64,000 bases of DNA from Gordonia sp. (in: high G+C Gram-positive bacteria) (GTDB taxonomy: Bacteria; Actinomycetota; Actinomycetes; Mycobacteriales; Mycobacteriaceae), in assembly GCF_020438995.1 (NCBI RefSeq), contig NZ_JAGQTN010000041.1:48486-112485 (forward strand), written 5' to 3'. This document shows positions 1-64,000 of the stretch, piece by piece. The notes beneath the pieces were generated by a model. The model did no database searches and was not told the DNA's origin. It saw nothing but the letters and a program-made list of their open reading frames with translations. The position numbers and the translations under genes were made by a program. Position 1 is the first letter of the stretch. Each line of letters opens with the position of its first letter.

Positions 1-2
1 AC

Positions 3-1004
3 ACGCGGAAGGCGCTGGCGCACTGGCGTTCTGCCAAGGCCGGCAAGCTGGACCTGTCGGCGATCCTGGAACAGCCGGAGTCGCCGTTCATGAACCAAGA
101 CTTCTACTGCTCCGGAAAGCAGGATCACGGACTGGAGAGGGCGCTCGATCAGCAGCTGATCGCGGCGTGCCGCGCGGCAATCGACACCGGTAAACCGGTG
201 GAGTACAACACCACCATCACCAACGTGAACCGCACCGTCGGCACCATGCTCGGCCACGAGGTCACAAAGGTGTATGGGGCACAAGGACTTCCGGACGACA
301 CGATCAAGATCGGGCTGACCGGCTCGGCCGGCAACAGCTTCGGTGCGTTCGTGCCCAACGGTGTGACGCTGCGCCTCGAAGGCGACGCCAACGACTTCGT
401 CGGCAAGGGCCTCTCCGGTGGGCACATCGTGGTCCGCCCGGCCCGCAACGCCCCCGAGGGCTTTGTCGCCGAGGACAACATCATCGCGGGCAACGTGATC
501 GGTTTCGGTGCCACCGGCGGCAAGATCTTCCTGCGCGGTGTGGTCGGCGAACGGTTCTGTGTCCGCAACTCGGGTGCCACCACGGTCGTCGAGGGCATCG
601 GCGACCACGGCTGTGAATACATGACCGGTGGCCGGGTGATCGTGCTCGGTGCCACGGGCCGCAACTTCGCGGCCGGTATGTCCGGCGGCATCGCCTACCT
701 GTACGACCCCGAGCGCAAGCTCGAGGGAGGCGAGGGACGCCCGGGCAACCTGAACGCCGAACTCGTCGACGTCGAGGCGCTCGACGTGGAGGACCTGCGG
801 TTCGTCTCCGACCTCGTGCGCGAGCACTTCGAGGAGACCGATTCACCCGTCGCAAAGGCGATTCTGGACGACTGGGAGAACGCCCAGCAGGATTTCGTCA
901 AGGTGATGCCCCGCGACTTCAAGCGGGTGCTCCTGGCAATCGAGGCCGCCCAAACCAGCGGCCGGGACATGAACGAAGCGATCATGGAGGCGGCTCGTGG
1001 CTGA
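3..1004 (+). CDS. gltB: Glutamate synthase large subunit, C-terminal part (partial)
   Basis: The frame is open from the window edge and gives the last 333 residues of the glutamate synthase alpha subunit; the rest lies upstream. The visible part holds the C-terminal parallel beta-helix (GXGXG) domain with repeated Gly-rich turns such as [22 protein letters not shown] and [11 protein letters not shown]. In the intact enzyme, glutamine-derived ammonia and 2-oxoglutarate are converted to two glutamates using electrons supplied by GltD. The stop codon overlaps the gltD start by 8 bp, so the two subunits are translationally coupled. The first methionine visible, at position 90, is internal and not a start. 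Confidence 0.96.
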
Positions 1005-2448
1005 TCCCAGAGGTTTTCTCAACCACACCGACCGCGAACTGCCGGACCGTCGTCCGGTCGACCTGCGGCTGCTCGACTGGAAGGAGGTGTACACCGAATT
1101 CGACAAGGGGCACCTCAAGACGCAGGCGAGCCGCTGCATGGACTGCGGAATCCCGTTCTGCCACAACGGCTGCCCGTTGGGGAACCTGATTCCCGAGTGG
1201 AATGACCTGGTGTACAAGGATCGTTGGCGCGAAGGCATCGAACGCCTGCACGCCACCAACAACTTTCCCGAGTTCACCGGCCGGCTGTGCCCGGCACCGT
1301 GCGAGGCCTCGTGCGTGCTCGGCATCAACCAGCCCGCCGTCACCATCAAGCAGGTCGAGGTCGAACTCGTCGAGAACGCCTTCGACGAGGGCTGGGTCGC
1401 CCCGGTCATGCCGACGGTCAAGACCGGCAAGAACGTGGCCGTGATCGGTTCGGGCCCTGCGGGTCTGGCCGCCGCACAGCAGCTGACCCGCGCCGGGCAC
1501 GGGGTCACCGTGTTCGAGCGGGCCGACCGCATCGGCGGCCTGCTGCGCTACGGCATCCCCGAGTTCAAGATGGAGAAGCGCTTCATCGACCGGCGTCTGG
1601 AGCAGATGCAGATCGAGGGCACCGTCTTCCGCACCAACGTCAACGTCGGAGTCGACGTCACCGTCGACGAGCTGCGTGAGGACTTCGACGCCGTCGTGCT
1701 GGCCGTGGGTTCGACCATCGGCCGCGACCTTCCGATCCCGGGCCGCGAACTCGACGGCATCCATCAGGCGATGGAGTTCCTGCCGCAGGCCAACCGCGTG
1801 CAGCACGGTGACACCGTCCCCGGTCAGATCGTCGCGACCGGCAAGAAGGTTGTCATCATCGGCGGCGGCGACACCGGCGCCGACTGCCTCGGCACGTCGC
1901 TGCGACAGGGCGCCGAGAGCGTGCACCAGTTCGAGATCATGCCGCGCCCGCCGATGGAACGCGCCGGCTCCACCCCGTGGCCCACCTACCCGCTCATGTA
2001 CCGGGTGTCGTCGGCGCACGAGGAGGGCGGCGACCGCGTCTTCTCGGTCAACACCGAGGAATTCACCGGCGAGAACGGCAAGGTCACCGCTCTCAAGGCC
2101 CACGAGGTCAAGATGGTGGCGGGAAGGTTCGAGAAGGTCGAAGGCTCCGACTTCACCCTCGAAGCCGACCTGGTTCTGCTGGCGATGGGTTTCGTCGGCC
2201 CCGAACGCGAGGACCTGCTCGACAAGCTCGGCGTTGCCTGGGGCGAACGCGGAGTCATCAAGCGCGACAGTAACTTCGCCTCGACCGTCCCGGGCGTGTT
2301 CGTCGCCGGCGACGCCGGACGCGGCCAGTCGCTGATCGTCTGGGCCATCGCCGAGGGTCGCGCCGCCGCGGCCGCCGTTGACAAGTTCCTCGAGGGTCAC
2401 ACGGTGCTGCCCGCACCGATCGTTCCCACGCAGGTCGCCCAGCGCTGA
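997..2448 (+). CDS. gltD: Glutamate synthase small (beta) subunit
   Basis: This 483-residue protein has the usual length for GltD. The N-terminus carries the cysteine-rich Fe-S region ([14 protein letters not shown], then CPAPCEASC). Two Rossmann dinucleotide-binding motifs follow: [14 protein letters not shown] for FAD and [13 protein letters not shown] for NADPH. It oxidises NADPH and passes electrons to the GltB flavin and Fe-S centres for glutamate synthesis in the cytoplasm. The GTG start at 997 lies inside the end of gltB, the normal two-gene operon arrangement. A strong hairpin follows 15 bp after the stop, ending the operon. Confidence 0.96.
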
Positions 2449-2463
2449 GGCCCCTGCTTCAAT

Positions 2464-2511
2464 GACGGTGTCCGCAACGACTTTCGCGTGAGAGTTGTTG
2501 CGGACACCGTC
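2464..2511 (+). terminator. Hairpin terminator after gltBD
   Basis: A perfect 15-bp inverted repeat (GACGGTGTCCGCAAC at 2464-2478 and its complement at 2497-2511) encloses an 18-nt loop, 15 bp after the gltD stop. There is no clear T-run, as is common in actinobacteria. Confidence 0.75.
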
Positions 2512-2623
2512 GTCTGAATCCGCCGAACCTTCCGATATTCCGGGCAAATCAGACGAATCCGACCAAATGTGTTGAATTTGGTCGCCGGCCGAAGTCGGAT
2601 CACCCGTCATGGATATCCGGCTA

Positions 2624-2652
2624 TTGACCAGGGTCATGATTGTCCCTAGCCT
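2624..2652 (+). promoter_or_regulatory. Sigma-70-type promoter for the amine oxidase gene
   Basis: TTGACC at 2624-2629 and TAGCCT at 2647-2652 are separated by 17 bp. Transcription should begin at about 2659-2661, which coincides with the ATG at 2661 and rules out the upstream TTG at 2640 as a start from this promoter. Confidence 0.6.
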
Positions 2653-2660
2653 TGGACTCC

Positions 2661-4190
2661 ATGCCTGGTCACACACCCATTTTCCGGGATGTATCACGCC
2701 TCATGAATGAGGCCCATCTGCAGAACCTTGAGGAAAAGGGCATAAGTCGCCGGACGGTCCTCAAGGCGGGTGCCGCAGGGCTGGGTGCTCTCGCGGTAGG
2801 CGCACTCCCGGTGCGGGCAGCTGCTGCGGGTCAGCCACGGATCGCCGTCGTGGGTGCCGGCATCGCCGGGCTGAACGCCGCCTGGTATCTCAATCGGGCC
2901 GGATTGCGGGCCACCGTATACGAAGGCTCGAACAGGGTCGGTGGCCGGATCTGGACGCGACGCGGGATCATGGGACCGCAGCTGACCACCGAGCTCGGTG
3001 CCGAGATGATCGACTCCGGGCACGAGGAGATGCTCCGACTGGCACGCCGATTCGGCCTCGGCCTGCTCGACGCAGAAGCGCCGAGCGAACGCCGTCTGAC
3101 GAAGTCCTTCTATTTCCGTGGTCGGCGGTGGACCGAGCATGAGGTTGTCAAAGCGTTCCGGCCGATAGCCGCCACCCTGGCTAATGATCAGAACAGTGTC
3201 GAGTTCGATAGCCACACTAAATACAATCAACGCGCGTTCGATATCGACCATACTCCGCTGTCCCGGTATCTCGTGAATATCGGTGCCACCGGCTTCATCA
3301 GGGAATTGCTCAACGTCGCCTATCTCACCGAATACGGTGCCGAAACCAGCGTCCAGTCCGCACTGAATCTTGTCTTCTTGATCGGTACCGAGACCAAGAA
3401 CGGCTTCAACGAGTTCGGAGATAGCGACCAGCGGTACACGGTCGTCGGTGGGGCGGATCAGATCACCTCGGCGATCGCACGTCACCTCAGGGATCCGGTC
3501 AGACTCGGGCACAAGTTGGTGGCGATCGGGCCCGACGGTGCCGGCTACAAGTTGACGTTCCGGCAGCCGAGTGGTGCGTACAAAGATGTCCGGACCGACT
3601 ATCTGCTTCTGACGCTCCCGTTCTCGACGCTACGCGAAGTAGACATCTCAGTCTCCCTGCCGACGGTGCTGCGCAACTACATCGATCAGTGTGTATACGG
3701 CACCAACAGCAAACTGGTTCTCGGATTCGATCGCCGCTATTGGCGTGACAGGGGTGACAACGGTTTGTTCTTCACGGACCTGCCGATCCAGTCGGGCTGG
3801 GACAGTTCCCGGCTGCAACCGGGTCGGCAGGCAAGCCTGACTATCTACACGGGCGGGCAACGCGGCATCGAGATGGCCAGGGGGTCGGCCCAGCACCAGC
3901 GTGACCTTGCCATGCGTTCGGTCAATCAGGTGTTTCCGGGTGCGAACAGGTACCGGAACGGAAAGGTGGCCCGATTCGCGTGGCCTGAATACAAATGGAG
4001 CAAGGGCAGCTATTCGTGCTTCACCACGGGGCAGTACACGGCATTTTCCGGTGCCGCGGTGCCGACGGGCCGCATGTTCTTCGCGGGTGAGCACACGAGC
4101 TTCGACTATCAGGGGTACATGGAAGGTGGTGCGGTTACCGGCAAGGAAGCCGCGAAAGCGATCGGGTCGGCGGTTCGACGGAGTTCCTGA
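2661..4190 (+). CDS. Exported flavin-dependent amine oxidase (monoamine oxidase family)
   Basis: This 509-residue protein resembles flavin monoamine / L-amino-acid oxidases. Near the N-terminus a twin-arginine signal (SRRTVLKAG followed by a hydrophobic, Ala-rich stretch ending VRAAAAG) predicts folded export by Tat. The FAD dinucleotide motif VVGAGIAGLNAA comes next, with the family RVGGRIWTRR segment. The C-terminus has the second FAD contact, FFAGEHTSFDYQGYMEGG. It should oxidatively deaminate an amine or amino acid outside the membrane, releasing hydrogen peroxide; the substrate cannot be read from sequence. ATG 2661 is chosen because a promoter places the transcript start there; ATG 2703 is an alternative. 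It appears monocistronic. Confidence 0.85.
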   Translation: MPGHTPIFRDVSRLMNEAHLQNLEEKGISRRTVLKAGAAGLGALAVGALPVRAAAAGQPRIAVVGAGIAGLNAAWYLNRAGLRATVYEGSNRVGGRIWTRRGIMGPQLTTELGAEMIDSGHEEMLRLARRFGLGLLDAEAPSERRLTKSFYFRGRRWTEHEVVKAFRPIAATLANDQNSVEFDSHTKYNQRAFDIDHTPLSRYLVNIGATGFIRELLNVAYLTEYGAETSVQSALNLVFLIGTETKNGFNEFGDSDQRYTVVGGADQITSAIARHLRDPVRLGHKLVAIGPDGAGYKLTFRQPSGAYKDVRTDYLLLTLPFSTLREVDISVSLPTVLRNYIDQCVYGTNSKLVLGFDRRYWRDRGDNGLFFTDLPIQSGWDSSRLQPGRQASLTIYTGGQRGIEMARGSAQHQRDLAMRSVNQVFPGANRYRNGKVARFAWPEYKWSKGSYSCFTTGQYTAFSGAAVPTGRMFFAGEHTSFDYQGYMEGGAVTGKEAAKAIGSAVRRSS

Positions 4191-4250
4191 AACCGGAATG
4201 CGTCGGTGGCCGGTCGTTCCATGTCTCGAAACCCATTGAGACGACAGGAT

Positions 4251-6641
4251 TTACAGTATCCGGTAGTTGCCGTATCTGAGTTCGCCGCCCGCATAGACCT
4301 TGCCACCGCCGAGCACCGCGATACCGGGAGTCGACGTCACCGCCGGAATGGGCATCCGCCACAGCGGGTCGGGACTGCCGGGAGCGAATGTGAGCAGTTC
4401 CAGCCTGCCCGTGGCACCGAAATCTTCCGGCCGGGAAAGTACCGCGAAGCGGGTGCCGTCGGTGCCCATGGGTGTCCCGATCTGCCGGCCGTCGCGCGAT
4501 ATGGCGATGCGTCCGCCGGTACCGTCGTAACAGTCGAACCATTCGAACTCGTTGACCGAGGCTCCCAGCAGTACCTTGGTGCCGTAGCCGTTCACCCAGG
4601 ACGGGCTATCCATCTGATACTGCTTCTGCCACAATACTTTTCCGGTCTGCGGGTCGAATGAGGCGATCAGCTTGCGCGCGGTGTCGAGCAGTATGGGGGT
4701 TGCGGCGACATGACCCGGGATCAGGTTCTCGGTCGGCTGGGCGAGCACCGTCCAGTCGCCCGCGATCTCGGCGGTGGGAATGCCCCGCGCGTCGAAGAAC
4801 GTCAGCTTTGCGGGTGTGGAGGCATCGTCGGAATTCCTGCGCACGACAAAACCATTCAGGAATGGCTGCCACGACTCGGCGGACCCGCCAGTGGGAAAAT
4901 TATGGACGATCGTACCGTCGGTGATCCGCCTGAGGGTGGCCTCACCGGTCGATACGGGTTGGACGGCGACGACGGGTGAGCCGCTCACCAGTGGATAGGC
5001 TTCCGGTACAGCCATCCCTTCGAGGGTGAAGTTCTTTCCCGCCGGCGATCCCGCGTACATGGAGTTGTTCTCCGAGGCGATCACGTAGTCGTCGCCGGTC
5101 ACCATGAACTGACTGCCCGAGACGTTCACCGTATCGACGGCTCCGGTGACGACGTCGACAAGAAACGTATTCGGATCGTCGGCGCCCGCGGTCTCGTCGT
5201 AGGCGAGACATATCATCCGCGTCGACAAGGTGTCGCCGAGCTGCCTGCACCGCCGGACACGACTGTTACTGCTGAGTGTGATTGTGCGGATGGTCGTTCC
5301 GTCGGCGGCGTCGAGGACGCTGAGAATCGCCGTGCCCGAATCCACATTGCTGGCCGCAATCGCATAGTTGCTCGTACCGCCGATGATTCCGTGATTATCC
5401 TGGCGGGCGGTGGACAGCACCTTGGGTGACCATCTCCAGATCGGTTCGGTGCGTGGCATTTTCAGGTCGGCGAGGGTGGCTCCGACCGCCAGGCGATTAG
5501 CCGCCGGACCGGCCGTCCCGTCGTCGTCCGGTCCGTCGTCGGGCCACAGCAGCCACGTGCCGACGGACCCGGTGACGAGAACCAGCACTACCACGAGTGC
5601 ACCGATCAGCAGTGCTCGTCGCCGCGCGGGTGGGGTCGGGGTGGAGAGTTCGGGCGGCGGTGTCGGCGCGAAACGGGTGGTGATCTGTTCCGGGAAGAAC
5701 TGTGTCGCCGGTTGTTCTGGGGTCCGATTCAGGCCCTGGGGTGATATTCCGCATTCCTGTACGGTCGGTACTTCAGGCGTGGGCGGCTCGTGTAGTGCCG
5801 CGATGAGTGCGGCTGCGAAACTGCGGTTGTCGGGAAAGCGCTGCGCCGGGTCCTTCGCCATGGCTCGGGTCAGTACGGCGTCGACGGCGGCCGTAGCCCG
5901 TTGGGGGGAGCGTTCGGTCGCCATCGGGATCGGATCGTGGACGTGAGCCATGGCGATGGCCGGGACGCTGGTTCCCGAGTAGACCTCGGTACCGGTGACC
6001 AGGGTGAACGCGGTGCAGGCGAGTGAGTATTGGTCGGCCCGGGAATCGACGGCGTGGCCCTGGAGCTGTTCGGGTGCGGCGAAGGCGACGGTCCCCATCG
6101 CGATTCCGGTGCCGGTGAGCCGGGTGGCATCGTCGAGTACATGTGCGATACCGAAATCGGTGAGCAGGGCGACGGGGACGGCTCCGGGTCGTGATGTGTT
6201 CCGGGTGTTCTGGAGGAGGATGTTGGCGGGTTTGACGTCGCGGTGGGTGAGTCCGTGGTCGGCGGCGGTGTCGAGGGCATCGGCGATCTGCTCGATGATC
6301 TGGCCGATCGCTGCCAGGGGCAGCAGATTGCCGGCCGTGTGTTCGCCGAGGTCGTGTCCGTCGATGTACTCGAGGGTGATCCACAGGCGGTCGTCGTACT
6401 CGCCGCGGTCGTGGACGCTGACGATGGACTGATGCCGCAGTGCGGCAACAATATCGGCTTCACGTTCGAAGCGCCTGCGGTAGCTGGGATTGTCGGATAG
6501 ATCCGCGGAGAGGATTTTGAGGGCGTCGTGACGTGGCAGTCGTGGGTGGCGGGCCAGATACACTCGGCCCATGCCGCCGACACCGAGTTCCCGCTCGATG
6601 GTGTAGCCGGCGAATACGTCGCCGGGGTGAATTCTGCTCAC
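4251..6641 (-). CDS. Membrane Ser/Thr protein kinase with extracellular PQQ-like sensor domain (copy A)
   Basis: Starting at GTG 6641 the protein has 796 residues. Residues 1-290 form a PknB-type kinase: glycine loop LGVGGMGRVYLA (19-30), catalytic Lys about 42, HRDVKPAN loop at 133-140, DFG at 162-164 and the APEQLQG segment at about 189. A short Pro/Thr linker leads to one transmembrane helix (about 343-365). The outer C-terminal domain has beta-propeller-like, PQQ-type repeats (for example LIASFDPQTGKVLWQ) and a conserved cysteine pair around RRCRQLGD. It should phosphorylate cytoplasmic proteins in response to an extracellular ligand. It is the last of three tandem paralogues. The longer open frame to 6830 is rejected because both paralogues begin at the same MxxLxPGDVFAGY block. 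Confidence 0.9.
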   Translation of the reverse strand: MSRIHPGDVFAGYTIERELGVGGMGRVYLARHPRLPRHDALKILSADLSDNPSYRRRFEREADIVAALRHQSIVSVHDRGEYDDRLWITLEYIDGHDLGEHTAGNLLPLAAIGQIIEQIADALDTAADHGLTHRDVKPANILLQNTRNTSRPGAVPVALLTDFGIAHVLDDATRLTGTGIAMGTVAFAAPEQLQGHAVDSRADQYSLACTAFTLVTGTEVYSGTSVPAIAMAHVHDPIPMATERSPQRATAAVDAVLTRAMAKDPAQRFPDNRSFAAALIAALHEPPTPEVPTVQECGISPQGLNRTPEQPATQFFPEQITTRFAPTPPPELSTPTPPARRRALLIGALVVVLVLVTGSVGTWLLWPDDGPDDDGTAGPAANRLAVGATLADLKMPRTEPIWRWSPKVLSTARQDNHGIIGGTSNYAIAASNVDSGTAILSVLDAADGTTIRTITLSSNSRVRRCRQLGDTLSTRMICLAYDETAGADDPNTFLVDVVTGAVDTVNVSGSQFMVTGDDYVIASENNSMYAGSPAGKNFTLEGMAVPEAYPLVSGSPVVAVQPVSTGEATLRRITDGTIVHNFPTGGSAESWQPFLNGFVVRRNSDDASTPAKLTFFDARGIPTAEIAGDWTVLAQPTENLIPGHVAATPILLDTARKLIASFDPQTGKVLWQKQYQMDSPSWVNGYGTKVLLGASVNEFEWFDCYDGTGGRIAISRDGRQIGTPMGTDGTRFAVLSRPEDFGATGRLELLTFAPGSPDPLWRMPIPAVTSTPGIAVLGGGKVYAGGELRYGNYRIL

Positions 6642-6663
6642 CGGGTGAACCTTGACGGCTGCA

Positions 6664-9261
6664 TCAGATGATCCGACCGTCGGCGAAGTCGAGGCCGCCG
6701 CCGGCGTACACCCTGCCGCCGCCCTGGACGGAGATGCCCGGATTCTCGCGAGTCGTGGGAATCGGCATGCGCCACAACGGGTCCGGACTTCCCGGTGCGT
6801 ACACCAGCAGTTCGAGCTTGCCGGCACCACCGAACTTCTGCGGCCGGGACAGTACCGCGAACCGGGTGCCGTCGGTACCCATCGGTGTTCCGGCCTGAGT
6901 TCCGTCCTGCGGCACGACTATCGGGCCGCCGTTGCCGTCGTAGCAGTCGAACGATTCGTACTCGTTGGCCGATGCGCCGAGCAGGACCCGGGTTCCGTAG
7001 CCGTTGATCCACGCCGGGGTGTCCATCCGGTAGTTCTTCTGCCACCGCACCTTTCCGGTCTTGGCGTCGAAGCCGGCGATCAGCTTGCCGGAGGAACTGA
7101 GCAGGATGGGTACCGCGGCGACGGCGCCAGGGATCAGGTTGTCGGTCGACGGGTTGGGTAGCGTCCAGTCGCCGCTGATCTCGGCGGTGGCGCCCCCCTG
7201 GGCGTCGAAGAATGTCAGTGTCGGTGCCGTGGGTGAATCCTTGCGTACGACAAAGCCATTCAGGAACGGTTGCCATGATGCATCCGCGGAGTCCGCGGCG
7301 AAACTGTAGACCACCTTTCCGTCGGTGACCCGCCTGAGAGTGGTGGTGCCATCGGACTGTTGCTGCACCGCGACCACCGGAGACCCATACACCGGTGGAA
7401 ATGCTTCGGGCACAAGAACATCGTCAAGTGCGAAGCTCTTGCCGGCGAACGTCCCCGAGTAGACGGCGCCGGCGGAGGCGACCACAAAATTGTCGCCGGT
7501 CACCGCGAATTCGGCTCCGGAGGTGTCGACCTTCTTCGCGGAGCCCGCGTCGAGGTCGACCAGGTAGGGGTTGGTACCGCCCCCGGCGGGGTCGGCGGCA
7601 AAGCACACCATGCGCGCCGACGATGTGTCGCCGAGCTGCCGGCAGCGCCGGACGCCAAGGTTCTGGTCGCTGAGCGTGATCGTGCGGACGGTTGTACCGT
7701 CGTCGGCGTCGAGAACCCCGAGAACCGTTGCACCCGAATCAGATTTGCTGACCGCTACGGCATATTCGCTTGTGCCGCCGACGATTCCGACGTCGACCTG
7801 GGCTCCGGAACCCACTGCGGCGGGTTTCCACGTCCAGGCAGGCGCGGTACGTGGCGAGGTCAGGTCGGGCAGCAGCACACCGGCCGTGGGGCCGCTCGCC
7901 GACGGGGAGGTGCTGCCGCCGCCGGAGGTGAGCAGCCGCGCACCGACCACGCCGGCTACGAGCAGGAGCACGGTGACGAACGCACCGAGCAGCAGTGTGC
8001 GGCGCCGACCGGGCCGGACACCGCGCGGGGGATCGGTGGGGTGAGCACGGGCGGTACCGGGCGACAGGGGCTGCGCACGCCGGGTGGGGATCTGGCGTTC
8101 GTCGGACGCATCCGTGGCCGGCCTGGCAGGGGCATCCGGGTATGTCGCGGGCCGGGTGGCTGTCACTGGCCGGGTGCGTGGCGGCACGGACGAACCGGTC
8201 TGTCCTCCGGGCCGCGGGGTCCGGGCCGGCTGGTCGCGAGTCGGATAGTCGCGGGTGGGGGGCTGCCGACGGACGGTGGGTGCCCCGGCGTCACGGTGCG
8301 GGGCGGATGCCGCGGGTCGGGGTCCGCGCGCGGGGAGCGTTGGCCCGTGTGCCGGCCTCGGTATGCCGGGAGCGGTGGCGGGGGTGCGTAGCGTCGGCGG
8401 TGCCTGCGACTCCGGCAGCGCGGTGGCCGGTGCCTCGCGCAGTGCGGCAGTCAGGGCCCGGGCGAACGTGCGGTTGTCGGGAAAGCGGTGGTCGGGAGCC
8501 TTGGCCAGAGCTCTCGTCAGCACCGGGTCCACGGTGGCCGGCACCCGCCCGGGGCATCGTTTGGTGGCAACCGGGATGGGGTCCTTCACGTGCGCGATTG
8601 CGATGGCGGCGGCACTGTTGCCCACATAGACGTGCGTTCCGGTGAGCAGGGCGAACGCTGTGCAGCCCAGTGCGTACTGATCGGTCCGCGAATCGACGTC
8701 CAGACCCTGGAGCTGCTCGGGTGCGGCGAATGCGACGGTGCCGAGCGCGATCCCGGTGCCGGTGAGCACGGTGTTCTGGTCGTTCGCGTGCGCGATGCCG
8801 AAGTCGACGAGGAGCGCCTGGCCGTCGGTGTCGAGGAGGATGTTCGCCGGTTTGACGTCGCGGTGGGTCAGGCCGTGTGTGGCGGCGACGTCCAATGCGT
8901 GCGCGATCTGCTCGATGATGCGGCCGATGGTGGCCAGGGGCAGCGGATCGGTACCGACGTGTTCGCTGAGGTCGTGGCCGTCGACGTATTCCAGGGAGAT
9001 CCACAGCCGGCCGTCGGCCTCACCGCGGTCCAGGACCCGCACGATCGACGGATGACGCAGTGCGGCAACAACATCGGCCTCCCGCTCGAAGCGCCTGCGA
9101 TACCGGGGATCCTCGGACAGATGTGGTGCGAGAACCTTGAGCGCCTCGAACCGGGGCAGCCGCGGGTGCCGGACGAGATACACCTCGCCCATGCCGCCGG
9201 CACCGAGCTCACGCTCGATGGTGTAGCCGGCGAACACGTCGCCCGGATTGAGGCTGGTCAC
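6664..9261 (-). CDS. Membrane Ser/Thr protein kinase with extracellular PQQ-like sensor domain (copy B)
   Basis: This 865-residue paralogue of its neighbours has kinase motifs GAGGMGEVYL, HRDVKPANILL and DFGIAH, a Pro/Arg-rich linker (about residues 285-425), a transmembrane helix (LLLGAFVTVLLLVAGVVGA) and a C-terminal propeller-like domain with the shared cysteine pair (RRCRQLGD... VCFAAD) and FDCYDGNGG. It ends 22 bp before copy A starts. The GTG start at 9261 is preceded by TAAAGT and 7 nt (complement at 9269-9274), a leaderless-promoter pattern that copy A also shows in slightly altered form, suggesting that each duplicate kept its own promoter. Confidence 0.9.
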   Translation of the reverse strand: MTSLNPGDVFAGYTIERELGAGGMGEVYLVRHPRLPRFEALKVLAPHLSEDPRYRRRFEREADVVAALRHPSIVRVLDRGEADGRLWISLEYVDGHDLSEHVGTDPLPLATIGRIIEQIAHALDVAATHGLTHRDVKPANILLDTDGQALLVDFGIAHANDQNTVLTGTGIALGTVAFAAPEQLQGLDVDSRTDQYALGCTAFALLTGTHVYVGNSAAAIAIAHVKDPIPVATKRCPGRVPATVDPVLTRALAKAPDHRFPDNRTFARALTAALREAPATALPESQAPPTLRTPATAPGIPRPAHGPTLPARGPRPAASAPHRDAGAPTVRRQPPTRDYPTRDQPARTPRPGGQTGSSVPPRTRPVTATRPATYPDAPARPATDASDERQIPTRRAQPLSPGTARAHPTDPPRGVRPGRRRTLLLGAFVTVLLLVAGVVGARLLTSGGGSTSPSASGPTAGVLLPDLTSPRTAPAWTWKPAAVGSGAQVDVGIVGGTSEYAVAVSKSDSGATVLGVLDADDGTTVRTITLSDQNLGVRRCRQLGDTSSARMVCFAADPAGGGTNPYLVDLDAGSAKKVDTSGAEFAVTGDNFVVASAGAVYSGTFAGKSFALDDVLVPEAFPPVYGSPVVAVQQQSDGTTTLRRVTDGKVVYSFAADSADASWQPFLNGFVVRKDSPTAPTLTFFDAQGGATAEISGDWTLPNPSTDNLIPGAVAAVPILLSSSGKLIAGFDAKTGKVRWQKNYRMDTPAWINGYGTRVLLGASANEYESFDCYDGNGGPIVVPQDGTQAGTPMGTDGTRFAVLSRPQKFGGAGKLELLVYAPGSPDPLWRMPIPTTRENPGISVQGGGRVYAGGGLDFADGRII

Positions 9262-9351
9262 CGGGTGAACTTTAGTCGCCCAAGAGGCTCATCGTCGTTC
9301 AGTTGTGCACGACGTGGTCCGGCGACGCTGGGCTCCCAACGGGTTCCGGTT

Positions 9352-12099
9352 CTAAAGAATCCGCCGGTCACCGAATTTCAGGCCACCGCCCGCATAGACC
9401 TTGCCGCCGGCGATGACGGGAGCGCCCGGGTACTGGCCCGTCGACGGGACACGCATCTGCCACGTCGGACTCGACTTGTCCTTGCCGAAGACCATCAGCT
9501 CCTGGGAACCGGCACCACCGTAGGCGGGCTGCGAGAGCATCGCGAACGACGAGCCGTCGCCGCCGAGCGGTGATCCGGCCTGGCCGCCCTTGGGTGGCAC
9601 GTATATCGGGCCGCCCGATCCGTCGGAGGCGTTGAACCATTCGAACTCGTTGGCCGAGGAGGTGAGCACGATCGTGTCCCCCAGACCCTGCACGGACGTG
9701 ACGGACCGCGATTGATAACTCTTCTCCCACAGCTTCTTTCCCGACTCCGGGTCGAAGGCGGCGATGAGGCGGTCGTCGGTGTTGACCAGGACCGGCACCG
9801 GCGGGACGTCGGCCGGTATCGCGCTGTCGGTGGGCAGCGACGGCAGGGTCCACTGCCCGGACAGCTCGGCGGTGATGTTGCCGGTGCCGTCGTAGAAGGT
9901 GAACTGCGGCGCGACGGACGAATCGGAGCCGGTCTTGCGGATGACGAAACCGTTCCGGAAAGGAAGCCATAGCTCATCGGTGTTGTCGTCGGAGAACGCA
10001 TAGATGGTGTCGCCGGCGGCTATCTGCCGCAGCGTGATGTTTCCCGCGTCGTCGACGAGGTTGATCACCGGTGACCCGTTCACCGGCGGATACACCGAGC
10101 GTGTCCGGACACCGCTTTGGGAGAAGTTCTTGCCCTTGGCCGAACCTGAATACACGCCGTTGCTCGAGACCAGAATGTAGTCCGGGCCGGTCACCGCGAA
10201 CGCGGTTCCCTCGGCGTCGGCCTTGTTCACGGTTCCCTTCGTGAGGTCGACGATGTAGGGCTGCGGGTTGCCGGTGTCCGATCCCCAGCAGGCCACGGTC
10301 GAGGACTTGGCGTCCCCGAGCTGTTGGCAGCGTGTGATCGTGATGGTCTTGTCGCTGAGCGTTAGGGTACGTTCGGTCTTCCCGTCGGCGGTATCGAGGA
10401 TGCTGAGAATGGTTGCGCCGGAATCGATCTTGCTAACCGCGACGGCATATGCCGGTGTGCCGCCCACGATTCCGAGGTCTTCCTGATAATTGTCGGACAG
10501 GACCTTCGGATTCCACGTCCACAGTGGTTCGGTGCGTGCGGTTTTCAGATTCACGGTGGTCGAGGTGCCGGACGGGTCGTCGTCGGAGGTCAGTACCCAG
10601 GCGGCGATGCACACCACCAGAACCGCCACCAGCACGAGTGCGCCGATCAGTGGTCCCCGCCGGCGGAGGCCGCCGCGTTCGACCGGCGGTGGCATCGCCG
10701 CCGGCCCGGACCGCGGGGAGGCGAGATCGCCCGACAGGGACTGCGCCCGGTGTGGTTCGGGGCGGGTTGTCGACACCCGCGTGCGGGGTGCCGGGGGGGT
10801 GCCGGCCGGGGCCGACCGGCGGGCGGTAGGGGGCTGAGCCGACCCCGGTCGGGGTGGCCGGGGCTGTGGTGGTTCGGGTGGGGTCGGCCCCTGGTACGCG
10901 CCACGAGGGGCGGTCGGCTGCGCGGCCTGGTAGGGCGAGGCGAAGCGCTTGGTGGGGGGTGCCAGATCCTCGGTGGGACTGGTCCGGTTGAACCTGGTGG
11001 TCGTCGGATCCTGTTCGGGGCGGGCCTTCGGCTGTCCGCTGAGCAGTTTCGACTGGGGATAGGGGAGTTGCTGGACAACCCGGGGATCCTTCCGGGTGGT
11101 TGCCCTCGGAGGCTCGGGCGCGGGCGGACGGCCCGGCGGTGCTGTGCCTGGCTGTGGTGTGCCCGGCTGTTGCGTGCCCTGCTGTGGTGTGCCCGGCTGC
11201 GGTGTGTTCGTCGGGGGGATCAGTGTCTGTGCCGCCATCTTCGCGGCGGTGGCTCCCGGTGCCGGCGCGGGGGTGGCCACGGCCTCGGCCAGGGCGGCGG
11301 CGAAACCGCGGCTGTCGGGGTAGCGGTCGTCGCGGTTCTTTGCCAGCGCGCGGGTGAGCACGGTGTCGACTGCGGGGGTGATCCGTCCCGGAGCGCGGTC
11401 GGCGGCCATCGGGATCGGGTCGCGTACATGCGAGACGGCGATAGCCGCGACGCTGGTCCCCATGTAGACGTTGGTGCCGGTGAGCAGCGCGAAGCTGGTA
11501 CAGGCGAGCGCGTACTGGTCGGCTCGGGCGTCGACAGCGCGGCCCTGCAGTTGCTCGGGGGCGGCGAACGCGACCGTGCCCAGGGCGATGCCGGTGCCGG
11601 TCAGCTTGGTGACGCCGTCCCCGGGGTAGGCGATGCCGAAGTCGGCGAGCTGTGCTCGTCCGTCCTCGTCGAGCAGGATGTTGGCGGGTTTGACATCGCG
11701 GTGGGTGAGGCCCCGGCGGGCGGCGGCGTCGAGGGCGTCGGCAACCTGGGCGATGATGCGGGTGACTTCGGTGGGCGGGAGTGGGTCGTCGCTGACGTGC
11801 CGCGTGAGGTCGTGGCCTTCGATGTACTCGAAGGCGATCCAGAGGCGGCCTTCGCTTTCGCCACGGTCGTGTACACCGACGATGGACGGGTGCCGCAGCG
11901 CGGCGACGACATCGGCTTCGCGTTCGAAGCGTGCGCGGTATTTGGGATCCTCGGACAGATGCGCGGCGAGGACTTTGAGCGCGTCGTGGCGCGGCAGCCG
12001 GGGGTGGCGGGCCAGGTACACCTCGCCCATCCCGCCGGCGCCCAGTTCGCGCTCGATGGTGTAGCCGGCGAACACGTCGCCGGGACTGAGCCTGCTCAC
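9352..12099 (-). CDS. Membrane Ser/Thr protein kinase with extracellular PQQ-like sensor domain (copy C)
   Basis: This is the largest of the three paralogues at 915 residues. The kinase domain (GAGGMGEVYLA, HRDVKPANILL, DFGIAY, APEQLQG) is joined by a long linker very rich in Pro, Thr and Gln (about residues 280-475, including the repeat GTPQQGTQQPGTPQPG) to a transmembrane helix (LIGALVLVAVLVVCIAAWVL). The outer domain keeps TRCQQLGD but has lost the FDCYDG cysteine found in A and B (FNASDGSGG here). Such drift fits a different ligand. The start is GTG 12099, with 90 bp between it and copy B's start region on the other side. Confidence 0.9.
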   Translation of the reverse strand: MSRLSPGDVFAGYTIERELGAGGMGEVYLARHPRLPRHDALKVLAAHLSEDPKYRARFEREADVVAALRHPSIVGVHDRGESEGRLWIAFEYIEGHDLTRHVSDDPLPPTEVTRIIAQVADALDAAARRGLTHRDVKPANILLDEDGRAQLADFGIAYPGDGVTKLTGTGIALGTVAFAAPEQLQGRAVDARADQYALACTSFALLTGTNVYMGTSVAAIAVSHVRDPIPMAADRAPGRITPAVDTVLTRALAKNRDDRYPDSRGFAAALAEAVATPAPAPGATAAKMAAQTLIPPTNTPQPGTPQQGTQQPGTPQPGTAPPGRPPAPEPPRATTRKDPRVVQQLPYPQSKLLSGQPKARPEQDPTTTRFNRTSPTEDLAPPTKRFASPYQAAQPTAPRGAYQGPTPPEPPQPRPPRPGSAQPPTARRSAPAGTPPAPRTRVSTTRPEPHRAQSLSGDLASPRSGPAAMPPPVERGGLRRRGPLIGALVLVAVLVVCIAAWVLTSDDDPSGTSTTVNLKTARTEPLWTWNPKVLSDNYQEDLGIVGGTPAYAVAVSKIDSGATILSILDTADGKTERTLTLSDKTITITRCQQLGDAKSSTVACWGSDTGNPQPYIVDLTKGTVNKADAEGTAFAVTGPDYILVSSNGVYSGSAKGKNFSQSGVRTRSVYPPVNGSPVINLVDDAGNITLRQIAAGDTIYAFSDDNTDELWLPFRNGFVIRKTGSDSSVAPQFTFYDGTGNITAELSGQWTLPSLPTDSAIPADVPPVPVLVNTDDRLIAAFDPESGKKLWEKSYQSRSVTSVQGLGDTIVLTSSANEFEWFNASDGSGGPIYVPPKGGQAGSPLGGDGSSFAMLSQPAYGGAGSQELMVFGKDKSSPTWQMRVPSTGQYPGAPVIAGGKVYAGGGLKFGDRRIL

Positions 12100-12191
12100 C
12101 GGTGAATCTTTAAGTGGTCAGCGACCCACTATGGGAGTGGCTCGGCCCTTTTTGACGACACGGATCGTCCGCGACGGGTCCGGGCGGGTCG

Positions 12192-12350
12192 TCAGGCGGA
12201 CAGCAGACGCCGGAGCTCTGCCTGGGTGACGAGGCGCTCGGCCTCGGCGGGGAACATGCGTGCAGAACGGGTGCGGGTACGCCTGGTAGCCCCGAACGGG
12301 CGGATCCGTGCGGCGCCACGACCGTTCTGGAACGTCGGGGTCAGCTTCAT
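12192..12350 (-). CDS. Small basic protein of 52 residues, function unknown
   Basis: ATG at 12350 opens a 52-residue frame beginning MKLTPTFQNGRGAARIRPFG and ending AELRRLLSA. Third codon positions are almost all G or C, unlike the other frames across this stretch, which supports real coding. The first half is rich in Arg and Thr (pI clearly basic) and the second is a likely amphipathic helix. A GAGG lies about 12 nt upstream. It could bind nucleic acid or ribosomes, but this is only a guess from composition. It lies 93 bp downstream of the divergently unrelated S4 region and upstream of the kinase cluster, on the same strand as the kinases. Confidence 0.55.
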   Translation of the reverse strand: MKLTPTFQNGRGAARIRPFGATRRTRTRSARMFPAEAERLVTQAELRRLLSA

Positions 12351-12667
12351 GACAGGTCACATCCTCGTTTACTACGACAACAACCGACGCTGAGTACTCT
12401 AGCGAACAATTCACTATCGCGAAGTTTGCGCGAGATTGAGCTAGCGCCACGCTTGGCACACCGGGTTGCCCGACATGCGTGATATAGATCGACCCTCACA
12501 CGGCATTTCGTTACCAAAGGCTAAGAAAATCGCCTCACCAGTTGCTTCAGTAACACCAGTAACAAGTGTGCGCAACGTCATAGGGGTAAACCGGGAGAGG
12601 CGGATCACAAACCCATCCCCGCCGTGATGTTTGCCGAAAAGTGGCGTTCGCGTGTCGGAAGAGGGTG
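12351..12667. other. Intergenic stretch, 317 bp
   Basis: No convincing gene on either strand. It must hold the promoter of the 52-residue gene. The sequence is less GC-rich than its neighbours and contains the direct repeat CAGTAACA twice (12548-12555 and 12557-12564, 9-bp period) flanked by GTTGC and GCAAC, which could form a hairpin or a tandem regulator site. A riboswitch was considered but no known consensus was recognised. Confidence 0.4.
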
Positions 12668-12880
12668 TTACGCACGGGTGACGCGGGCCGACTCGCCGTC
12701 GATCTCGACGACGTCGCCCACCGAAAGCTGCCGGCCGCGGCGGACCTCCGGCTCGCCGTTGACCCGGACCAGCCCGTCGGCGAGAACACCCTTGGCGTCG
12801 GCACCGGACTCGACCAGGTTGGCCAGCTTGAGGAACTGCCCCAGCCGGATCGAATCGTCGGAGATCGGCACATCGAACAT
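12668..12880 (-). CDS. Small S4-domain RNA-binding protein
   Basis: The 70-residue protein is a single S4 RNA-binding domain: the helix-turn part IRLGQFLKLANLVESGADAK is followed by VLVNG-like and VGDVVEIDG strands (VRVNGEPEVRRG, LSVGDVVEIDG). Proteins of this size belong to the YaaA/YlmH-related group that binds rRNA or tRNA; a ribosome-associated role is likely but unproven here. The ATG follows GATACT by 7 nt (complement at 12888-12893), so the mRNA is probably leaderless. It is divergent from rraA. Confidence 0.85.
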   Translation of the reverse strand: MFDVPISDDSIRLGQFLKLANLVESGADAKGVLADGLVRVNGEPEVRRGRQLSVGDVVEIDGESARVTRA

Positions 12881-12887
12881 GCCGACC

Positions 12888-12970
12888 AGTATCGCCGACG
12901 GACCCGCCAGGACGAACTTGACCGCAGAACTTACCCGCGGGTAGGCACAGGCGTTCTCCGCGCCTATGCT
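12888..12970. promoter_or_regulatory. Divergent leaderless promoters for the S4 gene and rraA
   Basis: Minus strand: GATACT (complement at 12888-12893) lies 7 nt before the S4 ATG. Plus strand: TATGCT at 12965-12970 lies 8 nt before the rraA ATG. Neither gene has a Shine-Dalgarno match; -35 elements are weak. Confidence 0.5.
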
Positions 12971-12978
12971 TGTTCGGC

Positions 12979-13470
12979 ATGAGCGATCTCACATTCACCG
13001 CCACGGCAGATCTCGTCGACGAGATCGGCGCTGACGTGCGCAGTTGCGACACCCAGTTCACCCAGTACGGGGGCGTCCGCGAGTTCGTCGGCCGGGTGAG
13101 CACGGTGCGCTGCTTCCAGGACAATGCCCTACTCAAGTCCGTTCTGAGCGAACCCAACCCCGGCGGTGTGCTCGTCATCGATGGCGACGCCTCGGTGCAT
13201 ACCGCGCTCGTCGGCGACATCATCGCCGAACTCGGCCGTTCCAACGGCTGGGTCGGCATCATTGCGCACGGCGCGATCCGGGACGCCAAGACCATCGGCG
13301 GCATGGAGATCGGCGTCAAGGCGCTCGGCACCAACCCCCGTAAGTCCACCAAGACCGGCGCCGGCGAACGCGACGTGCCGCTGTCCATCGGCGGCATCAC
13401 CTTCAACCCCGGCGACATCGCCTACTCCGACGACGACGGCATCGTGCTCGTCGCTCCCGAGAACGCATAG
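12979..13470 (+). CDS. rraA: RraA family protein (RNase E inhibitor / oxaloacetate decarboxylase-HMG aldolase fold)
   Basis: The 163-residue protein matches RraA along its length, with the substrate/metal motif region [24 protein letters not shown]. Family members either inhibit RNase E or act as 4-hydroxy-4-methyl-2-oxoglutarate aldolase / oxaloacetate decarboxylase; the bacterial proteins of this type were once misnamed MenG. Which role applies cannot be decided from sequence. The start is taken at ATG 12979 because TATGCT at 12965-12970 predicts transcription from that base; TTG 12970 is less likely. gabD2 follows 58 bp downstream. Confidence 0.9.
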
Positions 13471-13528
13471 TCGCCCCGACCGACAGGCCCGCCACGGCGT
13501 GCGGGCGAATTTGCCACAGGAGGCAATC

Positions 13529-15082
13529 ATGGCCAAGCCAACCCCCGAAACCTTCGACCGGCTCCGCGAGCTGGCCGCCATCGACAAGCCCGATGACCGC
13601 GGCACGCGGCCCGTCCTGGAGGCGTTCAGCGGCGCCGAGATGACAACCATCCCCGTCGCCACCGCCGAGGATCTGCAGACCGCCGTCGACCGCGCCCGCG
13701 TGGTGCAGGAGGGCTGGGCCCAGCTTTCCGTCGCCAAGCGTGCCAAGGTGCTCGACGCGTTCGCAGAACTCGTGCACAAGCATGCCGGCGAACTCATGGA
13801 CATGGCGCAGGCGGAGACCGGCAAGGCTCGCAGCTACGCGCAGGAAGAGGTCCTCGACGTCGCGCTGACCGCCCGCTACTACGCCACCAACGGACCCAAG
13901 CTGCTCGCCGAACACAAGGTCAAGGGCATGCTGCCCGGCGCCACCAGCGTCCGCGTGCGCTACCAGCCCAAGGGCGTCGTCGGTGTCATCAGCCCGTGGA
14001 ACTACCCGCTGACCCTGGCCGTGTCCGATGCCGTCGCCGCGCTGATCGCCGGCAACGCCGTGGTGATCAAGCCCGACAGCCAGACGCCGTACTGTGCGCT
14101 CGCGCTGGCCGAACTGCTGTACCGGGCGGGTCTGCCGCGCGAACTGTACGCCGTGGTCCCCGGTCCGGGCGGCGTCGTCGGGCAGGCCATCATGGCCACC
14201 ACCGACTACGTGATGTTCACCGGATCGTCCGAGACCGGCGCCTCGCTCGCCGAGCAGGCCGGTCGGCGACTGATCAGCTTCTCCGCCGAACTCGGCGGCA
14301 AGAACCCGCTGATCCTGACCGCCTCGGCCAACCTCGACGAGGCCGTCCCGGGTGTGGCGCGCGCCTGCTACTCCAACTCGGGGCAGCTGTGCATCTCGAT
14401 CGAACGGATCTACGTCGACAAGGCGATCGCCGACGAGTTCACCACCCGCTTCGCCGAGTACGTCAAGAACATGACCCTCGCCGCGACCTACGACTTCAAC
14501 GCCGACATGGGTTCGCTCGCCTCGGCCGCGCAGGTCGACACCGCCGAGGCGCACGTGCAGGACGCGGTCGCCAAGGGTGCGACGATCGTCGCCGGCGGCA
14601 AACGCCGCGCCGACCTCGGCCCGTTCTTCTTCGAGCCGACCGTCCTCACCGGCGTCACCGAGGAGGCCACCTGCTACGCGGCCGAAACCTTCGGGCCCGT
14701 CGTCTCGATCTACCCCGTCGACTCCACCGACGAGGCGATCAAGCGCGCCAACGACACCGAATACGGCCTCAACGCCAGTGTCTTCGCAGGTAGCAGCGCC
14801 GAGGCCAACGCCATCGCCGACCAACTGCGGGCCGGTACCGTCAACATCAACGAAGGCTACGCCGCTGCCTGGGCATCGACCGCGGCCCCGATGGGCGGCA
14901 TGGGTATCTCCGGAGTCGGCCGCCGCCACGGTGCCGAGGGCCTGCTCAAGTACACCGAACCCCAGACGATCGCCGAACAGCGCTTCCTCGGCATCGACCG
15001 CGCCCCCTTCGTCCCCCAGCACATCTACCGAGCCATCACCCCCACAGCCGTCCGCGCCCTCAAGTACCTCCCCGGCCGGTAA
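13529..15082 (+). CDS. gabD2: Succinate-semialdehyde dehydrogenase (NADP+), GabD2 type
   Basis: The 517-residue aldehyde dehydrogenase oxidises succinic semialdehyde to succinate. It has the family signatures VISPWNYPL, FTGSSETG, the general-base glutamate in SAELGGKNPL and the catalytic cysteine in NSGQLCISIERI. Length and sequence agree with the mycobacterial GabD2 enzymes that serve as an alternative route from 2-oxoglutarate or GABA to succinate. The ATG at 13529 follows AGGAGG by 6 nt, one of the few strong Shine-Dalgarno sequences in the window. A long hairpin follows the stop. Confidence 0.93.
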   Translation: MAKPTPETFDRLRELAAIDKPDDRGTRPVLEAFSGAEMTTIPVATAEDLQTAVDRARVVQEGWAQLSVAKRAKVLDAFAELVHKHAGELMDMAQAETGKARSYAQEEVLDVALTARYYATNGPKLLAEHKVKGMLPGATSVRVRYQPKGVVGVISPWNYPLTLAVSDAVAALIAGNAVVIKPDSQTPYCALALAELLYRAGLPRELYAVVPGPGGVVGQAIMATTDYVMFTGSSETGASLAEQAGRRLISFSAELGGKNPLILTASANLDEAVPGVARACYSNSGQLCISIERIYVDKAIADEFTTRFAEYVKNMTLAATYDFNADMGSLASAAQVDTAEAHVQDAVAKGATIVAGGKRRADLGPFFFEPTVLTGVTEEATCYAAETFGPVVSIYPVDSTDEAIKRANDTEYGLNASVFAGSSAEANAIADQLRAGTVNINEGYAAAWASTAAPMGGMGISGVGRRHGAEGLLKYTEPQTIAEQRFLGIDRAPFVPQHIYRAITPTAVRALKYLPGR

Positions 15083-15100
15083 TCCGCGCTCCCGCGACTG

Positions 15101-15154
15101 AAACTGCGTCCCGCTTATCGGATATCGAGACATCCGATAAGCGGGACGCAGTTT
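15101..15154. terminator. Long perfect hairpin between convergent genes
   Basis: A 23-bp perfect inverted repeat (15101-15123 and 15132-15154) has an 8-nt loop. The outer arm ends in AAA...TTT, so it can act as a bidirectional terminator for gabD2 and the convergent DUF6474 gene. Confidence 0.75.
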
Positions 15155-15169
15155 GCTACGCGGGACGGA

Positions 15170-15865
15170 TCAGGCGCGCACGCCGAGGCGGGCCAGGACG
15201 TCGGCGTCGATGGCGCCCAGCTCGGAGTCGATGGAGGCGTGGGCGGCGCGGCGCTGGGCCGACGGCATTGTTTCGGCGGCGTCCACGGCGATGGCGAGGT
15301 TGTCCAGGCGGGTACCGATGGCCGCGACGAACTTGTCGGTGTCGGCCGACGGATCCTTGGCCGGGACCTGCTTGAGGGCGCCGCGGGCCGATTCGATGCG
15401 GGCCGACAGCGGGGCGCCGTGGCCGGAGTACTGGGCGAGCAGTTCCGGGGCGACACCGGCGCGGGTGGCCTTGAACTGGTTGAGTTGCTCACGGGCGACG
15501 ACCGCGCCGCGGTAGGCCAGCGGTGCGACCACCGGGGACACCAAGCGGGCCACGGTCAGATAGCGCTTGATGTTGGCGGGGGTGACCTTGCGGGACTTCT
15601 CGTCGGCCTTCTGCTTGGCCTCGATCGCCTTGGTCTCGGCCTTGGCGGCCTTGGTCTGCGCCTTCGACGCCTGCTGGGCGTTCTTGCGCTCGGCCTTCAG
15701 GCCCTTCTTGTGGAACTTGTGCTCGTCCTTGAGGCTCTTCTTCTGCGCCTTGCGCTGCTCGGCGTGCTGCACCTTCGCCTCGAGCTTGGCCTTGCGTTTG
15801 AGGGCCTTGGCGTCCGCCCGTCGCTGCGCACGGGTCTTTCCATCTGACGACGAGAACAATCCCAT
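15170..15865 (-). CDS. Lys/Ala-rich coiled-coil protein, DUF6474-like
   Basis: The 231-residue protein begins MGLFSSSDGKTRAQRRADAK at ATG 15865, preceded by AAAGG. Residues about 10-110 are a highly charged Lys/Ala/Glu coiled coil; the remainder is a helical domain (VARLVSPVVAPLAYRGAVV is possibly membrane-associated). It resembles an actinobacterial family of unknown function (I recall DUF6474). No catalytic motif is visible. It converges on gabD2 and is divergent from the nuclease gene downstream. Confidence 0.7.
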   Translation of the reverse strand: MGLFSSSDGKTRAQRRADAKALKRKAKLEAKVQHAEQRKAQKKSLKDEHKFHKKGLKAERKNAQQASKAQTKAAKAETKAIEAKQKADEKSRKVTPANIKRYLTVARLVSPVVAPLAYRGAVVAREQLNQFKATRAGVAPELLAQYSGHGAPLSARIESARGALKQVPAKDPSADTDKFVAAIGTRLDNLAIAVDAAETMPSAQRRAAHASIDSELGAIDADVLARLGVRA

Positions 15866-15979
15866 CACGGGCCTTTCAGCAGTTGTTGTCCCGGAGTCTG
15901 TTGTGCCGGGTGGGCGAACCGTGGGCCGCCGGTGACACGCCCCGGGCCCGCCTCGATACAAGCATTACATAGGGTCGAT

Positions 15980-17830
15980 GTGAACGAAGGCACGCCGGAA
16001 CCAGATGTGGAGTGGTGGATGCGAACGGTGCTTCATCCGCGGGACCTCGCGGGCTGCGAGTATCGCCTGGCCCTCGACAGCGCCGCCGCCCGTGAAGGCG
16101 CAGCAAGTCCTGATGCCGGACCGGTCGCCGACACCCCGTCGGTGGCCCGGCGCAAGGCCGCAGCGGCCGATCATCGCGAACGGGTCCGCGACATGCTCGC
16201 GGACCTGCACCGCGACGATCCGGGCGCCTTTCGCATCATCGACCCGGACGCCGGACGCGGCGAACGGATCGCCGCAACGCGGCAGGCCTGCGCCGACGGG
16301 GTGCGATGGATCTGGGGTGCGACGCTGCCCACCGACCGGGAGCGGGGCCGCCGGGGCGACAGCGAACTGCTGGTCCGGGTGTGTCACGACGGCCGAACCT
16401 GGGCACAGGACAGGCCCGACCTCGACGGGAAAGCCGGGTACGTTCCGGTCATCGTCGTCAACCATCGCGTCACCTATCCGGCCCGCAATCAGGGCGGCAC
16501 CGGACAGGACGGCGCAGACGCGCCGAAGCTGACCACGAGCCCGCTCGACCATTGGCGGCCTGTACCCGATCGGACGCGGGGTTCGCGCAGCAACCGCCGC
16601 GACCAGCTGCGGCTGGCGCAGCTCACCGAGATGCTGATCGACCTGGGGCTTTCCCCAGGTCCCGCCGACCTGACCGTTCTCGGCGAACCGGATGAGGATG
16701 CGGTGACCGATACCGGGCCCGAGATCCCGGTATGTGCGCTGCCCGCAGGGGTGATCGGCCTCGACGCGGACTGCATCGTCGTCAGCGATATGGGGCCGGT
16801 CCTCGATGATTACGATAAGGTCTTCGCCCGCAGACAGGCCGTCGCCACCGGCGAAGCACACACCGAGCCGCACCGCATCGCCGAATGCCGCGGCTGCATC
16901 TGGTGGCCGCACTGCGAGGCCGAACTGCTCGACCGCCGCGACGTCAGCCTCGTCGTGCGGGGAGCGCAGGCCGACGCGCTGCTCGGCGTGGGCATCGCCA
17001 CCGTCGACCAGCTCGCCCGGTACACGGGGGAACCGCCGGTCGACTGGGCGGGCGGATCGTTCGACGACGCCGTGGTCACCGCGGCGGCGTGGCTCGCCGA
17101 CGTTCCGCTGATCCGGCGGGTCCGCACCCCGAGAATCCACCGCGCCGACATCGAGGTGGACGTCGACATGGAGAGCTTCGGTGAAAGCGGCGCCTACCTG
17201 TGGGGCACCCTGCTGACCGACACCACCGACCCGGACGTACCCGTGCGGTACCGGCCATTCGTCACCTGGACGCCACTGCCGACCGCCGACGAGGCGCGCT
17301 CGTTCGCCGAGTTCTGGACATGGCTGTGCACGCAGCGCGAACGTGCCGCATCGGGCGGGAAGACGTTCGCCGCCTACTGTTACTCACAGCAGGCCGAGAA
17401 TCGGTGGCTGCTCGGCTCGGCCGACCGGTTCGCCGGGATGCCGGGCATCCCCACCCGTGCCGACGTCGAGGCATTCATCGCCTCCGAACAGTGGGTCGAC
17501 GTGTTCGAGGCCGTCGGCGACAACTTCATCAGCACCGGAGGCAAAGGCCTCAAACGCGTCGCACCGATCGCCGGTCACCGCTGGCGCGATCCCGAAGCCG
17601 GCGGTGAGGCGTCGATGGACTGGTACGCCGCGGCCGTCGGCCTGACGGGCCGGACACCCGACCACGACCAGCGCACCCGACTGCTCCACTACAACGAGGA
17701 CGACGTCGTGGCCACCAAGGTGCTGAGGGAATGGATGACCGGTCCCGAGGTCGCCGACATCCCGCACGTCGATGATCTGCGGCCTGCCGGGACCGCCGTC
17801 CGCCCGTCAGACTCGGGCGAGGGCGCGTAG
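15980..17830 (+). CDS. TM0106-family RecB-like nuclease with RNase H-like domain
   Basis: About 616 residues. The first half matches the RecB-like (PD-(D/E)XK) nuclease fold of the TM0106 family and contains the Fe-S-type cysteine cluster CRGCIWWPHCEAE. The C-terminal half is a YprB-like RNase H / DEDD exonuclease domain with acidic residues in IEVDVDMES near its start and HYNEDDVVATKVLREW near its end. A role in DNA or RNA processing, possibly repair, is likely; substrates are not known. GTG 15980 is the first plausible start; ATG 16019 would remove about 13 residues. Its last 24 bp overlap the convergent Gly-rich gene. Confidence 0.75.
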   Translation: MNEGTPEPDVEWWMRTVLHPRDLAGCEYRLALDSAAAREGAASPDAGPVADTPSVARRKAAAADHRERVRDMLADLHRDDPGAFRIIDPDAGRGERIAATRQACADGVRWIWGATLPTDRERGRRGDSELLVRVCHDGRTWAQDRPDLDGKAGYVPVIVVNHRVTYPARNQGGTGQDGADAPKLTTSPLDHWRPVPDRTRGSRSNRRDQLRLAQLTEMLIDLGLSPGPADLTVLGEPDEDAVTDTGPEIPVCALPAGVIGLDADCIVVSDMGPVLDDYDKVFARRQAVATGEAHTEPHRIAECRGCIWWPHCEAELLDRRDVSLVVRGAQADALLGVGIATVDQLARYTGEPPVDWAGGSFDDAVVTAAAWLADVPLIRRVRTPRIHRADIEVDVDMESFGESGAYLWGTLLTDTTDPDVPVRYRPFVTWTPLPTADEARSFAEFWTWLCTQRERAASGGKTFAAYCYSQQAENRWLLGSADRFAGMPGIPTRADVEAFIASEQWVDVFEAVGDNFISTGGKGLKRVAPIAGHRWRDPEAGGEASMDWYAAAVGLTGRTPDHDQRTRLLHYNEDDVVATKVLREWMTGPEVADIPHVDDLRPAGTAVRPSDSGEGA

Positions 17831-19291
17831 CGAGTCGAGGAACGATCCGCTGCCGGCCAGCGCCACCGCGCCGAGCATCAGCAGCATCCCGGGTCCGAGC
17901 CCGATGAGAATATTGCGCAGGCTCGATGCCGACGCCGTCTGCGGTGCCGGAGCGGCATCGACGGTGGTGTCGGACGCCGACGATCCGCCGCCCTGACCCG
18001 AACCATCCGATGTGCCGCCGGACCCCGGTGAGTTTCCGGAACTGCCGCCGCCACCGGAAGCCGCGCCGATGCCCGCGGCCGCGGTTGCCTCACCCGAGCC
18101 GTTTCCGCCACCGCTGCCACCGCCGGAGCTGTTTCCGCCACCGCCGCCGCCGGAACCGCGACGCGGTCGGGAATCCCGCGACGCCGGGGCCGTCGGCACG
18201 GCTCGATTATCGGACTCGTCGTCGGCAGCGGCCGAGGAATCGTCGCTGCCGTCCGAGTTTGACCTATCAGAGTTCGACCTATCAGGGTTCGATGAGGAAC
18301 CCGTCCGCGGACCGAGGGCGACGACGTGCGGCAGACGCCTCGGCGGCCGGGAGCCGGACTGTCCCGTGGAAGTAGCGCCGGACGTACCGGTTGTCGTCTC
18401 GGTGGTTGTTGTCCCTGTGGTTGTTGTCCCTGTGGTTGTCGTCCCAGTGGTTGTTTCGGTTGTCGTCGTTTCCGACGTTGTCGTGCTCGTGGTTGGGGTC
18501 GTCGTGCTCGTGGTCGGGGGTGTCGTCGTGGTCGGGGTTCCGCCGCAATGATGGTGGCAATTACCGGGGCCGCCGGGGTTGTGCCCGCCGCCGTTTCCTG
18601 GCCCGTTGCCGGGGCCGTTACCGCCGTGCCCGGGTCCGTTGTTGCCTGATCCGCCGTGGCCAGGTCCGTTGCTACCGCCGTTGCCGCCGTGCCCGGGTCC
18701 GTTGTTGCCTGATCCGCCGTGGCCAGGTCCGTTGCTACCGCCGTTGCCGCCGTGCCCGGGTCCGTTGCTGTTGCCTGAGTTGCCGCCGTTATTGCCGGGT
18801 CCGTTCCCGTGTCCGCCGTTGTTGCCGGAACCGTTGTTGTTGTTGCCGGAACCGTTGTTGCCCGAGTGACCGCCGTTGCCGAGACCGCTGCCGCCGTTGC
18901 CGGGACCGCTGCCGCCGCTACCGGGTCCGCTGCCGCCGTTGCCGGGTCCGCCGTTGCCGGGTCCGCTGCCGCCGCTACCGGATCCGCCGTTGCCGGGACC
19001 GCCGTTGTTGTTGCCAGGTCCGTTGTTGCCACCCGTGTGACCGTTGCCACCATTGTGATTGCCGCCACCGCCCTGGCCGCCGCCACCGCCCTGGTTACCG
19101 CCACCACTCTGGTTGCCGCCACCACTCTGATTACCGCCGCCGGACTGCGGAGTACCGCCTCCGTGGTCCTCGGGACCGGCCATGCTCAGACCAGCGCCGA
19201 GCAGGAGCAGGATCACGGACGCGACGCCGAGGACGGCGGCGGCGATCCGCCGCCGCCGGAGTCGTTGCGGCTGACTTACGCGGTGGGTCAA
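17807..19291 (-). CDS. Gly/Asn-repeat membrane-anchored surface protein
   Basis: The protein (494 residues from TTG 19291, which has GGAG 7 nt upstream) is mostly low complexity. An Arg-rich N-terminus and hydrophobic segment (AAAVLGVASVILLLLGAGLS) act as signal or anchor. About 190 residues of Gly/Asn/Pro/Ser repeats (GPGNGG, GSGNNG, NQSGGG) follow, then a Thr-rich block of TTTT-type repeats, a Ser/Asp-rich and Gly-rich stretch, and a C-terminal hydrophobic helix (ILIGLGPGMLLMLGAVALAG). This suggests a wall-spanning or surface protein anchored at the membrane. No enzyme motif is seen. The exact start is uncertain because repeats and GC bias keep several frames open. Confidence 0.6.
   Translation of the reverse strand: MTHRVSQPQRLRRRRIAAAVLGVASVILLLLGAGLSMAGPEDHGGGTPQSGGGNQSGGGNQSGGGNQGGGGGQGGGGNHNGGNGHTGGNNGPGNNNGGPGNGGSGSGGSGPGNGGPGNGGSGPGSGGSGPGNGGSGLGNGGHSGNNGSGNNNNGSGNNGGHGNGPGNNGGNSGNSNGPGHGGNGGSNGPGHGGSGNNGPGHGGNGGSNGPGHGGSGNNGPGHGGNGPGNGPGNGGGHNPGGPGNCHHHCGGTPTTTTPPTTSTTTPTTSTTTSETTTTETTTGTTTTGTTTTGTTTTETTTGTSGATSTGQSGSRPPRRLPHVVALGPRTGSSSNPDRSNSDRSNSDGSDDSSAAADDESDNRAVPTAPASRDSRPRRGSGGGGGGNSSGGGSGGGNGSGEATAAAGIGAASGGGGSSGNSPGSGGTSDGSGQGGGSSASDTTVDAAPAPQTASASSLRNILIGLGPGMLLMLGAVALAGSGSFLDSLRALARV
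18570..19145 (-). repeat. Tandem degenerate Gly/Asn/Pro coding repeats
   Basis: Short units of 9-18 bp (ccgttgccggg, ccgttgttgcc) repeat dozens of times; a near-identical block of about 60 bp (from tgcccgggtccgttgttgcc) is repeated at about 18629, 18689 and 18749. Copy number is likely to vary between strains. Confidence 0.8.
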
Positions 19292-19606
19292 GATCCTTCT
19301 CCAGGTTGCGGCGGGCCGGTCTAGCCGGGGTCGGGGCACCTGACCTGCAGCTGCCGGGCTGCGGGCAAGGGCCCGGCAGGTGCCGGGCTGCGGGCAAGGG
19401 CATCGGCTGATTCGGCGATCGAACCAGTGCTGCACTCACGTTCGTATGCCAAAGACTTCATCAAGTATATGGCCTGTTCCCAGCTGTGAAACGCCTCACA
19501 TTCCGCAGCGTCTGTGTCATCCGACCGAGGGACAGTCGTGTAAACACTTTATCTGGGTCGCCTCGACGTTGCGCAGCGTTGCGTTGGGGATGCGTAGGGG
19601 GCTTTA
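19292..19606. other. Intergenic region with direct repeats
   Basis: No gene recognised. A 21-bp sequence beginning TGCCGGGCTGCGGG occurs twice (19352-19372 and 19381-19401, 29-bp period). The last 130 bp, which are less GC-rich, should hold the promoter of the XRE regulator; a possible -10 is not distinct. Confidence 0.5.
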
Positions 19607-20227
19607 ATGTTTACGACAGCAAGTTTTGTTTTCCGGGGAGACGAATTGAGTTCACGAGGTACGGAAAAGCCAGAGGGCGCGGCCGCTCGTCGGTACGACG
19701 GCTCTGGGGAGCCGGTGCGACCCCGGCAGGATGTAGTGGATCCGGGATTGTTCGCGCGCCGGCTCGAAGAGCTGTTCCGCACGGTACCGGGTCCCAATGG
19801 CCGGGCATACAGTGCCAAGGCGATCGCCGCGCGATCCACCGAGCGTGGGTTCCGCCTGGGCGAGTCGTATTTGAGTCAGCTTCGATCCGGCAAGGCCAAG
19901 TCGCCGTCGTTCCGGACCGTCGAGGGTATCGCCGCGGCGTTCGGCGTCGACGTGCACTACTTCCTCGAGGATCGGGCCGCGCAACGCACCCGCGACGAGA
20001 TCGACCTCATGCGCCTACAGGCCGACACCAACGTCCAACTCGCCGCATTCCGGCTCGCCGGACTGTCCAGCGATTCGGTGACGGTGGTCAACGAGCTGAT
20101 CAAGGTCCTGCGCGAGCAGCAGGGCCTGCCGAAGGATCCGCCGGACCTGATGTCGTCCGGAAGTCAGGATCCGACCTCCGAGGCGCAGCGCCTGCGCGTC
20201 GTCGGTGGCCATCAGGCGCAAGACTGA
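19607..20227 (+). CDS. XRE-family regulator with EspR-like HTH
   Basis: The 206-residue protein has a helix-turn-helix at about residues 48-110 (AYSAKAIAARSTERG... ESYLSQLRSGKAKSPSFRTV... FGVDVHYFL). The YLSQLRSG recognition-helix pattern is the one in mycobacterial EspR. It is longer than EspR (132 residues) and lies in an operon with an ImmA/IrrE peptidase, so it is better viewed as the repressor half of a repressor-protease pair. The ATG at 19607 follows AGGGGG by about 6 nt. Autoregulation through sites upstream is likely by analogy with ImmR. Confidence 0.8.
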   Translation: MFTTASFVFRGDELSSRGTEKPEGAAARRYDGSGEPVRPRQDVVDPGLFARRLEELFRTVPGPNGRAYSAKAIAARSTERGFRLGESYLSQLRSGKAKSPSFRTVEGIAAAFGVDVHYFLEDRAAQRTRDEIDLMRLQADTNVQLAAFRLAGLSSDSVTVVNELIKVLREQQGLPKDPPDLMSSGSQDPTSEAQRLRVVGGHQAQD

Positions 20228-20269
20228 TCGCGCCGGGATTCGGATCGCTTCACGTATCGGGCCCTGCCC

Positions 20270-20824
20270 ATGCGTTTTGAACGAAAGCCGCACGGCGACC
20301 AGGGCCGACGCAGTGAACGGGCACTGCGGTCCCTGTGTCGGCGTGCGCTGCGGGGCCTGGACCTCGATCTACCGCTTGACGCCGCTCAATTGTGTGAGCG
20401 CTATGGCACTCGTCGAGGCCGCGATATCAAGTTGATCGCCTATCCGCTGCCCACCGCCATGCCCAACGGGGTGTGGCTGGCGGCCGAGGACGCCGACTAC
20501 TTCTTCTACCAGGCCAACACCTCGAAGATGCATCAGCAACAGATCGTCATCCACGAGTTCGGTCACCTGATCGCCGGGCATCAGATGCTCGGCGATCAGT
20601 CATCGGCGGCCTTGCTGGCCGGTGGGGCGCCCGACGAACAGGACTCCGAGGGCGCGCTGCGTCGGACCTGCTATTCCGACGACCGCGAATGGGAGGCCGA
20701 GATGCTCGCATCGATGATCCTGACCTGGGCCGAGGGTGCCGGCGACCGCGTCGGGGCCAGTGCGTCCGACGACGATTTACGCGGTATGCAGCGGCTTCTC
20801 GGTGGCCATCACGGCTGGCTGTAG
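20270..20824 (+). CDS. ImmA/IrrE-type zinc metallopeptidase
   Basis: The 184-residue protein carries the zinc-binding HEFGH motif (in QQQIVIHEFGHLIAGHQML) with a downstream acidic residue in REWEAEMLASMIL as the likely third ligand, typical of COG2856 / ImmA-IrrE proteins. In ICEBs1, ImmA cleaves the ImmR repressor, and in Deinococcus, IrrE cleaves DdrO. By position its substrate should be the XRE protein encoded 42 bp upstream. It is followed after 9 bp by a membrane protein gene. Confidence 0.88.
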   Translation: MRFERKPHGDQGRRSERALRSLCRRALRGLDLDLPLDAAQLCERYGTRRGRDIKLIAYPLPTAMPNGVWLAAEDADYFFYQANTSKMHQQQIVIHEFGHLIAGHQMLGDQSSAALLAGGAPDEQDSEGALRRTCYSDDREWEAEMLASMILTWAEGAGDRVGASASDDDLRGMQRLLGGHHGWL

Positions 20825-20833
20825 GTTGGTGCG

Positions 20834-21952
20834 GTGGTATCAGTCGGGATTTTCAACACCATCGCCCTGGTGGTGTTCACCGTCGCATTCTGTTGGCGTC
20901 TGGATCAGATACGGAAACACGGCGGCGGTTTTCAGGCGATAGCCCTGACCGTGTCCATCGCCGCACTCGTCATCGCCTTCGTCTCGGCGAACGGCGACGT
21001 GGTCGACGCCATCGACACGATCACCTTCACCGGCGCTGCCCGCGTCGTCTTCTACGCGATGCTCTCGCTCGGCGTCGCGGCGCTGATCCTGGTCTTCTTC
21101 TTCCCATCGCCGGGTGATACGCGTCGCCGCCGGATCGGTTTCGAGGCGGTGCCGCTGGTGGTGGCGCTGATCGGCCTGCAGGCGACGATGCTTGTCACGC
21201 CACTGGATCTGCGGACCACCGACCTCACCGAATGGAACGCCCAGAACGTCGCATTCGGCCTCTTCTTCCTCATCGCCAGCTGCTATCTCGGCTACGGGTT
21301 CGTCTCGTGCATCCGCAGCATCCGGCGGTTCCTCAGGACGGCCGACGGCTACCTCAAGGTGTCGCTGTCGTTGCTGGTGGCCGGTTTGGCCCTGCTGGCG
21401 CTCAGCTCGGTCACGCAGATCCTGTTCGTCGTCTTCGGAATGACCTCGCTTGCGCACGTGCCGTGGCTGCTGCGGTTCAGTCAGGTCACCGCCGTTGTCG
21501 GGGTGGTGCTGTTCCTGATGGGGATCTGCTACCCGATGGTGTACGGCAAATGGCACGCGTTCCGGTCCGAGCGCACGCGCGCCCGTAGCGACGCTGAGCT
21601 GGTGCCGTTGTGGCAGGTGGTGACCGGCGCAGTGCCCGAGGTGGTGCTCCCGCAGCCCGGCAAGCAGACGGCCACGGAACGTTTCCACCGGCGCATCATC
21701 GAAACCCGTGATGCCCTCACGCAGCTGAGTCCCTACCTGTCGGAGGACTTCGAGATCGCCGACGACGACACCCGGGTCACGATGCTCTACGATGCCGCCG
21801 ATTCCTACACCCATTACGGCAGGATCACCGGCGACGTCCGTCACATGTTGCCCGCCGAAGGTCAGGGCATCGACGCCGACGCCGCCCCGCTGGTGCGGTT
21901 GTCGCGGATCATCGCGATTGATCAGCAGGCGTCGGCGAAGGCGGTGGACTGA
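20834..21952 (+). CDS. Multi-pass membrane protein, MAB_1171c / DUF6545-like
   Basis: The 372-residue protein has about seven hydrophobic segments in residues 1-235 (starting VGIFNTIALVVFTVAFCW) and a soluble C-terminal domain of about 135 residues (ERFHRRIIETRDALTQLSPYL). This layout matches the actinobacterial MAB_1171c-type putative transporters, often next to XRE and ImmA genes. The function is unknown; it may be the effector controlled by the pair upstream. TAGGTT at 20822-20827 ends 6 nt before the GTG start and overlaps the preceding stop codon, so it may also have its own leaderless promoter. Its 3' end overlaps the convergent GDT1 gene by 31 bp. Confidence 0.75.
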   Translation: MVSVGIFNTIALVVFTVAFCWRLDQIRKHGGGFQAIALTVSIAALVIAFVSANGDVVDAIDTITFTGAARVVFYAMLSLGVAALILVFFFPSPGDTRRRRIGFEAVPLVVALIGLQATMLVTPLDLRTTDLTEWNAQNVAFGLFFLIASCYLGYGFVSCIRSIRRFLRTADGYLKVSLSLLVAGLALLALSSVTQILFVVFGMTSLAHVPWLLRFSQVTAVVGVVLFLMGICYPMVYGKWHAFRSERTRARSDAELVPLWQVVTGAVPEVVLPQPGKQTATERFHRRIIETRDALTQLSPYLSEDFEIADDDTRVTMLYDAADSYTHYGRITGDVRHMLPAEGQGIDADAAPLVRLSRIIAIDQQASAKAVD

Positions 21953-22626
21953 CCACCGGTGCGCCCCTGGCGCCGACCGCGATGAATGTAGGCGGCACCG
22001 ACCCCGACGAGCACGACCGTCGCCGACACCGTCGCGACGACGGTGACCGTGGATGCGCCGACCAGCCCGTCGGCCAGCAGCCATGCGCCGAACCCGAAGA
22101 ACAGCACCGCGGCACCCACGGCGATGACGCGCTCGGGCAGGTGCTTGCCCAACAGCGCGCCGACCGCGATCGCGAGGGCGTCGGCGGCCACCATGCCCAG
22201 CGTGGAGCCGATCCAGATACCGAGCCAGTCGTGGTCGGTGGCCAGGGTGATGGTCGCGAGCATCGTCTTGTCGCCCAGCTCGGCCAGGAAGAACGACGAC
22301 ATCACGGCCAGGAACACCGACGCGCCGACCCGGGTGGCCTTCTGTGACTCGTCGTCATCGAGGCTGTCGCCACGGATGGTCCACAGCCCGAACACGATCA
22401 TCGCCAGGCCCGCGAAGATCGACAGCAGGTCGGTGGGGATGGACAGGCCCAGGAAGTGACCGAAGAACACCGACACCGCGTGGACGGCGGTGGTCGCGAC
22501 CGTGATGGCCAGCAGCACCACCCACCAGCGGTACCGCAGGGCGTAGGTCATCGCCATCAGCTGCGACTTGTCACCGAGCTCGGCAACGAAGATCACGCCG
22601 AAACTCAGGAGCAAGGCAGAAATCAT
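21922..22626 (-). CDS. TMEM165/GDT1-family metal (Mn2+) transporter
   Basis: The 234-residue membrane protein has the two inverted family signatures, ELGDKSQLM near residue 17 and ELGDKTMLA near residue 117, inside six predicted transmembrane helices separated by an acidic loop (GDSLDDDES). Bacterial members export manganese and protect against excess Mn2+. The promoter region carries a DtxR-family operator, fitting metal control. TAACCT ends 7 nt before the ATG, so the message is probably leaderless. No yybP-ykoY riboswitch leader is possible with that start site. Confidence 0.9.
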   Translation of the reverse strand: MISALLLSFGVIFVAELGDKSQLMAMTYALRYRWWVVLLAITVATTAVHAVSVFFGHFLGLSIPTDLLSIFAGLAMIVFGLWTIRGDSLDDDESQKATRVGASVFLAVMSSFFLAELGDKTMLATITLATDHDWLGIWIGSTLGMVAADALAIAVGALLGKHLPERVIAVGAAVLFFGFGAWLLADGLVGASTVTVVATVSATVVLVGVGAAYIHRGRRQGRTGGQSTAFADAC

Positions 22627-22631
22627 GAGGT

Positions 22632-22663
22632 CCAGGTTAGCCAGACCTTACTCGACCTCGCAA
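22632..22663 (-). promoter_or_regulatory. DtxR/MntR-type operator on the GDT1 promoter
   Basis: On the minus strand TTGCGA (22663-22658) and TAACCT (22639-22634) form a promoter with an 18-bp spacer. The 19-bp TAAGGTCTGGCTAACCTGG (22650-22632) matches 14 of 19 positions of the IdeR/DtxR consensus TTAGGTTAGSCTAACCTAA and covers the -10 element, so a bound metalloregulator should block transcription. Confidence 0.6.
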
Positions 22664-22732
22664 CAGCTGGATTTGCCGAATCGTCGCAGGTAGGAGGGCC
22701 AAAATGGGAAGTTCGGGTACCCTGAATCCCAA

Positions 22733-22755
22733 GTTACGGTAACACTTACCGTAAC
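22733..22755. promoter_or_regulatory. Perfect palindrome GTTACGGTAA-CAC-TTACCGTAAC
   Basis: The 10-bp arms are perfectly complementary, and each arm contains the near-palindrome TTACGGTAA. It is AT-rich for this genome and lies 19 bp after the hypothetical gene's stop and about 70 bp upstream of the GDT1 -35. It could be a dimeric regulator site or a weak terminator. Confidence 0.5.
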
Positions 22756-22774
22756 GAGGCGCGATTAATGCTGG

Positions 22775-23296
22775 TCAGGCCGTCAACAGCATGGCCAGCA
22801 CAGCGGTGTCGGGGTCCGAACCCGGGTCGATGCCCACCTGGTTGCGCAACGTCACCACCGTGCCATCCGCCTCCGCCTCGGCCCACCCCGCGCGATGCTC
22901 CAGACCCAGCTCGGGCAGCCCCGGCAGCAACACGCAACCCGACGCCACCTCCGAACATTCCGGCAACGACGGCCGCGTATGCGACGGCGGATGCAGCATC
23001 AGCAACGCCGGCGGGTTGTGCAGAAACCGGCCCGCCTCGAGGAACGTGTCGTCGACGACATTGCCCACCGCGAGCATCATGCCGACGGCGTCGGGCTCAG
23101 CACCGGTGGGATGGTCCTCCACCACCCCGAAGATCGTGGTCGTGCTCAGAAAACCCGGCCGACACGCGATACGCACTGACGCCACCAGCGTCTGCGTCCA
23201 CTCCAGCGTCGACGCCGGCCAGCGACCCGAGATCAGGATTCCGTTCAACTTCCCACCCTCATGAAAAGGCGTGAGACCGATGGGAACAGCAGACAT
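22775..23296 (-). CDS. Conserved-looking hypothetical protein, 173 residues
   Basis: The ATG at 23296 has GGAAGGAG about 7 nt upstream and codon positions are GC3-rich on this strand, so the frame is favoured over two overlapping plus-strand frames. The protein has alternating beta-strand-like and turn segments (GILISGRWPAS, TIFGVVEDHP, PDAVGMMLAVGNVV) and three cysteines; no signal peptide, membrane helix or known motif is seen. It is probably monocistronic, with the palindrome at 22733-22755 after its stop. Confidence 0.55.
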   Translation of the reverse strand: MSAVPIGLTPFHEGGKLNGILISGRWPASTLEWTQTLVASVRIACRPGFLSTTTIFGVVEDHPTGAEPDAVGMMLAVGNVVDDTFLEAGRFLHNPPALLMLHPPSHTRPSLPECSEVASGCVLLPGLPELGLEHRAGWAEAEADGTVVTLRNQVGIDPGSDPDTAVLAMLLTA

Positions 23297-23545
23297 CGCA
23301 CAACTCCTTCCACACGAACCGTGTGATCAAGAATCGTCCGGTCCGGCGCGGCCGACAAGTGGAACACGCATTATTTACACAAACAGCCGACTGCCGGCGG
23401 GCTGGGATGTGGTGACGCCAGGCGGGGGTCTCACCTGACCCAACGCGGCCCTTGCTTGTTCCTCGCATCACGAAGGGTCAGGCGACGGCGGCGCATGATG
23501 AGACCGCCACCGGACCTGCCTGCGCGCGCCAGGCACACTGGTCGG

Positions 23546-25630
23546 GTGCAGAAAAGCCAACCCTTACGTCCGATGGAGATCGCCTCGGTGGCGATCTTCG
23601 GTGGCGTCACCGTCGCCGCGGTGGTGATCGCGGCGGTCATTCCGGTGGCCACCGCGGTCGGACTGCTCGCGCCCGTCCCTCTCGCGGTGGTCGCCGCACG
23701 CACTCGCCCGCGCGCGCTGATCGCCGCGGCGGTCGCCACGACGGGCGTCACCTTCGCGATGGCCGGTACCGGCGCGGCGTCGGGTGTGTTCATCTCGGCG
23801 ATCATCGCGGGCATCGTCGGCGATACCAAACGCCGCGGGCGCGGCCTGCCGACGATTGCGCTGGCCACGCTGATCGCCGCACCCCTGATCGGCGGCATGT
23901 CGGTGGTGCTGCTGTGGATCCTCAAGCCGCTGCGCGAGTTGATGCTGACGGCGATGAAGAACAGCCTCGACGGCCTCGGCAACTGGGTCGGCCGGATTCC
24001 GGGTCTCGACGGCACCGAGGACTTCGTCAACGGCCTGACCCGCAACGCGGTCGACTACTGGTGGGCGTGGATCTGGATCTCCGGGACCATCGGCACGGCG
24101 ATCTCGATCGTCGTCGCGTGGTGGGTCCTTGGGGCCGTGATCGACCGGCTCGCCGACGTCCCCGCCGAGGACACCCTCGATCAGGGGCAGGCACTCGCCG
24201 ACGCTGCGGCCATTGCGCCGTTGCCGCTGGTCGCATCAGGTATCGACTTCGCTTACCGAGACGGGGCTCCGCTGGTGTTGTCCGGAGTTGACCTGCGGCT
24301 CTATCCGGGCGAGTTCGTCGCGATCGTCGGCGCCAACGGGTCCGGCAAATCGACACTGGTCAAGGTCATCGCCGGCCGGCCGCCGACGCGCGGCAGCGTG
24401 CACCGGCCGGGTCTGCCGGGTCTGGGCCGCCGCAGCGGGACGGCGATGGTGCTGCAGCGCCCCGAATCGCAGATGCTCGGCTCACGTGTGGCCGACGACC
24501 TGGTCTGGGGGCTGCCCGACGACGTCGACGTCGATGTGGAGGCACTGCTCGCCGAGGTCGGGCTCGCCGGCTTCGGTCAGCGCGAGACGTCGGACCTGTC
24601 GGGCGGGCAGCAGCAGCGGCTCGCGGTGGCCGCGGCATTGGCCCGGAGCCCGCAGTTGCTCATCGCCGACGAGGTGACGTCGATGGTCGATCCCCGGGGT
24701 CGCGACGAGATTCTCGATCTGCTGGCCGGGTTGCCCGCCCGGCATGGCATGACCGTCGTCCTCATCACCCACCGCGGTGTCGAGGCGGCCGCCGCCGACC
24801 GCGTGATCCACCTCGATCAGGGTCGCCTCGTCGCACATCCGCCGGACTGGATTCCGCGGGATGTGGCGGTTCCCGCGCCGGCCTTCGATGAGCCGCGGCA
24901 TCCCGGTCCGGCGGCGGACCCCGGGTGGACGCGTCCGATGCTCTCGCTCGACCGGGTCAGCTACACCTATCTGCCCGGATCACCGTGGCAGGTACGCGCT
25001 CTGCACGAGGTGTCGTTGCAGGTCAACGCCGGTGATGGACTGCTGATCGTCGGCGGTAACGGATCGGGCAAGACGACCCTGGCCTGGGTGATGGCCGGAC
25101 TGCTCGAACCGGGGCGGGGTACCTGCGAGCTCGACGGCGAGTCCGTCGATAAGCACGTCGGTGAGGTGGGTTTGGGCTTTCAGCACGCGCGACTGCAGCT
25201 GCAGCGGGCCAACGTCGGCGACGAGATCATGGCCGCGGGCGGTCTCGATGTGGGAACCACCGAGGTGGGCCGGGTGCTGGACCTGGTCGGCCTGCCCAGG
25301 TCGATCGCGGCCCGGCACACCGACTCCCTCAGCGGCGGGCAGATGCGCCGGGTGGTGCTGGCCGGGCTGATCGCCCGCAAACCGAAAGTGCTGATCCTCG
25401 ATGAACCGCTCGCCGGCCTCGACCCGTACGCACGGGAGGAGATCGTGTCGCTGCTGGCGCACCTGCGCCGCGGTGGGCAGACGATCGTGATCATCTCGCA
25501 CGACTACGACGGACTCGCGCGCGTGTGCAACCGTCGCGTCGTGCTGGCGGAAGGTTCGCTGCAACCCGAACACGGGCAGACCGAACAAGGGCGAACAGCG
25601 GGCCCCGACCTGGGAGGTAACCGACGATGA
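23546..25630 (+). CDS. ECF-type ABC transporter: membrane domain fused to two ATPase domains
   Basis: The 694-residue fusion begins with about five transmembrane helices (residues 10-210, similar to an S-component or DUF2232-type domain). Two ABC ATPases follow. The first has GANGSGKST, LSGGQQQR and LLIADEVTS (the usual acidic DE is present). The second has GGNGSGKTT, LSGGQMRR and LILDEPLAG. Energy-coupling factor transporters import vitamins or metal ions; the substrate is undetermined. GTG 23546 is preceded by CACACT at a leaderless spacing; the frame upstream is unlike protein. The EcfT gene overlaps by 4 bp. Confidence 0.88.
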   Translation: MQKSQPLRPMEIASVAIFGGVTVAAVVIAAVIPVATAVGLLAPVPLAVVAARTRPRALIAAAVATTGVTFAMAGTGAASGVFISAIIAGIVGDTKRRGRGLPTIALATLIAAPLIGGMSVVLLWILKPLRELMLTAMKNSLDGLGNWVGRIPGLDGTEDFVNGLTRNAVDYWWAWIWISGTIGTAISIVVAWWVLGAVIDRLADVPAEDTLDQGQALADAAAIAPLPLVASGIDFAYRDGAPLVLSGVDLRLYPGEFVAIVGANGSGKSTLVKVIAGRPPTRGSVHRPGLPGLGRRSGTAMVLQRPESQMLGSRVADDLVWGLPDDVDVDVEALLAEVGLAGFGQRETSDLSGGQQQRLAVAAALARSPQLLIADEVTSMVDPRGRDEILDLLAGLPARHGMTVVLITHRGVEAAAADRVIHLDQGRLVAHPPDWIPRDVAVPAPAFDEPRHPGPAADPGWTRPMLSLDRVSYTYLPGSPWQVRALHEVSLQVNAGDGLLIVGGNGSGKTTLAWVMAGLLEPGRGTCELDGESVDKHVGEVGLGFQHARLQLQRANVGDEIMAAGGLDVGTTEVGRVLDLVGLPRSIAARHTDSLSGGQMRRVVLAGLIARKPKVLILDEPLAGLDPYAREEIVSLLAHLRRGGQTIVIISHDYDGLARVCNRRVVLAEGSLQPEHGQTEQGRTAGPDLGGNRR

Positions 25631-26379
25631 CGATGCGAACGGTTCCGTTGCGCCGGGTGCCCGGTGATTCGCTCGTGCACCGGCTGTGGGCCGGCACCAA
25701 GCTGATCGTCGTGCTGGCGCTCGGCATCCTCACCTGGGTGTTACCGAGCTGGCCCGCTCTCGGTCTGGTGGCGGCGGTGGTGGTGATCACCGCGCTGATC
25801 GCCGGCATCCCGCTGGGCGCGATCCCGCGGCCCCCGTGGTGGTTTTGGGGGCTCATCGCGATCGGTGCGGCGATGAACTCGACGGTCGCAGGGTGGGCCG
25901 GACTCATCGTTTTCCTGCGTGCGACCGCGCTCGGGCTGGTCCTGGTGGCCTCTTCGGTGCTGGTTATCTGGACGACGCCGATGGCCGAGATCGCGCCCGC
26001 CCTCGCCAAACTGATGGCCCCGCTGCGCAGACTGCGGATGCCCGTCGACGAGTGGGCCGTCGCCATCGCGCTGTGCCTGCGTGGTCTGCCGTTGCTCATC
26101 GAGGAGATGCGGATCTTGCGGGCCGTGCACCGGCTGCGGCCCAAGTCGCCGCCGGACGCCGATCATCCGTCGGCGCAGATGGGCATCATCGACATGATTG
26201 TCAGCGCGATGTCGTCGGCATTGCGGCGCAGTTCGGAGATGGCCGAGGCGATCACCGCCCGCGGTGGCACGGGCCGACTCACCGCCTACGAGTCGCGGCC
26301 CGGGCGCCTGGACGCGGTCATCCTGGTGATCGTGTTCCTCGGCTGCGCCGCTGCCGTTGCCGCGACGATCGTGTTGTGA
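25627..26379 (+). CDS. ECF transporter transmembrane coupling protein EcfT
   Basis: This 250-residue membrane protein has about five helices and the EcfT coupling motif region AMSSALRRSSEMAEAITARG, which contacts the ATPases (AxARG signature). The ATG overlaps the stop of the ATPase fusion (ATGA). Together the two genes encode a complete energising module; a separate S component is not seen nearby unless the N-terminus of the fusion plays that role. Confidence 0.9.
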   Translation: MTMRTVPLRRVPGDSLVHRLWAGTKLIVVLALGILTWVLPSWPALGLVAAVVVITALIAGIPLGAIPRPPWWFWGLIAIGAAMNSTVAGWAGLIVFLRATALGLVLVASSVLVIWTTPMAEIAPALAKLMAPLRRLRMPVDEWAVAIALCLRGLPLLIEEMRILRAVHRLRPKSPPDADHPSAQMGIIDMIVSAMSSALRRSSEMAEAITARGGTGRLTAYESRPGRLDAVILVIVFLGCAAAVAATIVL

Positions 26380-26385
26380 CCGCGG

Positions 26386-26742
26386 TCAGTGGTCGCCGGC
26401 GCTCGCCACGCAGAACTGGTTGCCGTCGGGGTCGGCGAGCGTCGTCCACGAGAAGCCGGGCATCTCCCGTTCGGCCACAAGCGTGGCACCGGCGGCGATC
26501 AACCGCTCGGACTCGGCCTTGCGGTCGTCGGTGGTGAGGTCGAGGTGGACGCGGTTCTTGCCGGGGGTCGGGTCGTCGACCTTCTGGAAGGCCAGCATCG
26601 GCTGTCCGTCGCCGAGGGAGACGGTGACGAACCACCCCTCGTTCTCGGCGACGATGCTGCCGCCGGTCTGTTCGGCCCACCAGCGGGCGATCGGCAGGGC
26701 GTCGGCGGTGTCGATGGTGATCATGGCGAGTGAAAGTGTCAT
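26386..26742 (-). CDS. VOC-family (glyoxalase/bleomycin resistance fold) protein
   Basis: The 118-residue protein is a single vicinal-oxygen-chelate domain: LAMITIDTADALPIARWWAE at the start, NRVHLDLTTDD in the middle and TTLADPDGNQFCV at the end. Members bind metals or small molecules; the role here is unknown. TAGGTT (complement of 26749-26754) ends 6 nt before the ATG, a leaderless pattern. It converges with ecfT, leaving only 6 bp between stops. Confidence 0.85.
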   Translation of the reverse strand: MTLSLAMITIDTADALPIARWWAEQTGGSIVAENEGWFVTVSLGDGQPMLAFQKVDDPTPGKNRVHLDLTTDDRKAESERLIAAGATLVAEREMPGFSWTTLADPDGNQFCVASAGDH

Positions 26743-26846
26743 GTCCAGAACCTAAGCCGAAACCCGGACAGCGGGAGTCCTGATTCGAACGGAAATCGTC
26801 TTGTCGGGCGATAGGCCGGATCGGGCAACTCTGGCATACTGCGCGG

Positions 26847-27677
26847 GTGTTGAGAACGACAGGGGTGCCACGCCGTAGCGGCATATTGCGGGGATCGCTG
26901 AATGAGATGGCCCTCCGGGTCGCCGAATGGCAGGAACTGGGACCGGGGTTCTTCGCGCGGCGCTGGTCCGGTATACGCGGTCGGGAACGGCATCGGTGTA
27001 CGGTGCGCGGGCTGGGTGAGGTCACGGTGCGCACGGCGTCCAGCGATGCCGCTGTGTTCCGGCAGGTCTTCTGCGAGCGGCAATATGATCTGGACCTGCA
27101 TTCGCAGGGTGCTTGGGTGGCGCGGCGCTACGGTGAGTTGCTCGACGCCGGCCGGACTCCGATCATCGTTGACCTCGGGGCCAACAACGGGGCCAGCGCG
27201 CTGTGGTTTGCCACCTGCTATGCGGAGGCGACGGTGGTGGCCGTCGAACCTGATCCGGAGTCGGCTGCGATCTGTCGTGAGAACACGGCCGGTCGTTCGG
27301 TGCTCGTCGTCGAGGCGGCGATCGGGTCCGAACCGGGATCGGTCGATCTGGTCGATGAGGGGAACGGTTCCTGGGCTGTCCAGACCCGGCGAGCGGTCGA
27401 TGGCGGTGTGGCTGTGGTGACGGTTCCGGAGTTGGTTGCCCGTTGTGGTGAGGGCGCGGAGTTGTTCATCGTCAAGGTCGATATCGAGGGATTCGAGTCG
27501 GATCTGTTCGCAGCGAACCTGGAATGGCTTGATCAAGCCGCGGCGGTGATGATCGAGCCGCACGACTGGCTGCTCCCGGGCTCGGGAACGAGTACCGATT
27601 TCCAGAAGGCCATGGCCGAGCGTGGTTTCGATCTGCTGATCTCGGGTGAGAACCTGCTCTACGTGCGGCGGGTCTGA
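26847..27677 (+). CDS. FkbM-family SAM-dependent methyltransferase
   Basis: The 276-residue protein has the SAM-binding motif IVDLGANNGASALWF and the acidic VVAVEPDPES, followed by FIVKVDIEGFESDLF, all typical of FkbM methyltransferases that O-methylate sugars or natural products. No biosynthetic cluster is nearby, so its acceptor is unknown. GTG 26847 follows CATACT (26835-26840) by 6 nt. An intrinsic terminator follows the stop. Confidence 0.87.
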   Translation: MLRTTGVPRRSGILRGSLNEMALRVAEWQELGPGFFARRWSGIRGRERHRCTVRGLGEVTVRTASSDAAVFRQVFCERQYDLDLHSQGAWVARRYGELLDAGRTPIIVDLGANNGASALWFATCYAEATVVAVEPDPESAAICRENTAGRSVLVVEAAIGSEPGSVDLVDEGNGSWAVQTRRAVDGGVAVVTVPELVARCGEGAELFIVKVDIEGFESDLFAANLEWLDQAAAVMIEPHDWLLPGSGTSTDFQKAMAERGFDLLISGENLLYVRRV

Positions 27678-27706
27678 GGTCCGAGGCAGACGCCGCGATA
27701 GAACGA

Positions 27707-27740
27707 CTGCCGGCCACCCGAGGGGTGACCGGCAGTTTTT
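27707..27740 (+). terminator. Intrinsic terminator after the FkbM gene
   Basis: Stem CTGCCGGCCACCC / GGGTGACCGGCAG with one mismatch and a 3-nt loop, followed by TTTTT at 27736-27740. It may also serve sodA in the opposite direction. Confidence 0.85.
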
Positions 27741-27759
27741 CAGAAGCGAGCGCTGCGCG

Positions 27760-28389
27760 TTATCCGACGACGATGAGGCCGTTGCCCTGGCTGCGGGCGC
27801 GATCGAAGCGCTCGGCCGCATCGGCCCAGTTGACGATGTTCCACCACGCCTTGACGTAGTCCGGCTTCACGTTCTGGTAGTCGAGGTAGAAGGCGTGCTC
27901 CCACATGTCGAGCATGACGACCGGGATGATCGCGGCCGGGATGTTGCCGCTCTGGTCGGTGAGCTGCAGGACGACCAGGTTTCCGCCGATGGTGTCGTAG
28001 CCCAGGATGGCCCAGCCCGAACCCTGCAGGGTGGTGGCGGCCGCAGTGAAGTGGGCGTGGAACTTGTCGAAGCTGCCGAACTGGTCATCGATGGCCGCGG
28101 CGAGTTCACCCTCGGGCTTGTCGCCACCGTTGGGGGACAGGTTCTTCCAGAAGATGGAGTGGTTGGTGTGGCCGCCGAGGTGGAAGGCGAGGGTGGCCGA
28201 CAGTCCGTAGGCCTTGCCGGCGATGGTGCCGTCTTCGCGGGCCTCGGCCAGCTTGGCGAGGGTGTCGTTGGCGCCCTTCACGTAGGTGGCGTGGTGCTTG
28301 CTGTGGTGCAGTTCCATGATCCGCCCGGAGATGTGCGGCTCCAGTGCGCCGTAGTCATAGTCCAGTTCCGGCAAGGTGTATTCAGCCAC
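27760..28389 (-). CDS. sodA: Superoxide dismutase (Mn/Fe)
   Basis: The 209-residue enzyme converts superoxide to oxygen and hydrogen peroxide. Metal ligands are visible: His28 in MELHHSKHH, His in [10 protein letters not shown], and Asp/His in [15 protein letters not shown]. The length is normal for SodA. GTG 28389 is preceded by AGAGG at 6 nt; the open frame upstream to 28479 lacks protein-like features. It lies near msrA, making a small oxidative-stress group. No signal peptide is present. Confidence 0.95.
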
Positions 28390-28617
28390 GATGGTCCTCT
28401 CTGACGAGTGTTGAGCTGCTGTCCGCGCCCGGGTGGACGCAGTGCCCCAACGCACGAATGCGGGTGGGGGATACTTCACATTTACTCAGCGGGTGAGGCC
28501 TGAGCAATATTCCCAGGGCCAATAGTCCCAGAATCAACCTACTCGCACCGGTAGCGACATACGGCCTTGAGTGGCGGTGAACGCGACCGGGCTCACCGGA
28601 TGGCGAGATGGTGCCGG

Positions 28618-28667
28618 TCTCAGAGAAGTACTGGCTCAGAGAAGCACTACTGGCTCAGAGAAGCACA
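28618..28667. repeat. Three tandem copies of CTCAGAGAAG(C/T)AC(TACTGG)
   Basis: Copies begin at 28619, 28635 and 28654. The last copy encodes the final Leu-Leu-stop of the small membrane protein on the minus strand, so the repeat straddles a stop codon and extends downstream of it. Confidence 0.8.
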
Positions 28668-28864
28668 AGGGCGAGCACGATGGCGAGCAGGACCACGATG
28701 GAGAGAGCGGTGACGCGGCAACGATTGCCGATGCTATCCATGATGACGGGGAAATCGGCCGTATGCGGTGCTCGTACGGTGCCGACTTCCGGCGGCCGGG
28801 CTGCCGCGTATGCGGGCCGGGTCGGGCGTGGCTGGGTGTGACGCGTCGTCGCGTGCGCGGCCAT
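28655..28864 (-). CDS. Small tail-anchored membrane protein
   Basis: The 69-residue protein starts at ATG 28864 with GGAGAGG just upstream. The first 48 residues are polar and rich in Pro, Arg, Thr and His; residues about 50-69 are one hydrophobic helix (LSIVVLLAIVLALVLL) that runs to the stop codon. This is a tail-anchored arrangement with a cytoplasmic N-terminus. No family was recognised. It lies between sodA and msrA, divergent from msrA. Confidence 0.5.
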   Translation of the reverse strand: MAAHATTRHTQPRPTRPAYAAARPPEVGTVRAPHTADFPVIMDSIGNRCRVTALSIVVLLAIVLALVLL

Positions 28865-28897
28865 GGCCTCTCCGTCCTTCTACGGGTCACCCGAACT

Positions 28898-28967
28898 TCA
28901 GGCCTACCTGAACCTCAGGCCTACCTGAACTGCGGGTTAACACCGGTCTGAACTGCGGGTTAACACC
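28898..28967. repeat. Two tandem duplications in the msrA upstream region
   Basis: TCAGGCCTACCTGAAC occurs at 28898-28913 and 28915-28930 (17-bp period); each copy is an inverted repeat TCAGG-N4-CCTGA. CTGAACTGCGGGTTAACACC occurs at 28925-28944 and 28948-28967 (23-bp period). Confidence 0.75.
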
Positions 28968-28981
28968 CGGTGTCGTGCAAC

Positions 28982-29039
28982 GTGACTGCATCGTGATAGC
29001 AGTCACAGTCGCGATTGAATCACGAGTTGCAGCTATCAC
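28982..29039. promoter_or_regulatory. Interleaved inverted repeats upstream of msrA
   Basis: GTGACTGC (28982-28989) pairs with GCAGTCAC (28999-29006), and GTGATAGC (28993-29000) pairs with GCTATCAC (29032-29039). The two hairpins share bases, so they are mutually exclusive as RNA. As DNA they would be regulator sites, just upstream of the msrA -10 TAGAGT (29066-29071). Confidence 0.5.
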
Positions 29040-29078
29040 ACAAGTCCCGATTCGGGGGACGCGCGTAGAGTTACCGGC

Positions 29079-29777
29079 ATGTCGTGGCTTGATCAAGTAT
29101 TCTCCGGGGCTTCGTCGAAGCGGACGATGATCACCCCGGACCAGGCGTTGCCGGGCCGGACCACCCCGGTGGCCGTGGCTGCCGCGAATGTGGTGCTCGG
29201 CCACCCCATGCGCGGCGACGATCCGGAGTCGGCCGCAGGTATCGGCGAGTTTTCCGGACGGCACGCGGTCGTCCTGGCCGGTGGCTGTTTCTGGGGCGTC
29301 GAGGAGATCTTCTGGCAGGTCCCCGGCGTGTACACCACGGCCGTCGGCTATGCCGGTGGATACACGCCCAACCCGAGCTATGAGGAGGTGTGCACCGCAC
29401 GCACCGGACACACCGAGTCGACGCTGGTGGTGTTCGACCCGCAGGTCATCGACCTCGAAGGCATTCTCAAGGTGTTCTGGGAGACGCACGACCCGACGCA
29501 GGAGATGCAGCAGGGCAACGACGTCGGCACCCAGTACCGCTCGGCCGTCTACACCGTGTCCGACGACGACGCGCGGCTCGCACGGGAGAGTGCGGAACGG
29601 TTCGCCGCTGTCGTCGACGCGGCGGGTCTGGGGCCGATAGCCACCGAGATCGCACCGCTCGCGCAGGCCGGCGACGGCTGGTTCTACTACGCCGAGGACT
29701 ACCACCAGCAGTATCTGGCGAAGAACCCGAACGGCTACCGCTGTCACTCGTCGACCGGGCTGAAGTATCCCGCGTGA
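29079..29777 (+). CDS. msrA: Peptide-methionine (S)-S-oxide reductase MsrA
   Basis: The 232-residue enzyme reduces methionine-S-sulfoxide in damaged proteins. The catalytic cysteine is in [11 protein letters not shown], followed by [14 protein letters not shown] and the [15 protein letters not shown] region. A C-terminal recycling cysteine is present in GYRCHSS. A 45-residue N-terminal extension contains [11 protein letters not shown], normal for this MsrA subgroup. TAGAGT at 29066-29071 ends 7 nt before the ATG, indicating a leaderless mRNA. The next gene overlaps by 4 bp. Confidence 0.95.
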
Positions 29778-30841
29778 GCGATCGGATCAGCCTGCAACAG
29801 TGGAATCGGACTCTGTTGCAGCGTCAGCACCTGCTGGCCCGTGTCGACGACGACGCCGTCGAGGTTCTCGACCGGGTCGTCGGCATGCAATCGCAGGATC
29901 CCAAGGCGGCGTTTTTCGGGCTGCATGCCCGACTGGAGAACTTCGCCCCCGACGAACTCGACGATCTGATGATCGACCGCGAGACGGTCCGGATGGCGTT
30001 GCTGCGCAGCACGATCTGCCTCATCGACACCGAGGACGCACGGTGGATCAGGCCCGCGGTACAGCCCGCACTCGACGCCGAACTCACCGGCACGCACGCC
30101 CGCAAGCTGGTTTCGGCGACGCCGGCGGCCATTGTCGATGCCGCGCGTGGCCTGCTCGCCGCCGGCCCGATCGGGGGCGATGACCTGGGCAGAGAACTGG
30201 CGCAGCGATTCCCCGACGAGGTGCCGGCCACCCTTACCAGAGTGGTCCGCTGCGCCCTGGCGCTCGTTCAGGTGCCCCCGCGCGGCCTGTGGTCGGGCAG
30301 CGGCAAACCCACCTACAGCCTGTTCGACGACTGGGCCGGTCCGGGTGAACCGGCGCTCACCGGCGACGACGCGCGCGCGGAACTGGTGCGGCTGTATCTG
30401 CGCGGTTTCGGGCCGGCCACGGTCGCGGCGATCCAGATGTGGTCGGGTATCGGCGGGCTGAAGCCGCTGGTGGAGAAGATGGAAGCCGACTGGGAGCTGG
30501 AGAAGCTGACCGGCCCGGACGGCGAAACATTGTACGACCTGGACGGTCTGGGTCTGGCCGCCGCGGACGAACCCGCCCCGGTGCGGCTGCTGGCCCCCTA
30601 CGACCACGTCGTCACGGCCGCCGCGGATCGTCGGCGGGTGGCCGGCGAGGACGCGCTGAACGCGATCAAGACCACCAACGGACTGATGCGCGGACTCGTC
30701 CTTATCGACGGCTGGTTGTCGGGAACCTGGTCGCTCACCAGACCGGGGGTGAACGTCGAACTCTTCGGCGAGCCGGACCGGGCGCAACGCGCCCAGCTCG
30801 ATACCGAGGTGCAGCGGCTGCGGGAGTTCGCTGTGAGTTGA
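29774..30841 (+). CDS. Winged-helix DNA-binding protein, AlkZ-like (HTH_42)
   Basis: The 355-residue protein belongs to the COG3214 / AlkZ-like group of winged-helix proteins, in which AlkZ and YcaQ are DNA glycosylases for crosslinks. The key Q-x-Q segment is present as [19 protein letters not shown] conserved LLAPYDHVV and a C-terminal GTW segment are also seen. It is translationally coupled to msrA (GTGA overlap), which suggests co-expression in damage response. Whether it cleaves glycosidic bonds cannot be told from sequence. Its stop codon lies in the first copy of a triple tandem repeat. Confidence 0.82.
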
Positions 30842-30897
30842 GCGGCACCGCCGCCGTGAGTTGAGCGGCACCGCCGCGGGAGTTGAGCGGCACCGCG
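30833..30897. repeat. Triple tandem repeat across a stop codon
   Basis: Three copies of about 22 bp, GTGAGTTGAGCGGCACCGCC, start at 30833, 30856 and 30878. The TGA stop of the AlkZ-like gene (30839-30841) is inside copy 1. Confidence 0.85.
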
Positions 30898-31173
30898 GGC
30901 CGGGGTTTCATCAACAGGTTTCCCCAAGTTATCCACAGAGCTGTAAACAGCTGTGGATCATCCATACCTTCACTTCCGTGAACTTCCTGCCGGACCGTTC
31001 CCGATTTTCGGTGACGTACATCACTCAGAAGCCGGTTTGTGCAGTTGTTATCCACAATTCCACAGGGATATCCACAGCCCGAGAAGCGGATTCTGTATAA
31101 CTCGCCCGTCTGTGAGCGGCCACCCTGTGAATAGAATCCCGCCGACGCGATGCCCTGTGACACCATGGACTGC
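30898..31173. promoter_or_regulatory. Intergenic region with a cluster of DnaA boxes
   Basis: No gene is supported here. Perfect DnaA boxes TTATCCACA lie at 30929-30937 and 31048-31056. One-mismatch boxes lie at 30952-30960 (TGTGGATCA) and 31068-31076 (ATATCCACA). The region is AT-rich for the window. No dnaA, dnaN or gyr genes are present, so this is not the expected oriC location. TAGAAT at 31132-31137 may be the -10 of the rhodanese gene. Confidence 0.6.
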
Positions 31174-31503
31174 GTGAGCATGTTCGACATCCCCGAGATC
31201 CCGGTGACGCAATTGCCGGACGACTTCACCGACGAACCCGGCCGGTTGATGCTCGATGTGCGCGAATACGACGAGTGGGAGGCGGGCCACGTGCGTGGCG
31301 CTATCCACATCCCGCTCACCGAGGTCGCCGCCCGCCTCGACGAGATCGACCCCGACGCCGAACTGTTCGTCATCTGTCACTCGGGCGGACGCTCGGAACG
31401 CGTCCTGCAGTACCTGCTCCGCAACGGTTACGACGGCAGCGGCGTGGCCGGCGGCATGTTGTCCTGGGTGCAGAGCGGAAAGCCCGTCGAGTCGGGTCGA
31501 TGA
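31174..31503 (+). CDS. Single-domain rhodanese-like protein
   Basis: The 109-residue protein is one rhodanese domain, with LMLDVREYDEWEAGHVRGA and the active-site loop CHSGGRSERV, which supplies the persulfide-forming cysteine. It could transfer sulfur in the cytoplasm; partners are unknown. GTG 31174 is chosen because the protein core starts at MFDIPEIPV; ATG 31150 would add eight unlikely residues. It overlaps the next gene by 4 bp (ATGA). Confidence 0.85.
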   Translation: MSMFDIPEIPVTQLPDDFTDEPGRLMLDVREYDEWEAGHVRGAIHIPLTEVAARLDEIDPDAELFVICHSGGRSERVLQYLLRNGYDGSGVAGGMLSWVQSGKPVESGR

Positions 31504-32492
31504 TTGATCTGTGCCCCCGGTGCCGCATCCAGGCACCTCACAAACCCGGACGCTCGCAGTGCCCGCGCTGCGGCGGGCCGCTGAGTGTCATCGACAACGC
31601 TGCCGGGTCCGCGGGCCCCGCGCCTGTGCCGGGGCAACCTCCCCGGGTGGGGCACACCAGGCCCGCCAACGCGCCGCGCATGTACCGCAGCCCGCACGTG
31701 CGGTGGGTCGCCCGGCGCCCACCCGAGACGTTCCCGCCGCCGCGGCCCGCGCACCGGCAGGGACCGGCACTGATACCGCGGTACGGCTATCTCCCCACCT
31801 GGGGTCTGCACGACCGGCCGGTCACCGGTGCGCAAGACGCTGCCGCCGATGCCCGGCGCGGCGGACTCGACGCGACGCTGCACGTGACGGCCATCGCGCT
31901 GGTCGTCACCGCCGTCGTGCATTTGCTGCGGTACGTGTTGCTGGTGATCAACCGCACCACGCCGATTCCCACGTGGCTCGACATCGCGTCCGTCGTCCTG
32001 GTATGGGCGGCAGGACTGACCGCCGTCGTCTTCTTCGCCACCGCCACCGTGTCCGTCGTCGGTTGGCTGCGCGGGGCCCGTGCCGCCGCCTACCGGCGTC
32101 ATGACAGACTCGATCCGCGCCCGCGCTGGCAGCTCACGGTGTTCGCCGCGATCCCGCTGGTCAACCTCGCCGGCGCGCCCGTCCTGGTCCGTGAACTCAT
32201 CGCGCAGCGCGACGACATCGACCAGCGCCGCGCCCACCTGGTCTCGGGCCGCACCGCGATCGCCTGGACCATCGTCAACCTCGCCGCTGTCGCCGCGCTG
32301 GTCACCCGGTTCATCGCGGGCCGGTCCGACTCCCTGCAGACCGGTGCCGACGGCCTGTGGCTGACCATCGTGTCGGCTGCGCTGTCCGCAGCGTTCGTGC
32401 GGTGGGTGCTGCCCAGGCTGATCCGCGTCTTCGACGACACGCCGTACATCGACGCGCCGACTCGCCGATGGGTGCAGGTGGCGCAACAATGA
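31500..32492 (+). CDS. Zinc-ribbon membrane protein, DUF4328-like
   Basis: The 330-residue protein starts with a two-knuckle zinc ribbon (CPRC and CPRC at residues 5-8 and 21-24), then a Pro-rich linker and about four transmembrane helices (VTAIALVVTAVVHLL, DIASVVLVWAAGLTAVVFF and others), matching DUF4328 proteins. From memory the M. tuberculosis counterpart sits next to glpQ1, as here. The function is unknown. It is translationally coupled to the rhodanese gene. Confidence 0.78.
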   Translation: MIDLCPRCRIQAPHKPGRSQCPRCGGPLSVIDNAAGSAGPAPVPGQPPRVGHTRPANAPRMYRSPHVRWVARRPPETFPPPRPAHRQGPALIPRYGYLPTWGLHDRPVTGAQDAAADARRGGLDATLHVTAIALVVTAVVHLLRYVLLVINRTTPIPTWLDIASVVLVWAAGLTAVVFFATATVSVVGWLRGARAAAYRRHDRLDPRPRWQLTVFAAIPLVNLAGAPVLVRELIAQRDDIDQRRAHLVSGRTAIAWTIVNLAAVAALVTRFIAGRSDSLQTGADGLWLTIVSAALSAAFVRWVLPRLIRVFDDTPYIDAPTRRWVQVAQQ

Positions 32493-32562
32493 CCAGATGT
32501 GGGCCGGAGGCGTTGTGGACCGGGGACGACCGGCGGGCCGGGCCGCACGGTAAGGGGTGTCG

Positions 32563-33351
32563 ATGAGTTCGGTTGACCACGTCTCGCGGTCGGGGAAGCC
32601 CGCTGTCGTCGCTCATCGCGGTGCGTCGCGGGAGGCTGCCGAGCACACCGCGAAAGCGTACGAGCTCGCGCTCGCCCAGGGGGCCGACGGCCTCGAATGC
32701 GACGTCCGCATGACCAGCGACCATCAGCTCGTCTGCATCCACGACCGGACTGTCGACCGCACCTCCGACGGCACCGGCGTCGTCAGCGAGATGTCGCTCG
32801 CGCAGCTGCGCGAACTCGACTTCGGCAGCTGGCACGCCGACGGCAAACCGGCGCAGATCCTCACCCTGCGCGAGTTGCTCACCCTCACCCTCGACTGGCG
32901 CCGGCCGGTCCGGCTGTTCATCGAGACCAAACATCCGGTCCGCTACGGCAGCCTCGTCGAACAGGCGATCCTGGAAACACTGCAGGAGTTCGGCGTCGCC
33001 ACTCCGCCGTCGGCCGACCACAGTCGCGCCGTCGTCATCTCGTTCTCCTCGGCCGGGGTGTGGCGCATCCGCCGCAACGCCCCGATGCTGCCGACGATCC
33101 TGCTCGGTGAGACCTCCCGCGTCCTGCGCGGCAGTGCCGCGACCGCAGTCGGCGCCACGGGCATCGGCCCGTCCATCGGCACCCTGCGCCAGCACCCCGA
33201 CCTCGTCGACCGGGCCGCCGCATCGGGCCGGGTCACCTACTGCTGGACCGTCGACGAGCTCGCCGACGTCGCACTCTGCGCCGAACTCGGCGTGCGCTGG
33301 CTCGCCACCAACACCCCCGCCCAGGTGCGCGAATGGCTGGTCAGCGTCTGA
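32563..33351 (+). CDS. glpQ1: Glycerophosphodiester phosphodiesterase
   Basis: The 262-residue TIM-barrel enzyme hydrolyses glycerophosphodiesters to glycerol-3-phosphate and an alcohol. The signature VVAHRGASREAAEHT (HRG plus a variant of the ENT triad), the metal ligands in LECDVRMT and HD in VCIHDRTVDRT are present. No signal peptide is seen, so it should act in the cytoplasm. ATG 32563 is chosen over GTG 32557 because AAGGGG lies 6 nt upstream. The symbol follows synteny with Rv3842c. Confidence 0.88.
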   Translation: MSSVDHVSRSGKPAVVAHRGASREAAEHTAKAYELALAQGADGLECDVRMTSDHQLVCIHDRTVDRTSDGTGVVSEMSLAQLRELDFGSWHADGKPAQILTLRELLTLTLDWRRPVRLFIETKHPVRYGSLVEQAILETLQEFGVATPPSADHSRAVVISFSSAGVWRIRRNAPMLPTILLGETSRVLRGSAATAVGATGIGPSIGTLRQHPDLVDRAAASGRVTYCWTVDELADVALCAELGVRWLATNTPAQVREWLVSV

Positions 33352-33408
33352 TCCGGGGCAGTGGGGACCGGTCCCCTCGGCGTTACCGCCATCTGCCAAG
33401 GTAGAGCC

Positions 33409-34326
33409 ATGGCTAAGAAGAGCAAGCGCGGCAGCGGACCACGTCCGGGGAGCAATCGGGCCGAGCGGGTGGCTGCCCGCCGGGCGCGGCAGGAGGCGGC
33501 GCTGGAGGCACCGGCGCGGCCGTTCGGCGGTCTGGCCGCCGAATGTGATCTGGTCGCGTTGCGCGCGTTCGTGGCGTCGGCGACCGCGACCCTCGAACTC
33601 GCGAGCACCCCGGCGGACGGCCGCAGCATCGTGCTCGGGACCGTCCTGCCCGGCGCCGTTCCCGGTATCGTGCGCGAAACCGATGGTGCACCACAGGCTT
33701 TCGTCGCCACCCAAACAGATCCGGAACCGGCCGACGTGGCGGTGGGACTGGCGTCGGCGATCACCTGGGCGACGACGGCGGCCGTCGGTTCCGACTTCGC
33801 CGACGCCGGCGACCCGGCGCCGCTGACCGACCTGCTCGTTGCCGACGCGGTGCTCGACATCACCGTGCACGACGACTTCGGCTGGTGGCTGCATCCGGGT
33901 GCCGCGGTGACGCCGGAGGTGGGGCAGATGCTGCAGCGGGCCAACGACACCATCCTGCCGACGGCTCGCCTGACCAACGACAGCGGCATCGGCGCCCCGT
34001 GGTGGGTCGACGCGGGGGAACGGGCCCACCTGCGCTGGGTCCGGCCCGAACCCGAGGACGACCTGATGAGCGCACTCGCGCGGATCCACGCGGCCGGGAA
34101 CCTGACCCTGGGCGAGGGGTCGCGGTTCGCCGGCTCGTTCCGCACGCACGGGCTGCTCGTGCCGGTGTTCGATCTCGATGCCGAGCGGCACCCGACCGAG
34201 TGGACGCAGGCGCTGAACACCTTCGACGCCCACCTGGTGGAGGCACTGGCCGACACGAGCGACCTGACCGCGGCGCAGCGCCGATCGCGCGACGGCATCC
34301 GCGGCCGTCAGGTCACCCTGCGCTAG
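33409..34326 (+). CDS. DUF5926-like cytoplasmic protein
   Basis: The 305-residue protein starts with a Lys/Arg-rich tail (MAKKSKRGSGPRPGSNRAER), typical of a nucleic-acid or ribosome-associated protein, followed by a mixed alpha/beta domain with no catalytic motif I can name. It resembles the actinobacterial DUF5926 family. ATG 33409 is supported by AAGG upstream. A dispersed-type inverted repeat lies between it and the convergent ferritin gene. Confidence 0.72.
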   Translation: MAKKSKRGSGPRPGSNRAERVAARRARQEAALEAPARPFGGLAAECDLVALRAFVASATATLELASTPADGRSIVLGTVLPGAVPGIVRETDGAPQAFVATQTDPEPADVAVGLASAITWATTAAVGSDFADAGDPAPLTDLLVADAVLDITVHDDFGWWLHPGAAVTPEVGQMLQRANDTILPTARLTNDSGIGAPWWVDAGERAHLRWVRPEPEDDLMSALARIHAAGNLTLGEGSRFAGSFRTHGLLVPVFDLDAERHPTEWTQALNTFDAHLVEALADTSDLTAAQRRSRDGIRGRQVTLR

Positions 34327-34355
34327 CTTCCCCAGCCGGTTGAGCCCCTTCGCCG

Positions 34356-34451
34356 GTTGAGGTGCCAGGAGCGCAAGCGACGAGCCTCGAAACCTCGCGA
34401 GAGAACAATGTCATCTCACCGGTTTCGAGGCTCGCAAGCTCGCACCTCAAC
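34356..34451. repeat. REP-like imperfect hairpin element
   Basis: GTTGAGGTGC (34356-34365) pairs with GCACCTCAAC (34442-34451), and CGAGCCTCGAAACC (34381-34394) with GGTTTCGAGGCTCG (34421-34434). The motif GGTTTCGAGGCTCG... GCACCTCAAC is one I recall as dispersed in intergenic spaces of several actinobacterial genomes. It can also terminate the two convergent genes. Confidence 0.7.
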
Positions 34452-34465
34452 AGGCATGGGCCACG

Positions 34466-35020
34466 TCAGATGGTCCCGCCCGCGGCGGCCGGCGCAGTGG
34501 CGTCGGCACCGGCTGCGCCGGCGAACTCACGCTGGACGAAGTTCTCGACGTCGAACAGGTTGCCGTTGGCACGTTCGGCGATGGTCTGCAGAGTGGTCAT
34601 GGTGGCCACTTCCTCGACCTGCTCCTTGAGGAACCACTGCATGAACTGCTCGCCGAGGTAGTCGCCGTTGTCGCGGGCGGCGCGCGCCAGATCGACGATC
34701 TGCTGGGTGACGCGCTTCTCCTGCGCCAGCGCCAGGTCGATCGGGGCCTTGTAGTTGTCGAACTCCGACCGCGGGACGTCGACGCCGGGCAGCTCGATGT
34801 GCATGTCGCGGTCGAGGAAGTATTGCAGGATCATCATCGCGTGGTTGCGCTCTTCGACGGCCTGCCGGTAGAAGTGGCGGGCCAGCTGCGGCATGTCGAT
34901 GCCGTCGTAGTAGACGGCGACGGCGATGTACTGCTGCGAGGCCGAGAACTCGTTGGCGATCTGGTCGTTCAGAAGGTCGTGGAACTTGGTGCGTACGGTG
35001 TTGTCGATCAGCTCGGTCAT
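34466..35020 (-). CDS. bfrB: Ferritin (BfrB-type, haem-free)
   Basis: The 184-residue ferritin stores iron in a 24-mer shell. Ferroxidase ligands are visible in ANEFSASQQY, EERNHAMMI and QWFLKEQVEE. ATG 35020 (MTELIDN) is preferred to ATG 35029 because M. tuberculosis BfrB also starts MTE, and because TACCAT (complement of 35028-35033) ends exactly 7 nt before it. The C-terminus is an Ala/Gly tail. Upstream lie several DtxR/IdeR-like boxes, matching iron control of bfrB in mycobacteria. Confidence 0.93.
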   Translation of the reverse strand: MTELIDNTVRTKFHDLLNDQIANEFSASQQYIAVAVYYDGIDMPQLARHFYRQAVEERNHAMMILQYFLDRDMHIELPGVDVPRSEFDNYKAPIDLALAQEKRVTQQIVDLARAARDNGDYLGEQFMQWFLKEQVEEVATMTTLQTIAERANGNLFDVENFVQREFAGAAGADATAPAAAGGTI

Positions 35021-35027
35021 AGTGGAC

Positions 35028-35127
35028 ATGGTAGGAGCATCAATACCCTTTGCGCATCCAAAGTCAGCCTAACAATAGTAAGGCGAACCTACCTCGGATC
35101 GCATTTGATTAGGTAAGCCTCAGTACT
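35028..35127 (-). promoter_or_regulatory. Ferritin promoter with clustered DtxR/IdeR-like boxes
   Basis: The -10 is TACCAT (35033-35028). Three 19-bp sites, at 35059-35077, 35074-35092 and 35109-35127, each match 12 of 19 positions of TTAGGTTAGSCTAACCTAA. They lie upstream of the promoter, where IdeR activates bfrB in M. tuberculosis. Each match alone is weak; the clustering is the argument. Confidence 0.45.
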
Positions 35128-35149
35128 CGTACGCAATGGTTCGGATTCG

Positions 35150-36781
35150 CTATTCGATTGCGCCACCGTTGTTTTCGATCATGGCGTCGGGGACGGATTT
35201 ACCTTCCCGTAAGTAGTTGAAGAATTCTTCCGTGTTGGAACCAACGATGAGTGAATCCCCCTCCTCGGTCACCTGAGCACCCGCATTCGGCGTTGTCGTG
35301 GTGATCGGATTACCGCGCAGGGCCATCGCCAGGCCGGCCAGATTCCAGATGTGATCGTTCTTGTCGACGGTCAGCGAGTTGACCGCACCGTTCACGAACG
35401 GAACGAGCCGGAACGGATTGAGCACGACCGACGGACTGGTCGCCCTGGCCATCAGCGCGGACAGGAATTTGCGCTGATTGACCACGCGTTCGAGGTCGGC
35501 GTTGGGAAAGGCGCGGGTGCGCACCAGGCCGAGGGCCTGCTTGCCGTTGAGGTCGTGGCAGCCCTTCTTCAGTTTCAGTCCGGCCTTGGGATCGTTCAGG
35601 TTCTTGTCGATGCAGATATTGACGCCGCCGACGGCGTCGACGAGGTCGGCGAAACCACCGAAACCGATCTCCCCATAGTGGTCGATGCGCAACTTGGTGA
35701 GCTGTTCGACCGTCTGCACCAGCAGCTTGGGACCACCGAAGTTGAAGGCGGCGTTGATCTTTCGCTGGCCATTGCCGGGAACTTCGACGTACAGGTCGCG
35801 GGGGATGGAGATGATCATCGATCGGCCGCTCGGCGGTTTGTGCACCAGCATGATGGTGTCTGTGCGCGCGCCGTCGCTGTCCCCGGTCGCCAGGCGGTCC
35901 TTGTCCTCCTGCGACAGACCCTCCCTGGAGTCGGTGCCGACGATCAGCCAGGTGTTACCCGGTGTCGGTCCGGGCTTGCCGTCGTAGGAGGACAGGGCGT
36001 CGACACGACGCAACTGGTTGTCGAAGTAGAAGACGGCCGCGACCGTCGAGACGAGCATCGCGACGACCAGGATCAGCGCGATCTTCCCGAGGCCGGCTGG
36101 TCGGCCGGGGAGGCGCCGGAGCGGGTTGCGTGACCGGCGCGGCGACTCGCGTGGCGGTTCGCCGTACGGGACCGCGGATGGCGGTGGGGCCGACTGGTAT
36201 GGGTGCCGCTGCGCCGGTACCCGCACGGGTTCCACACCGGCCGGGCCCTGCCGAGGGCCGGGATCGGGTCGATCGGGCCGGGGCTGGTTGCCGTGCCGGG
36301 GGACGTCCCTGGGCGGTGTGTTCTCTCCGGGCGTCCCGGAGTAGGCGAACGCGGGCCTGGCCTGGGCGTGCACCGTGGGCGCGTACTCGGGTGGTGGAGG
36401 GTTGCCGTTCTGAGGTTGGGCGTTGCCGTTCCGGGGTCGGGCGTTGCCGTTCTGGGGTTGGGCGTTGCCGTTCCGGGGTTGGGCGGGCTGCCGATCCTCG
36501 GGTCTGAGCTGGGGTATCGGCGCCGCGGCCGGTGGTTCGGCGGGCCGACGATGCTGCGCCGCCTGGCCGGGGGGCTGCTGCTTGGGGAATCCCGGACCCG
36601 CGGGACGCTGCCGGGGCGGTTCCTGCCGGGGAGGTTTGGCGTGGCGGCCACCGTCGGCCGGACTCTGCGGCGTCCGGTACCCGCGAGGCGGGTAACGCCC
36701 GTCCGGCGGCGCCGGGGGTTCACTCCCTCGGCGTCGCCTGTTCGGCGGTTCGTTCCCGTTCACCCGACCAAATCTACGCAT
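35150..36781 (-). CDS. LytR-CpsA-Psr (LCP) family cell-wall ligase
   Basis: The 543-residue protein has a long cytoplasmic N-terminus rich in Pro, Arg and Gln (about 240 residues), one transmembrane helix (IALILVVAMLVSTVAAVFYF) and an outer LCP domain with WLIVGTDSREG, GARTDTIMLVH, SIPRDLYVEVPG and RKINAAFNFGG. LCP enzymes attach glycopolymers such as arabinogalactan to peptidoglycan. The LytR_C domain common in mycobacterial LCPs is not evident. ATG 36781 fits the start of the Arg-rich tail. Four NGNAQPQNGNARPRNGN-type repeats lie at about 36400-36490. Confidence 0.88.
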   Translation of the reverse strand: MRRFGRVNGNEPPNRRRRGSEPPAPPDGRYPPRGYRTPQSPADGGRHAKPPRQEPPRQRPAGPGFPKQQPPGQAAQHRRPAEPPAAAPIPQLRPEDRQPAQPRNGNAQPQNGNARPRNGNAQPQNGNPPPPEYAPTVHAQARPAFAYSGTPGENTPPRDVPRHGNQPRPDRPDPGPRQGPAGVEPVRVPAQRHPYQSAPPPSAVPYGEPPRESPRRSRNPLRRLPGRPAGLGKIALILVVAMLVSTVAAVFYFDNQLRRVDALSSYDGKPGPTPGNTWLIVGTDSREGLSQEDKDRLATGDSDGARTDTIMLVHKPPSGRSMIISIPRDLYVEVPGNGQRKINAAFNFGGPKLLVQTVEQLTKLRIDHYGEIGFGGFADLVDAVGGVNICIDKNLNDPKAGLKLKKGCHDLNGKQALGLVRTRAFPNADLERVVNQRKFLSALMARATSPSVVLNPFRLVPFVNGAVNSLTVDKNDHIWNLAGLAMALRGNPITTTTPNAGAQVTEEGDSLIVGSNTEEFFNYLREGKSVPDAMIENNGGAIE

Positions 36782-36830
36782 CGCGACGCCACCACGGGAC
36801 CGGGGCCACTCATCCGACTGACACGGCAGG

Positions 36831-37637
36831 TTACGTGATCCACCCCAGATGCTCGCGAAGCAGCGCATAGCCGACAAACGCGACGATGTCCATGACGGAG
36901 TGGGCGATGACCAGCGGCCACACCCGGTTGGTGAGCTGATACCAGCGGCCGAACACCAGCCCCATGACGACGTTTCCGATGCCCGCGCCGATGCCCTGAT
37001 ACAGGTGGTAGCCGCCACGCAGCAGGGCGCTGGAGGCCAGCGCCCCGTTGGCGGTGAGGCCGAGCTGCCGGAGCCGGGTGATGAAGTACGCGACCACCAC
37101 GATCTCCTCGGCCGCGCCGTTGCCGATGGCGAGCAGGATCAGGAGCGGCCACCGCCACCACAGTCCGTCGGCGTCGGCGGGCACGAGGGTCGCGTTGATG
37201 CCGAGCGCGCGGGCGACGGCCACCAGCGCCAGGCCGGGCAGCCCGATGACCGCGGCGAGGGCGAGGGCGGGCGGCACATCGGATGCCACGGGACCGACGC
37301 CCAGACCCACCTTGCGCAGCAGCCCGGCGCGCCACAGCAGATAGGCGCCGAGCGCAGCGACGGCGAACAGCCGGGTGGCCTGCATCAGCCGCCGGATCGC
37401 GTCGAGTGCGGCGAGATCGGAGGTGGCCGGGTTGAGCGCAATGGTGGTGTTGCCGATGCCGCCGGCCAGTTGTGCTTCGAGCAGTGACAGCGCCGCCGAC
37501 AGCGCCGAGAACCCGAAGGTGAGGACCCCGACGATCACCAGCTCGATGACGATGCCGCGCCGCGCCACCGGGTCGGTGACCGCGTCGATACCCGGCCGGT
37601 CGGGTGGCCGCAGGATCAGGCGGAGGTTGGCGCGCAT
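36831..37637 (-). CDS. CPBP-family intramembrane metalloprotease
   Basis: The 268-residue membrane protein has about seven helices. The CPBP (Abi/CAAX protease) motifs are present: a Glu-Glu pair in GNGAAEEIVVVAYF, GGYHLYQG, and an H in LVIAHSVMD. The usual EExxxR arginine is replaced, a known variant. Substrates are unknown; family members process membrane proteins or protect against bacteriocins. TAGCCT (complement of 37645-37650) ends 7 nt before the ATG. Confidence 0.82.
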   Translation of the reverse strand: MRANLRLILRPPDRPGIDAVTDPVARRGIVIELVIVGVLTFGFSALSAALSLLEAQLAGGIGNTTIALNPATSDLAALDAIRRLMQATRLFAVAALGAYLLWRAGLLRKVGLGVGPVASDVPPALALAAVIGLPGLALVAVARALGINATLVPADADGLWWRWPLLILLAIGNGAAEEIVVVAYFITRLRQLGLTANGALASSALLRGGYHLYQGIGAGIGNVVMGLVFGRWYQLTNRVWPLVIAHSVMDIVAFVGYALLREHLGWIT

Positions 37638-37659
37638 ACGCGCCAGGCTACCGACGTCG

Positions 37660-38412
37660 CTATTCGGGCAGGCTGTTGATGAAGGGGCAGCCTGCCAGGC
37701 CGCGCAGGGCGTAGGAGAGTTCGTGGACGTCGGTGACGGGGCGAGGGAAGGCGAGGCGGACGTCGTTGTCGCCGTCGGGTCCTTCGATGCGGAAGCGGAT
37801 GCCGAAGCGGTCGAGGCCGAGGGGGCGGACGCGGCCGGTGCGCAGATGGCTGGGCAGTTTGCGGGCGAATTGACCGACCATGTCGGCGTGGTCGGCGTCG
37901 AGGTGGGCGATCCAGTCGTTCTCGTACTCCCAGAACGGGTCCGGGGTGGCGCCGGCGAGGTCGCCGGCGGTTACGGACGCGGCGCCGGAGCCGGTGGCGA
38001 TGACGGCCGAGTTGAGCTGAAGGCGGAGCAGGGAGTGGCCGTGGCCGACGTCGAGGAGGCCGTCGTCGGGGTGTTCGGCGGCGATTTCGATGGCGAGGTC
38101 GCGTTCGAGGTCGGCGGGCACGGGGAACAGGGTGCCGTTGAGCCAGATCAGGGACCGGACACGTTCGCGCAGGTCGATGGGGGCGCAGTCGGTGATCTCC
38201 AGCATCGCGGCCAGGCCGTCGGCGGCGTGTACGGCGGCCATGGCCTCACCGTCGGTGGGGGCGAGGATGAAGGCCTGCGATTCGAACAGGTGCACCACCG
38301 AGAGCGGAGTGGGTTCGGTTCCCTCGACGGCGAGCATGGCGTCGGAGACCCGTCGACAGGCGGTGACGATGAGCTCAGCGTGTGATGGCCGGCTGGTGAC
38401 CGCTTGTGTCAT
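37660..38412 (-). CDS. DUF2470-domain protein under DtxR-type control
   Basis: The 250-residue protein ends in a DUF2470 domain (HLDADHADMVGQFARKL... VRPLGLDRFGIRFRI... VRLAFPRPV), the domain found at the C-terminus of HugZ-type haem-binding proteins. The position between ferritin and pheA matches M. tuberculosis Rv3839, which I recall as iron/IdeR-repressed. A haem or iron role is therefore likely. ATG 38412 has GAGGAG 6 nt upstream. No membrane segment is present. Confidence 0.8.
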   Translation of the reverse strand: MTQAVTSRPSHAELIVTACRRVSDAMLAVEGTEPTPLSVVHLFESQAFILAPTDGEAMAAVHAADGLAAMLEITDCAPIDLRERVRSLIWLNGTLFPVPADLERDLAIEIAAEHPDDGLLDVGHGHSLLRLQLNSAVIATGSGAASVTAGDLAGATPDPFWEYENDWIAHLDADHADMVGQFARKLPSHLRTGRVRPLGLDRFGIRFRIEGPDGDNDVRLAFPRPVTDVHELSYALRGLAGCPFINSLPE

Positions 38413-38446
38413 GAGTGCTCCTCGGACAGGGGATGTCGTGCATCAA

Positions 38447-38488
38447 TAAGGCAACCCTAACCTAAGCCTCGCCGGTGGACCAGGTCAA
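38447..38488 (-). promoter_or_regulatory. Promoter overlapped by a DtxR/IdeR box (DUF2470 gene)
   Basis: TTGACC (38488-38483) and TAGGTT (38464-38459) are 18 bp apart. The 19-bp TTAGGTTAGGGTTGCCTTA (38465-38447) matches 15 of 19 consensus positions and covers the -10, predicting repression by iron-loaded regulator. Confidence 0.7.
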
Positions 38489-38556
38489 TGCCAACTTTTG
38501 GTCACAAGGACTCGAACCGGACGGGTCCGGTCACCTGCTGCCGGTAACCTTTGGTC

Positions 38557-39531
38557 GTGTCTGTGTCGCCCGACCCGCCGGTGATCGCCTACTTCGGTCC
38601 CGCCGGAACCTTTACCGAGATGGCGCTGCAGCGACTGCTGACCGCGCGACTGCCGCTTCAGGACGTGCCCGCGCTGGCCGGTCCGGTGACCACGATCGCC
38701 GCACCCAGCCCCACCGCAACGATCGCGATGGTGCGCGACGGAGTCGCCGACTACGGCTGCGTCCCCATCGAGAGTTCGCTGGAGGGTTCGGTGCCGGCGA
38801 CGATGGACGCGCTGGTGCCCGTCGACGGCCGCCGCGTGCAGGTGTTCGCCGAGGTCACGCTGCCGATCGCGTTCACCGTGGCCGCCGCCGGGGCACTGGA
38901 ACCCGAGCGGGTGCGGACCGTCGCCGCCTACCCGGTGGCCTCCGCACAGGTGCGGCTGAGCATCGAGAGGCTCTACCCGAACGCCTCGTTCGTCATCGCC
39001 TCGTCCAACTCGGGTGCGGCGATCGACGTCGTCGAGGGTCGCGCCGACGCCGCGGTCACCACCGGCCCGGCCGCTCGGCTGCACGGGCTCACGGTGCTCG
39101 CCGACGGGGTGGCCGACGCCCAGGACGCGGTGACCCGTTTTCTGCTCATCGGTCGGCCCGCACCACCGCCCGCGCGCACCGGGTCCGACCGCACCGCGGT
39201 CATCCTCGGCCTGCCCAACGAGCCGGGCAGCCTGATGCGGGCGATGGACGAATTCGCCACGCGCAAAGTCGATCTCACCCGGATCGAGTCGCGGCCGCGG
39301 CGTGACCTGAGGCTCGACAAGACCTCTGCCGGGCAGTACCGGTTCTATCTCGACGCCGTCGGGCACATCCGCGACGACGCCGTCGGCGAGGCTCTGCGCG
39401 CACTGCATCGCAACGTGGAATCCGTTGTGTTCCTGGGTTCGTGGCCGGCCGAGAACGAGGTGGGATCGCCGCCGCCGGATACCGCCGAGAGCGTCGACTG
39501 GTTCACCGGACAGCTACAGGGGGAGACGTAG
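38557..39531 (+). CDS. pheA: Prephenate dehydratase
   Basis: The 324-residue enzyme makes phenylpyruvate from prephenate in phenylalanine synthesis. It has the prephenate dehydratase domain (YFGPAGTFTEMAL, PIESSLEGSVP, TRFLLIG with the essential TRF) and a C-terminal ACT domain for phenylalanine feedback (LPNEPGSLMRAMDEFA, then the ESRP motif in RIESRPRR). GTG 38557 follows TAACCT (38545-38550) by 6 nt, so it is probably leaderless. gpm2 starts at the next base after the stop. Confidence 0.95.
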   Translation: MSVSPDPPVIAYFGPAGTFTEMALQRLLTARLPLQDVPALAGPVTTIAAPSPTATIAMVRDGVADYGCVPIESSLEGSVPATMDALVPVDGRRVQVFAEVTLPIAFTVAAAGALEPERVRTVAAYPVASAQVRLSIERLYPNASFVIASSNSGAAIDVVEGRADAAVTTGPAARLHGLTVLADGVADAQDAVTRFLLIGRPAPPPARTGSDRTAVILGLPNEPGSLMRAMDEFATRKVDLTRIESRPRRDLRLDKTSAGQYRFYLDAVGHIRDDAVGEALRALHRNVESVVFLGSWPAENEVGSPPPDTAESVDWFTGQLQGET

Positions 39532-40197
39532 ATGGCGGCGACACTGCACCTGATCCGGCACGGCGAGACCACCGCCAACGTCATGCACCGCCTCGACACC
39601 GCGCTGCCTGGTGATTCGCTCACCGATTTCGGTGTCCGGCAAGGGGTTCGGTTCGGCTTCGACAATCGTCCCGCTCGCGAGCCGGTACTGGTCAGTTCGG
39701 TGGCGCGGCGGGCGGTGGAGACCGCCGAGGCCATCGCATCGGTGTGGGACGTCGATCCCGTTGCCCTCGAAGGGATTCACGAAGTCCAGGTCGGCGACCT
39801 CGAATCCCGCTACGACGACGAGGCGCACGGCGTGTTCACCGATATCGTGAACCGTTGGTATGCAGGCGAAGTCGACGCCCGGATTCCCGGCGGCGAATCG
39901 CTGACGATGGTGCACGGCCGGTACCTGCCCGTCATCGATCACCTCGCCGCCACCCACCTGGCCGGATCCGACCCGCGCGACGTGTACGTCGTCAGTCACG
40001 GTGCGGTGATCCGGCTGATCGCCTCCCACCTCACCGGCATCGACCGAAAGTTTGCCGCCGCAACACATCTGCGCAACACTGGCTCTATCGAGATCGAATA
40101 CACCGAGTCGGGTGTCTGGGTCTGCAAACGCTGGGGTGCCACACCCGCCCCCTTCGGTCGCAACGACGAACCCCTGGTCGTAGAACCGATGGGCTGA
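39532..40197 (+). CDS. gpm2: Histidine phosphatase / phosphoglycerate mutase-like protein
   Basis: The 221-residue protein has the phospho-histidine motif LIRHGETTAN at residue 7 and the second catalytic histidine in VVSHGAVIRLIA. It belongs to the broad phosphoglycerate mutase-like superfamily; many such proteins are phosphatases rather than mutases. It is directly abutting pheA, with GGGGGAG upstream of the ATG, as in M. tuberculosis gpm2 (Rv3837c), from which the symbol is taken. Confidence 0.87.
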   Translation: MAATLHLIRHGETTANVMHRLDTALPGDSLTDFGVRQGVRFGFDNRPAREPVLVSSVARRAVETAEAIASVWDVDPVALEGIHEVQVGDLESRYDDEAHGVFTDIVNRWYAGEVDARIPGGESLTMVHGRYLPVIDHLAATHLAGSDPRDVYVVSHGAVIRLIASHLTGIDRKFAAATHLRNTGSIEIEYTESGVWVCKRWGATPAPFGRNDEPLVVEPMG

Positions 40198-40220
40198 TGT
40201 GAAAGCCCACCGGCGAGGGT

Positions 40221-41087
40221 CTACGCCTCGGCGGCGGCGGCCCGGGCCCGTATCGACGCGATGACGCCGCCGTCGTTGAGAATGTCTGTGCCCGTGAGGT
40301 ATCCGGCTTTGTCACTGACACAGTAGGCGAATAAATCGGCCATCTCCTGCGCGGTGCCCCAGCGCGGCACGTTGGCGCCCTCGAGCAGCGCACCCGCGCC
40401 GGATTCGGCTTCGAGCCTGCCCATCTCGGTGTCGACCGAACCGGGGGACACCGACACGATGCGGATACCGGCGATGGTGAAACGCTCGGCCTGTGCCGAC
40501 GAATACCACTTCACGAATGCTTTGCTGATCCCGTACGCGAAACCCGACTGAACTTGCTCGGGGTACGGGGCGTATATCTCGAGCAGGGCGGCGATGAAGG
40601 TCTCCGCGTCGGTCAGCGCCCCGGGAAAGAGTTTCTCGGGAATGAGTTCGGTGGGCACCATATGGGCGGCCATCGACGCGACGTTCACGATGGCGACCCC
40701 GTCGGAGATCGCACCCGAATCGAGTGCCAGCAGAGCCTCGTTCACGTTCACGGTGCCGAGTGCGTTGATCCGGCTGACGAACTCGGCATCGCCCATCCGG
40801 GGGCTGACGCCGGCCGTGTGTACCACCGACGCGATCGGGCCGATACCCGTTGCGGCGGCGAACAATCCGTCGACGGCGACCCGGTCGGTGACATCGCCGA
40901 GGATCGCGGTCACCGCGGTGCCGTCGAGCCCGGTGCCGTCGAGCCCGGTGCCGTCGAGTTCGGCGACGGCCGCGTCGAGGCGGTCCTGAGAGATGTCGAA
41001 CAGGACGATGTGGTTGCCGGAACCGAGGAGCCGCGCCGTGGGCACGCCCATGCCGCCCGCGCCGGTGATCACTGAGACGGTGGTCAT
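40221..41087 (-). CDS. Short-chain dehydrogenase/reductase
   Basis: The 288-residue SDR has the cofactor motif VITGAGGMGVPTARLLG, a catalytic YGISK and the SPGSVDTEMG loop. The substrate is unknown; similarity is to steroid-type alcohol dehydrogenases. Three copies of a 15-bp unit encode LDGTGLDGTGLDGT at residues about 45-58. TACTGT (complement of 41095-41100) ends 7 nt before the ATG, which fixes the start well inside the longer open frame. Confidence 0.85.
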   Translation of the reverse strand: MTTVSVITGAGGMGVPTARLLGSGNHIVLFDISQDRLDAAVAELDGTGLDGTGLDGTAVTAILGDVTDRVAVDGLFAAATGIGPIASVVHTAGVSPRMGDAEFVSRINALGTVNVNEALLALDSGAISDGVAIVNVASMAAHMVPTELIPEKLFPGALTDAETFIAALLEIYAPYPEQVQSGFAYGISKAFVKWYSSAQAERFTIAGIRIVSVSPGSVDTEMGRLEAESGAGALLEGANVPRWGTAQEMADLFAYCVSDKAGYLTGTDILNDGGVIASIRARAAAAEA

Positions 41088-41131
41088 ACCGATGACAGTA
41101 CAGTCATGCTTTCGGTAACCGTCAACCCCCG

Positions 41132-41482
41132 TCATCCCCAACCGTTGGCGTGCAGCCAGTCGTCGTCGATGCCGAAATGGTGCGCGATCTCGTGCATCAC
41201 CGTCACCACCACTTCGTGGGCCACCTGTTCACGGGAGTGGCACATCCCGAGAATCGGATCACGGTAGATGGTGATGGTATCGGGCAGATAGCCGGCGTAG
41301 TCGTGGGTGCGTTCGGTGAGCGCCACCCCCGAATACAACCCGAGAATGTGCGGGTCCTCCGCGTTCTCGGGTTCGACGAGGATCACCACATTCGACATCT
41401 CGGCGGACAACTCGGCCGGCACCTGATCGAGTGCGTCCGACACGAACCCGTCGAACTCGTCGTCGGACATGTAGACGGGCAT
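41132..41482 (-). CDS. Minimal zincin metallopeptidase-like protein
   Basis: The 116-residue protein has the zinc motif HEIAHHFGIDDDWLH near its C-terminus and a conserved N-terminal half with PHILGLYSGVALTER and LPDTITIYRDPI, as in the small metallopeptidase-family proteins (Rv3836 in M. tuberculosis by synteny). It may be a peptidase, but targets are unknown. It lies 4 bp after the septum-formation gene, in the same operon. Confidence 0.85.
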   Translation of the reverse strand: MPVYMSDDEFDGFVSDALDQVPAELSAEMSNVVILVEPENAEDPHILGLYSGVALTERTHDYAGYLPDTITIYRDPILGMCHSREQVAHEVVVTVMHEIAHHFGIDDDWLHANGWG

Positions 41483-41486
41483 CGCA

Positions 41487-43226
41487 CTACCCCGCCGGAG
41501 CGGGAACCTCCACCGGATTCGCCTCGTACCCACCAGGCAGCGGCACCGGCGTGGGCAGCGCCCGGCCGGGAGGCGCCTGCGGCGGCGGCACCGGCAGCTT
41601 GCCGTTGATCAGCAGCGTCTCGCGGGCATCGCCTACGAGCGTGGCGAAACCGCCCTGGTCCGGCAGACCCAGATAGCAGACGGCGGTGCGACTGCCGGCC
41701 AGCCAACTCGGCTCCAGGATCACCGACCACTGGGTGTTCAGCGTGGTGGCCTCCAGCTTGGCCTTGCCGCCCATGAACCGTTCGGCCTGGCCGGGACACA
41801 CCGACGCCAGGAACGCGTTCTGCTCATCCTTCGACGGCCACGGCCGCCCCGACAGCCGGTCACCGAACTTCACCGACAGATCCACCGTCCCGGTGGTCTG
41901 GAAGGCATGGTTCTCGGTGCAATTGACCTCGACGGTGGGCTTGCGCGCGGCGTCGATACCCACGCAGGTACCCGGAGCCCACTTGAACGACTGATCCTGA
42001 TCGGCCACGCGGCCGGAGAACTGGGCGGGCTGACCGTCGGGCCCGGTCTGCTGCAGACCGCAGCGCAACTCCCGCGCCCCCTTGTCCCACTGCACCTGCG
42101 ACGGGAACATCATGCTCACCGAGAACCGGCCGTGCGGGTCGCGTTTACCGCCGAGGTAGCGGTCGGCGATCACCGCGCACTGCTCGTCGCGGATCTGCGC
42201 GAACCGCGCGACGCCGGGCCACGGCGCGGACTCACCGAACTCCGAACCCGGCAGTAGCGCGGTGTCGAGGGGCCCTGCGACCTCGAATCGGTGCCGAAGC
42301 TGGCAGTCGACCTTCTTGGGATCGCCCGGATTGCCGGCCGCCCAGTCCAGGCAATCGCCCGCCGCGGACTCGGTGAACGCGTTCTTGGCCAGCTTTTCCT
42401 TACCGCCGATGCCCGTGTTGGCGACGTCGCCGCCGTCGCCGATGCCCTGGAAGATCCCGATCGCACCGGCGATGAGCGCACCGATGATCGCGGCCGTCAG
42501 CACTACCCGCAGCGGATTGGCGAGCGCACCTGAGCGGGATCGGCGTTCTGGTTCGGACTCGGCGTCGTTGTTCGGGCCCTCGTCGGGGTTGTCGCCAGAG
42601 TTGTCAGCCGGGCTGTCGCCTGAGTTGTTGTTCGAGCTGTCGCCTGAGTATTTATTCGGGCTGTCGCCCGGGGCTGCGGGGGGATTCTCGGAAACCTGTG
42701 TGTAGGCAAGCCTGTGGGACTCATCGTCGACAACGGGCAGCACCGTGGTCTCGGCACCGTCGTCGGCGGCGACCCAGTCGTCGGTGTCGGCCTCGCCCGG
42801 GTCTGCCGCGTCCGCGTCTGTCTCGCCCGGGTCTGTCTCGCCCCCGTCTGTCTCGCCCGGGTCTGTCTCGCCCCCGTCTGTCTCGTCCGCGCCGGCCTTG
42901 TCCAGGCTGACTTTCTCCGGCTCGGCTTCGTCCGGACCGGCCGGGTTGTGGTCGGCTTCGTCCGCGTCGGCCTGCTTCGCGTCGGCATCGCTTGGATCGG
43001 CATCGCTCGGATCGGCATCGTTCACATCGGTGCCGTCGGCGGCATCGGATTCGGTGACATCGGATTCAGCGGTGTCGTCCGTACTGGATTCGTCGGTGCC
43101 GTCGGCATCGGAATCTGCGGTGTCGTCGGCATCGGAATCGTCGGTGCCGGGGCCGCTGAGGCCGTCCGCATCCGGTTCGGTGTCGCCCTCGACCCGGGGG
43201 TCGCGGTCCTCGTCTGGATCGTTCAT
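41487..43226 (-). CDS. Septum-formation family membrane protein with acidic N-terminus
   Basis: The 579-residue protein has about 220 residues of Asp/Glu/Ser/Thr/Ala repeats (for example ETDGGETDPGETDGGE), one transmembrane helix (LTAAIIGALIAGAIGIF) and an outer domain with paired cysteines (GDCLDWAAGN, VDCQLRHRFEVAG, TCVGIDAARK, VNCTENHAF) resembling the actinobacterial septum-formation family (Rv3835 position). The acidic tail would be cytoplasmic. Start taken at ATG 43226; GTG 43229 is equivalent. It is divergent from serS. Confidence 0.78.
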   Translation of the reverse strand: MNDPDEDRDPRVEGDTEPDADGLSGPGTDDSDADDTADSDADGTDESSTDDTAESDVTESDAADGTDVNDADPSDADPSDADAKQADADEADHNPAGPDEAEPEKVSLDKAGADETDGGETDPGETDGGETDPGETDADAADPGEADTDDWVAADDGAETTVLPVVDDESHRLAYTQVSENPPAAPGDSPNKYSGDSSNNNSGDSPADNSGDNPDEGPNNDAESEPERRSRSGALANPLRVVLTAAIIGALIAGAIGIFQGIGDGGDVANTGIGGKEKLAKNAFTESAAGDCLDWAAGNPGDPKKVDCQLRHRFEVAGPLDTALLPGSEFGESAPWPGVARFAQIRDEQCAVIADRYLGGKRDPHGRFSVSMMFPSQVQWDKGARELRCGLQQTGPDGQPAQFSGRVADQDQSFKWAPGTCVGIDAARKPTVEVNCTENHAFQTTGTVDLSVKFGDRLSGRPWPSKDEQNAFLASVCPGQAERFMGGKAKLEATTLNTQWSVILEPSWLAGSRTAVCYLGLPDQGGFATLVGDARETLLINGKLPVPPPQAPPGRALPTPVPLPGGYEANPVEVPAPAG

Positions 43227-43316
43227 CACCGTCTATCATGCCTCCCCGGGTGATATGACCGAAGAACCATGCCGGAAATGAAGCCGCGAAGCGGCAGGCC
43301 GGTAGTGTTTTCCTTC

Positions 43317-44573
43317 GTGATCGACCTCAAGATTCTCCGCGACAACCCCGACCTCGTCCGTGCCTCGCAACGCAAACGCGGCGAGGACGAGGGTCTGGTC
43401 GATGCGTTGCTGACCGCCGACGCGACCCGCAGACACGCGATCGTCGAGGCCGACGGTCTGCGCGCCGAACAGAAAGCGCTCGGCAGGCAGGTCGGCAAGG
43501 CGTCCGGCGAGGAAAAGGCCGCGCTGCTCGCACGCGGCAAGGAACTCGCCGAGCAGGTCAAAGCGGCTGTCGCCCGGCAGAACGAGGCGGGCGAGTCGTC
43601 GGAGGCGGCGCATCGCTCGATCTCCAACATCGTTGCCGACGATGCCCCGGCAGGCGGCGAGGACGACTTCATCGTCCTTGAGCATGTGGGTGAGCCGCGG
43701 CAGATCGACGACCCGAAGGACCACCTCGAACTCGGTGAGTCGCTCGGCCTGATCGACATGAAACGCGGCACCAAGGTGTCCGGGTCGCGGTTCTACTTCC
43801 TCACCGGTCAGGGTGCGTTGCTGCAGCTCGGCCTGCTCAACATGGCCGCCGCGAAGGCCGTCGCCAACGATTTCACCCTCATGGTGCCGCCGGTGCTGGT
43901 ACGGCCCGAGGTGATGGCGGGCACCGGTTTCCTCGGCGCGCATTCGGCCGAGATCTACCACCTGCCCGACGACGACCTGTACCTCGTCGGTACCTCCGAG
44001 GTGCCGCTGGCCGGCTATCACATGGACGAGATCCTCGACCTGTCCGACGGGCCGAAGCGGTACGCGGGCTGGTCGAGCTGCTTCCGGCGCGAGGCCGGCA
44101 GCTACGGCAAGGACACCCGTGGCATCATCCGCGTGCACCAGTTCGACAAGGTCGAGGGCTTCATCTACTGCAAACCCGAGGAGGCCGAGGCCGAACACCG
44201 CAAGCTGCTCGGCTGGGAACGGGAGATGCTCGCCGCGATCGACGTGCCGTACCGGGTGATCGACGTCGCCGGTGGTGACCTCGGTTCGTCGGCGTCGCGC
44301 AAGTTCGACTGCGAGGCATGGGTGCCCACGCAGAACACCTACCGCGAGCTCACCTCCACCTCCAACTGCACCACCTTCCAGGCCCGGCGCCTCTCGATCC
44401 GCTACCGCGACGACAACGGAAAGCCGCAGGTCGCAGCCACCCTCAACGGCACTCTGGCCACCACCCGCTGGCTGGTGGCGATCCTGGAGAACCACCAGCA
44501 GCCCGACGGCTCGGTCGTCCTGCCGCCGGAACTGGCCCGGTTCGTCGGCACCGAGGTCCTTGAGCCGAAGTAG
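43317..44573 (+). CDS. serS: Seryl-tRNA synthetase
   Basis: The 418-residue class II enzyme charges tRNA-Ser. It has the N-terminal coiled-coil arm (residues about 30-100, [20 protein letters not shown]), motif 2 ([19 protein letters not shown]) and motif 3 ([19 protein letters not shown]). GTG 43317 follows TAGTGT (43303-43308) by 8 nt, predicting a leaderless mRNA. A nested hairpin follows the stop by 2 bp. Confidence 0.97.
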
Positions 44574-44575
44574 CT

Positions 44576-44648
44576 GTCCTAAACCCCACCGCTGAGCCGA
44601 GGCATCGCAATAATTGCGATGCCTCGGTCTATTCGTGGGGTTTAGGAC
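44576..44648 (+). terminator. Nested double hairpin after serS
   Basis: The outer 14-bp arms GTCCTAAACCCCAC (44576-44589) and complement (44635-44648) enclose an inner perfect 14-bp hairpin CCGAGGCATCGCAA (44597-44610) / complement (44614-44627) with a 3-nt loop. Confidence 0.75.
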
Positions 44649-44701
44649 GGGCGGACGCCACAACTGTATGTATGCTGTGGCGCCCGCTACACTTTCCGGA
44701 C

Positions 44702-45208
44702 ATGACGAAGCATTGGGTGGGGAAGTCCGTGGCAGGCGTCATCGTGGGGGCGGCGGCCGTCGGGGGTGTCGTGACCGGTGCCGGACCGGCGTCGGCGAAG
44801 GTCGAGCCGGGATTCTATGAGCTTACCACCGTGGTGACGGGCGGTCCGGCGTTCACGCCGTCGCCGTTGCCGTCCAACGCACGGGTGATCGGGAACCGGC
44901 TGTACTACGACGAGAGCGGTGTCGGGCCGTGGAACACCAACCAGTACGTGATCCGGCAGACCCGCGCGGGCGGAGTCGTCACCCCCGGTGGGCTCGGCGA
45001 CCTCATCTACCGGGCGGAACTGCGCAAAACCCGCACCGGGTACAAAGGTCCCCTCTACCTGCTCGGACTGCCCTACGGCCAGTTGGTGCTGCGTAAAGTG
45101 GACCGCAGGCATTCGGAATCCTTCCAGCAGACCCGCGAATCGAGGGATTCCGCGTATGCCGACGGCCCGGGCACTCCGGACGAGCAACTGGAACCCGAAC
45201 AGCAGTAA
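44702..45208 (+). CDS. Secreted protein of unknown function
   Basis: The 168-residue protein has a signal peptide (positively charged MTKHWVGK, hydrophobic VAGVIVGAAAVGGVV, cleavage after PASA near residue 30). The mature part starts KVEPGFYELTTVV and has no cysteine; the C-terminus is acidic and Gln/Glu-rich (DEQLEPEQQ). No family recognised. TACACT (44688-44693) ends 8 nt before the ATG. It precedes a tiny ORF and a transporter gene on the same strand. Confidence 0.72.
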   Translation: MTKHWVGKSVAGVIVGAAAVGGVVTGAGPASAKVEPGFYELTTVVTGGPAFTPSPLPSNARVIGNRLYYDESGVGPWNTNQYVIRQTRAGGVVTPGGLGDLIYRAELRKTRTGYKGPLYLLGLPYGQLVLRKVDRRHSESFQQTRESRDSAYADGPGTPDEQLEPEQQ

Positions 45209-45218
45209 AGGTGTAGCC

Positions 45219-45278
45219 ATGAACCGCGCCGCAGACTCCATCGACATGCCGGACGCGGGGTCCGGGTCCGGCCGATGA
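45219..45278 (+). CDS. Putative 19-residue coupling ORF
   Basis: ATG 45219 opens a 19-codon frame (MNRAADSIDMPDAGSGSGR) with AAAGG about 9 nt upstream. Its TGA overlaps the ATG of the transporter gene (ATGA), so ribosomes finishing it could restart there. No Shine-Dalgarno lies closer to the transporter start, which supports this role, but the peptide itself may be meaningless. Confidence 0.35.
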   Translation: MNRAADSIDMPDAGSGSGR

Positions 45279-46183
45279 TCGCGGGTTCGATTGTCGCGGC
45301 GGTCGGCGCGTTCGCGTTCGCGGCGGCGGCGGTGCTGCAGGCACTCGGCGCGGCTCGGGTGTCACGATGCGCGACGACCATCGAGGAACGACGCTGCTCG
45401 GACAAGTCGCATCCGTCGCTGCGATCGACCGGCGCGACCATGATCACCGGCCCGTTCCTGATCGGATTCGTCTTCGACGTCATCGGTTTCGTCGCCACCA
45501 TCGCGTCGGCCCGGATGATCCCGCTGTTCCTGTCGCAGACCATCATCTCGGCGCGGCTCGTGGCCACGGCGCTGCTGGCGATGGTGGTGATGAAGATCCA
45601 CCTGTCGCTACGTGACTGGATCGCGGTGCTGGTGGTGGTCTTCTCGCTCGTGTTGCTGGCGGTGTCGGCGGGCAAGGAGGGCGTCGACGATCAGCGGTGG
45701 ATGCACTGGTCCGTGCTCGCGGCGGGTCCGTTGTTGCTGCTGCTCGGGATCGTCGCGATGCGCCGGCTGCATCGTCATATCGCCTCGGCCACCGGCCTGA
45801 TCGCGGGCGCGATCTTCGGGGTGATGGCGGTCGCGTCCCGGATCGTTGACGGTCTTGACCCGTTCGACGTAACCGCCCTGTTCACCGATCCGGCGTTCTA
45901 CGGTCTGCTCATCAGCGGCATGTGCGGCTTCTATCTGTTCACCATCGCGTTGCAGACCGGGTCGGTCAACGGTGCGGCGGCGGCGCTGGTCGTCGGGCAA
46001 ACGGTGCTGCCAGGTGCGATCGGCATCGCCTTCCTCGGCGACGTCACCAGGTCCGGCTGGGGCCCGGTGGCGATCGTCGCATTCAGTGCGGCCGTAGTAG
46101 GCGGGGTGGTGCTCGCATGGTCAGGCGCGGTGACCACCGTAGAAAAAGCAGAAAACTCAACAGTGCACGTCCCCGTGGCCTGA
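45275..46183 (+). CDS. DMT-superfamily (EamA-like) membrane transporter
   Basis: The 302-residue protein has about nine hydrophobic helices in two half-repeats, matching drug/metabolite transporter-type permeases of actinobacteria. A loop with SRCATTIEERRCSD lies between helices 1 and 2. The substrate is unknown. The start overlaps the stop of a 19-codon ORF. It ends at a bidirectional hairpin facing the MBL-Rieske gene. Confidence 0.75.
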   Translation: MIAGSIVAAVGAFAFAAAAVLQALGAARVSRCATTIEERRCSDKSHPSLRSTGATMITGPFLIGFVFDVIGFVATIASARMIPLFLSQTIISARLVATALLAMVVMKIHLSLRDWIAVLVVVFSLVLLAVSAGKEGVDDQRWMHWSVLAAGPLLLLLGIVAMRRLHRHIASATGLIAGAIFGVMAVASRIVDGLDPFDVTALFTDPAFYGLLISGMCGFYLFTIALQTGSVNGAAAALVVGQTVLPGAIGIAFLGDVTRSGWGPVAIVAFSAAVVGGVVLAWSGAVTTVEKAENSTVHVPVA

Positions 46184-46190
46184 ACAACCC

Positions 46191-46260
46191 TTCCCGCTCA
46201 ACAATTTCCCTCAGCACCGGGCGGATCAATTCAGCGTCGAATGAATCCGTTGAGCGGGAA
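46191..46260. terminator. Bidirectional hairpin between convergent genes
   Basis: TTCCCGCTCAAC (46191-46202) is complementary to GTTGAGCGGGAA (46249-46260), 7 bp after one stop and 5 bp after the other. The 46-nt interior contains further imperfect pairing. Confidence 0.65.
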
Positions 46261-46265
46261 CGATT

Positions 46266-47936
46266 TTACAGCTTTTCGGCGCGGAGGTCGTGGCCCTTGG
46301 TGGTGAGGCAGCGGCCGGTGGGGAGGTTCCATTCCCAGCCGTGGAGGTTGCAGGTGAGTTTGTCGCCGTCGACGACGCCGAACTTGTCGAGGTCGGCCTT
46401 CAGGTGCGGGCAGCGGCGCTGAATCTCCCAGCCGTCCTTACGGATCGACGCGTCGTCGTCGTGCGCTTCGGCGAACCAGCCGTCGGCGTAGGCGATGCGT
46501 TCGTCGGTGAGGCATTTGAAGAATGTGTACAGGTACTCGTTGTAGCCGCCGATGCGCCAGGTGGTGAACCGGGTCGACAGGAAGATGGTGTTGACCCAGT
46601 CGGGTTCGTTGTCGCGCAACACCGTTCGCACGATCTCGGTGGCGATGCGGAACCCGTACCGGTACTTTCCCTCACCCTCCTTCGGTTCGCGCACAATACG
46701 ATTCGGGAAATCCAGGACGACGATCTCGGTCTCGTCGGTGACTTCCTTCGATGAACTGTGCGGGGTCATCACCAGACCGACCGGATAGCCGATGCCGTCG
46801 CAGATCAGATCTGATTGCCTCATGATCGGTTCGAACAGGTCGCGCAGCGCCGGCAGCAGCTTGTCGCCCTCGGCGGGCGCCCAGGTGGCCTTCTCCGCGG
46901 CGATGATCGGCGCGAACTTGGCCTGCATCCGCTCCAGATAGGCCTTCTTGTTGGGGCCGAACACCTCCTCCGGCGGATACGGATGTTCGATGCCGTCGAG
47001 CGTCGACCCGGTGAAATCGGCCGCCGACCCCGACACCATCATCAGCCCACGATGCTTCACGCCGTCGTCGGTGCCGTGGATGCGCATCTGCTCCAGGAAC
47101 GTCATCTGGTCGGGGAAGATCGACGTAACGTCGCCGGGCACAGGATTGGTGCCGGGCGCCACGTCGAGATCGCCGATCGCCCCGGCCTTGATGTCACTGT
47201 CGGCGATGCCGGAACCGAGGTCGTTGACCGAGTACAGGTCCTCATCGAGGAACATCGGCGGCCCCGCCGACGGCACCACCCACGTGGCCCCGACCTGATC
47301 GATGTACGAACGTGCCCGGTCCATGCCGCGCTGACGTTTCTGCGCCGCGAAATTGGCCTTGGACTTGCGGGGGATGTCGTAGACCATCGGGTACCAGATG
47401 GCGCCCGAATACTGCAGCAGGTGCACGTCGACATGCCCGAACGCCTCGTCGACGACGTCGAGGTCGACGGGCCGGGCGTCGTTCATGTTGAAGCAGACCG
47501 TCTCGCCGTCGGACACGATGAGCCCGGAGTCACCGATCGGGCCGTCGGCGGGGGCCCGCAACGCGATGATCATGATGTCGAGCGACCCCTTGTCGCCCGT
47601 GACAGTGGTCTTCACCGAGTCGGTGGTCTCGACGAACTTGTGGAAACCGAGTCGTTCGAGTTCGCGTTTGAGGTCGGGCACCGGATAGTCGGGCAGCAGG
47701 ACGGTGGTGTCCTTGTCGACGTTGTCGCGCAGGTTGACCTCGTCGAAGTGGTCGCGGTGCAGGTGCGAGACGTACAGGTAGTCGCACTTGCCGAGCGCCT
47801 TCCAGTCCAGCTCGGAGTTGTCCGGGAACGGGATCCAGGAGGCAAAGTATGCGGGATTGACCCACGGGTCGCAGAGGATCGAGCCGGCGGCGGTCTCGAT
47901 GTGGAAACCGGCATGTCCGATGCTGGTGATCTTCAC
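46266..47936 (-). CDS. Metallo-beta-lactamase fold plus Rieske [2Fe-2S] protein
   Basis: The 556-residue protein has an N-terminal UlaG-like metallo-beta-lactamase domain (SHLHRDHFDE supplies the HxHxDH ligands) and a C-terminal Rieske cluster (RRCPHLKADL and LTCNLHGWEWN, the C-x-H and C-x2-H pairs). The same two modules occur in CMP-sialic acid hydroxylase-like proteins, so an oxygenase or hydroxylase reaction is possible; the substrate is unknown. GTG 47936 has AAAGG 8 nt upstream. It is monocistronic. Confidence 0.83.
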   Translation of the reverse strand: MKITSIGHAGFHIETAAGSILCDPWVNPAYFASWIPFPDNSELDWKALGKCDYLYVSHLHRDHFDEVNLRDNVDKDTTVLLPDYPVPDLKRELERLGFHKFVETTDSVKTTVTGDKGSLDIMIIALRAPADGPIGDSGLIVSDGETVCFNMNDARPVDLDVVDEAFGHVDVHLLQYSGAIWYPMVYDIPRKSKANFAAQKRQRGMDRARSYIDQVGATWVVPSAGPPMFLDEDLYSVNDLGSGIADSDIKAGAIGDLDVAPGTNPVPGDVTSIFPDQMTFLEQMRIHGTDDGVKHRGLMMVSGSAADFTGSTLDGIEHPYPPEEVFGPNKKAYLERMQAKFAPIIAAEKATWAPAEGDKLLPALRDLFEPIMRQSDLICDGIGYPVGLVMTPHSSSKEVTDETEIVVLDFPNRIVREPKEGEGKYRYGFRIATEIVRTVLRDNEPDWVNTIFLSTRFTTWRIGGYNEYLYTFFKCLTDERIAYADGWFAEAHDDDASIRKDGWEIQRRCPHLKADLDKFGVVDGDKLTCNLHGWEWNLPTGRCLTTKGHDLRAEKL

Positions 47937-48145
47937 GATCTGGGCCTTTCAGGTGTCGCGCGGGCTGGCGCGATGCGTACGTCAATTGTCCAGAGTATCG
48001 AGTCCGATGGCGTCAGGACTGGGCCCTCTGTCACACCTGGTGCGGATGTGACGGGACATACACATCGGCGGGTGCGACTCCGGATGGTGTACCGGATGGT
48101 GTAACGGCGCGACCGATCCGCGCCCACCTGGTTAAGCTCGTCGTC

Positions 48146-48892
48146 ATGGAACCCCTCTATGGCACCGTGATCACCGCTGCCCGACTGTTGTGGCTGGCCG
48201 AAGGCCTCAAATTCGGCGTATCCGGCGTCGGGAACGTTCCCAAGACCGGGCCGGGTGTGGTCGCGGTCAACCACACCGGCTACATGGACTTCACCTACGC
48301 CGGTATCCCCGCCTTCCTGCAGGGGCGTCGCAAGGTGCGGTTCATGGCCAAGAAAGAGGTCTTCGACAACAAGATCGCCGGACCGCTGATGCGGCGGATG
48401 CGGCACATCCCCGTCGACCGCGGCGCGGGTGCCGAGAGTTACGCGCAGGCCGTCGACTATCTCAAGCAGGGCGAACTCGTCGGCGTGTTCCCGGAGGCGA
48501 CGATCTCCCGCAGCTTCGAGATCAAGGAGTTCAAGTCGGGCGCGGCGCGGATGGCCCTGGATGCGAACGCACCGATCATCCCGACGGTGATGTGGGGTTC
48601 GCAGCGCATCTGGACCAAGGGCCACCCGAAGCGCCTCGGCCGCACCGGGGTCAAGATCCTGATCAGCGTGTGCGAGCCGATCGACCCGGTCGGCGACGCG
48701 GACGCGATCACCGCGCAGCTGCACAAGGTGATGAGCGAGAAGCTGCTCGAATTGCAGGACGCCTACGGCACGCATCCGTCGGGCGAGTTCTGGGTGCCCG
48801 CCCGGCTCGGTGGTTCGGCGCCCACCCTTGAGGAAGCCAACGAACTCGACGCCGCCGACCAGGCCAGACGGGCCAGAAAGAAACCCGAGTGA
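48146..48892 (+). CDS. 1-Acylglycerol-3-phosphate O-acyltransferase-type protein
   Basis: The 248-residue protein has the PlsC acyltransferase motifs: NHTGYMD (the HX4D catalytic pair), GVFPEATIS and IPTVMWGSQ. It should acylate lysophosphatidic acid or a related acceptor at the membrane surface. By synteny it equals the Rv3814c-Rv3816c group. TAAGCT (48133-48138) ends 7 nt before the ATG, indicating a leaderless mRNA. The HAD phosphatase gene overlaps its end by 4 bp, suggesting joint lipid metabolism. Confidence 0.9.
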   Translation: MEPLYGTVITAARLLWLAEGLKFGVSGVGNVPKTGPGVVAVNHTGYMDFTYAGIPAFLQGRRKVRFMAKKEVFDNKIAGPLMRRMRHIPVDRGAGAESYAQAVDYLKQGELVGVFPEATISRSFEIKEFKSGAARMALDANAPIIPTVMWGSQRIWTKGHPKRLGRTGVKILISVCEPIDPVGDADAITAQLHKVMSEKLLELQDAYGTHPSGEFWVPARLGGSAPTLEEANELDAADQARRARKKPE

Positions 48893-49728
48893 CGCCGCGC
48901 CTATCGCAGCCGCCGACGCTGATCGCCAGCGACGTCGACGGCACCCTCATCGACAGCTGCAGCCTGGTGTCACAGCGCACCCTCGACGTGCTCGGCGCCG
49001 CCCGTGACGCCGGAACCGAGTTCGTGCTGGCGACTGGCCGGCCGCCGCGCTGGATTCCGGAGATCACCGAGCAGTTCGCCGGAACCCGCGCCCGGGTGCG
49101 GTACGCCGTCTGCGCCAACGGCGCCATCGTGTACGACCTGGAGAACGACCGGATCCTGCACGCGGCGCAACTCGCCCCCGACGTGCAGCGGCACCTCGGC
49201 GACATAGTCGCCCGGCTGCTGCCCACCGCCGGTGTCGCCTCTGAACGTGCCGGTAACTCGGCCTACGACACCGCGACCCCACCGTTCGTGGCCTCGCCCG
49301 GCTACCAGCACGCCTGGCTCAACCCCGACCACATCGAGGTTTCCAACGACGAGATCTTCGCCGAACCAGCCGTGAAACTGCTGGTCCGGGTGCCGGAGAT
49401 GCAGAGCCGCGACATGGCCACCGTTCTGGCCGGCGAGGTAGGCGATCTTGCCCAGATCACCTACTCCACCTCCCACGGCCTGATCGAACTCTCGGTACCC
49501 GACACCCACAAGGCGTCCGGGCTGCGCACGCTGATCGACCTCGCCGGCCTCGGCCCAGTGACGTCGGTGGCGTTCGGCGACATGCCCAACGACATCGAGA
49601 TGCTCACCTGGGCCGACCACGGCGTCGCGATGGCCCACAGCGATCCGGCCGCCCTCGCCGCCGCCGACGAGGTGACCGCGGGCAACGACGACGACGGAGT
49701 GGCCGTAGTCCTGGAACGCTGGTTCTGA
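48889..49728 (+). CDS. HAD-superfamily (Cof-type) phosphatase
   Basis: The 279-residue protein has HAD motif I (ASDVDGTLID, nucleophile Asp), motif II (VLATGRPPRW), a catalytic Lys in EPAVKLLVR and motif IV (VAFGDMPNDIEML). The inserted cap domain between motifs II and III is type IIB, as in Cof/YbiV phosphatases. Substrates are usually sugar or cofactor phosphates. Coupled to the acyltransferase by GTGA overlap; synteny suggests Rv3813c. Confidence 0.9.
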   Translation: MTPRLSQPPTLIASDVDGTLIDSCSLVSQRTLDVLGAARDAGTEFVLATGRPPRWIPEITEQFAGTRARVRYAVCANGAIVYDLENDRILHAAQLAPDVQRHLGDIVARLLPTAGVASERAGNSAYDTATPPFVASPGYQHAWLNPDHIEVSNDEIFAEPAVKLLVRVPEMQSRDMATVLAGEVGDLAQITYSTSHGLIELSVPDTHKASGLRTLIDLAGLGPVTSVAFGDMPNDIEMLTWADHGVAMAHSDPAALAAADEVTAGNDDDGVAVVLERWF

Positions 49729-49756
49729 ACCCGCGGTGGCCGTTGAGCACGCGGAT

Positions 49757-50806
49757 CTACCGGAGGATCTCCTCGATCGAGGAGGCGGTCACGGCCCGCA
49801 CCGTCCATGTGCTGAGCTGATCGGTATCGGTGCACGCATTGATCCGGTCGCGGGATGCGTCGTCGACGGCGATGTTCTTCGTCGCGAGCATCGTCAGAAG
49901 TGTCTTGGCCTGATTCGCCACCTGCCGTTCGAGTCCTTGCTCGAGTCCTTGCTCGAGTCCTCGTTCGAGTCCTCGTTCGAGTCCTTGCTCGAGTCCTTGC
50001 TCGAGTCCTTGCTCGAGTCCTCGTTCGAGTCCTCGTTCGAGTCCCTGTTCGAGTCCCTGTTCGAGTCCCTGTTCCAGACCCGCTCGCAGACCCTCCCGGA
50101 GCCCTTCCGTCTGAGCTTCGGCTTTGAGTTTGTCGATGAGTTCGCGGCCCCAATCGGTTTCCGCGACCCATGCGTGGGATTGGGTTGTCAAAACGACCTC
50201 CAGTTGCGCTAGGACATGGGCAGGGAAGACGGTCTGTGTGATCGCAGCGTACATCCGATGATTGACGATGTCAGGGTCGAAAACCGCTGGAAGTGCACGG
50301 AGAACATCCCAGTTGCCGGGATGCGTCATTGCCGAGAGCATCGCCAGATCGGGATCGGCGCGCGCGGCCGCGGTATTGGTGATGGGAGGTATCCGGGATG
50401 GACCCAGAACTATCGGGATGAAGGAGCCGTGTCCGGTCTCGACTGGTGTGGCGGCCCATCGTGCTGTTCTCTCGTCGGGACACAGGACGAGCAGGTAGAC
50501 GGCATGTCGGAGGCGGCTCCGCAAGGCGGCCGCGTAGTGCGGCCAACTGAACCGCTTGTCGTTGTCGGGTCGCCGTTGGTTCTCGACGATGAGACCAGCC
50601 ACGGGGTCGCCTGCGGAGTCGCGAAGGACCAGAACGGCGTCGGCGAGGAGCTGTTTGGGGACGGCATCGGTCAGATCCGAGTCGTCGACGGTGACACTGT
50701 CGTGTTCGGGCACCGTGACCTGGGCGAGGCCGGTGAGCAACTCGACCCCGAACTCCGCGCGGTTACGGATCAGTTCAAGGGGCGCTTCGTGTTCCGGTGA
50801 CGGCAT
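49757..50806 (-). CDS. PD-(D/E)XK-like nuclease protein (Rpn-related) with GLEQ repeats
   Basis: The 349-residue protein resembles a large actinobacterial family with a predicted PD-(D/E)XK nuclease core: ADAVLVLRD, GLIVENQRRPDNDKRFSWPHY and LLVLCPDERTARWAA supply the likely D...ExQ and K/R region. Rpn relatives promote recombination. The C-terminal third is a run of GLEQ/GLER tetrapeptides forming a charged helix, then QVANQAKTLLTML. TACCAT (complement of 50814-50819) ends 7 nt before the ATG. Cellular role is unknown; defence or recombination are options. Confidence 0.65.
   Translation of the reverse strand: MPSPEHEAPLELIRNRAEFGVELLTGLAQVTVPEHDSVTVDDSDLTDAVPKQLLADAVLVLRDSAGDPVAGLIVENQRRPDNDKRFSWPHYAAALRSRLRHAVYLLVLCPDERTARWAATPVETGHGSFIPIVLGPSRIPPITNTAAARADPDLAMLSAMTHPGNWDVLRALPAVFDPDIVNHRMYAAITQTVFPAHVLAQLEVVLTTQSHAWVAETDWGRELIDKLKAEAQTEGLREGLRAGLEQGLEQGLEQGLERGLERGLEQGLEQGLEQGLERGLERGLEQGLEQGLERQVANQAKTLLTMLATKNIAVDDASRDRINACTDTDQLSTWTVRAVTASSIEEILR
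49928..50088 (-). repeat. 12-bp coding repeats (GLEQ/GLER)
   Basis: About 13 copies of cgagtccttgct / cgagtcctcgtt run head to tail within the nuclease-like gene. In-frame copy-number change would lengthen or shorten the helix without a frameshift. Confidence 0.85.
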
Positions 50807-50944
50807 GGAACAAATGGTATGGCCCTGTTCGCGCATCGGGTCGCGTGAGCAGGGCCTGTCGGCACATCTGTGGATAAGTATTCAGTTGTACACAGCCAGC
50901 GGTCGGCACACGCAGCCGCAGTCAGGTGGTCGACAATGGCAGTC

Positions 50945-51826
50945 ATGAGATGGGACAGTTTCGTCGGCACGCTTACGGGGATCGGGCACGTCACGCCGAA
51001 CATGATCCGTGCGACGTTCGTCGTCGACGGTGGGTATGTGCCTATCAGACCCGGCGATGAGTCGGTGGTGCTGTACTTTTCCCGAGACGGCGTCGCGTTG
51101 CGGACCGAGCAGAGCGACGGCCCGGAGTCGTTCGGGGGCTGGGAGGTCGCCGACACCGAGCGCAGCCTGGGTAACCGCAACTTCACGATCCGCGGCTACG
51201 ACAACGTATCTCGCGAGCTGATCATCGACATTGCCGAGCATCCGCATGGACTCGCCGTCGACTGGTTCCGCAAGGCGGAGCCGGGGTGGCAACTGCTGAT
51301 GGCCGGTCCGCGGTCGTGGTACGACCCGCCCGCCGACGCCACGCGGCATGTGCTGGGCGCAGACCTGGCGGCGTTGCCGGCGCTCGCCCGTATCCTGGAG
51401 AACACACCCGGCCATATAGCCGTCACGGTTCTCGCCGAAGTGCTTGATGCCGAGGATCTTTCATACCTTCCGCACCGAGACAACACCACCGTCGTCGAAT
51501 TGGTCGGTTCGGGAAACGATGCCGCTGAGTCGCGGTTGTCGGCGGCCCTGGCCGAACTCGACCCGAAACCCGATGCCTATGTCTGGTACTCGGCTGAATC
51601 AGCCGATATTCGCGCCGCCAAAAAGACCTTGCGTGCAGCGGGATTCGGCAGAGACCGGTACGACGTCGTCGGCTACTGGCGGCGGGATTCCGAGCGGTGG
51701 CTCACGCGCTTCAATGCGCGGGCCGACGAGTTCATGAAGGTTTATGACCAGGCGGTGGCTGCGGGGCAGTCTGCTGACGAGGCGATGGACACCTACGAGC
51801 AGGCGCTCGAACAGGCAGGGCTGTAA
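50945..51826 (+). CDS. Siderophore-interacting protein (FAD ferric-siderophore reductase)
   Basis: The 293-residue protein matches the ViuB/SIP family: an FAD-binding barrel (NFTIRGYD replaces the common RxYTxR-type motif) followed by the SIP domain with LGADLAALPALARIL and AYVWYSAESADIRAAKKTLR and VVGYWRRD near the end. It should release iron by reducing cytoplasmic ferric siderophores. ATG 50945 is chosen because GACAAT (50932-50937) ends 7 nt before it; ATG 50936 is an alternative. A single perfect DnaA box lies upstream at 50869-50877. No DtxR box was found here. Confidence 0.88.
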   Translation: MRWDSFVGTLTGIGHVTPNMIRATFVVDGGYVPIRPGDESVVLYFSRDGVALRTEQSDGPESFGGWEVADTERSLGNRNFTIRGYDNVSRELIIDIAEHPHGLAVDWFRKAEPGWQLLMAGPRSWYDPPADATRHVLGADLAALPALARILENTPGHIAVTVLAEVLDAEDLSYLPHRDNTTVVELVGSGNDAAESRLSAALAELDPKPDAYVWYSAESADIRAAKKTLRAAGFGRDRYDVVGYWRRDSERWLTRFNARADEFMKVYDQAVAAGQSADEAMDTYEQALEQAGL

Positions 51827-51855
51827 CGGATCTGGTGTCGGTCAAGGAGAGTGGG

Positions 51856-52524
51856 ATGGGTGATCGGTCGGCCGGTGTGCTGTGGCGTGCGGGTCATCTT
51901 GCCGGTGAGTACACGGTGCTGCCTGACGGATGTATGGACATCATTTGGAGCGGTGAGCGGCTCCTCGTCGCAGGTCCCGACACCGGTCCTTATGTCGGGA
52001 GTTCGCCGAACACGTGGTCGCCCATAGGGTTTCGGTTCCGTCCCGGTGTCGGACCCTCGGTGATCGGCCACGCCGCCCACGCTCTGACCGATGTCCGAAT
52101 CCCCGCCGCGGATCTCTGGCCGTCGTACCGGGTCGATCAGTGGACCGAACAGCTTTGCGGCGGTGATGATCCCGCGGCAGCACTGGCGATGCTCTGTACG
52201 GAAACGGCTTATCGTCCCCCACCGGTGGCGGCTGCCGCGACGATGCTCGGCGATGGCGGTTCTGTGGCGGACACTGCCGACCGACTCGGCATCACCACCC
52301 GGACTCTGCACCGACTATCATTGCAGCACTTCGGGTATGGACCCAAGACACTCGCCCGGATCCTGCGCATGCAACGCGCCGTCGCCCTGCTGCCCCGCGC
52401 CGATCCCACGACCGTCTCGCATGCGGTGGGCTACGCCGACTACGCGCACATGTTCCGCGATCTCACCGAGCTCACCGGCCGATCACCGGTCACCTTCACC
52501 GCCGATCAGGCGAGCGCACAGTAG
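51856..52524 (+). CDS. AraC-family transcriptional regulator
   Basis: The 222-residue protein has a C-terminal AraC double helix-turn-helix (VADTADRLGITTRTLHRLS, then SHAVGYADYAHMFRDLTELT). The N-terminal part (EYTVLPDGCMDIIWSG, VGIRFRPG-like FRFRPGVGPSVIG) resembles the ligand-binding domain common in this subfamily. AAGGAG lies 8 nt before ATG 51856, so translation does not start at GTG 51835. It is 29 bp downstream of the SIP gene and may be co-transcribed. The 3' end overlaps the convergent VOC gene by 19 bp. Confidence 0.85.
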   Translation: MGDRSAGVLWRAGHLAGEYTVLPDGCMDIIWSGERLLVAGPDTGPYVGSSPNTWSPIGFRFRPGVGPSVIGHAAHALTDVRIPAADLWPSYRVDQWTEQLCGGDDPAAALAMLCTETAYRPPPVAAAATMLGDGGSVADTADRLGITTRTLHRLSLQHFGYGPKTLARILRMQRAVALLPRADPTTVSHAVGYADYAHMFRDLTELTGRSPVTFTADQASAQ

Positions 52525-52898
52525 AAGTCGACGGCGTTGCCGTCAGGATCGCGGACCGTCGCATAACGCTGGCCCCACGGGGCGTCGAACGGTGCGTGTA
52601 CCGACGGCGCACCCGCGGCGACCAGTGCGTCATGCACGGCGTCGACGTCGGTCGGCGTGGCGCACGCGAACGCCACCGCCATCGCGTGACCACCCGCCGG
52701 CGGTGTCCACGACGGATCGATCGACGTCATCACCTCCCGCGTGTCGAACATGACGCGCCAGTCACCTGCCTGCGCCTCCGCATGCGGTGCGGATGTGGCG
52801 TCACCGGCGAAGCTCAGGCCGCACCGCGTGTAGAACGCAACGGCCGCGGCCATGTCGGCGACCACGATGGACAGCGCGTTGGGAATCGGTTTGTTCAT
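52506..52898 (-). CDS. VOC-family protein
   Basis: The 130-residue protein is a single vicinal-oxygen-chelate domain (ALSIVVADMAAAVAFYTRCG at the start, YATVRDPDGNAVDFYCAL at the end), typical of extradiol dioxygenase-like or resistance-type proteins. TAGCGT (complement of 52906-52911) ends 7 nt before the ATG at 52898, a leaderless arrangement. The function is unknown. Confidence 0.85.
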   Translation of the reverse strand: MNKPIPNALSIVVADMAAAVAFYTRCGLSFAGDATSAPHAEAQAGDWRVMFDTREVMTSIDPSWTPPAGGHAMAVAFACATPTDVDAVHDALVAAGAPSVHAPFDAPWGQRYATVRDPDGNAVDFYCALA

Positions 52899-52986
52899 GA
52901 CGTCGACGCTAACCGGCGACACCCCGGCGCCGCATGAACGTTTCGGACACGCCGGAATCAGGCAGCCGGCGTCGTAGGGTGGTCGG

Positions 52987-54051
52987 GTGAGCGCTGACAA
53001 TCAGGAAGAAGCCGGTCGCGAGCTCGTCGCCGAGGCCTACCGGATCGCCGACGACGTGCTGTTCCCGGCGGCGGGTGAAGTCGACCGGACCTCGACGATC
53101 CCGGACTCGCACTGGCGCACGCTCGCCGACGCCGGCTTCTACGGCATTGCACTACCGGGCGAACTCGGTGGTCCGGGACTCGAGTTCGGGCAGCTCATCG
53201 AGATCCTCGAGGTGATGATGAGCGGCTGCCTCACCACCGCATTCACCTGGCTCCAGCATCACGGTGTCGTGATCGCACTCGCCACAACATCCAATGCTGA
53301 ACTGCGGGAACGTTTTCTGTCTAAAGCGACGTCGGGGACGAAGCGCGCCGGCGTCGCCTATGCGGGAGCCGTCCCCACGCCGCCGCGGATGCGTGCGACC
53401 CGCGTCGACGGTGGCTGGCGCCTGGACGGTTACGCGCCGTTCGTCAGCGGTTGGGGCATCACCGAACTGCTGCAGATCAGCGCCCGCGATGTCGACACCG
53501 ACGACGTCGTCGCGGCGATCATCGAGACGGACAAACTGCCGACGTCTGCGGTCCGGTCGGCTTCGGTTGATCTGACCGCCGGAAATGGTTCCCGCACAGT
53601 TGCGTTGGCGGTCAATTCGCTGATCGTTCGCGACGCCGACGTCGTCAGCCGGGTTCCGCTGGAAACCTTCTTCGCCACCCAGACCATCGGCGTCCGGATC
53701 AACGGGACTCAGCCGTTCGGGGTGATCCGCCGGTCCGTCGGACTTCTCGACGAGTCCGGCCACGCCGACGCGGCACAGGCGTTGCGCCGCCGCGGTGACG
53801 AGGTCCGTTCCCGCCTCGACCAGGGACTCGGCGACCCCGATGCCCTCATCCGGGCCCGCGCCGACGCGGCCCGGCTGGCGGTCGATGCGGCGTCGGCGCT
53901 GGTCGCGGCCGGCGGCGGCCCGGCGCTCATCAGGGGCTCCCATGCGGAGCGGCTGGTCCGGGAGGCCGCGTTCACGCTGGTCGCGGCCAGCCGCCCCGCA
54001 TTGAAGGATCTCCTCGTTCACCAATTCAGTGGCGTGGAGGACAGTTCCTAA
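52987..54051 (+). CDS. Acyl-CoA dehydrogenase family protein
   Basis: The 354-residue flavoprotein matches acyl-CoA dehydrogenases: N-terminal helical domain (DAGFYGIALPGELGGPG), middle beta domain (GVAYAGAVPTPPRMRATRVDGGWRLDGYAPFVSG broken across strands) and C-terminal helices with LIRGSHAERLVREAAF. No clear catalytic glutamate can be placed, so dehydrogenase or monooxygenase-like function is open. GTG 52987 follows TAGGGT (52975-52980) by 6 nt. It is short compared with the usual 380 residues. Confidence 0.82.
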   Translation: MSADNQEEAGRELVAEAYRIADDVLFPAAGEVDRTSTIPDSHWRTLADAGFYGIALPGELGGPGLEFGQLIEILEVMMSGCLTTAFTWLQHHGVVIALATTSNAELRERFLSKATSGTKRAGVAYAGAVPTPPRMRATRVDGGWRLDGYAPFVSGWGITELLQISARDVDTDDVVAAIIETDKLPTSAVRSASVDLTAGNGSRTVALAVNSLIVRDADVVSRVPLETFFATQTIGVRINGTQPFGVIRRSVGLLDESGHADAAQALRRRGDEVRSRLDQGLGDPDALIRARADAARLAVDAASALVAAGGGPALIRGSHAERLVREAAFTLVAASRPALKDLLVHQFSGVEDSS

Positions 54052-54569
54052 CCGACGCTGCCGGAGCAGTTGGCGCTGGCGAACGGACCTTTGGCCGTCT
54101 GGGTGTACTTCACCTCGCCGTCGACGACGATCTCGCAGGTCGAGGTCGCGCCGTCGTCGCTGCTGTTGGTGACGGTCAGCGACGCGATCTTGCCGAACCC
54201 GGATACCGTGACCTGCTTCTCCCACGGCAGCGGCGCGTCGGTCTCCTGCGCCATGTTGAAGTCCTTGTCGGTCCAGGTGATCGAACCCGTTCCGGTTCCG
54301 GTGACGCGGTAGGTGACGATGACCTCCCGGTTCATCTCCTTGTCGATCTCGTTGGCGGCGCCGCCGATGAGTGCTACGCAGCCGCCGACCATCGCGACGA
54401 ACAGCAGGATGATGCCGCCGAGAATCCACGGCCACTTCTTGCGCTTGCGCGCGGGCGGCATCTGCGGCGGGTACTGGCCCCCGTACAGCTGCTGACCGTA
54501 CGGCTGCTGACCATACGGCTGCTGGGGATACTGCCCCTGCGGGAACTGGGGAGGCGGATTGTTGCTCAT
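54048..54569 (-). CDS. MmpS-like membrane protein with Pro/Gln/Tyr-rich tail
   Basis: The 173-residue protein has a cytoplasmic tail of Gln-Pro-Tyr-Gly repeats (PYGQQPYGQQLYGG), a basic patch, one transmembrane helix (ILGGIILLFVAMVGGCVALIG) and an outer beta domain with VTYRVTGTGTGSITWTD and a cysteine pair (TCEIVVDG, ANCSGSVG). This is the plan of MmpS accessory proteins of mycobacterial MmpL exporters, but no mmpL is nearby. AAGGAG precedes the ATG. The stop overlaps the acyl-CoA dehydrogenase stop by 4 bp. Confidence 0.75.
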   Translation of the reverse strand: MSNNPPPQFPQGQYPQQPYGQQPYGQQLYGGQYPPQMPPARKRKKWPWILGGIILLFVAMVGGCVALIGGAANEIDKEMNREVIVTYRVTGTGTGSITWTDKDFNMAQETDAPLPWEKQVTVSGFGKIASLTVTNSSDDGATSTCEIVVDGEVKYTQTAKGPFASANCSGSVG

Positions 54570-54600
54570 GATTCTCCTTGGGATGTTGGGCGGGTGGTGG

Positions 54601-55011
54601 TCAGCAGACGGCGAGGGCGTAACGGCCCGTCGCCGAATTCACCGACTTCTGAACGCCGTTGACGAACACTCGGCATTCGGCGTAGTAGCCGTCTGTCTGG
54701 ATGGCGGCCGCGGTGAGCTGGTAGGTCGACCGAGAGGTGAATGACTGCGTGCCCGAGTACAACTTGGAGCCGGACCGCGTGTACTTGCCGTATGTCGGCA
54801 AATGGGTTGTGGTGAGCGAGGATTGATCGTTGTCGGCGTTGAACCAGTTGGACGACATGTTGTTTGCGACGTCGCTGATGAAGACGTAGCGGACCCGGTC
54901 GCCGGCGGTGGGGTCCTCGGTGCTCGCGACCGCGGTGCCTACCCCGATCGCGACGTTGGCGGCTGCGGCTGCGGTGATCGCGACGGCCGCGACAATCTGC
55001 TTCTTGTTCAT
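54601..55011 (-). CDS. Secreted MmpS-domain-like protein
   Basis: The 136-residue protein has a signal peptide (MNKKQIVAAVAITAAAAANV, cleavage near AVAS) and a mature domain that resembles the outer beta domain of the neighbouring MmpS-like protein, ending AECRVFVNGVQKS... YALAVC with two cysteines in matching positions. It seems to be a soluble exported partner or paralogue. GGAGAG lies about 5 nt before ATG 55011. It lies 31 bp upstream of the MmpS-like gene in the same direction, probably one operon. Confidence 0.68.
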   Translation of the reverse strand: MNKKQIVAAVAITAAAAANVAIGVGTAVASTEDPTAGDRVRYVFISDVANNMSSNWFNADNDQSSLTTTHLPTYGKYTRSGSKLYSGTQSFTSRSTYQLTAAAIQTDGYYAECRVFVNGVQKSVNSATGRYALAVC

Positions 55012-55382
55012 GAAACTCTCCTTCATGTGGACGCGAAAGTGTGACTCGCTGATCCGGTTATGCGGACGGCCGGCAACGATCCGGAGTCCGCGTGGGTGGG
55101 TCGATATCGAGGTAGAGCGGCCTCGCCGCCCTCTGCTACCTCAGGAAACCTGTGCAGCTTGTCGATGCCGAGGACTATTGCATGAGGGTCTGACAAACCG
55201 GTTCGGCACTTGTTCTCGACCACCAGGGCCGGCGGCCTGCACAACGATGACCTGGGCAAGACCTGGTGTCGATATCGATTGCTGTTAAGTGGCCTTAACA
55301 GGAATCACGCATCCGAATGTCACGCCAGACGGCTACTGTCGTCGACGGAAGGAATCGGTGCGACCACGAGGAGGTGACCGGC
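55012..55382. other. Intergenic region before the modification locus
   Basis: No gene is firmly supported; a 78-codon minus-strand frame (55023-55259) has a VVENK-like stretch but no start signal and may be a remnant. A perfect palindrome CTGTTAAG-TGGC-CTTAACAG at 55282-55301 lies 80 bp before the HTH protein start and is a candidate operator for that protein. Confidence 0.45.
55282..55301 (+). promoter_or_regulatory. Palindromic operator candidate CTGTTAAG-N4-CTTAACAG
   Basis: Perfect 8-bp arms separated by TGGC, AT-rich relative to the surroundings, immediately upstream of an operon whose first gene encodes an HTH protein. Confidence 0.45.
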
Positions 55383-57305
55383 GTGAGCATGTTGACGATG
55401 CAGGACATCGCGACCCTGGCGAGGGTATCCCGCCCTGCCGTCAGCCAGTGGCGCAAACGCACCACGGTGCGCGGCGAGGTCATGCCCTTTCCCGCGGTGG
55501 TCGAGCGCGTCGACGGCGTCGACCGCTTCGACCGCACCGACGTCGTCGACTGGTTGCAGCGCACCGGTCGCGGCAACAACCAGGCCGATCAGGCCCTGGA
55601 TGCGGCAGCTTTCACCGCCCCGGACGAGGCACGTTTCGGCGATGTCGTCACCCTGCTGGCGCTGTACGCGCTGTCGGGGGCCGATTTCGGGTCGATGTCG
55701 CACAGCGATCTCGTCGACACTGCCCGCGCCGCCGACCCCGACGACGAGTTGCTGCTTCGCGAGGTGCGCAGGCTCTCGGTCACGGGGGATGTGCTCGGCT
55801 ACGTCGATGATCTGATCGGCGCCTCGTACGGCCCCGCCGACGCTCTCACCCGGCTGGAGACCAGCAGAGTCGGACGGGAGCTCGGCCTGCGTGATCTGAC
55901 AGCCGACGCGGTCGACGTGGTGCGCACAGTGGTCGGCGCCGCACGCACCCATATCGGTGGTGACGGTGTGCCGCTGATCCCGGCCGGCGATCCGGCGCTT
56001 GCCCTATCGGTGGCCGCCCCCGAAGGATCGCTCGTGGTGCATGCACGCGACGCCGCCACCCGTGAATTGCGGCGTCGCGCACTCATTCTGGGTGTCGACG
56101 TCGACTCAGTGGCGTACCGCCCGACGGTGACGGTGTCGTCGCTGGTGGGGCTCACCGATCGGGAGGCCCTCGACGGCCTCGACGACGTCGTGCTCGATCT
56201 CGCGCCGGGCTGTGCGGCGGTGGTGCTGGGCCCGGCCAGGGAACTGACCGATCATCTGGCCGGGTCCCTGCACACGCGGCGCCTGCAAACCCTGGGTGTC
56301 GGCAATCTGGTTGCCGCGCTGCGTCTTCCGCGTGGATTGTGGCGGGAGGCGCACCGTCAGTGTCTGGGTGTGTGGGTATGCCTGGGCGGGGCGGAGGCCG
56401 GCGAGGTGGCGACGGTCGATCTGGCGGCACCGGGTGAGTCAGCCGATCTCGCCGCCGATATCGCTGCGGCCCTTGAGGATTCCATCGTCGGTGGTGGCCT
56501 GGCCGGGTCGCGGCGGGCCTACCGTTACGCGCGGTCGCGTGAGTTACAGCGGATCCGCACTTCGGGCACGCTCGTTCCCCGTGGCACGAGTGCCCCGCGC
56601 CTGCTCACCGACGACCCGTCGCAGTACACCGATCGGGTGCACGCGGCAACCCTGGTGACATCGGCGCTGCTGCCGCCGCTCGACGTGCCGATCGGTATGT
56701 CGCCGGGCCGATTCCGGTTGCAGCAGTATTCTTTTCACGAACTATGCGAACGTGGTCTCATCTCGGTGTATTCGGGGAGCCGGTTCAATGCCGACCATCA
56801 CGATCCGGCCGGAACGGTCCCGGTACTGCCCGATCGCACGCTCATGCTCGACCCGTTCGACGCGGCCCAGCTCTACCCGAAGGCCCGCCGCACCGACCCC
56901 GGCGACGTCGTGTTCACGGAAAAGCCGCTGCCGCGGGCCTGGATCGACCCGCACGGCGGCTCACTGGTCGCATCCCCCGCCAAACTCCTGCGCATCGGCC
57001 CCAACGCCGCATTCGGTCCGAACCTGCTGGCCACCGCCGTCAACACGCTCGCCGAACCGGGTTCCGAATGGCAGACGTGGAGCATCCCCAACCTCACCGA
57101 CGACGACGCCCGCCACCTCGAAACCGTCCTGGCCCAGGTCACCGGCTACCGCACCGAGGCCGAAGCCAAGGTCCGCGCCGCCCACGATCTGGCGACAGCC
57201 CTGATCAACGGCGTCGCCGCCGGTGCTGTCACCCTGGACACCGCCGACACCACGACCGGAATCGAGGTAACCACCCACACCGCCCGACCCGCAGACGGAC
57301 CCTGA
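55383..57305 (+). CDS. HTH protein with degenerate N6-methylase core and HsdS-like C-terminus
   Basis: The 640-residue protein starts with a helix-turn-helix of the kind found at the front of actinobacterial N6-DNA methylases (MQDIATLARVSRPAVSQWRK, then RFDRTDVVDWLQ). Residues about 175-340 follow the order of a methylase fold (VVLDLAPGCAAVVLG, GNLVAALRLPRGLW, CLGVWVCLGG), but the SAM motif DPxCGSGG and the catalytic NPPF/Y are absent. The C-terminal part (about 460-640: PGDVVFTEKPLPRAW, GSLVASPAKLLRIG, W-SIPNL, EAEAKVRAAHDLATAL) resembles a type I specificity domain. GGAGG ends 8 nt before GTG 55383. It is followed by hsdM and hsdS. It may be a DNA-targeting or regulatory pseudo-methylase. 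Confidence 0.65.
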   Translation: MSMLTMQDIATLARVSRPAVSQWRKRTTVRGEVMPFPAVVERVDGVDRFDRTDVVDWLQRTGRGNNQADQALDAAAFTAPDEARFGDVVTLLALYALSGADFGSMSHSDLVDTARAADPDDELLLREVRRLSVTGDVLGYVDDLIGASYGPADALTRLETSRVGRELGLRDLTADAVDVVRTVVGAARTHIGGDGVPLIPAGDPALALSVAAPEGSLVVHARDAATRELRRRALILGVDVDSVAYRPTVTVSSLVGLTDREALDGLDDVVLDLAPGCAAVVLGPARELTDHLAGSLHTRRLQTLGVGNLVAALRLPRGLWREAHRQCLGVWVCLGGAEAGEVATVDLAAPGESADLAADIAAALEDSIVGGGLAGSRRAYRYARSRELQRIRTSGTLVPRGTSAPRLLTDDPSQYTDRVHAATLVTSALLPPLDVPIGMSPGRFRLQQYSFHELCERGLISVYSGSRFNADHHDPAGTVPVLPDRTLMLDPFDAAQLYPKARRTDPGDVVFTEKPLPRAWIDPHGGSLVASPAKLLRIGPNAAFGPNLLATAVNTLAEPGSEWQTWSIPNLTDDDARHLETVLAQVTGYRTEAEAKVRAAHDLATALINGVAAGAVTLDTADTTTGIEVTTHTARPADGP

Positions 57306-57473
57306 GCCCAAAGCGACGAAGGAGCTTTCCCTATCGCAATCGTGACCGGCAACACCGTGGTCTCATCTTGATCCCTGAGGCCGAAGCGACGAAGGAGCGA
57401 GGGTCACGAAGGGTCCGGCGACCCAAGGCTCCCAAACCAACCACCCATAACCGCAAAGAGGAACCCCCACCCC
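57306..57473. repeat. Spacer with direct repeat before hsdM
   Basis: AAGCGACGAAGGAGC occurs at 57311-57325 and 57384-57398, each preceded by CCTGAGnCC, giving a 73-bp period. I recall similar sequence as a dispersed element in related genomes. A possible hsdM promoter is not distinct. Confidence 0.55.
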
Positions 57474-59099
57474 ATGCCCCCCGGCCAAAAACAGCCCCCC
57501 GCAACCCCTTCGACGATGAAGGAACTCAAGGACACCCTGTGGAAGGCCGCCGACAAACTCCGCGGCTCGCTGTCGGCGAACCAGTACAAGGACGTCATCC
57601 TGGGCCTGGTGTTCCTCAAATACGTCTCCGACGCCTACGACGAACGCAGAGAAGCGATCCGGGCGGAGCTGATAGCCGACGGCATGGACGACGACCAGAT
57701 CACCGAACTGATCGACGACCCGGAGGAGTACCAGGGCTACGGCGTGTTCGTGGTCCCCCCGATCGCCCGCTGGACGTATCTGGCCGAAAATGCCAAAGGC
57801 AAACCGGCCACCGACGATCAGCCGGCCAGGAACGTAGGCGAGCTGATCGACGAGGCGATGGACGCGGTAATGGCCGCGAACAAATCGCTACAGGGCACCC
57901 TGCCCCGAATCTACAACCGCGACAACATCGATCAGCGCCGCCTCGGTGAACTGATCGACCTGTTCAACAGCGCCAGATTCTCAAGGCAGGGCGAACACAA
58001 GGCCCGCGACCTGATGGGCGAGGTCTACGAATACTTCCTCGGCAATTTCGCAAGGGCCGAAGGCAAACGGGGCGGCGAGTTCTTCACCCCCCGCAGCGTC
58101 GTGCGGGTCATCGTCGAAGTCCTCGAACCCAAGAAGGGCCGCGTCTACGACCCATGCTGCGGTTCGGGCGGCATGTTCGTGCAGACCGAACAGTTCATCT
58201 ACGAACACGACGGCGACCCGAAAGACGTCGCCATCTACGGCCAGGAAGCCATCGAAGAAACCTGGCGGATGGCCAAGATGAACCTCGCCATCCACGGCAT
58301 CGACAACAACGGCGTGGGTTCGCGCTGGGGCGACACCTTCGCCCGCGACCAACACGCCGACGTCCAGATGGACTACGTCATGGCCAACCCCCCGTTCAAC
58401 ATCAAGGACTGGGCCCGCAACGAGGACGACCCCCGCTGGCGCTACGGCGTCCCCCCGGTCCGCAACGCCAATTACGCCTGGCTGCAACACATCCTGTACA
58501 AACTCGCCCCCGGCGGCAAAGCGGGCGTGGTCCTGGCCAACGGCTCCATGTCGTCCAACTCCAACGGCGAAGGCGACATCCGCCGCGAAATCGTCGACGC
58601 CGACCTCGTATCGGCCATGATCGCCCTCCCCACTCAATTGTTCCGCTCCACCGGAATCCCGGTCTGCCTCTGGTTCTTCGCCAAAGACAAGACAAAGGGC
58701 ACCCAAGGTTCGGAGGACCGTTCCGGCCAGGTCCTGTTCATCGACGCCCGCGACCTCGGCTACATGGTCGACCGCGCCGAACGCGCCCTCTCCGACGACG
58801 ACATCGTGCGCATCGGCGACACCTACCACGCCTGGCGCGGCTCTAGTTCTGCTGTGGCCAAGGGTATCTCGTACGAGGATGTCCCCGGCTTCTGCAAGTC
58901 CGCTTCGTTAGCCGAGATCGCCGCCGCCGGCTACGCCCTCACCCCCGGCCGCTACGTCGGAGCCCCCGAAGTAGAAGACGACGGCGAACCCATCGCCGAA
59001 AAGATCGCCCGGTTGAAGACGGAGTTGTTTGCGGCGCTGGATGAGTCAGCGCGCTTGGATGTTGTGGTGCGGGAGCAGATGGGGCGGGTTCATGGGTGA
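57474..59099 (+). CDS. hsdM: Type I modification methylase subunit HsdM
   Basis: The 541-residue protein has the HsdM N-terminal domain (MKELKDTLWKAADKLRGSL, LGLVFLKYVSDAY), SAM motif I (VYDPCCGSGGMF, Asp226) and catalytic NPPF at residues 305-308, so it should be an active N6-adenine methyltransferase. It works as M2S with HsdS. ATG 57474 has GAGGA upstream at a long spacing; ATG 57516 is an alternative. HsdS starts 8 bp before its stop. Confidence 0.93.
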   Translation: MPPGQKQPPATPSTMKELKDTLWKAADKLRGSLSANQYKDVILGLVFLKYVSDAYDERREAIRAELIADGMDDDQITELIDDPEEYQGYGVFVVPPIARWTYLAENAKGKPATDDQPARNVGELIDEAMDAVMAANKSLQGTLPRIYNRDNIDQRRLGELIDLFNSARFSRQGEHKARDLMGEVYEYFLGNFARAEGKRGGEFFTPRSVVRVIVEVLEPKKGRVYDPCCGSGGMFVQTEQFIYEHDGDPKDVAIYGQEAIEETWRMAKMNLAIHGIDNNGVGSRWGDTFARDQHADVQMDYVMANPPFNIKDWARNEDDPRWRYGVPPVRNANYAWLQHILYKLAPGGKAGVVLANGSMSSNSNGEGDIRREIVDADLVSAMIALPTQLFRSTGIPVCLWFFAKDKTKGTQGSEDRSGQVLFIDARDLGYMVDRAERALSDDDIVRIGDTYHAWRGSSSAVAKGISYEDVPGFCKSASLAEIAAAGYALTPGRYVGAPEVEDDGEPIAEKIARLKTELFAALDESARLDVVVREQMGRVHG

Positions 59100-60327
59100 G
59101 GTAACGACTCTAGGCACGCTGGCAGATGAGGGTGTCCTCGAATTGGGTGATGGCTATCGCACCAAGCGTACGGAACTCGGCGACGAAGGGTTCCGTATTC
59201 TCCGTGTTGCGGACATGGAAGACTGGGCCGTACATGCAGACGGCCCGGACCACGTCCGAGAGGAGTACCGACGTGCGATCGGACCCAAGCTGAGCGAACC
59301 TGGAGACGTGCTTCTGTCAACGAAGGGCACTGTGGGCCGTGTCGCGATCTACCCGGAGGGCTTGGAGCAGGTCGTTTACAGCCCACAGATGTGCTATTTC
59401 AGGGTTCGGCCAGGGAATGGTTTACATCCTCGCTACCTCGCCTACTGGTTCAAGTCATCGGCCTTCGGCCGCCAACGGAGCGATAGATCTGCAAGCACTG
59501 ATATGGCCCCTTATATTTCGCTGCGGGATCTGCGTTCAATTGAACTATCCCTGCCACCGCTGAGAACCCAACGAGCCATCGCCGAAGTCCTTGGCGCTCT
59601 CGACGACAAGATCGCAGCAAACGAGCGGGCGATCGCGGCTGGGAGATCCCTGGCGAAAGCGGAGTTTGAGCAGTTCAGTCGGTCGGTAGGGAGCGAACGG
59701 ATGTCACTTTCCGACCTCGCTGCTCGCGGGTCGCTCGCATTCGGTGACGGGTACCGGACGAAGAAGTCGGAGCTGGCAGAGTCGGGCTATGCGATAGTTC
59801 GGGCCGCTGATGTGAAGGGAGCGAAGCTGACGTTCCCGGATGGGGGAAACTGCGTCTCAACCGATTACGCAAGCAGGATCGGCGCCAAGACTATCCAGCC
59901 GGGTGATCTTGTCATGACGACGAAGGGAACCGTCGGACGAGTTGCGGTGGTACCTAGTCAGGTCGATCTGGCCGTCTACAGCCCACAGTGTTGCTACTTC
60001 CGGGTAGAGGACGCGAGCGGTCTTGACTGGGGCTACTTTGCCGGCTGGTTCCTCAGCGACGATCCGCAACGCCAGATCGAACCCCTGATGCATAAGAGCG
60101 ACATGGCGCCATACGTCAACTTGAAAGACGTCGGCAGCGTATCGATTCCGGTCCCGGACATCGCGACACAGCAAGAAATCGGAGCGGTTCAACGTCAACT
60201 ACTGGGTCAGGCCCACGCACTCGTGAACGAAAACGCTGCCCTCGCGTATACCCGCGACCAACTCCTCCCTCTCCTGATGTCGGGAAGGATTTCGGTAAAC
60301 AGCATCAACGGTGGTTCACCTGAGTAG
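59092..60327 (+). CDS. hsdS: Type I specificity subunit HsdS with two similar recognition domains
   Basis: The 411-residue protein has two target-recognition domains, each followed by a conserved helix. They are closely related: LGDGYRTKRTEL / FGDGYRTKKSEL, LSTKGTVGRVAIYP / MTTKGTVGRVAVVP, VVYSPQMCYFRV / AVYSPQCCYFRV, STDMAPYISLRDL / KSDMAPYVNLKDV. Each domain reads one half of a bipartite site, so the target is expected to be (nearly) palindromic. It overlaps hsdM by 8 bp. Base composition becomes lower in GC from here on. Confidence 0.92.
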   Translation: MGEVTTLGTLADEGVLELGDGYRTKRTELGDEGFRILRVADMEDWAVHADGPDHVREEYRRAIGPKLSEPGDVLLSTKGTVGRVAIYPEGLEQVVYSPQMCYFRVRPGNGLHPRYLAYWFKSSAFGRQRSDRSASTDMAPYISLRDLRSIELSLPPLRTQRAIAEVLGALDDKIAANERAIAAGRSLAKAEFEQFSRSVGSERMSLSDLAARGSLAFGDGYRTKKSELAESGYAIVRAADVKGAKLTFPDGGNCVSTDYASRIGAKTIQPGDLVMTTKGTVGRVAVVPSQVDLAVYSPQCCYFRVEDASGLDWGYFAGWFLSDDPQRQIEPLMHKSDMAPYVNLKDVGSVSIPVPDIATQQEIGAVQRQLLGQAHALVNENAALAYTRDQLLPLLMSGRISVNSINGGSPE

Positions 60328-60401
60328 CCTGGAATCGTGACGTGTCGACTACCTAACGGTAGGTGGTGGTTTCGTCCCGATCCAAGAGGGAGGAGTATCA
60401 G

Positions 60402-62762
60402 GTGAATCCTGATATTGAATATACGGCCGAATTCGCTACGGCTCTTGACGCGCTGCACAAGGGTCATAGCATATTCTTGACCGGTAAAGCTGGAACAGGT
60501 AAGTCCACTCTGATACGTGACTTCATTGCTACATCTGACGCCCAAGTGTTCGTTACCGCTACCACCGGAATTGCCGCGCTCAATATTGGTGGCGAGACTG
60601 TTCACCGGCTGCTTGGTATGAAACCAGGAACGACTGAGTACGATGTGAATAGCGGCAGCTATCATCCGAAGTCACGTTCGCGGGTTATCAGATCGATTCA
60701 GACCCTGATTATCGACGAGGCGTCGATGTTGAGGGCGGACACCTTCGACATGATTGTCGCAATACTTGAAATGTATGGCCCGCAGCCGGAGAAACCCTTC
60801 GGAGGTGTGCAGCTCGTTCTCGTCGGTGACCTGTATCAGCTCCCACCAGTCGTTCGAGATGAGGAGAAGGACTATTTCCGGACCGTGTACGATTCTCCGT
60901 TCTTCTTCTCCGGCCACCGATATATCCGTGAACTCGTTCCACCGTTCGTCCTGACCAAGGTTTTTCGCCAATCAGGTGACCCTGAACTGACACAGCTGCT
61001 CAACGAAGTACGAGAAGGAGATGCCGCAGGAGGTGTGTGTGATGCGCTGAACCGTCGTGTGATTCCTGACTTCAGTATTCCGAATGATGAGTTCTGGTTG
61101 ACGTTGACAACCACCAATAGGATTGCAGCCGCGCGGAACAGCATGAGGCTCGACGCCCTGGAAGGTGTTTCGTACGAAAGCCATTCCTCAGTCGAGGGCG
61201 ATATTTCGGATGTAGAGGAGCCGAACGATCCCGTCGTGAAGTACAAGGTGGGTGCACAGATCATGATGCTTACCAATGATCCTGCCGATCGGTGGGTCAA
61301 TGGAACGGTCGGCACAATTGTGGCTGTTGATCCTACTGAAGGCGATCGGGTCCTGGTCGAATTCCGAACGGGTGGCACTGCATGGGTAGGTCGACACCGT
61401 TGGGAAACTACACGTCCTAGCGTAGAGGATGGCAGAATTGTGCACCAGGTTGTCGGCGTATTCGAGCAGGTTCCTTTCAGGCTTGCCTGGGCGATCACGA
61501 TTCACAAGAGCCAAGGCCAGACGCTCGATCGGATGGTCGTGGATCTATCGGGGGGTACGTTCAGCGATGGGCAGACTTACGTTGCACTCAGTCGTGCAAC
61601 TTCCTTGGAAGGGATAGTGCTTACTAAGCCTGTTGCGCCGAAGGACCTGAGGACCGACATCCGGGTGAAGAGGTTTCTGTCTCCGCATGACCCTGGTGCC
61701 GTGGAAGCTCCTCGGTGTGCCATATCAGTCTGGACGGTGGGGGCGGACTCGACGTTCGGGGGCAAGGCGCGGCCAGTGGAAATTGGTGTAGCGTTCTCCG
61801 ACGGAAGCAGAATATCCAGCATCGTAAATCCGCAACGAGACCCAGGAGACGCACTGGCGGACTACGGCCTATCGAACGACGACCTGTTGATTGCTCCGAC
61901 GCTGACGGAGGCGTGGTCCGTGATCGCACCTTTCGTTACAGGTTGTACGCCGGTTGGTGCCGACCTGGACCGCGTCGCCGAGATTCTTGACCACGAGGCC
62001 AAGAGACTGGGACAGTCGATTGCATTGCCACTGGGAACGGTAGTGACAATCATGCCAGACGACATTCAACCCAGAACCGCCTTGCAACAGGCAGTTCGTG
62101 ATCTGTATTGGGCATCGTTAGGTCCTGTTGACGACGTAGCCCAGGTCTTCTCGGAGTATGAGGAACGAGGCTCGTCGTCTGGGTACCTCCTATCGCGAGA
62201 CGGGCTGGTACAACCGGAATCGGCCGGGTCCCGAATTTCGGGGAGCCAAGTGGTTCGCGACAGCTTGATTCTGAGCGAAGTGGCTTTGCACAAGCGTCCG
62301 GACGCAGGGTCGATTTCCGAGGATTTCGTGACAGACGGCCACGTCGCCCGCGCTGTAACCGCGCGCCTTCGGAGCGTGGCTGAGGGCGCTGGGCGTCTCT
62401 CGGAGGGGCTTATCGAGCGGCTGGACCGCGTAGAAGCGCTCGTGAGATCGCCGCTCCGGGATGCGACCGATCTCATGGCACCTTGTCTTGCGGAAGTGTT
62501 GAGGCCCGGCGCGAGAGTATGCTTTACCGGCAGCTACGTTGATCCAAACGGGGAGGTGGTGAGCAAACGGGATCTGGAAGCACTTGCCGGCAGGAGCGGC
62601 TTGACGGTGGTCAAGGCTGTGACCAAGAGTAGATGCGATGTGCTTGTAACCGCACAGATAGGGTCTCAGTCAAGGAAGAGTCAGGACGCGAAGAAGTACA
62701 ACAAAGCAATCGTCGCGACCGGAGAGTTCCTTGACTGGGTTTCGGAAGTAGAGGAAAGGTAG
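60402..62762 (+). CDS. Pif1-like helicase with degenerate exonuclease-like region and BRCT domain
   Basis: The 786-residue protein starts at GTG 60402, with GGGAGGAG 6 nt upstream. Residues 1-430 are a Pif1/RecD-type SF1B helicase: Walker A GKAGTGKST (from about 28), Walker B LIIDEASML (about 101), GDLYQLPPV, and C-terminal motifs WAITIHKSQGQTLDRM and VALSRATS. Residues about 435-600 look like a DnaQ-type exonuclease (PVEIGVAFSDG, TPVGADLDRVAEILDHEAKRLG), but the DxE pair is missing. The C-terminus (about 700-786) is a BRCT domain beginning GARVCFTGSY. It is low in GC and lies 74 bp after hsdS. Role unknown; DNA processing in defence is likely. Confidence 0.82.
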   Translation: MNPDIEYTAEFATALDALHKGHSIFLTGKAGTGKSTLIRDFIATSDAQVFVTATTGIAALNIGGETVHRLLGMKPGTTEYDVNSGSYHPKSRSRVIRSIQTLIIDEASMLRADTFDMIVAILEMYGPQPEKPFGGVQLVLVGDLYQLPPVVRDEEKDYFRTVYDSPFFFSGHRYIRELVPPFVLTKVFRQSGDPELTQLLNEVREGDAAGGVCDALNRRVIPDFSIPNDEFWLTLTTTNRIAAARNSMRLDALEGVSYESHSSVEGDISDVEEPNDPVVKYKVGAQIMMLTNDPADRWVNGTVGTIVAVDPTEGDRVLVEFRTGGTAWVGRHRWETTRPSVEDGRIVHQVVGVFEQVPFRLAWAITIHKSQGQTLDRMVVDLSGGTFSDGQTYVALSRATSLEGIVLTKPVAPKDLRTDIRVKRFLSPHDPGAVEAPRCAISVWTVGADSTFGGKARPVEIGVAFSDGSRISSIVNPQRDPGDALADYGLSNDDLLIAPTLTEAWSVIAPFVTGCTPVGADLDRVAEILDHEAKRLGQSIALPLGTVVTIMPDDIQPRTALQQAVRDLYWASLGPVDDVAQVFSEYEERGSSSGYLLSRDGLVQPESAGSRISGSQVVRDSLILSEVALHKRPDAGSISEDFVTDGHVARAVTARLRSVAEGAGRLSEGLIERLDRVEALVRSPLRDATDLMAPCLAEVLRPGARVCFTGSYVDPNGEVVSKRDLEALAGRSGLTVVKAVTKSRCDVLVTAQIGSQSRKSQDAKKYNKAIVATGEFLDWVSEVEER

Positions 62763-62769
62763 ATAGAGG

Positions 62770-63324
62770 GTGTTCTCTTATGTCGTGGTTGTCAACGCCG
62801 GCGAGGACCGGGTAATTTCTTGGCAGGTTTCGGTACGTCCTGAGCCGGTGATGACAAGATTGGTCGGAGCATGGACGTCCGGGCACGTGCCCGCATCGAA
62901 GACCAGCGCTGTACTACTTGCAGGCCAGGGACCGACCCCGGAATCGGTGATGGAGATGGAGGTTTTCCAGTTTGAAGAATGCTGGAAGGTGGTACTCGCT
63001 GAACAGCATCGGTTGGAAACATTGAACACATTGTCACTGACGAAGTCCGGCGCGCCGCGGGCACCCATTGAATGGTCGATGATCCCCGATGTTCTGACCT
63101 TCGATACAGCTTTCCAGACCCTTCCTGGCGTTACAGATGACCCAGACATTGCATACACCCTGGGGATCGCGCGGTGGGTGCAAAGCCTCGCGGATGCTTG
63201 GGCTGAGCTTGAGACGATCAGGACCAGTCGGGACCACCTCCGTGGTGAAACTGACCATCCTCGGACGTTTCCCGGTGCTCCGGGGCTGGCCGAAGCCGTG
63301 TGTAGCAGCGAGTCCGTTTGCTGA
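62770..63324 (+). CDS. Hypothetical protein, 184 residues
   Basis: GTG 62770 follows the helicase stop by 7 bp, so it is probably in the same transcript. The protein begins MFSYVVVVNAGEDRVISWQV and continues with a beta-rich part (LVGAWTSGH, SAVLLAGQG) and a helical C-terminus (YTLGIARWVQSLADAWAELETIR). No catalytic motif, signal or membrane segment is seen. Minus-strand frames over the same stretch look like shadows. I do not recognise the family. Confidence 0.55.
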   Translation: MFSYVVVVNAGEDRVISWQVSVRPEPVMTRLVGAWTSGHVPASKTSAVLLAGQGPTPESVMEMEVFQFEECWKVVLAEQHRLETLNTLSLTKSGAPRAPIEWSMIPDVLTFDTAFQTLPGVTDDPDIAYTLGIARWVQSLADAWAELETIRTSRDHLRGETDHPRTFPGAPGLAEAVCSSESVC

Positions 63325-63491
63325 TGACGAGCGGTAGCGTGGCGATGATCGCGAACGTTGGGCATATCGACACTTCATGCTTCCTTCGGTCCCCACTACC
63401 GCCTGCACCCAAAGCGGCGCGATAGCGGTCGCATGTGGCAGGGTCCGGTACCCTGTGGTGTGTCCGATTTCTATCTCTATTGCGTGACGAC
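63325..63491. other. Intergenic stretch
   Basis: No feature recognised between the hypothetical gene and the broken HicA-like frame; a minus-strand frame running through here (63034-63639) overlaps the preceding gene and is not supported by a start signal. Confidence 0.4.
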
Positions 63492-63696
63492 ATGAGCTAC
63501 GAGCGAACGTCACGAAAAATGTTCGGTGATCTGATCGGAGTTCCTCAAGGGCCACAGCTTCCGGGTCGTCTACGAGATCCTCGGCGCAGAGGGCAGCCGG
63601 AAAATTGTCCGTCAAGGACATTCTCGTATAGTGCCCCAAGGTGAAATTGATATACTAATTTCGCCTTTCCCATCGATTGGATGTAATCTCGATTAG
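63492..63696 (+). pseudogene. Frameshifted HicA-like toxin remnant
   Basis: The frame from ATG 63492 (MSYERTSRKMFGDLI) breaks at about 63536-63540. Reading on in the +1 frame gives EFLKGHSFRVVYEIL, then GSRKIVRQGHSRIVPQGEID and a TAG at 63694. Removing one G from GGAG at 63537-63540 joins them into one protein resembling HicA mRNA interferases (LIxFLKxxGFRxV...GSHxIxR...), although the key GSH histidine is Arg here. Its end overlaps the minus-strand partial gene. It is either dead or a sequencing error. Confidence 0.35.
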
Positions 63697-64000
63697 CACA
63701 CGTGCGGGTGTATCATCGTCGTTTTCTGGCAATCTAGTTTCGCTCAGGATGATCCGCTCCACTCGAGTGGCGAGTGTCTTGAAATCGACATACCTGGGAT
63801 CATCGGAGCTGTACCAGTCCAGCGGTACGCGATCACGTACCGCTTCACGCAACTGTTGAAACCGTTGCCTGAACTGACCTAGATCCGCGAGTAGTGGTGG
63901 GAGTTCCGGCGTTTGAGAAGACAAAAGTGCTTGTCCTGGTTGATAATTGAGGTTGCGAAGCCAAAAACTATCAGACCGGGAGAAGCACCTTGTCGGTGAA
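63655..64000 (-). CDS. C-terminal part of an unknown protein (runs off the window)
   Basis: The minus-strand frame is open from the window edge to the TAG at 63657-63655, with no ATG or GTG. TTG 63924 could start an 89-residue protein, but the frame upstream (SFWLRNLNYQPGQALL) reads like protein, so a longer gene beyond 64000 is more likely. The visible end is helical (LADLGQFRQRFQQLREAVRD) followed by DWYSSDDPRYVDFKTLATRVERIIL and ARVLIEITSNRWERRN. Family not recognised. Confidence 0.5.
   Translation of the reverse strand, partial: SPTRCFSRSDSFWLRNLNYQPGQALLSSQTPELPPLLADLGQFRQRFQQLREAVRDRVPLDWYSSDDPRYVDFKTLATRVERIILSETRLPENDDDTPARVLIEITSNRWERRN

Follow-up and report, generated by a model that had tools for sequence, protein, structure and literature searches.

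Regulators comparable in function to the protein described here have been reported from other restriction-modification systems. In M.SsoII and M.Ecl18kI, an N-terminal DNA-binding region is carried on the methyltransferase and controls its own restriction-modification genes, and the N-terminal regulator of M.SsoII binds a 15-bp palindrome that the authors found only in SsoII-like systems (PMC6100179). Both are live cytosine-5 enzymes of type II systems, with a repressive effect on the M gene and a stimulating one on the R gene. A C protein was reported upstream of the Mycoplasma gallisepticum hsd locus, where the regulator gene stands first in the operon with the operator before its own gene (PMC12707154). 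Finally, RptR heads type I loci in Gammaproteobacteria; it is described as a palindrome-binding regulator of 79 aa that binds TAGCTA repeats and is conserved across Gammaproteobacteria, and the type I system behind it has further genes inserted between hsdS and hsdR (PMC12255303).

In this study, we analyzed a stretch of 64,000 nucleotides (the window) corresponding to G000:C187:48486-112485, the right edge of which is the exact end of contig C187 (112485). Judging from the sequence, the locus at this edge very likely belongs to a complete type I system in which the first protein is a pseudo-methyltransferase regulating its own system, probably by activation. Compared with M.SsoII and M.Ecl18kI, the body of this protein is of the N6 type and decayed, the system is of type I, and a separate intact HsdM is encoded; an N-terminal helix-turn-helix (HTH) on a methyltransferase fold was found by profile comparison, whereas a live cytosine-5 enzyme was not. 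As with the C protein and RptR, the regulator gene lies ahead of the hsd genes, and here a candidate operator precedes it. The locus shares with known type I systems all three subunits and their family domains, and additionally has a 640-aa pseudo-methylase regulator candidate, a putative operator unique in the genome, and a variable cargo slot before hsdR. None of M.SsoII, the Mycoplasma C protein and RptR is, as described, a type I regulator derived from a dead N6-methyltransferase, and we found no account of such a pseudo-methylase regulator in the open-licence literature. Little is known about how type I systems, on reaching a new cell, spare their host, or about how their transcription is controlled.

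Gene content and the position of hsdR

The four consecutive plus-strand genes listed in a preliminary description of the window were all recovered as open reading frames (ORFs), and its assignment of the region to restriction-modification was right. The features are as follows.

55282..55301, no strand: candidate operator, palindrome CTGTTAAG-TGGC-CTTAACAG; sole GTTAAG-N4-CTTAAC of the 4.8-Mb assembly
55334..55339, plus strand: -10-like box TACTGT, 32 nt past the palindrome
55383..57305, plus strand: regulator candidate, 640 aa; winged helix, decayed N6-methyltransferase and target-recognition-like C-terminus
57474..59099, plus strand: hsdM, type I modification subunit; DPCCGSGG and NPPF intact
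59092..60327, plus strand: hsdS, specificity subunit; two related target-recognition halves
60363..62762, plus strand: Pif1-family helicase with BRCT-like C-terminus, judged to be embedded cargo; lower GC
62770..63324, plus strand: small ORF, 184 aa, directly 3' of the helicase; weak matches alone, to DUF6218 (E = 0.009) and to an NCBIfam model (E = 0.0099)
63655..63877, minus strand: 3' part of a hypothetical gene split by an insertion sequence; the 5' part is on contig C209
63873..63877, no strand: 5-bp target duplication ACTGA; partner copy at the C209 end
63878..64000, no strand: insertion-sequence end where the contig breaks; hsdR lies beyond
C209:58731-61925, minus strand: hsdR, 1064-aa ORF outside the window

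The ORF of the regulator candidate starts with GTG and is preceded by GAGGAGG. HsdM, which had been called active-looking, indeed carries DPCCGSGG and NPPF and matched N6_Mtase (E = 1e-117). HsdS was confirmed by a match to Methylase_S (E = 4e-22), and its two halves were 44% identical over 165 aa. The noted drop in GC content from hsdS onward was also observed (0.64 in hsdM, 0.59 in hsdS and 0.56 in the helicase gene).

The preliminary description had found no restriction subunit in the window, while allowing that hsdR might lie past position 64000. This reservation was correct, and the apparent absence was an artefact, because the window stops at the end of C187, where the assembly is broken at an insertion sequence. 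An intact hsdR of the same locus was found downstream on C209, with one insertion sequence in between. When this genome was searched, HSDR_N matched close to one end of C209, and the corresponding ORF of 1064 aa (3996-7190 counted from that end) contained HSDR_N, SWI2/SNF2, T1R_D3 and T1RH C-terminal domains and was 91.8% identical to the syntenic ORF of the relative G033. In G033, the genes left of the regulator, the regulator gene, hsdM, hsdS, hsdR and the right-hand neighbours follow each other in a single stretch, the left portion of which is matched by C187 and the right portion by C209.

Furthermore, C187 and C209 each terminate in some 120 bases from opposite ends of one insertion sequence. 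The five bases flanking the element could be read next to its inverted ends, and the outward target bases, TCAGT on C187 and ACTGA on C209, are reverse complements, as in a 5-bp target duplication. The other C209-type ends carried TCTGA (C116 and C6) or TCAGA (C307 and C134; variant ends C308 and C231), and none of these pairs with C187. Joining the flanks through a single copy of the duplication gave a 201-codon open frame across the junction (129 + 72); the other frames gave 17 and 69. The adjacency of C187 and C209 is thus deduced from the target duplication, synteny and the open frame, and the predicted order of the locus is the regulator candidate, hsdM, hsdS, the helicase gene, the 184-aa ORF, the split gene, small genes and hsdR. 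Since hsdR lies about 7 kb plus the insertion sequence downstream, these genes are perhaps not on one transcript. An assembly broken at an insertion sequence can thus make a defence locus look as though it lacked hsdR.

These findings suggest that the locus is a complete type I system, with the HsdM motifs, the target-recognition domains of HsdS, and the nuclease and SWI2/SNF2 motor of HsdR all found, the adjacency of the last being deduced as above. Membership in MADS (mad1/mad2/mad5) was considered and rejected, the matches being below the curated NCBIfam cut-offs (63.6 of 720 bits for HsdM against MAD2 and 48 of 400 bits for HsdS against MAD5). The PADLOC models mad2 (E = 1.5e-48) and mad5 (E = 1.6e-30) ranked under several general type I models, and the first protein matched mad1 with an E of 0.003 only.

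The helicase and the stretch between hsdS and hsdR

The fourth gene had been described as encoding a Pif1-BRCT helicase. The PIF1 part of this assignment held (Pfam, E = 9e-27; 94.5 bits against a cut-off of 25.9), and a profile of the helicase with 13 relatives matched solved Pif1-like structures with a best E of 1.7e-149. For the BRCT part, no BRCT was found by Pfam; residues 713-797 gave a partial match to the NCBIfam DEDDh-exonuclease model (E = 1.3e-5), the matched part of which we take to be BRCT. Residues 653-795 matched the PADLOC model PDC-S48 (E = 1.8e-18). The protein thus differs from Pif1-family helicases in an extra C-terminal region with a BRCT-like end, and our literature search for Pif1-BRCT proteins found no report.

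The stretch between hsdM and hsdR varied among relatives. Twenty relatives were fetched for this count, of which two were too short; one of the remaining 18 (L093) has hsdMSR without a called regulator gene and was used in this count only. The stretch measured 1.2-1.4 kb, which corresponds to hsdS only, in 6 of the 18, and 2.2-12 kb in the other 12. With two further loci having hsdS only, extra sequence or genes occupy the slot in 12 of 20 relatives. Among eight slot proteins scanned, seven had a Pfam family, and all of these differed (YhgA-like, Schlafen-AlbA_2, IrrE-like, Fic, PIN, DUF1016/YhcG nuclease and DUF6508). In E. coli, DarTG2 occupies the same slot, and the authors suggest a hotspot (PMC12255303).

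In the window, the GC content at third codon positions (GC3) is 0.61 in the helicase gene, versus 0.80-0.85 in hsdR and hsdM. Acquisition by transfer, which had been proposed from the GC drop, is probably right for the helicase region. In the helicase relative L022, an AAA_13 gene (E = 5e-39) is separated from the helicase gene by two genes' distance; this family has defence proteins among its members.

From the variable slot, the varied families in it, DarTG2, the low GC3 and the neighbour in L022, we judged the helicase to be embedded cargo. That it is an independent defence or repair gene carried in the hsdS-hsdR slot appears somewhat more probable than its contrary, and this is compatible with regulation of the system by the first protein. 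Apart from L022, inspection by eye revealed no obvious defence neighbours of the helicase relatives, so the protein may instead be a displaced housekeeping helicase; the cargo is perhaps defensive and perhaps a displaced repair helicase. By eye, several helicase relatives lay beside apparent housekeeping genes.

The first protein and its family

The preliminary description had placed an HTH/degenerate-methylase protein in front of hsdM. This was borne out by profile comparison, in which the first protein was related over its full length to winged-helix (wHTH) N6-methyltransferases. In Pfam, the protein gave a weak match to HTH_17 alone (E = 0.0085), and no match was obtained in NCBIfam. When the regulator family was aligned with four actinobacterial wHTH-N6-methyltransferases (from G013, G112, G125 and G150, outside the 42 loci described below), 604 columns were aligned with a score of 251 (E = 6e-31). 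The controls reached at most 23.7 in 30 column shuffles, 19.4 with an HsdR profile and 16.6 with a helicase profile. All four methyltransferases keep DPxxGxG, and one keeps NPPW as motif IV; in the other three, this motif reads EPPF, TPPW and EGPF by eye. The N6 type of these relatives was taken from blastp to HsdM, and one wHTH-N6-methyltransferase relative, L140, adjoins hsdM and hsdR.

Other comparisons were weaker. The best match among solved structures was a type I M protein (2okc, E = 0.021; EcoKI M, 0.16), and a proteasome activator was nearly equal to 2okc (E = 0.022) on a different stretch of the first protein. Direct profile comparison with HsdM gave a probability of 4-5% and an E of about 0.01, with a score of 30-32 versus at most 22.3 in shuffles. 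A methylase fold is predicted from profile comparison.

Canonical methyltransferase motifs were present in none of the 22 members first examined. Among 42 members, six deep-branching ones (L158, L160, L162, L163, L169 and L171) have a partial or decayed motif I, and DPPF is kept in two (L170 and L171); a seventh match to the motif I pattern, in L151, lies elsewhere in the protein by eye. Since some deep members retain part of motif I or DPPF, not every member need be dead. The family thus spans enzyme-like to decayed proteins, and the window protein, which has no canonical motifs, stands at the decayed end. Its C-terminus reads by eye as a target-recognition domain.

C proteins are small. Membership in that family was rejected for the window protein, which has 640 aa and a weak HTH_17 match only in Pfam and none in NCBIfam, and membership with RptR was rejected on its length and its different palindrome.

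Members of the family turned up in 25 of 201 near relatives (at E of 0.001 or less, some few through the HTH only), in 31 of 397 genomes of the order, covering several actinobacterial families, and in at least 4 of 396 genomes of the phylum, a lower bound with three candidates scored per genome. A search of viral contigs for relatives of the first protein gave 319 pattern matches, none of which was confirmed. Full-length loci numbered 42, one per genome; G680 (no locus), G156 (weak partial match) and G441 (truncated copy) were outside this set. The next conserved gene was hsdM in all 42, as judged by gene calls in 22 and by tblastn in 20, with one or two other ORFs in between in three (L089, L100 and L101). 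No hsdM match was found beside the truncated copy of G441 (L137). Furthermore, hsdR was located downstream in all 20 loci with enough sequence, including the window's own; in L087 it was divided between two frames, in L099 the retrieved sequence ended within it, and L096 and L103 were too short for this count.

Candidate operator and proposed mode of regulation

In most of the 15 upstream regions first viewed, a palindrome with the consensus CTGWTAA-N5/6-TTAWCAG was observed about 100 nt before the regulator start. At least 12 of 14 consensus bases were reached in 31 of 42 loci and in 4 of 2520 shuffles. The corresponding counts were 35 of 42 and 34 of 2520 at 11 or more, and 40 of 42 and 323 of 2520 at 10 or more. 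Of the 27 loci outside the fifteen in which the motif was spotted, 21 reached 12. The arms covaried (GTTAAG/CTTAAC, GATAAG/CTTATC, GATAAC/GTTATC, GTTATC/GATAAC and GTTTAG/CTAAAC). The site was weak or not found in L171 (9 of 14) and in L088, L099, L102, L135 and L161 (10 of 14); L097 scored 9 of 14 by consensus, yet has its own perfect GTTTAG variant.

Upstream of 242 other genes in these loci, 10 sites reached 12, 16 reached 11 and 47 reached 10; nine of the 10 were the same site seen from a divergent gene, and one was a site before hsdM. In 474,441 bases scanned, 16 sites had at least 12 of 14, 15 of them before the regulator gene and one before hsdM. By coordinates, the exact core palindrome occurred at 18 sites in 15 genomes, all just before the regulator gene or hsdM: two each in G158, G142 and G025, one in G000 and one in each of 11 others. 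The reversed pattern, used as a control, gave no site in these genomes. As the 15 genomes had been picked for a known site, the result is that they hold no further exact copies. Before the four wHTH-N6-methyltransferase relatives and their small upstream ORFs, no clear operator was detected (best, 11 of 14). Taken together, these findings suggest that the palindrome is a candidate operator for the first protein.

The site stood at a fixed distance from a promoter-like element. TANNNT started 30-32 nt past the palindrome in 31 of 40 loci, and a range of 28-35 nt included 34; the background was 0.15 loci per offset outside 28-35, and the mirrored distance gave 1 of 40. Nine of the 40 were without a box at 30-32 nt; in this count L166 was scored as a miss, a tied site having been taken other than its evident palindrome. 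The -35 region matched on average 3.12 of 6 consensus bases, versus 2.54 when shuffled, and 4 or more were matched in 11 of 34 loci, versus 12% when shuffled. In the three loci with intervening ORFs, a second palindrome (11, 12 and 11 of 14) was found 88-99 nt before hsdM, whereas the best palindrome before hsdM in 19 other loci had 10 of 14. The presence of TANNNT at these second sites was predicted from the first set, and the prediction held (32, 31 and 31 nt in L089, L100 and L101, respectively). Because L100 and L101 are close sisters, these second sites represent about two independent cases. In L135, hsdM is preceded by a gap of 803 nt with no called gene, and no second site was found there (9 of 14).

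We propose that the first protein, a full-length relative of wHTH-N6-methyltransferases that lost its catalytic motifs, became a transcription regulator of its system. As a dimer, it would bind the palindrome at 55282-55301 through its winged helix and would most likely activate transcription of itself and hsdMS; HsdMS would then modify host DNA, leaving unmodified DNA to be cut by HsdMSR. By arithmetic, the centre of the palindrome lies at about -53 from the expected transcription start. The presence of hsdR, contig adjacency, homology, linkage, conservation of the site, uniqueness of its core, its spacing to the promoter box and the second copy before hsdM were computed, whereas binding, its sign and any part of the dead methylase body are inferred. 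This proposal replaces, with a sharper reading, the suggestion of the preliminary description that the locus might be an epigenetic regulator: the first gene probably encodes a transcription regulator of its own system. A methyltransferase relative has seemingly turned into a transcription factor for the system, and its private candidate operator occurs once per genome, or twice where hsdM is split off. The family offers a test case: the site measures 20 bp, a single protein is involved, the promoter geometry is predicted, and the members run from enzyme-like to decayed. More tentatively, the dead methylase/target-recognition-like body may act as a sensor of the state of its own system (unmodified sites, or free HsdM/HsdS). 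If so, transcription would depend on whether protection of the host genome is already in place on entry to a new cell.

Activation is modestly favoured over repression, because the palindrome lies upstream of the -35 region, its spacing to the -10 box is fixed and the -35 region is weak (3.1 of 6, shuffled 2.5). The same protein acting as a repressor at the same operator is the less probable of the two but a substantial alternative: RptR and the Mycoplasma C protein are reported to repress type I loci (PMC12255303; PMC12707154), and the -35 region is somewhat above the shuffled level. Since it is above that level though weak, the promoters may be only partly dependent on an activator.

A role of the first protein as a structural or specificity subunit of HsdMS, with another host factor binding the palindrome, is unlikely. 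Such a subunit would accord with the methylase-like body, the target-recognition-like C-terminus seen by eye and the fixed place beside hsdM. However, a host factor would be expected to have further sites, and none of the exact core was found in the 15 genomes. Moreover, the type of half-site shifts together with the winged helix. On the protein tree, GTT-type half-sites are spread over three separate groups (well-supported branches force three changes, which may be gains or losses), and one position of the presumed recognition helix is Ala in 8 of 8 GTT-type proteins, versus 1 of 33 others with a site (L156). This position was chosen post hoc; therefore, the association of Ala with GTT is a lead only.

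The preliminary description had further suggested that the locus lacks hsdR and that the Pif1-BRCT helicase replaces it as the effector acting on unmodified DNA. The helicase gene does begin 35 nt after hsdS on the same strand, and parts of the protein match the PADLOC candidate models PDC-S68 and PDC-S48; nevertheless, with an intact hsdR in the same locus, this role is highly improbable. The linkage that it implies was not seen in other genomes either, and both outcomes that the preliminary description had named as refuting its idea were thus obtained. No hsd gene was found by 14 helicase relatives in named genomes: their surroundings, which covered only 7-13 kb in three of the 14, gave no match to the window's regulator candidate, HsdM or HsdS and no called gene in the HsdM, HsdR or regulator sets, and the surroundings of the relative in G011 gave no such called gene either. 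Several of these relatives, as mentioned, are near apparent housekeeping genes. Conversely, the called genes of other hsd loci gave no match to the helicase.

That the palindrome is a methylation target of the system and not an operator deserves hardly any credence, although it is bipartite and variable between systems: its rarity, at one or two exact copies per genome, led us to reject this reading, its distance to the -10 box is fixed, and it is conserved while hsdS diverges to 23-58% identity with that of the window over the matched stretches.

HsdS and the helicase

The two halves of HsdS (59092-60327) were found to be related to each other, with 44% identity over 165 aa, and GDGYRTK was present in both. 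Given this relatedness, the HsdS target may be nearly symmetric.

In the alignment, the middle of the Pif1-BRCT helicase (60363-62762; residues about 440-560) resembled a DEDDh exonuclease devoid of the catalytic acidic residues, and the same stretch, likewise devoid of them, was observed in the helicase relatives. No library match fell on this stretch of the helicase. In the L113 locus (G011:C62), an NYN nuclease-like domain (PF01936, E = 4e-10) precedes the helicase relative. In the L022 locus of Aeromicrobium sp. Leaf350, the following gene lies two genes away from the helicase relative.
L022:12740-15058, minus strand, AAA_13 gene (E = 5e-39)

Neighbours of the regulator relatives

Three of the wHTH-N6-methyltransferase relatives of the regulator (L138, L139, and L141) have a small ORF immediately 5' of them; by eye, this ORF appeared NYN-like, with a DIEN motif close to its start. 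In L140, hsdM and hsdR neighbour the relative in place of the small ORF. In five other loci (L085, L086, L094, L096, and L098), a homologous gene of 457-474 aa was located divergently upstream of the regulator, adjoining the operator candidate. No clear Pfam family was detected in the two members scanned.

Insertion sequence and other features of the assembly

Several contigs of the same assembly (G000) terminate at the insertion sequence that ends the window, whose target duplications are 5-bp, with flanks mostly TCAGA/TCTGA.
63878-64000, insertion sequence end, also found at the ends of contigs C209, C116, C200, C182, C6, C307, and C134

On C209, small ORFs lie ahead of hsdR within the first 4 kb from the contig end, and an HTH/partner pair among them looks like a toxin-antitoxin module. 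Elsewhere in the assembly, two further HSDR_N matches (C293 and C223) and four further HsdM-like matches were detected; together, these matches fall on C293, C223, C222, and C141.

The window also contains an ORF whose C-terminal part carries a long run of LEQGLERG-type repeats, possibly a variable-length tract.
49757-50836, minus strand, ORF with the repeat run
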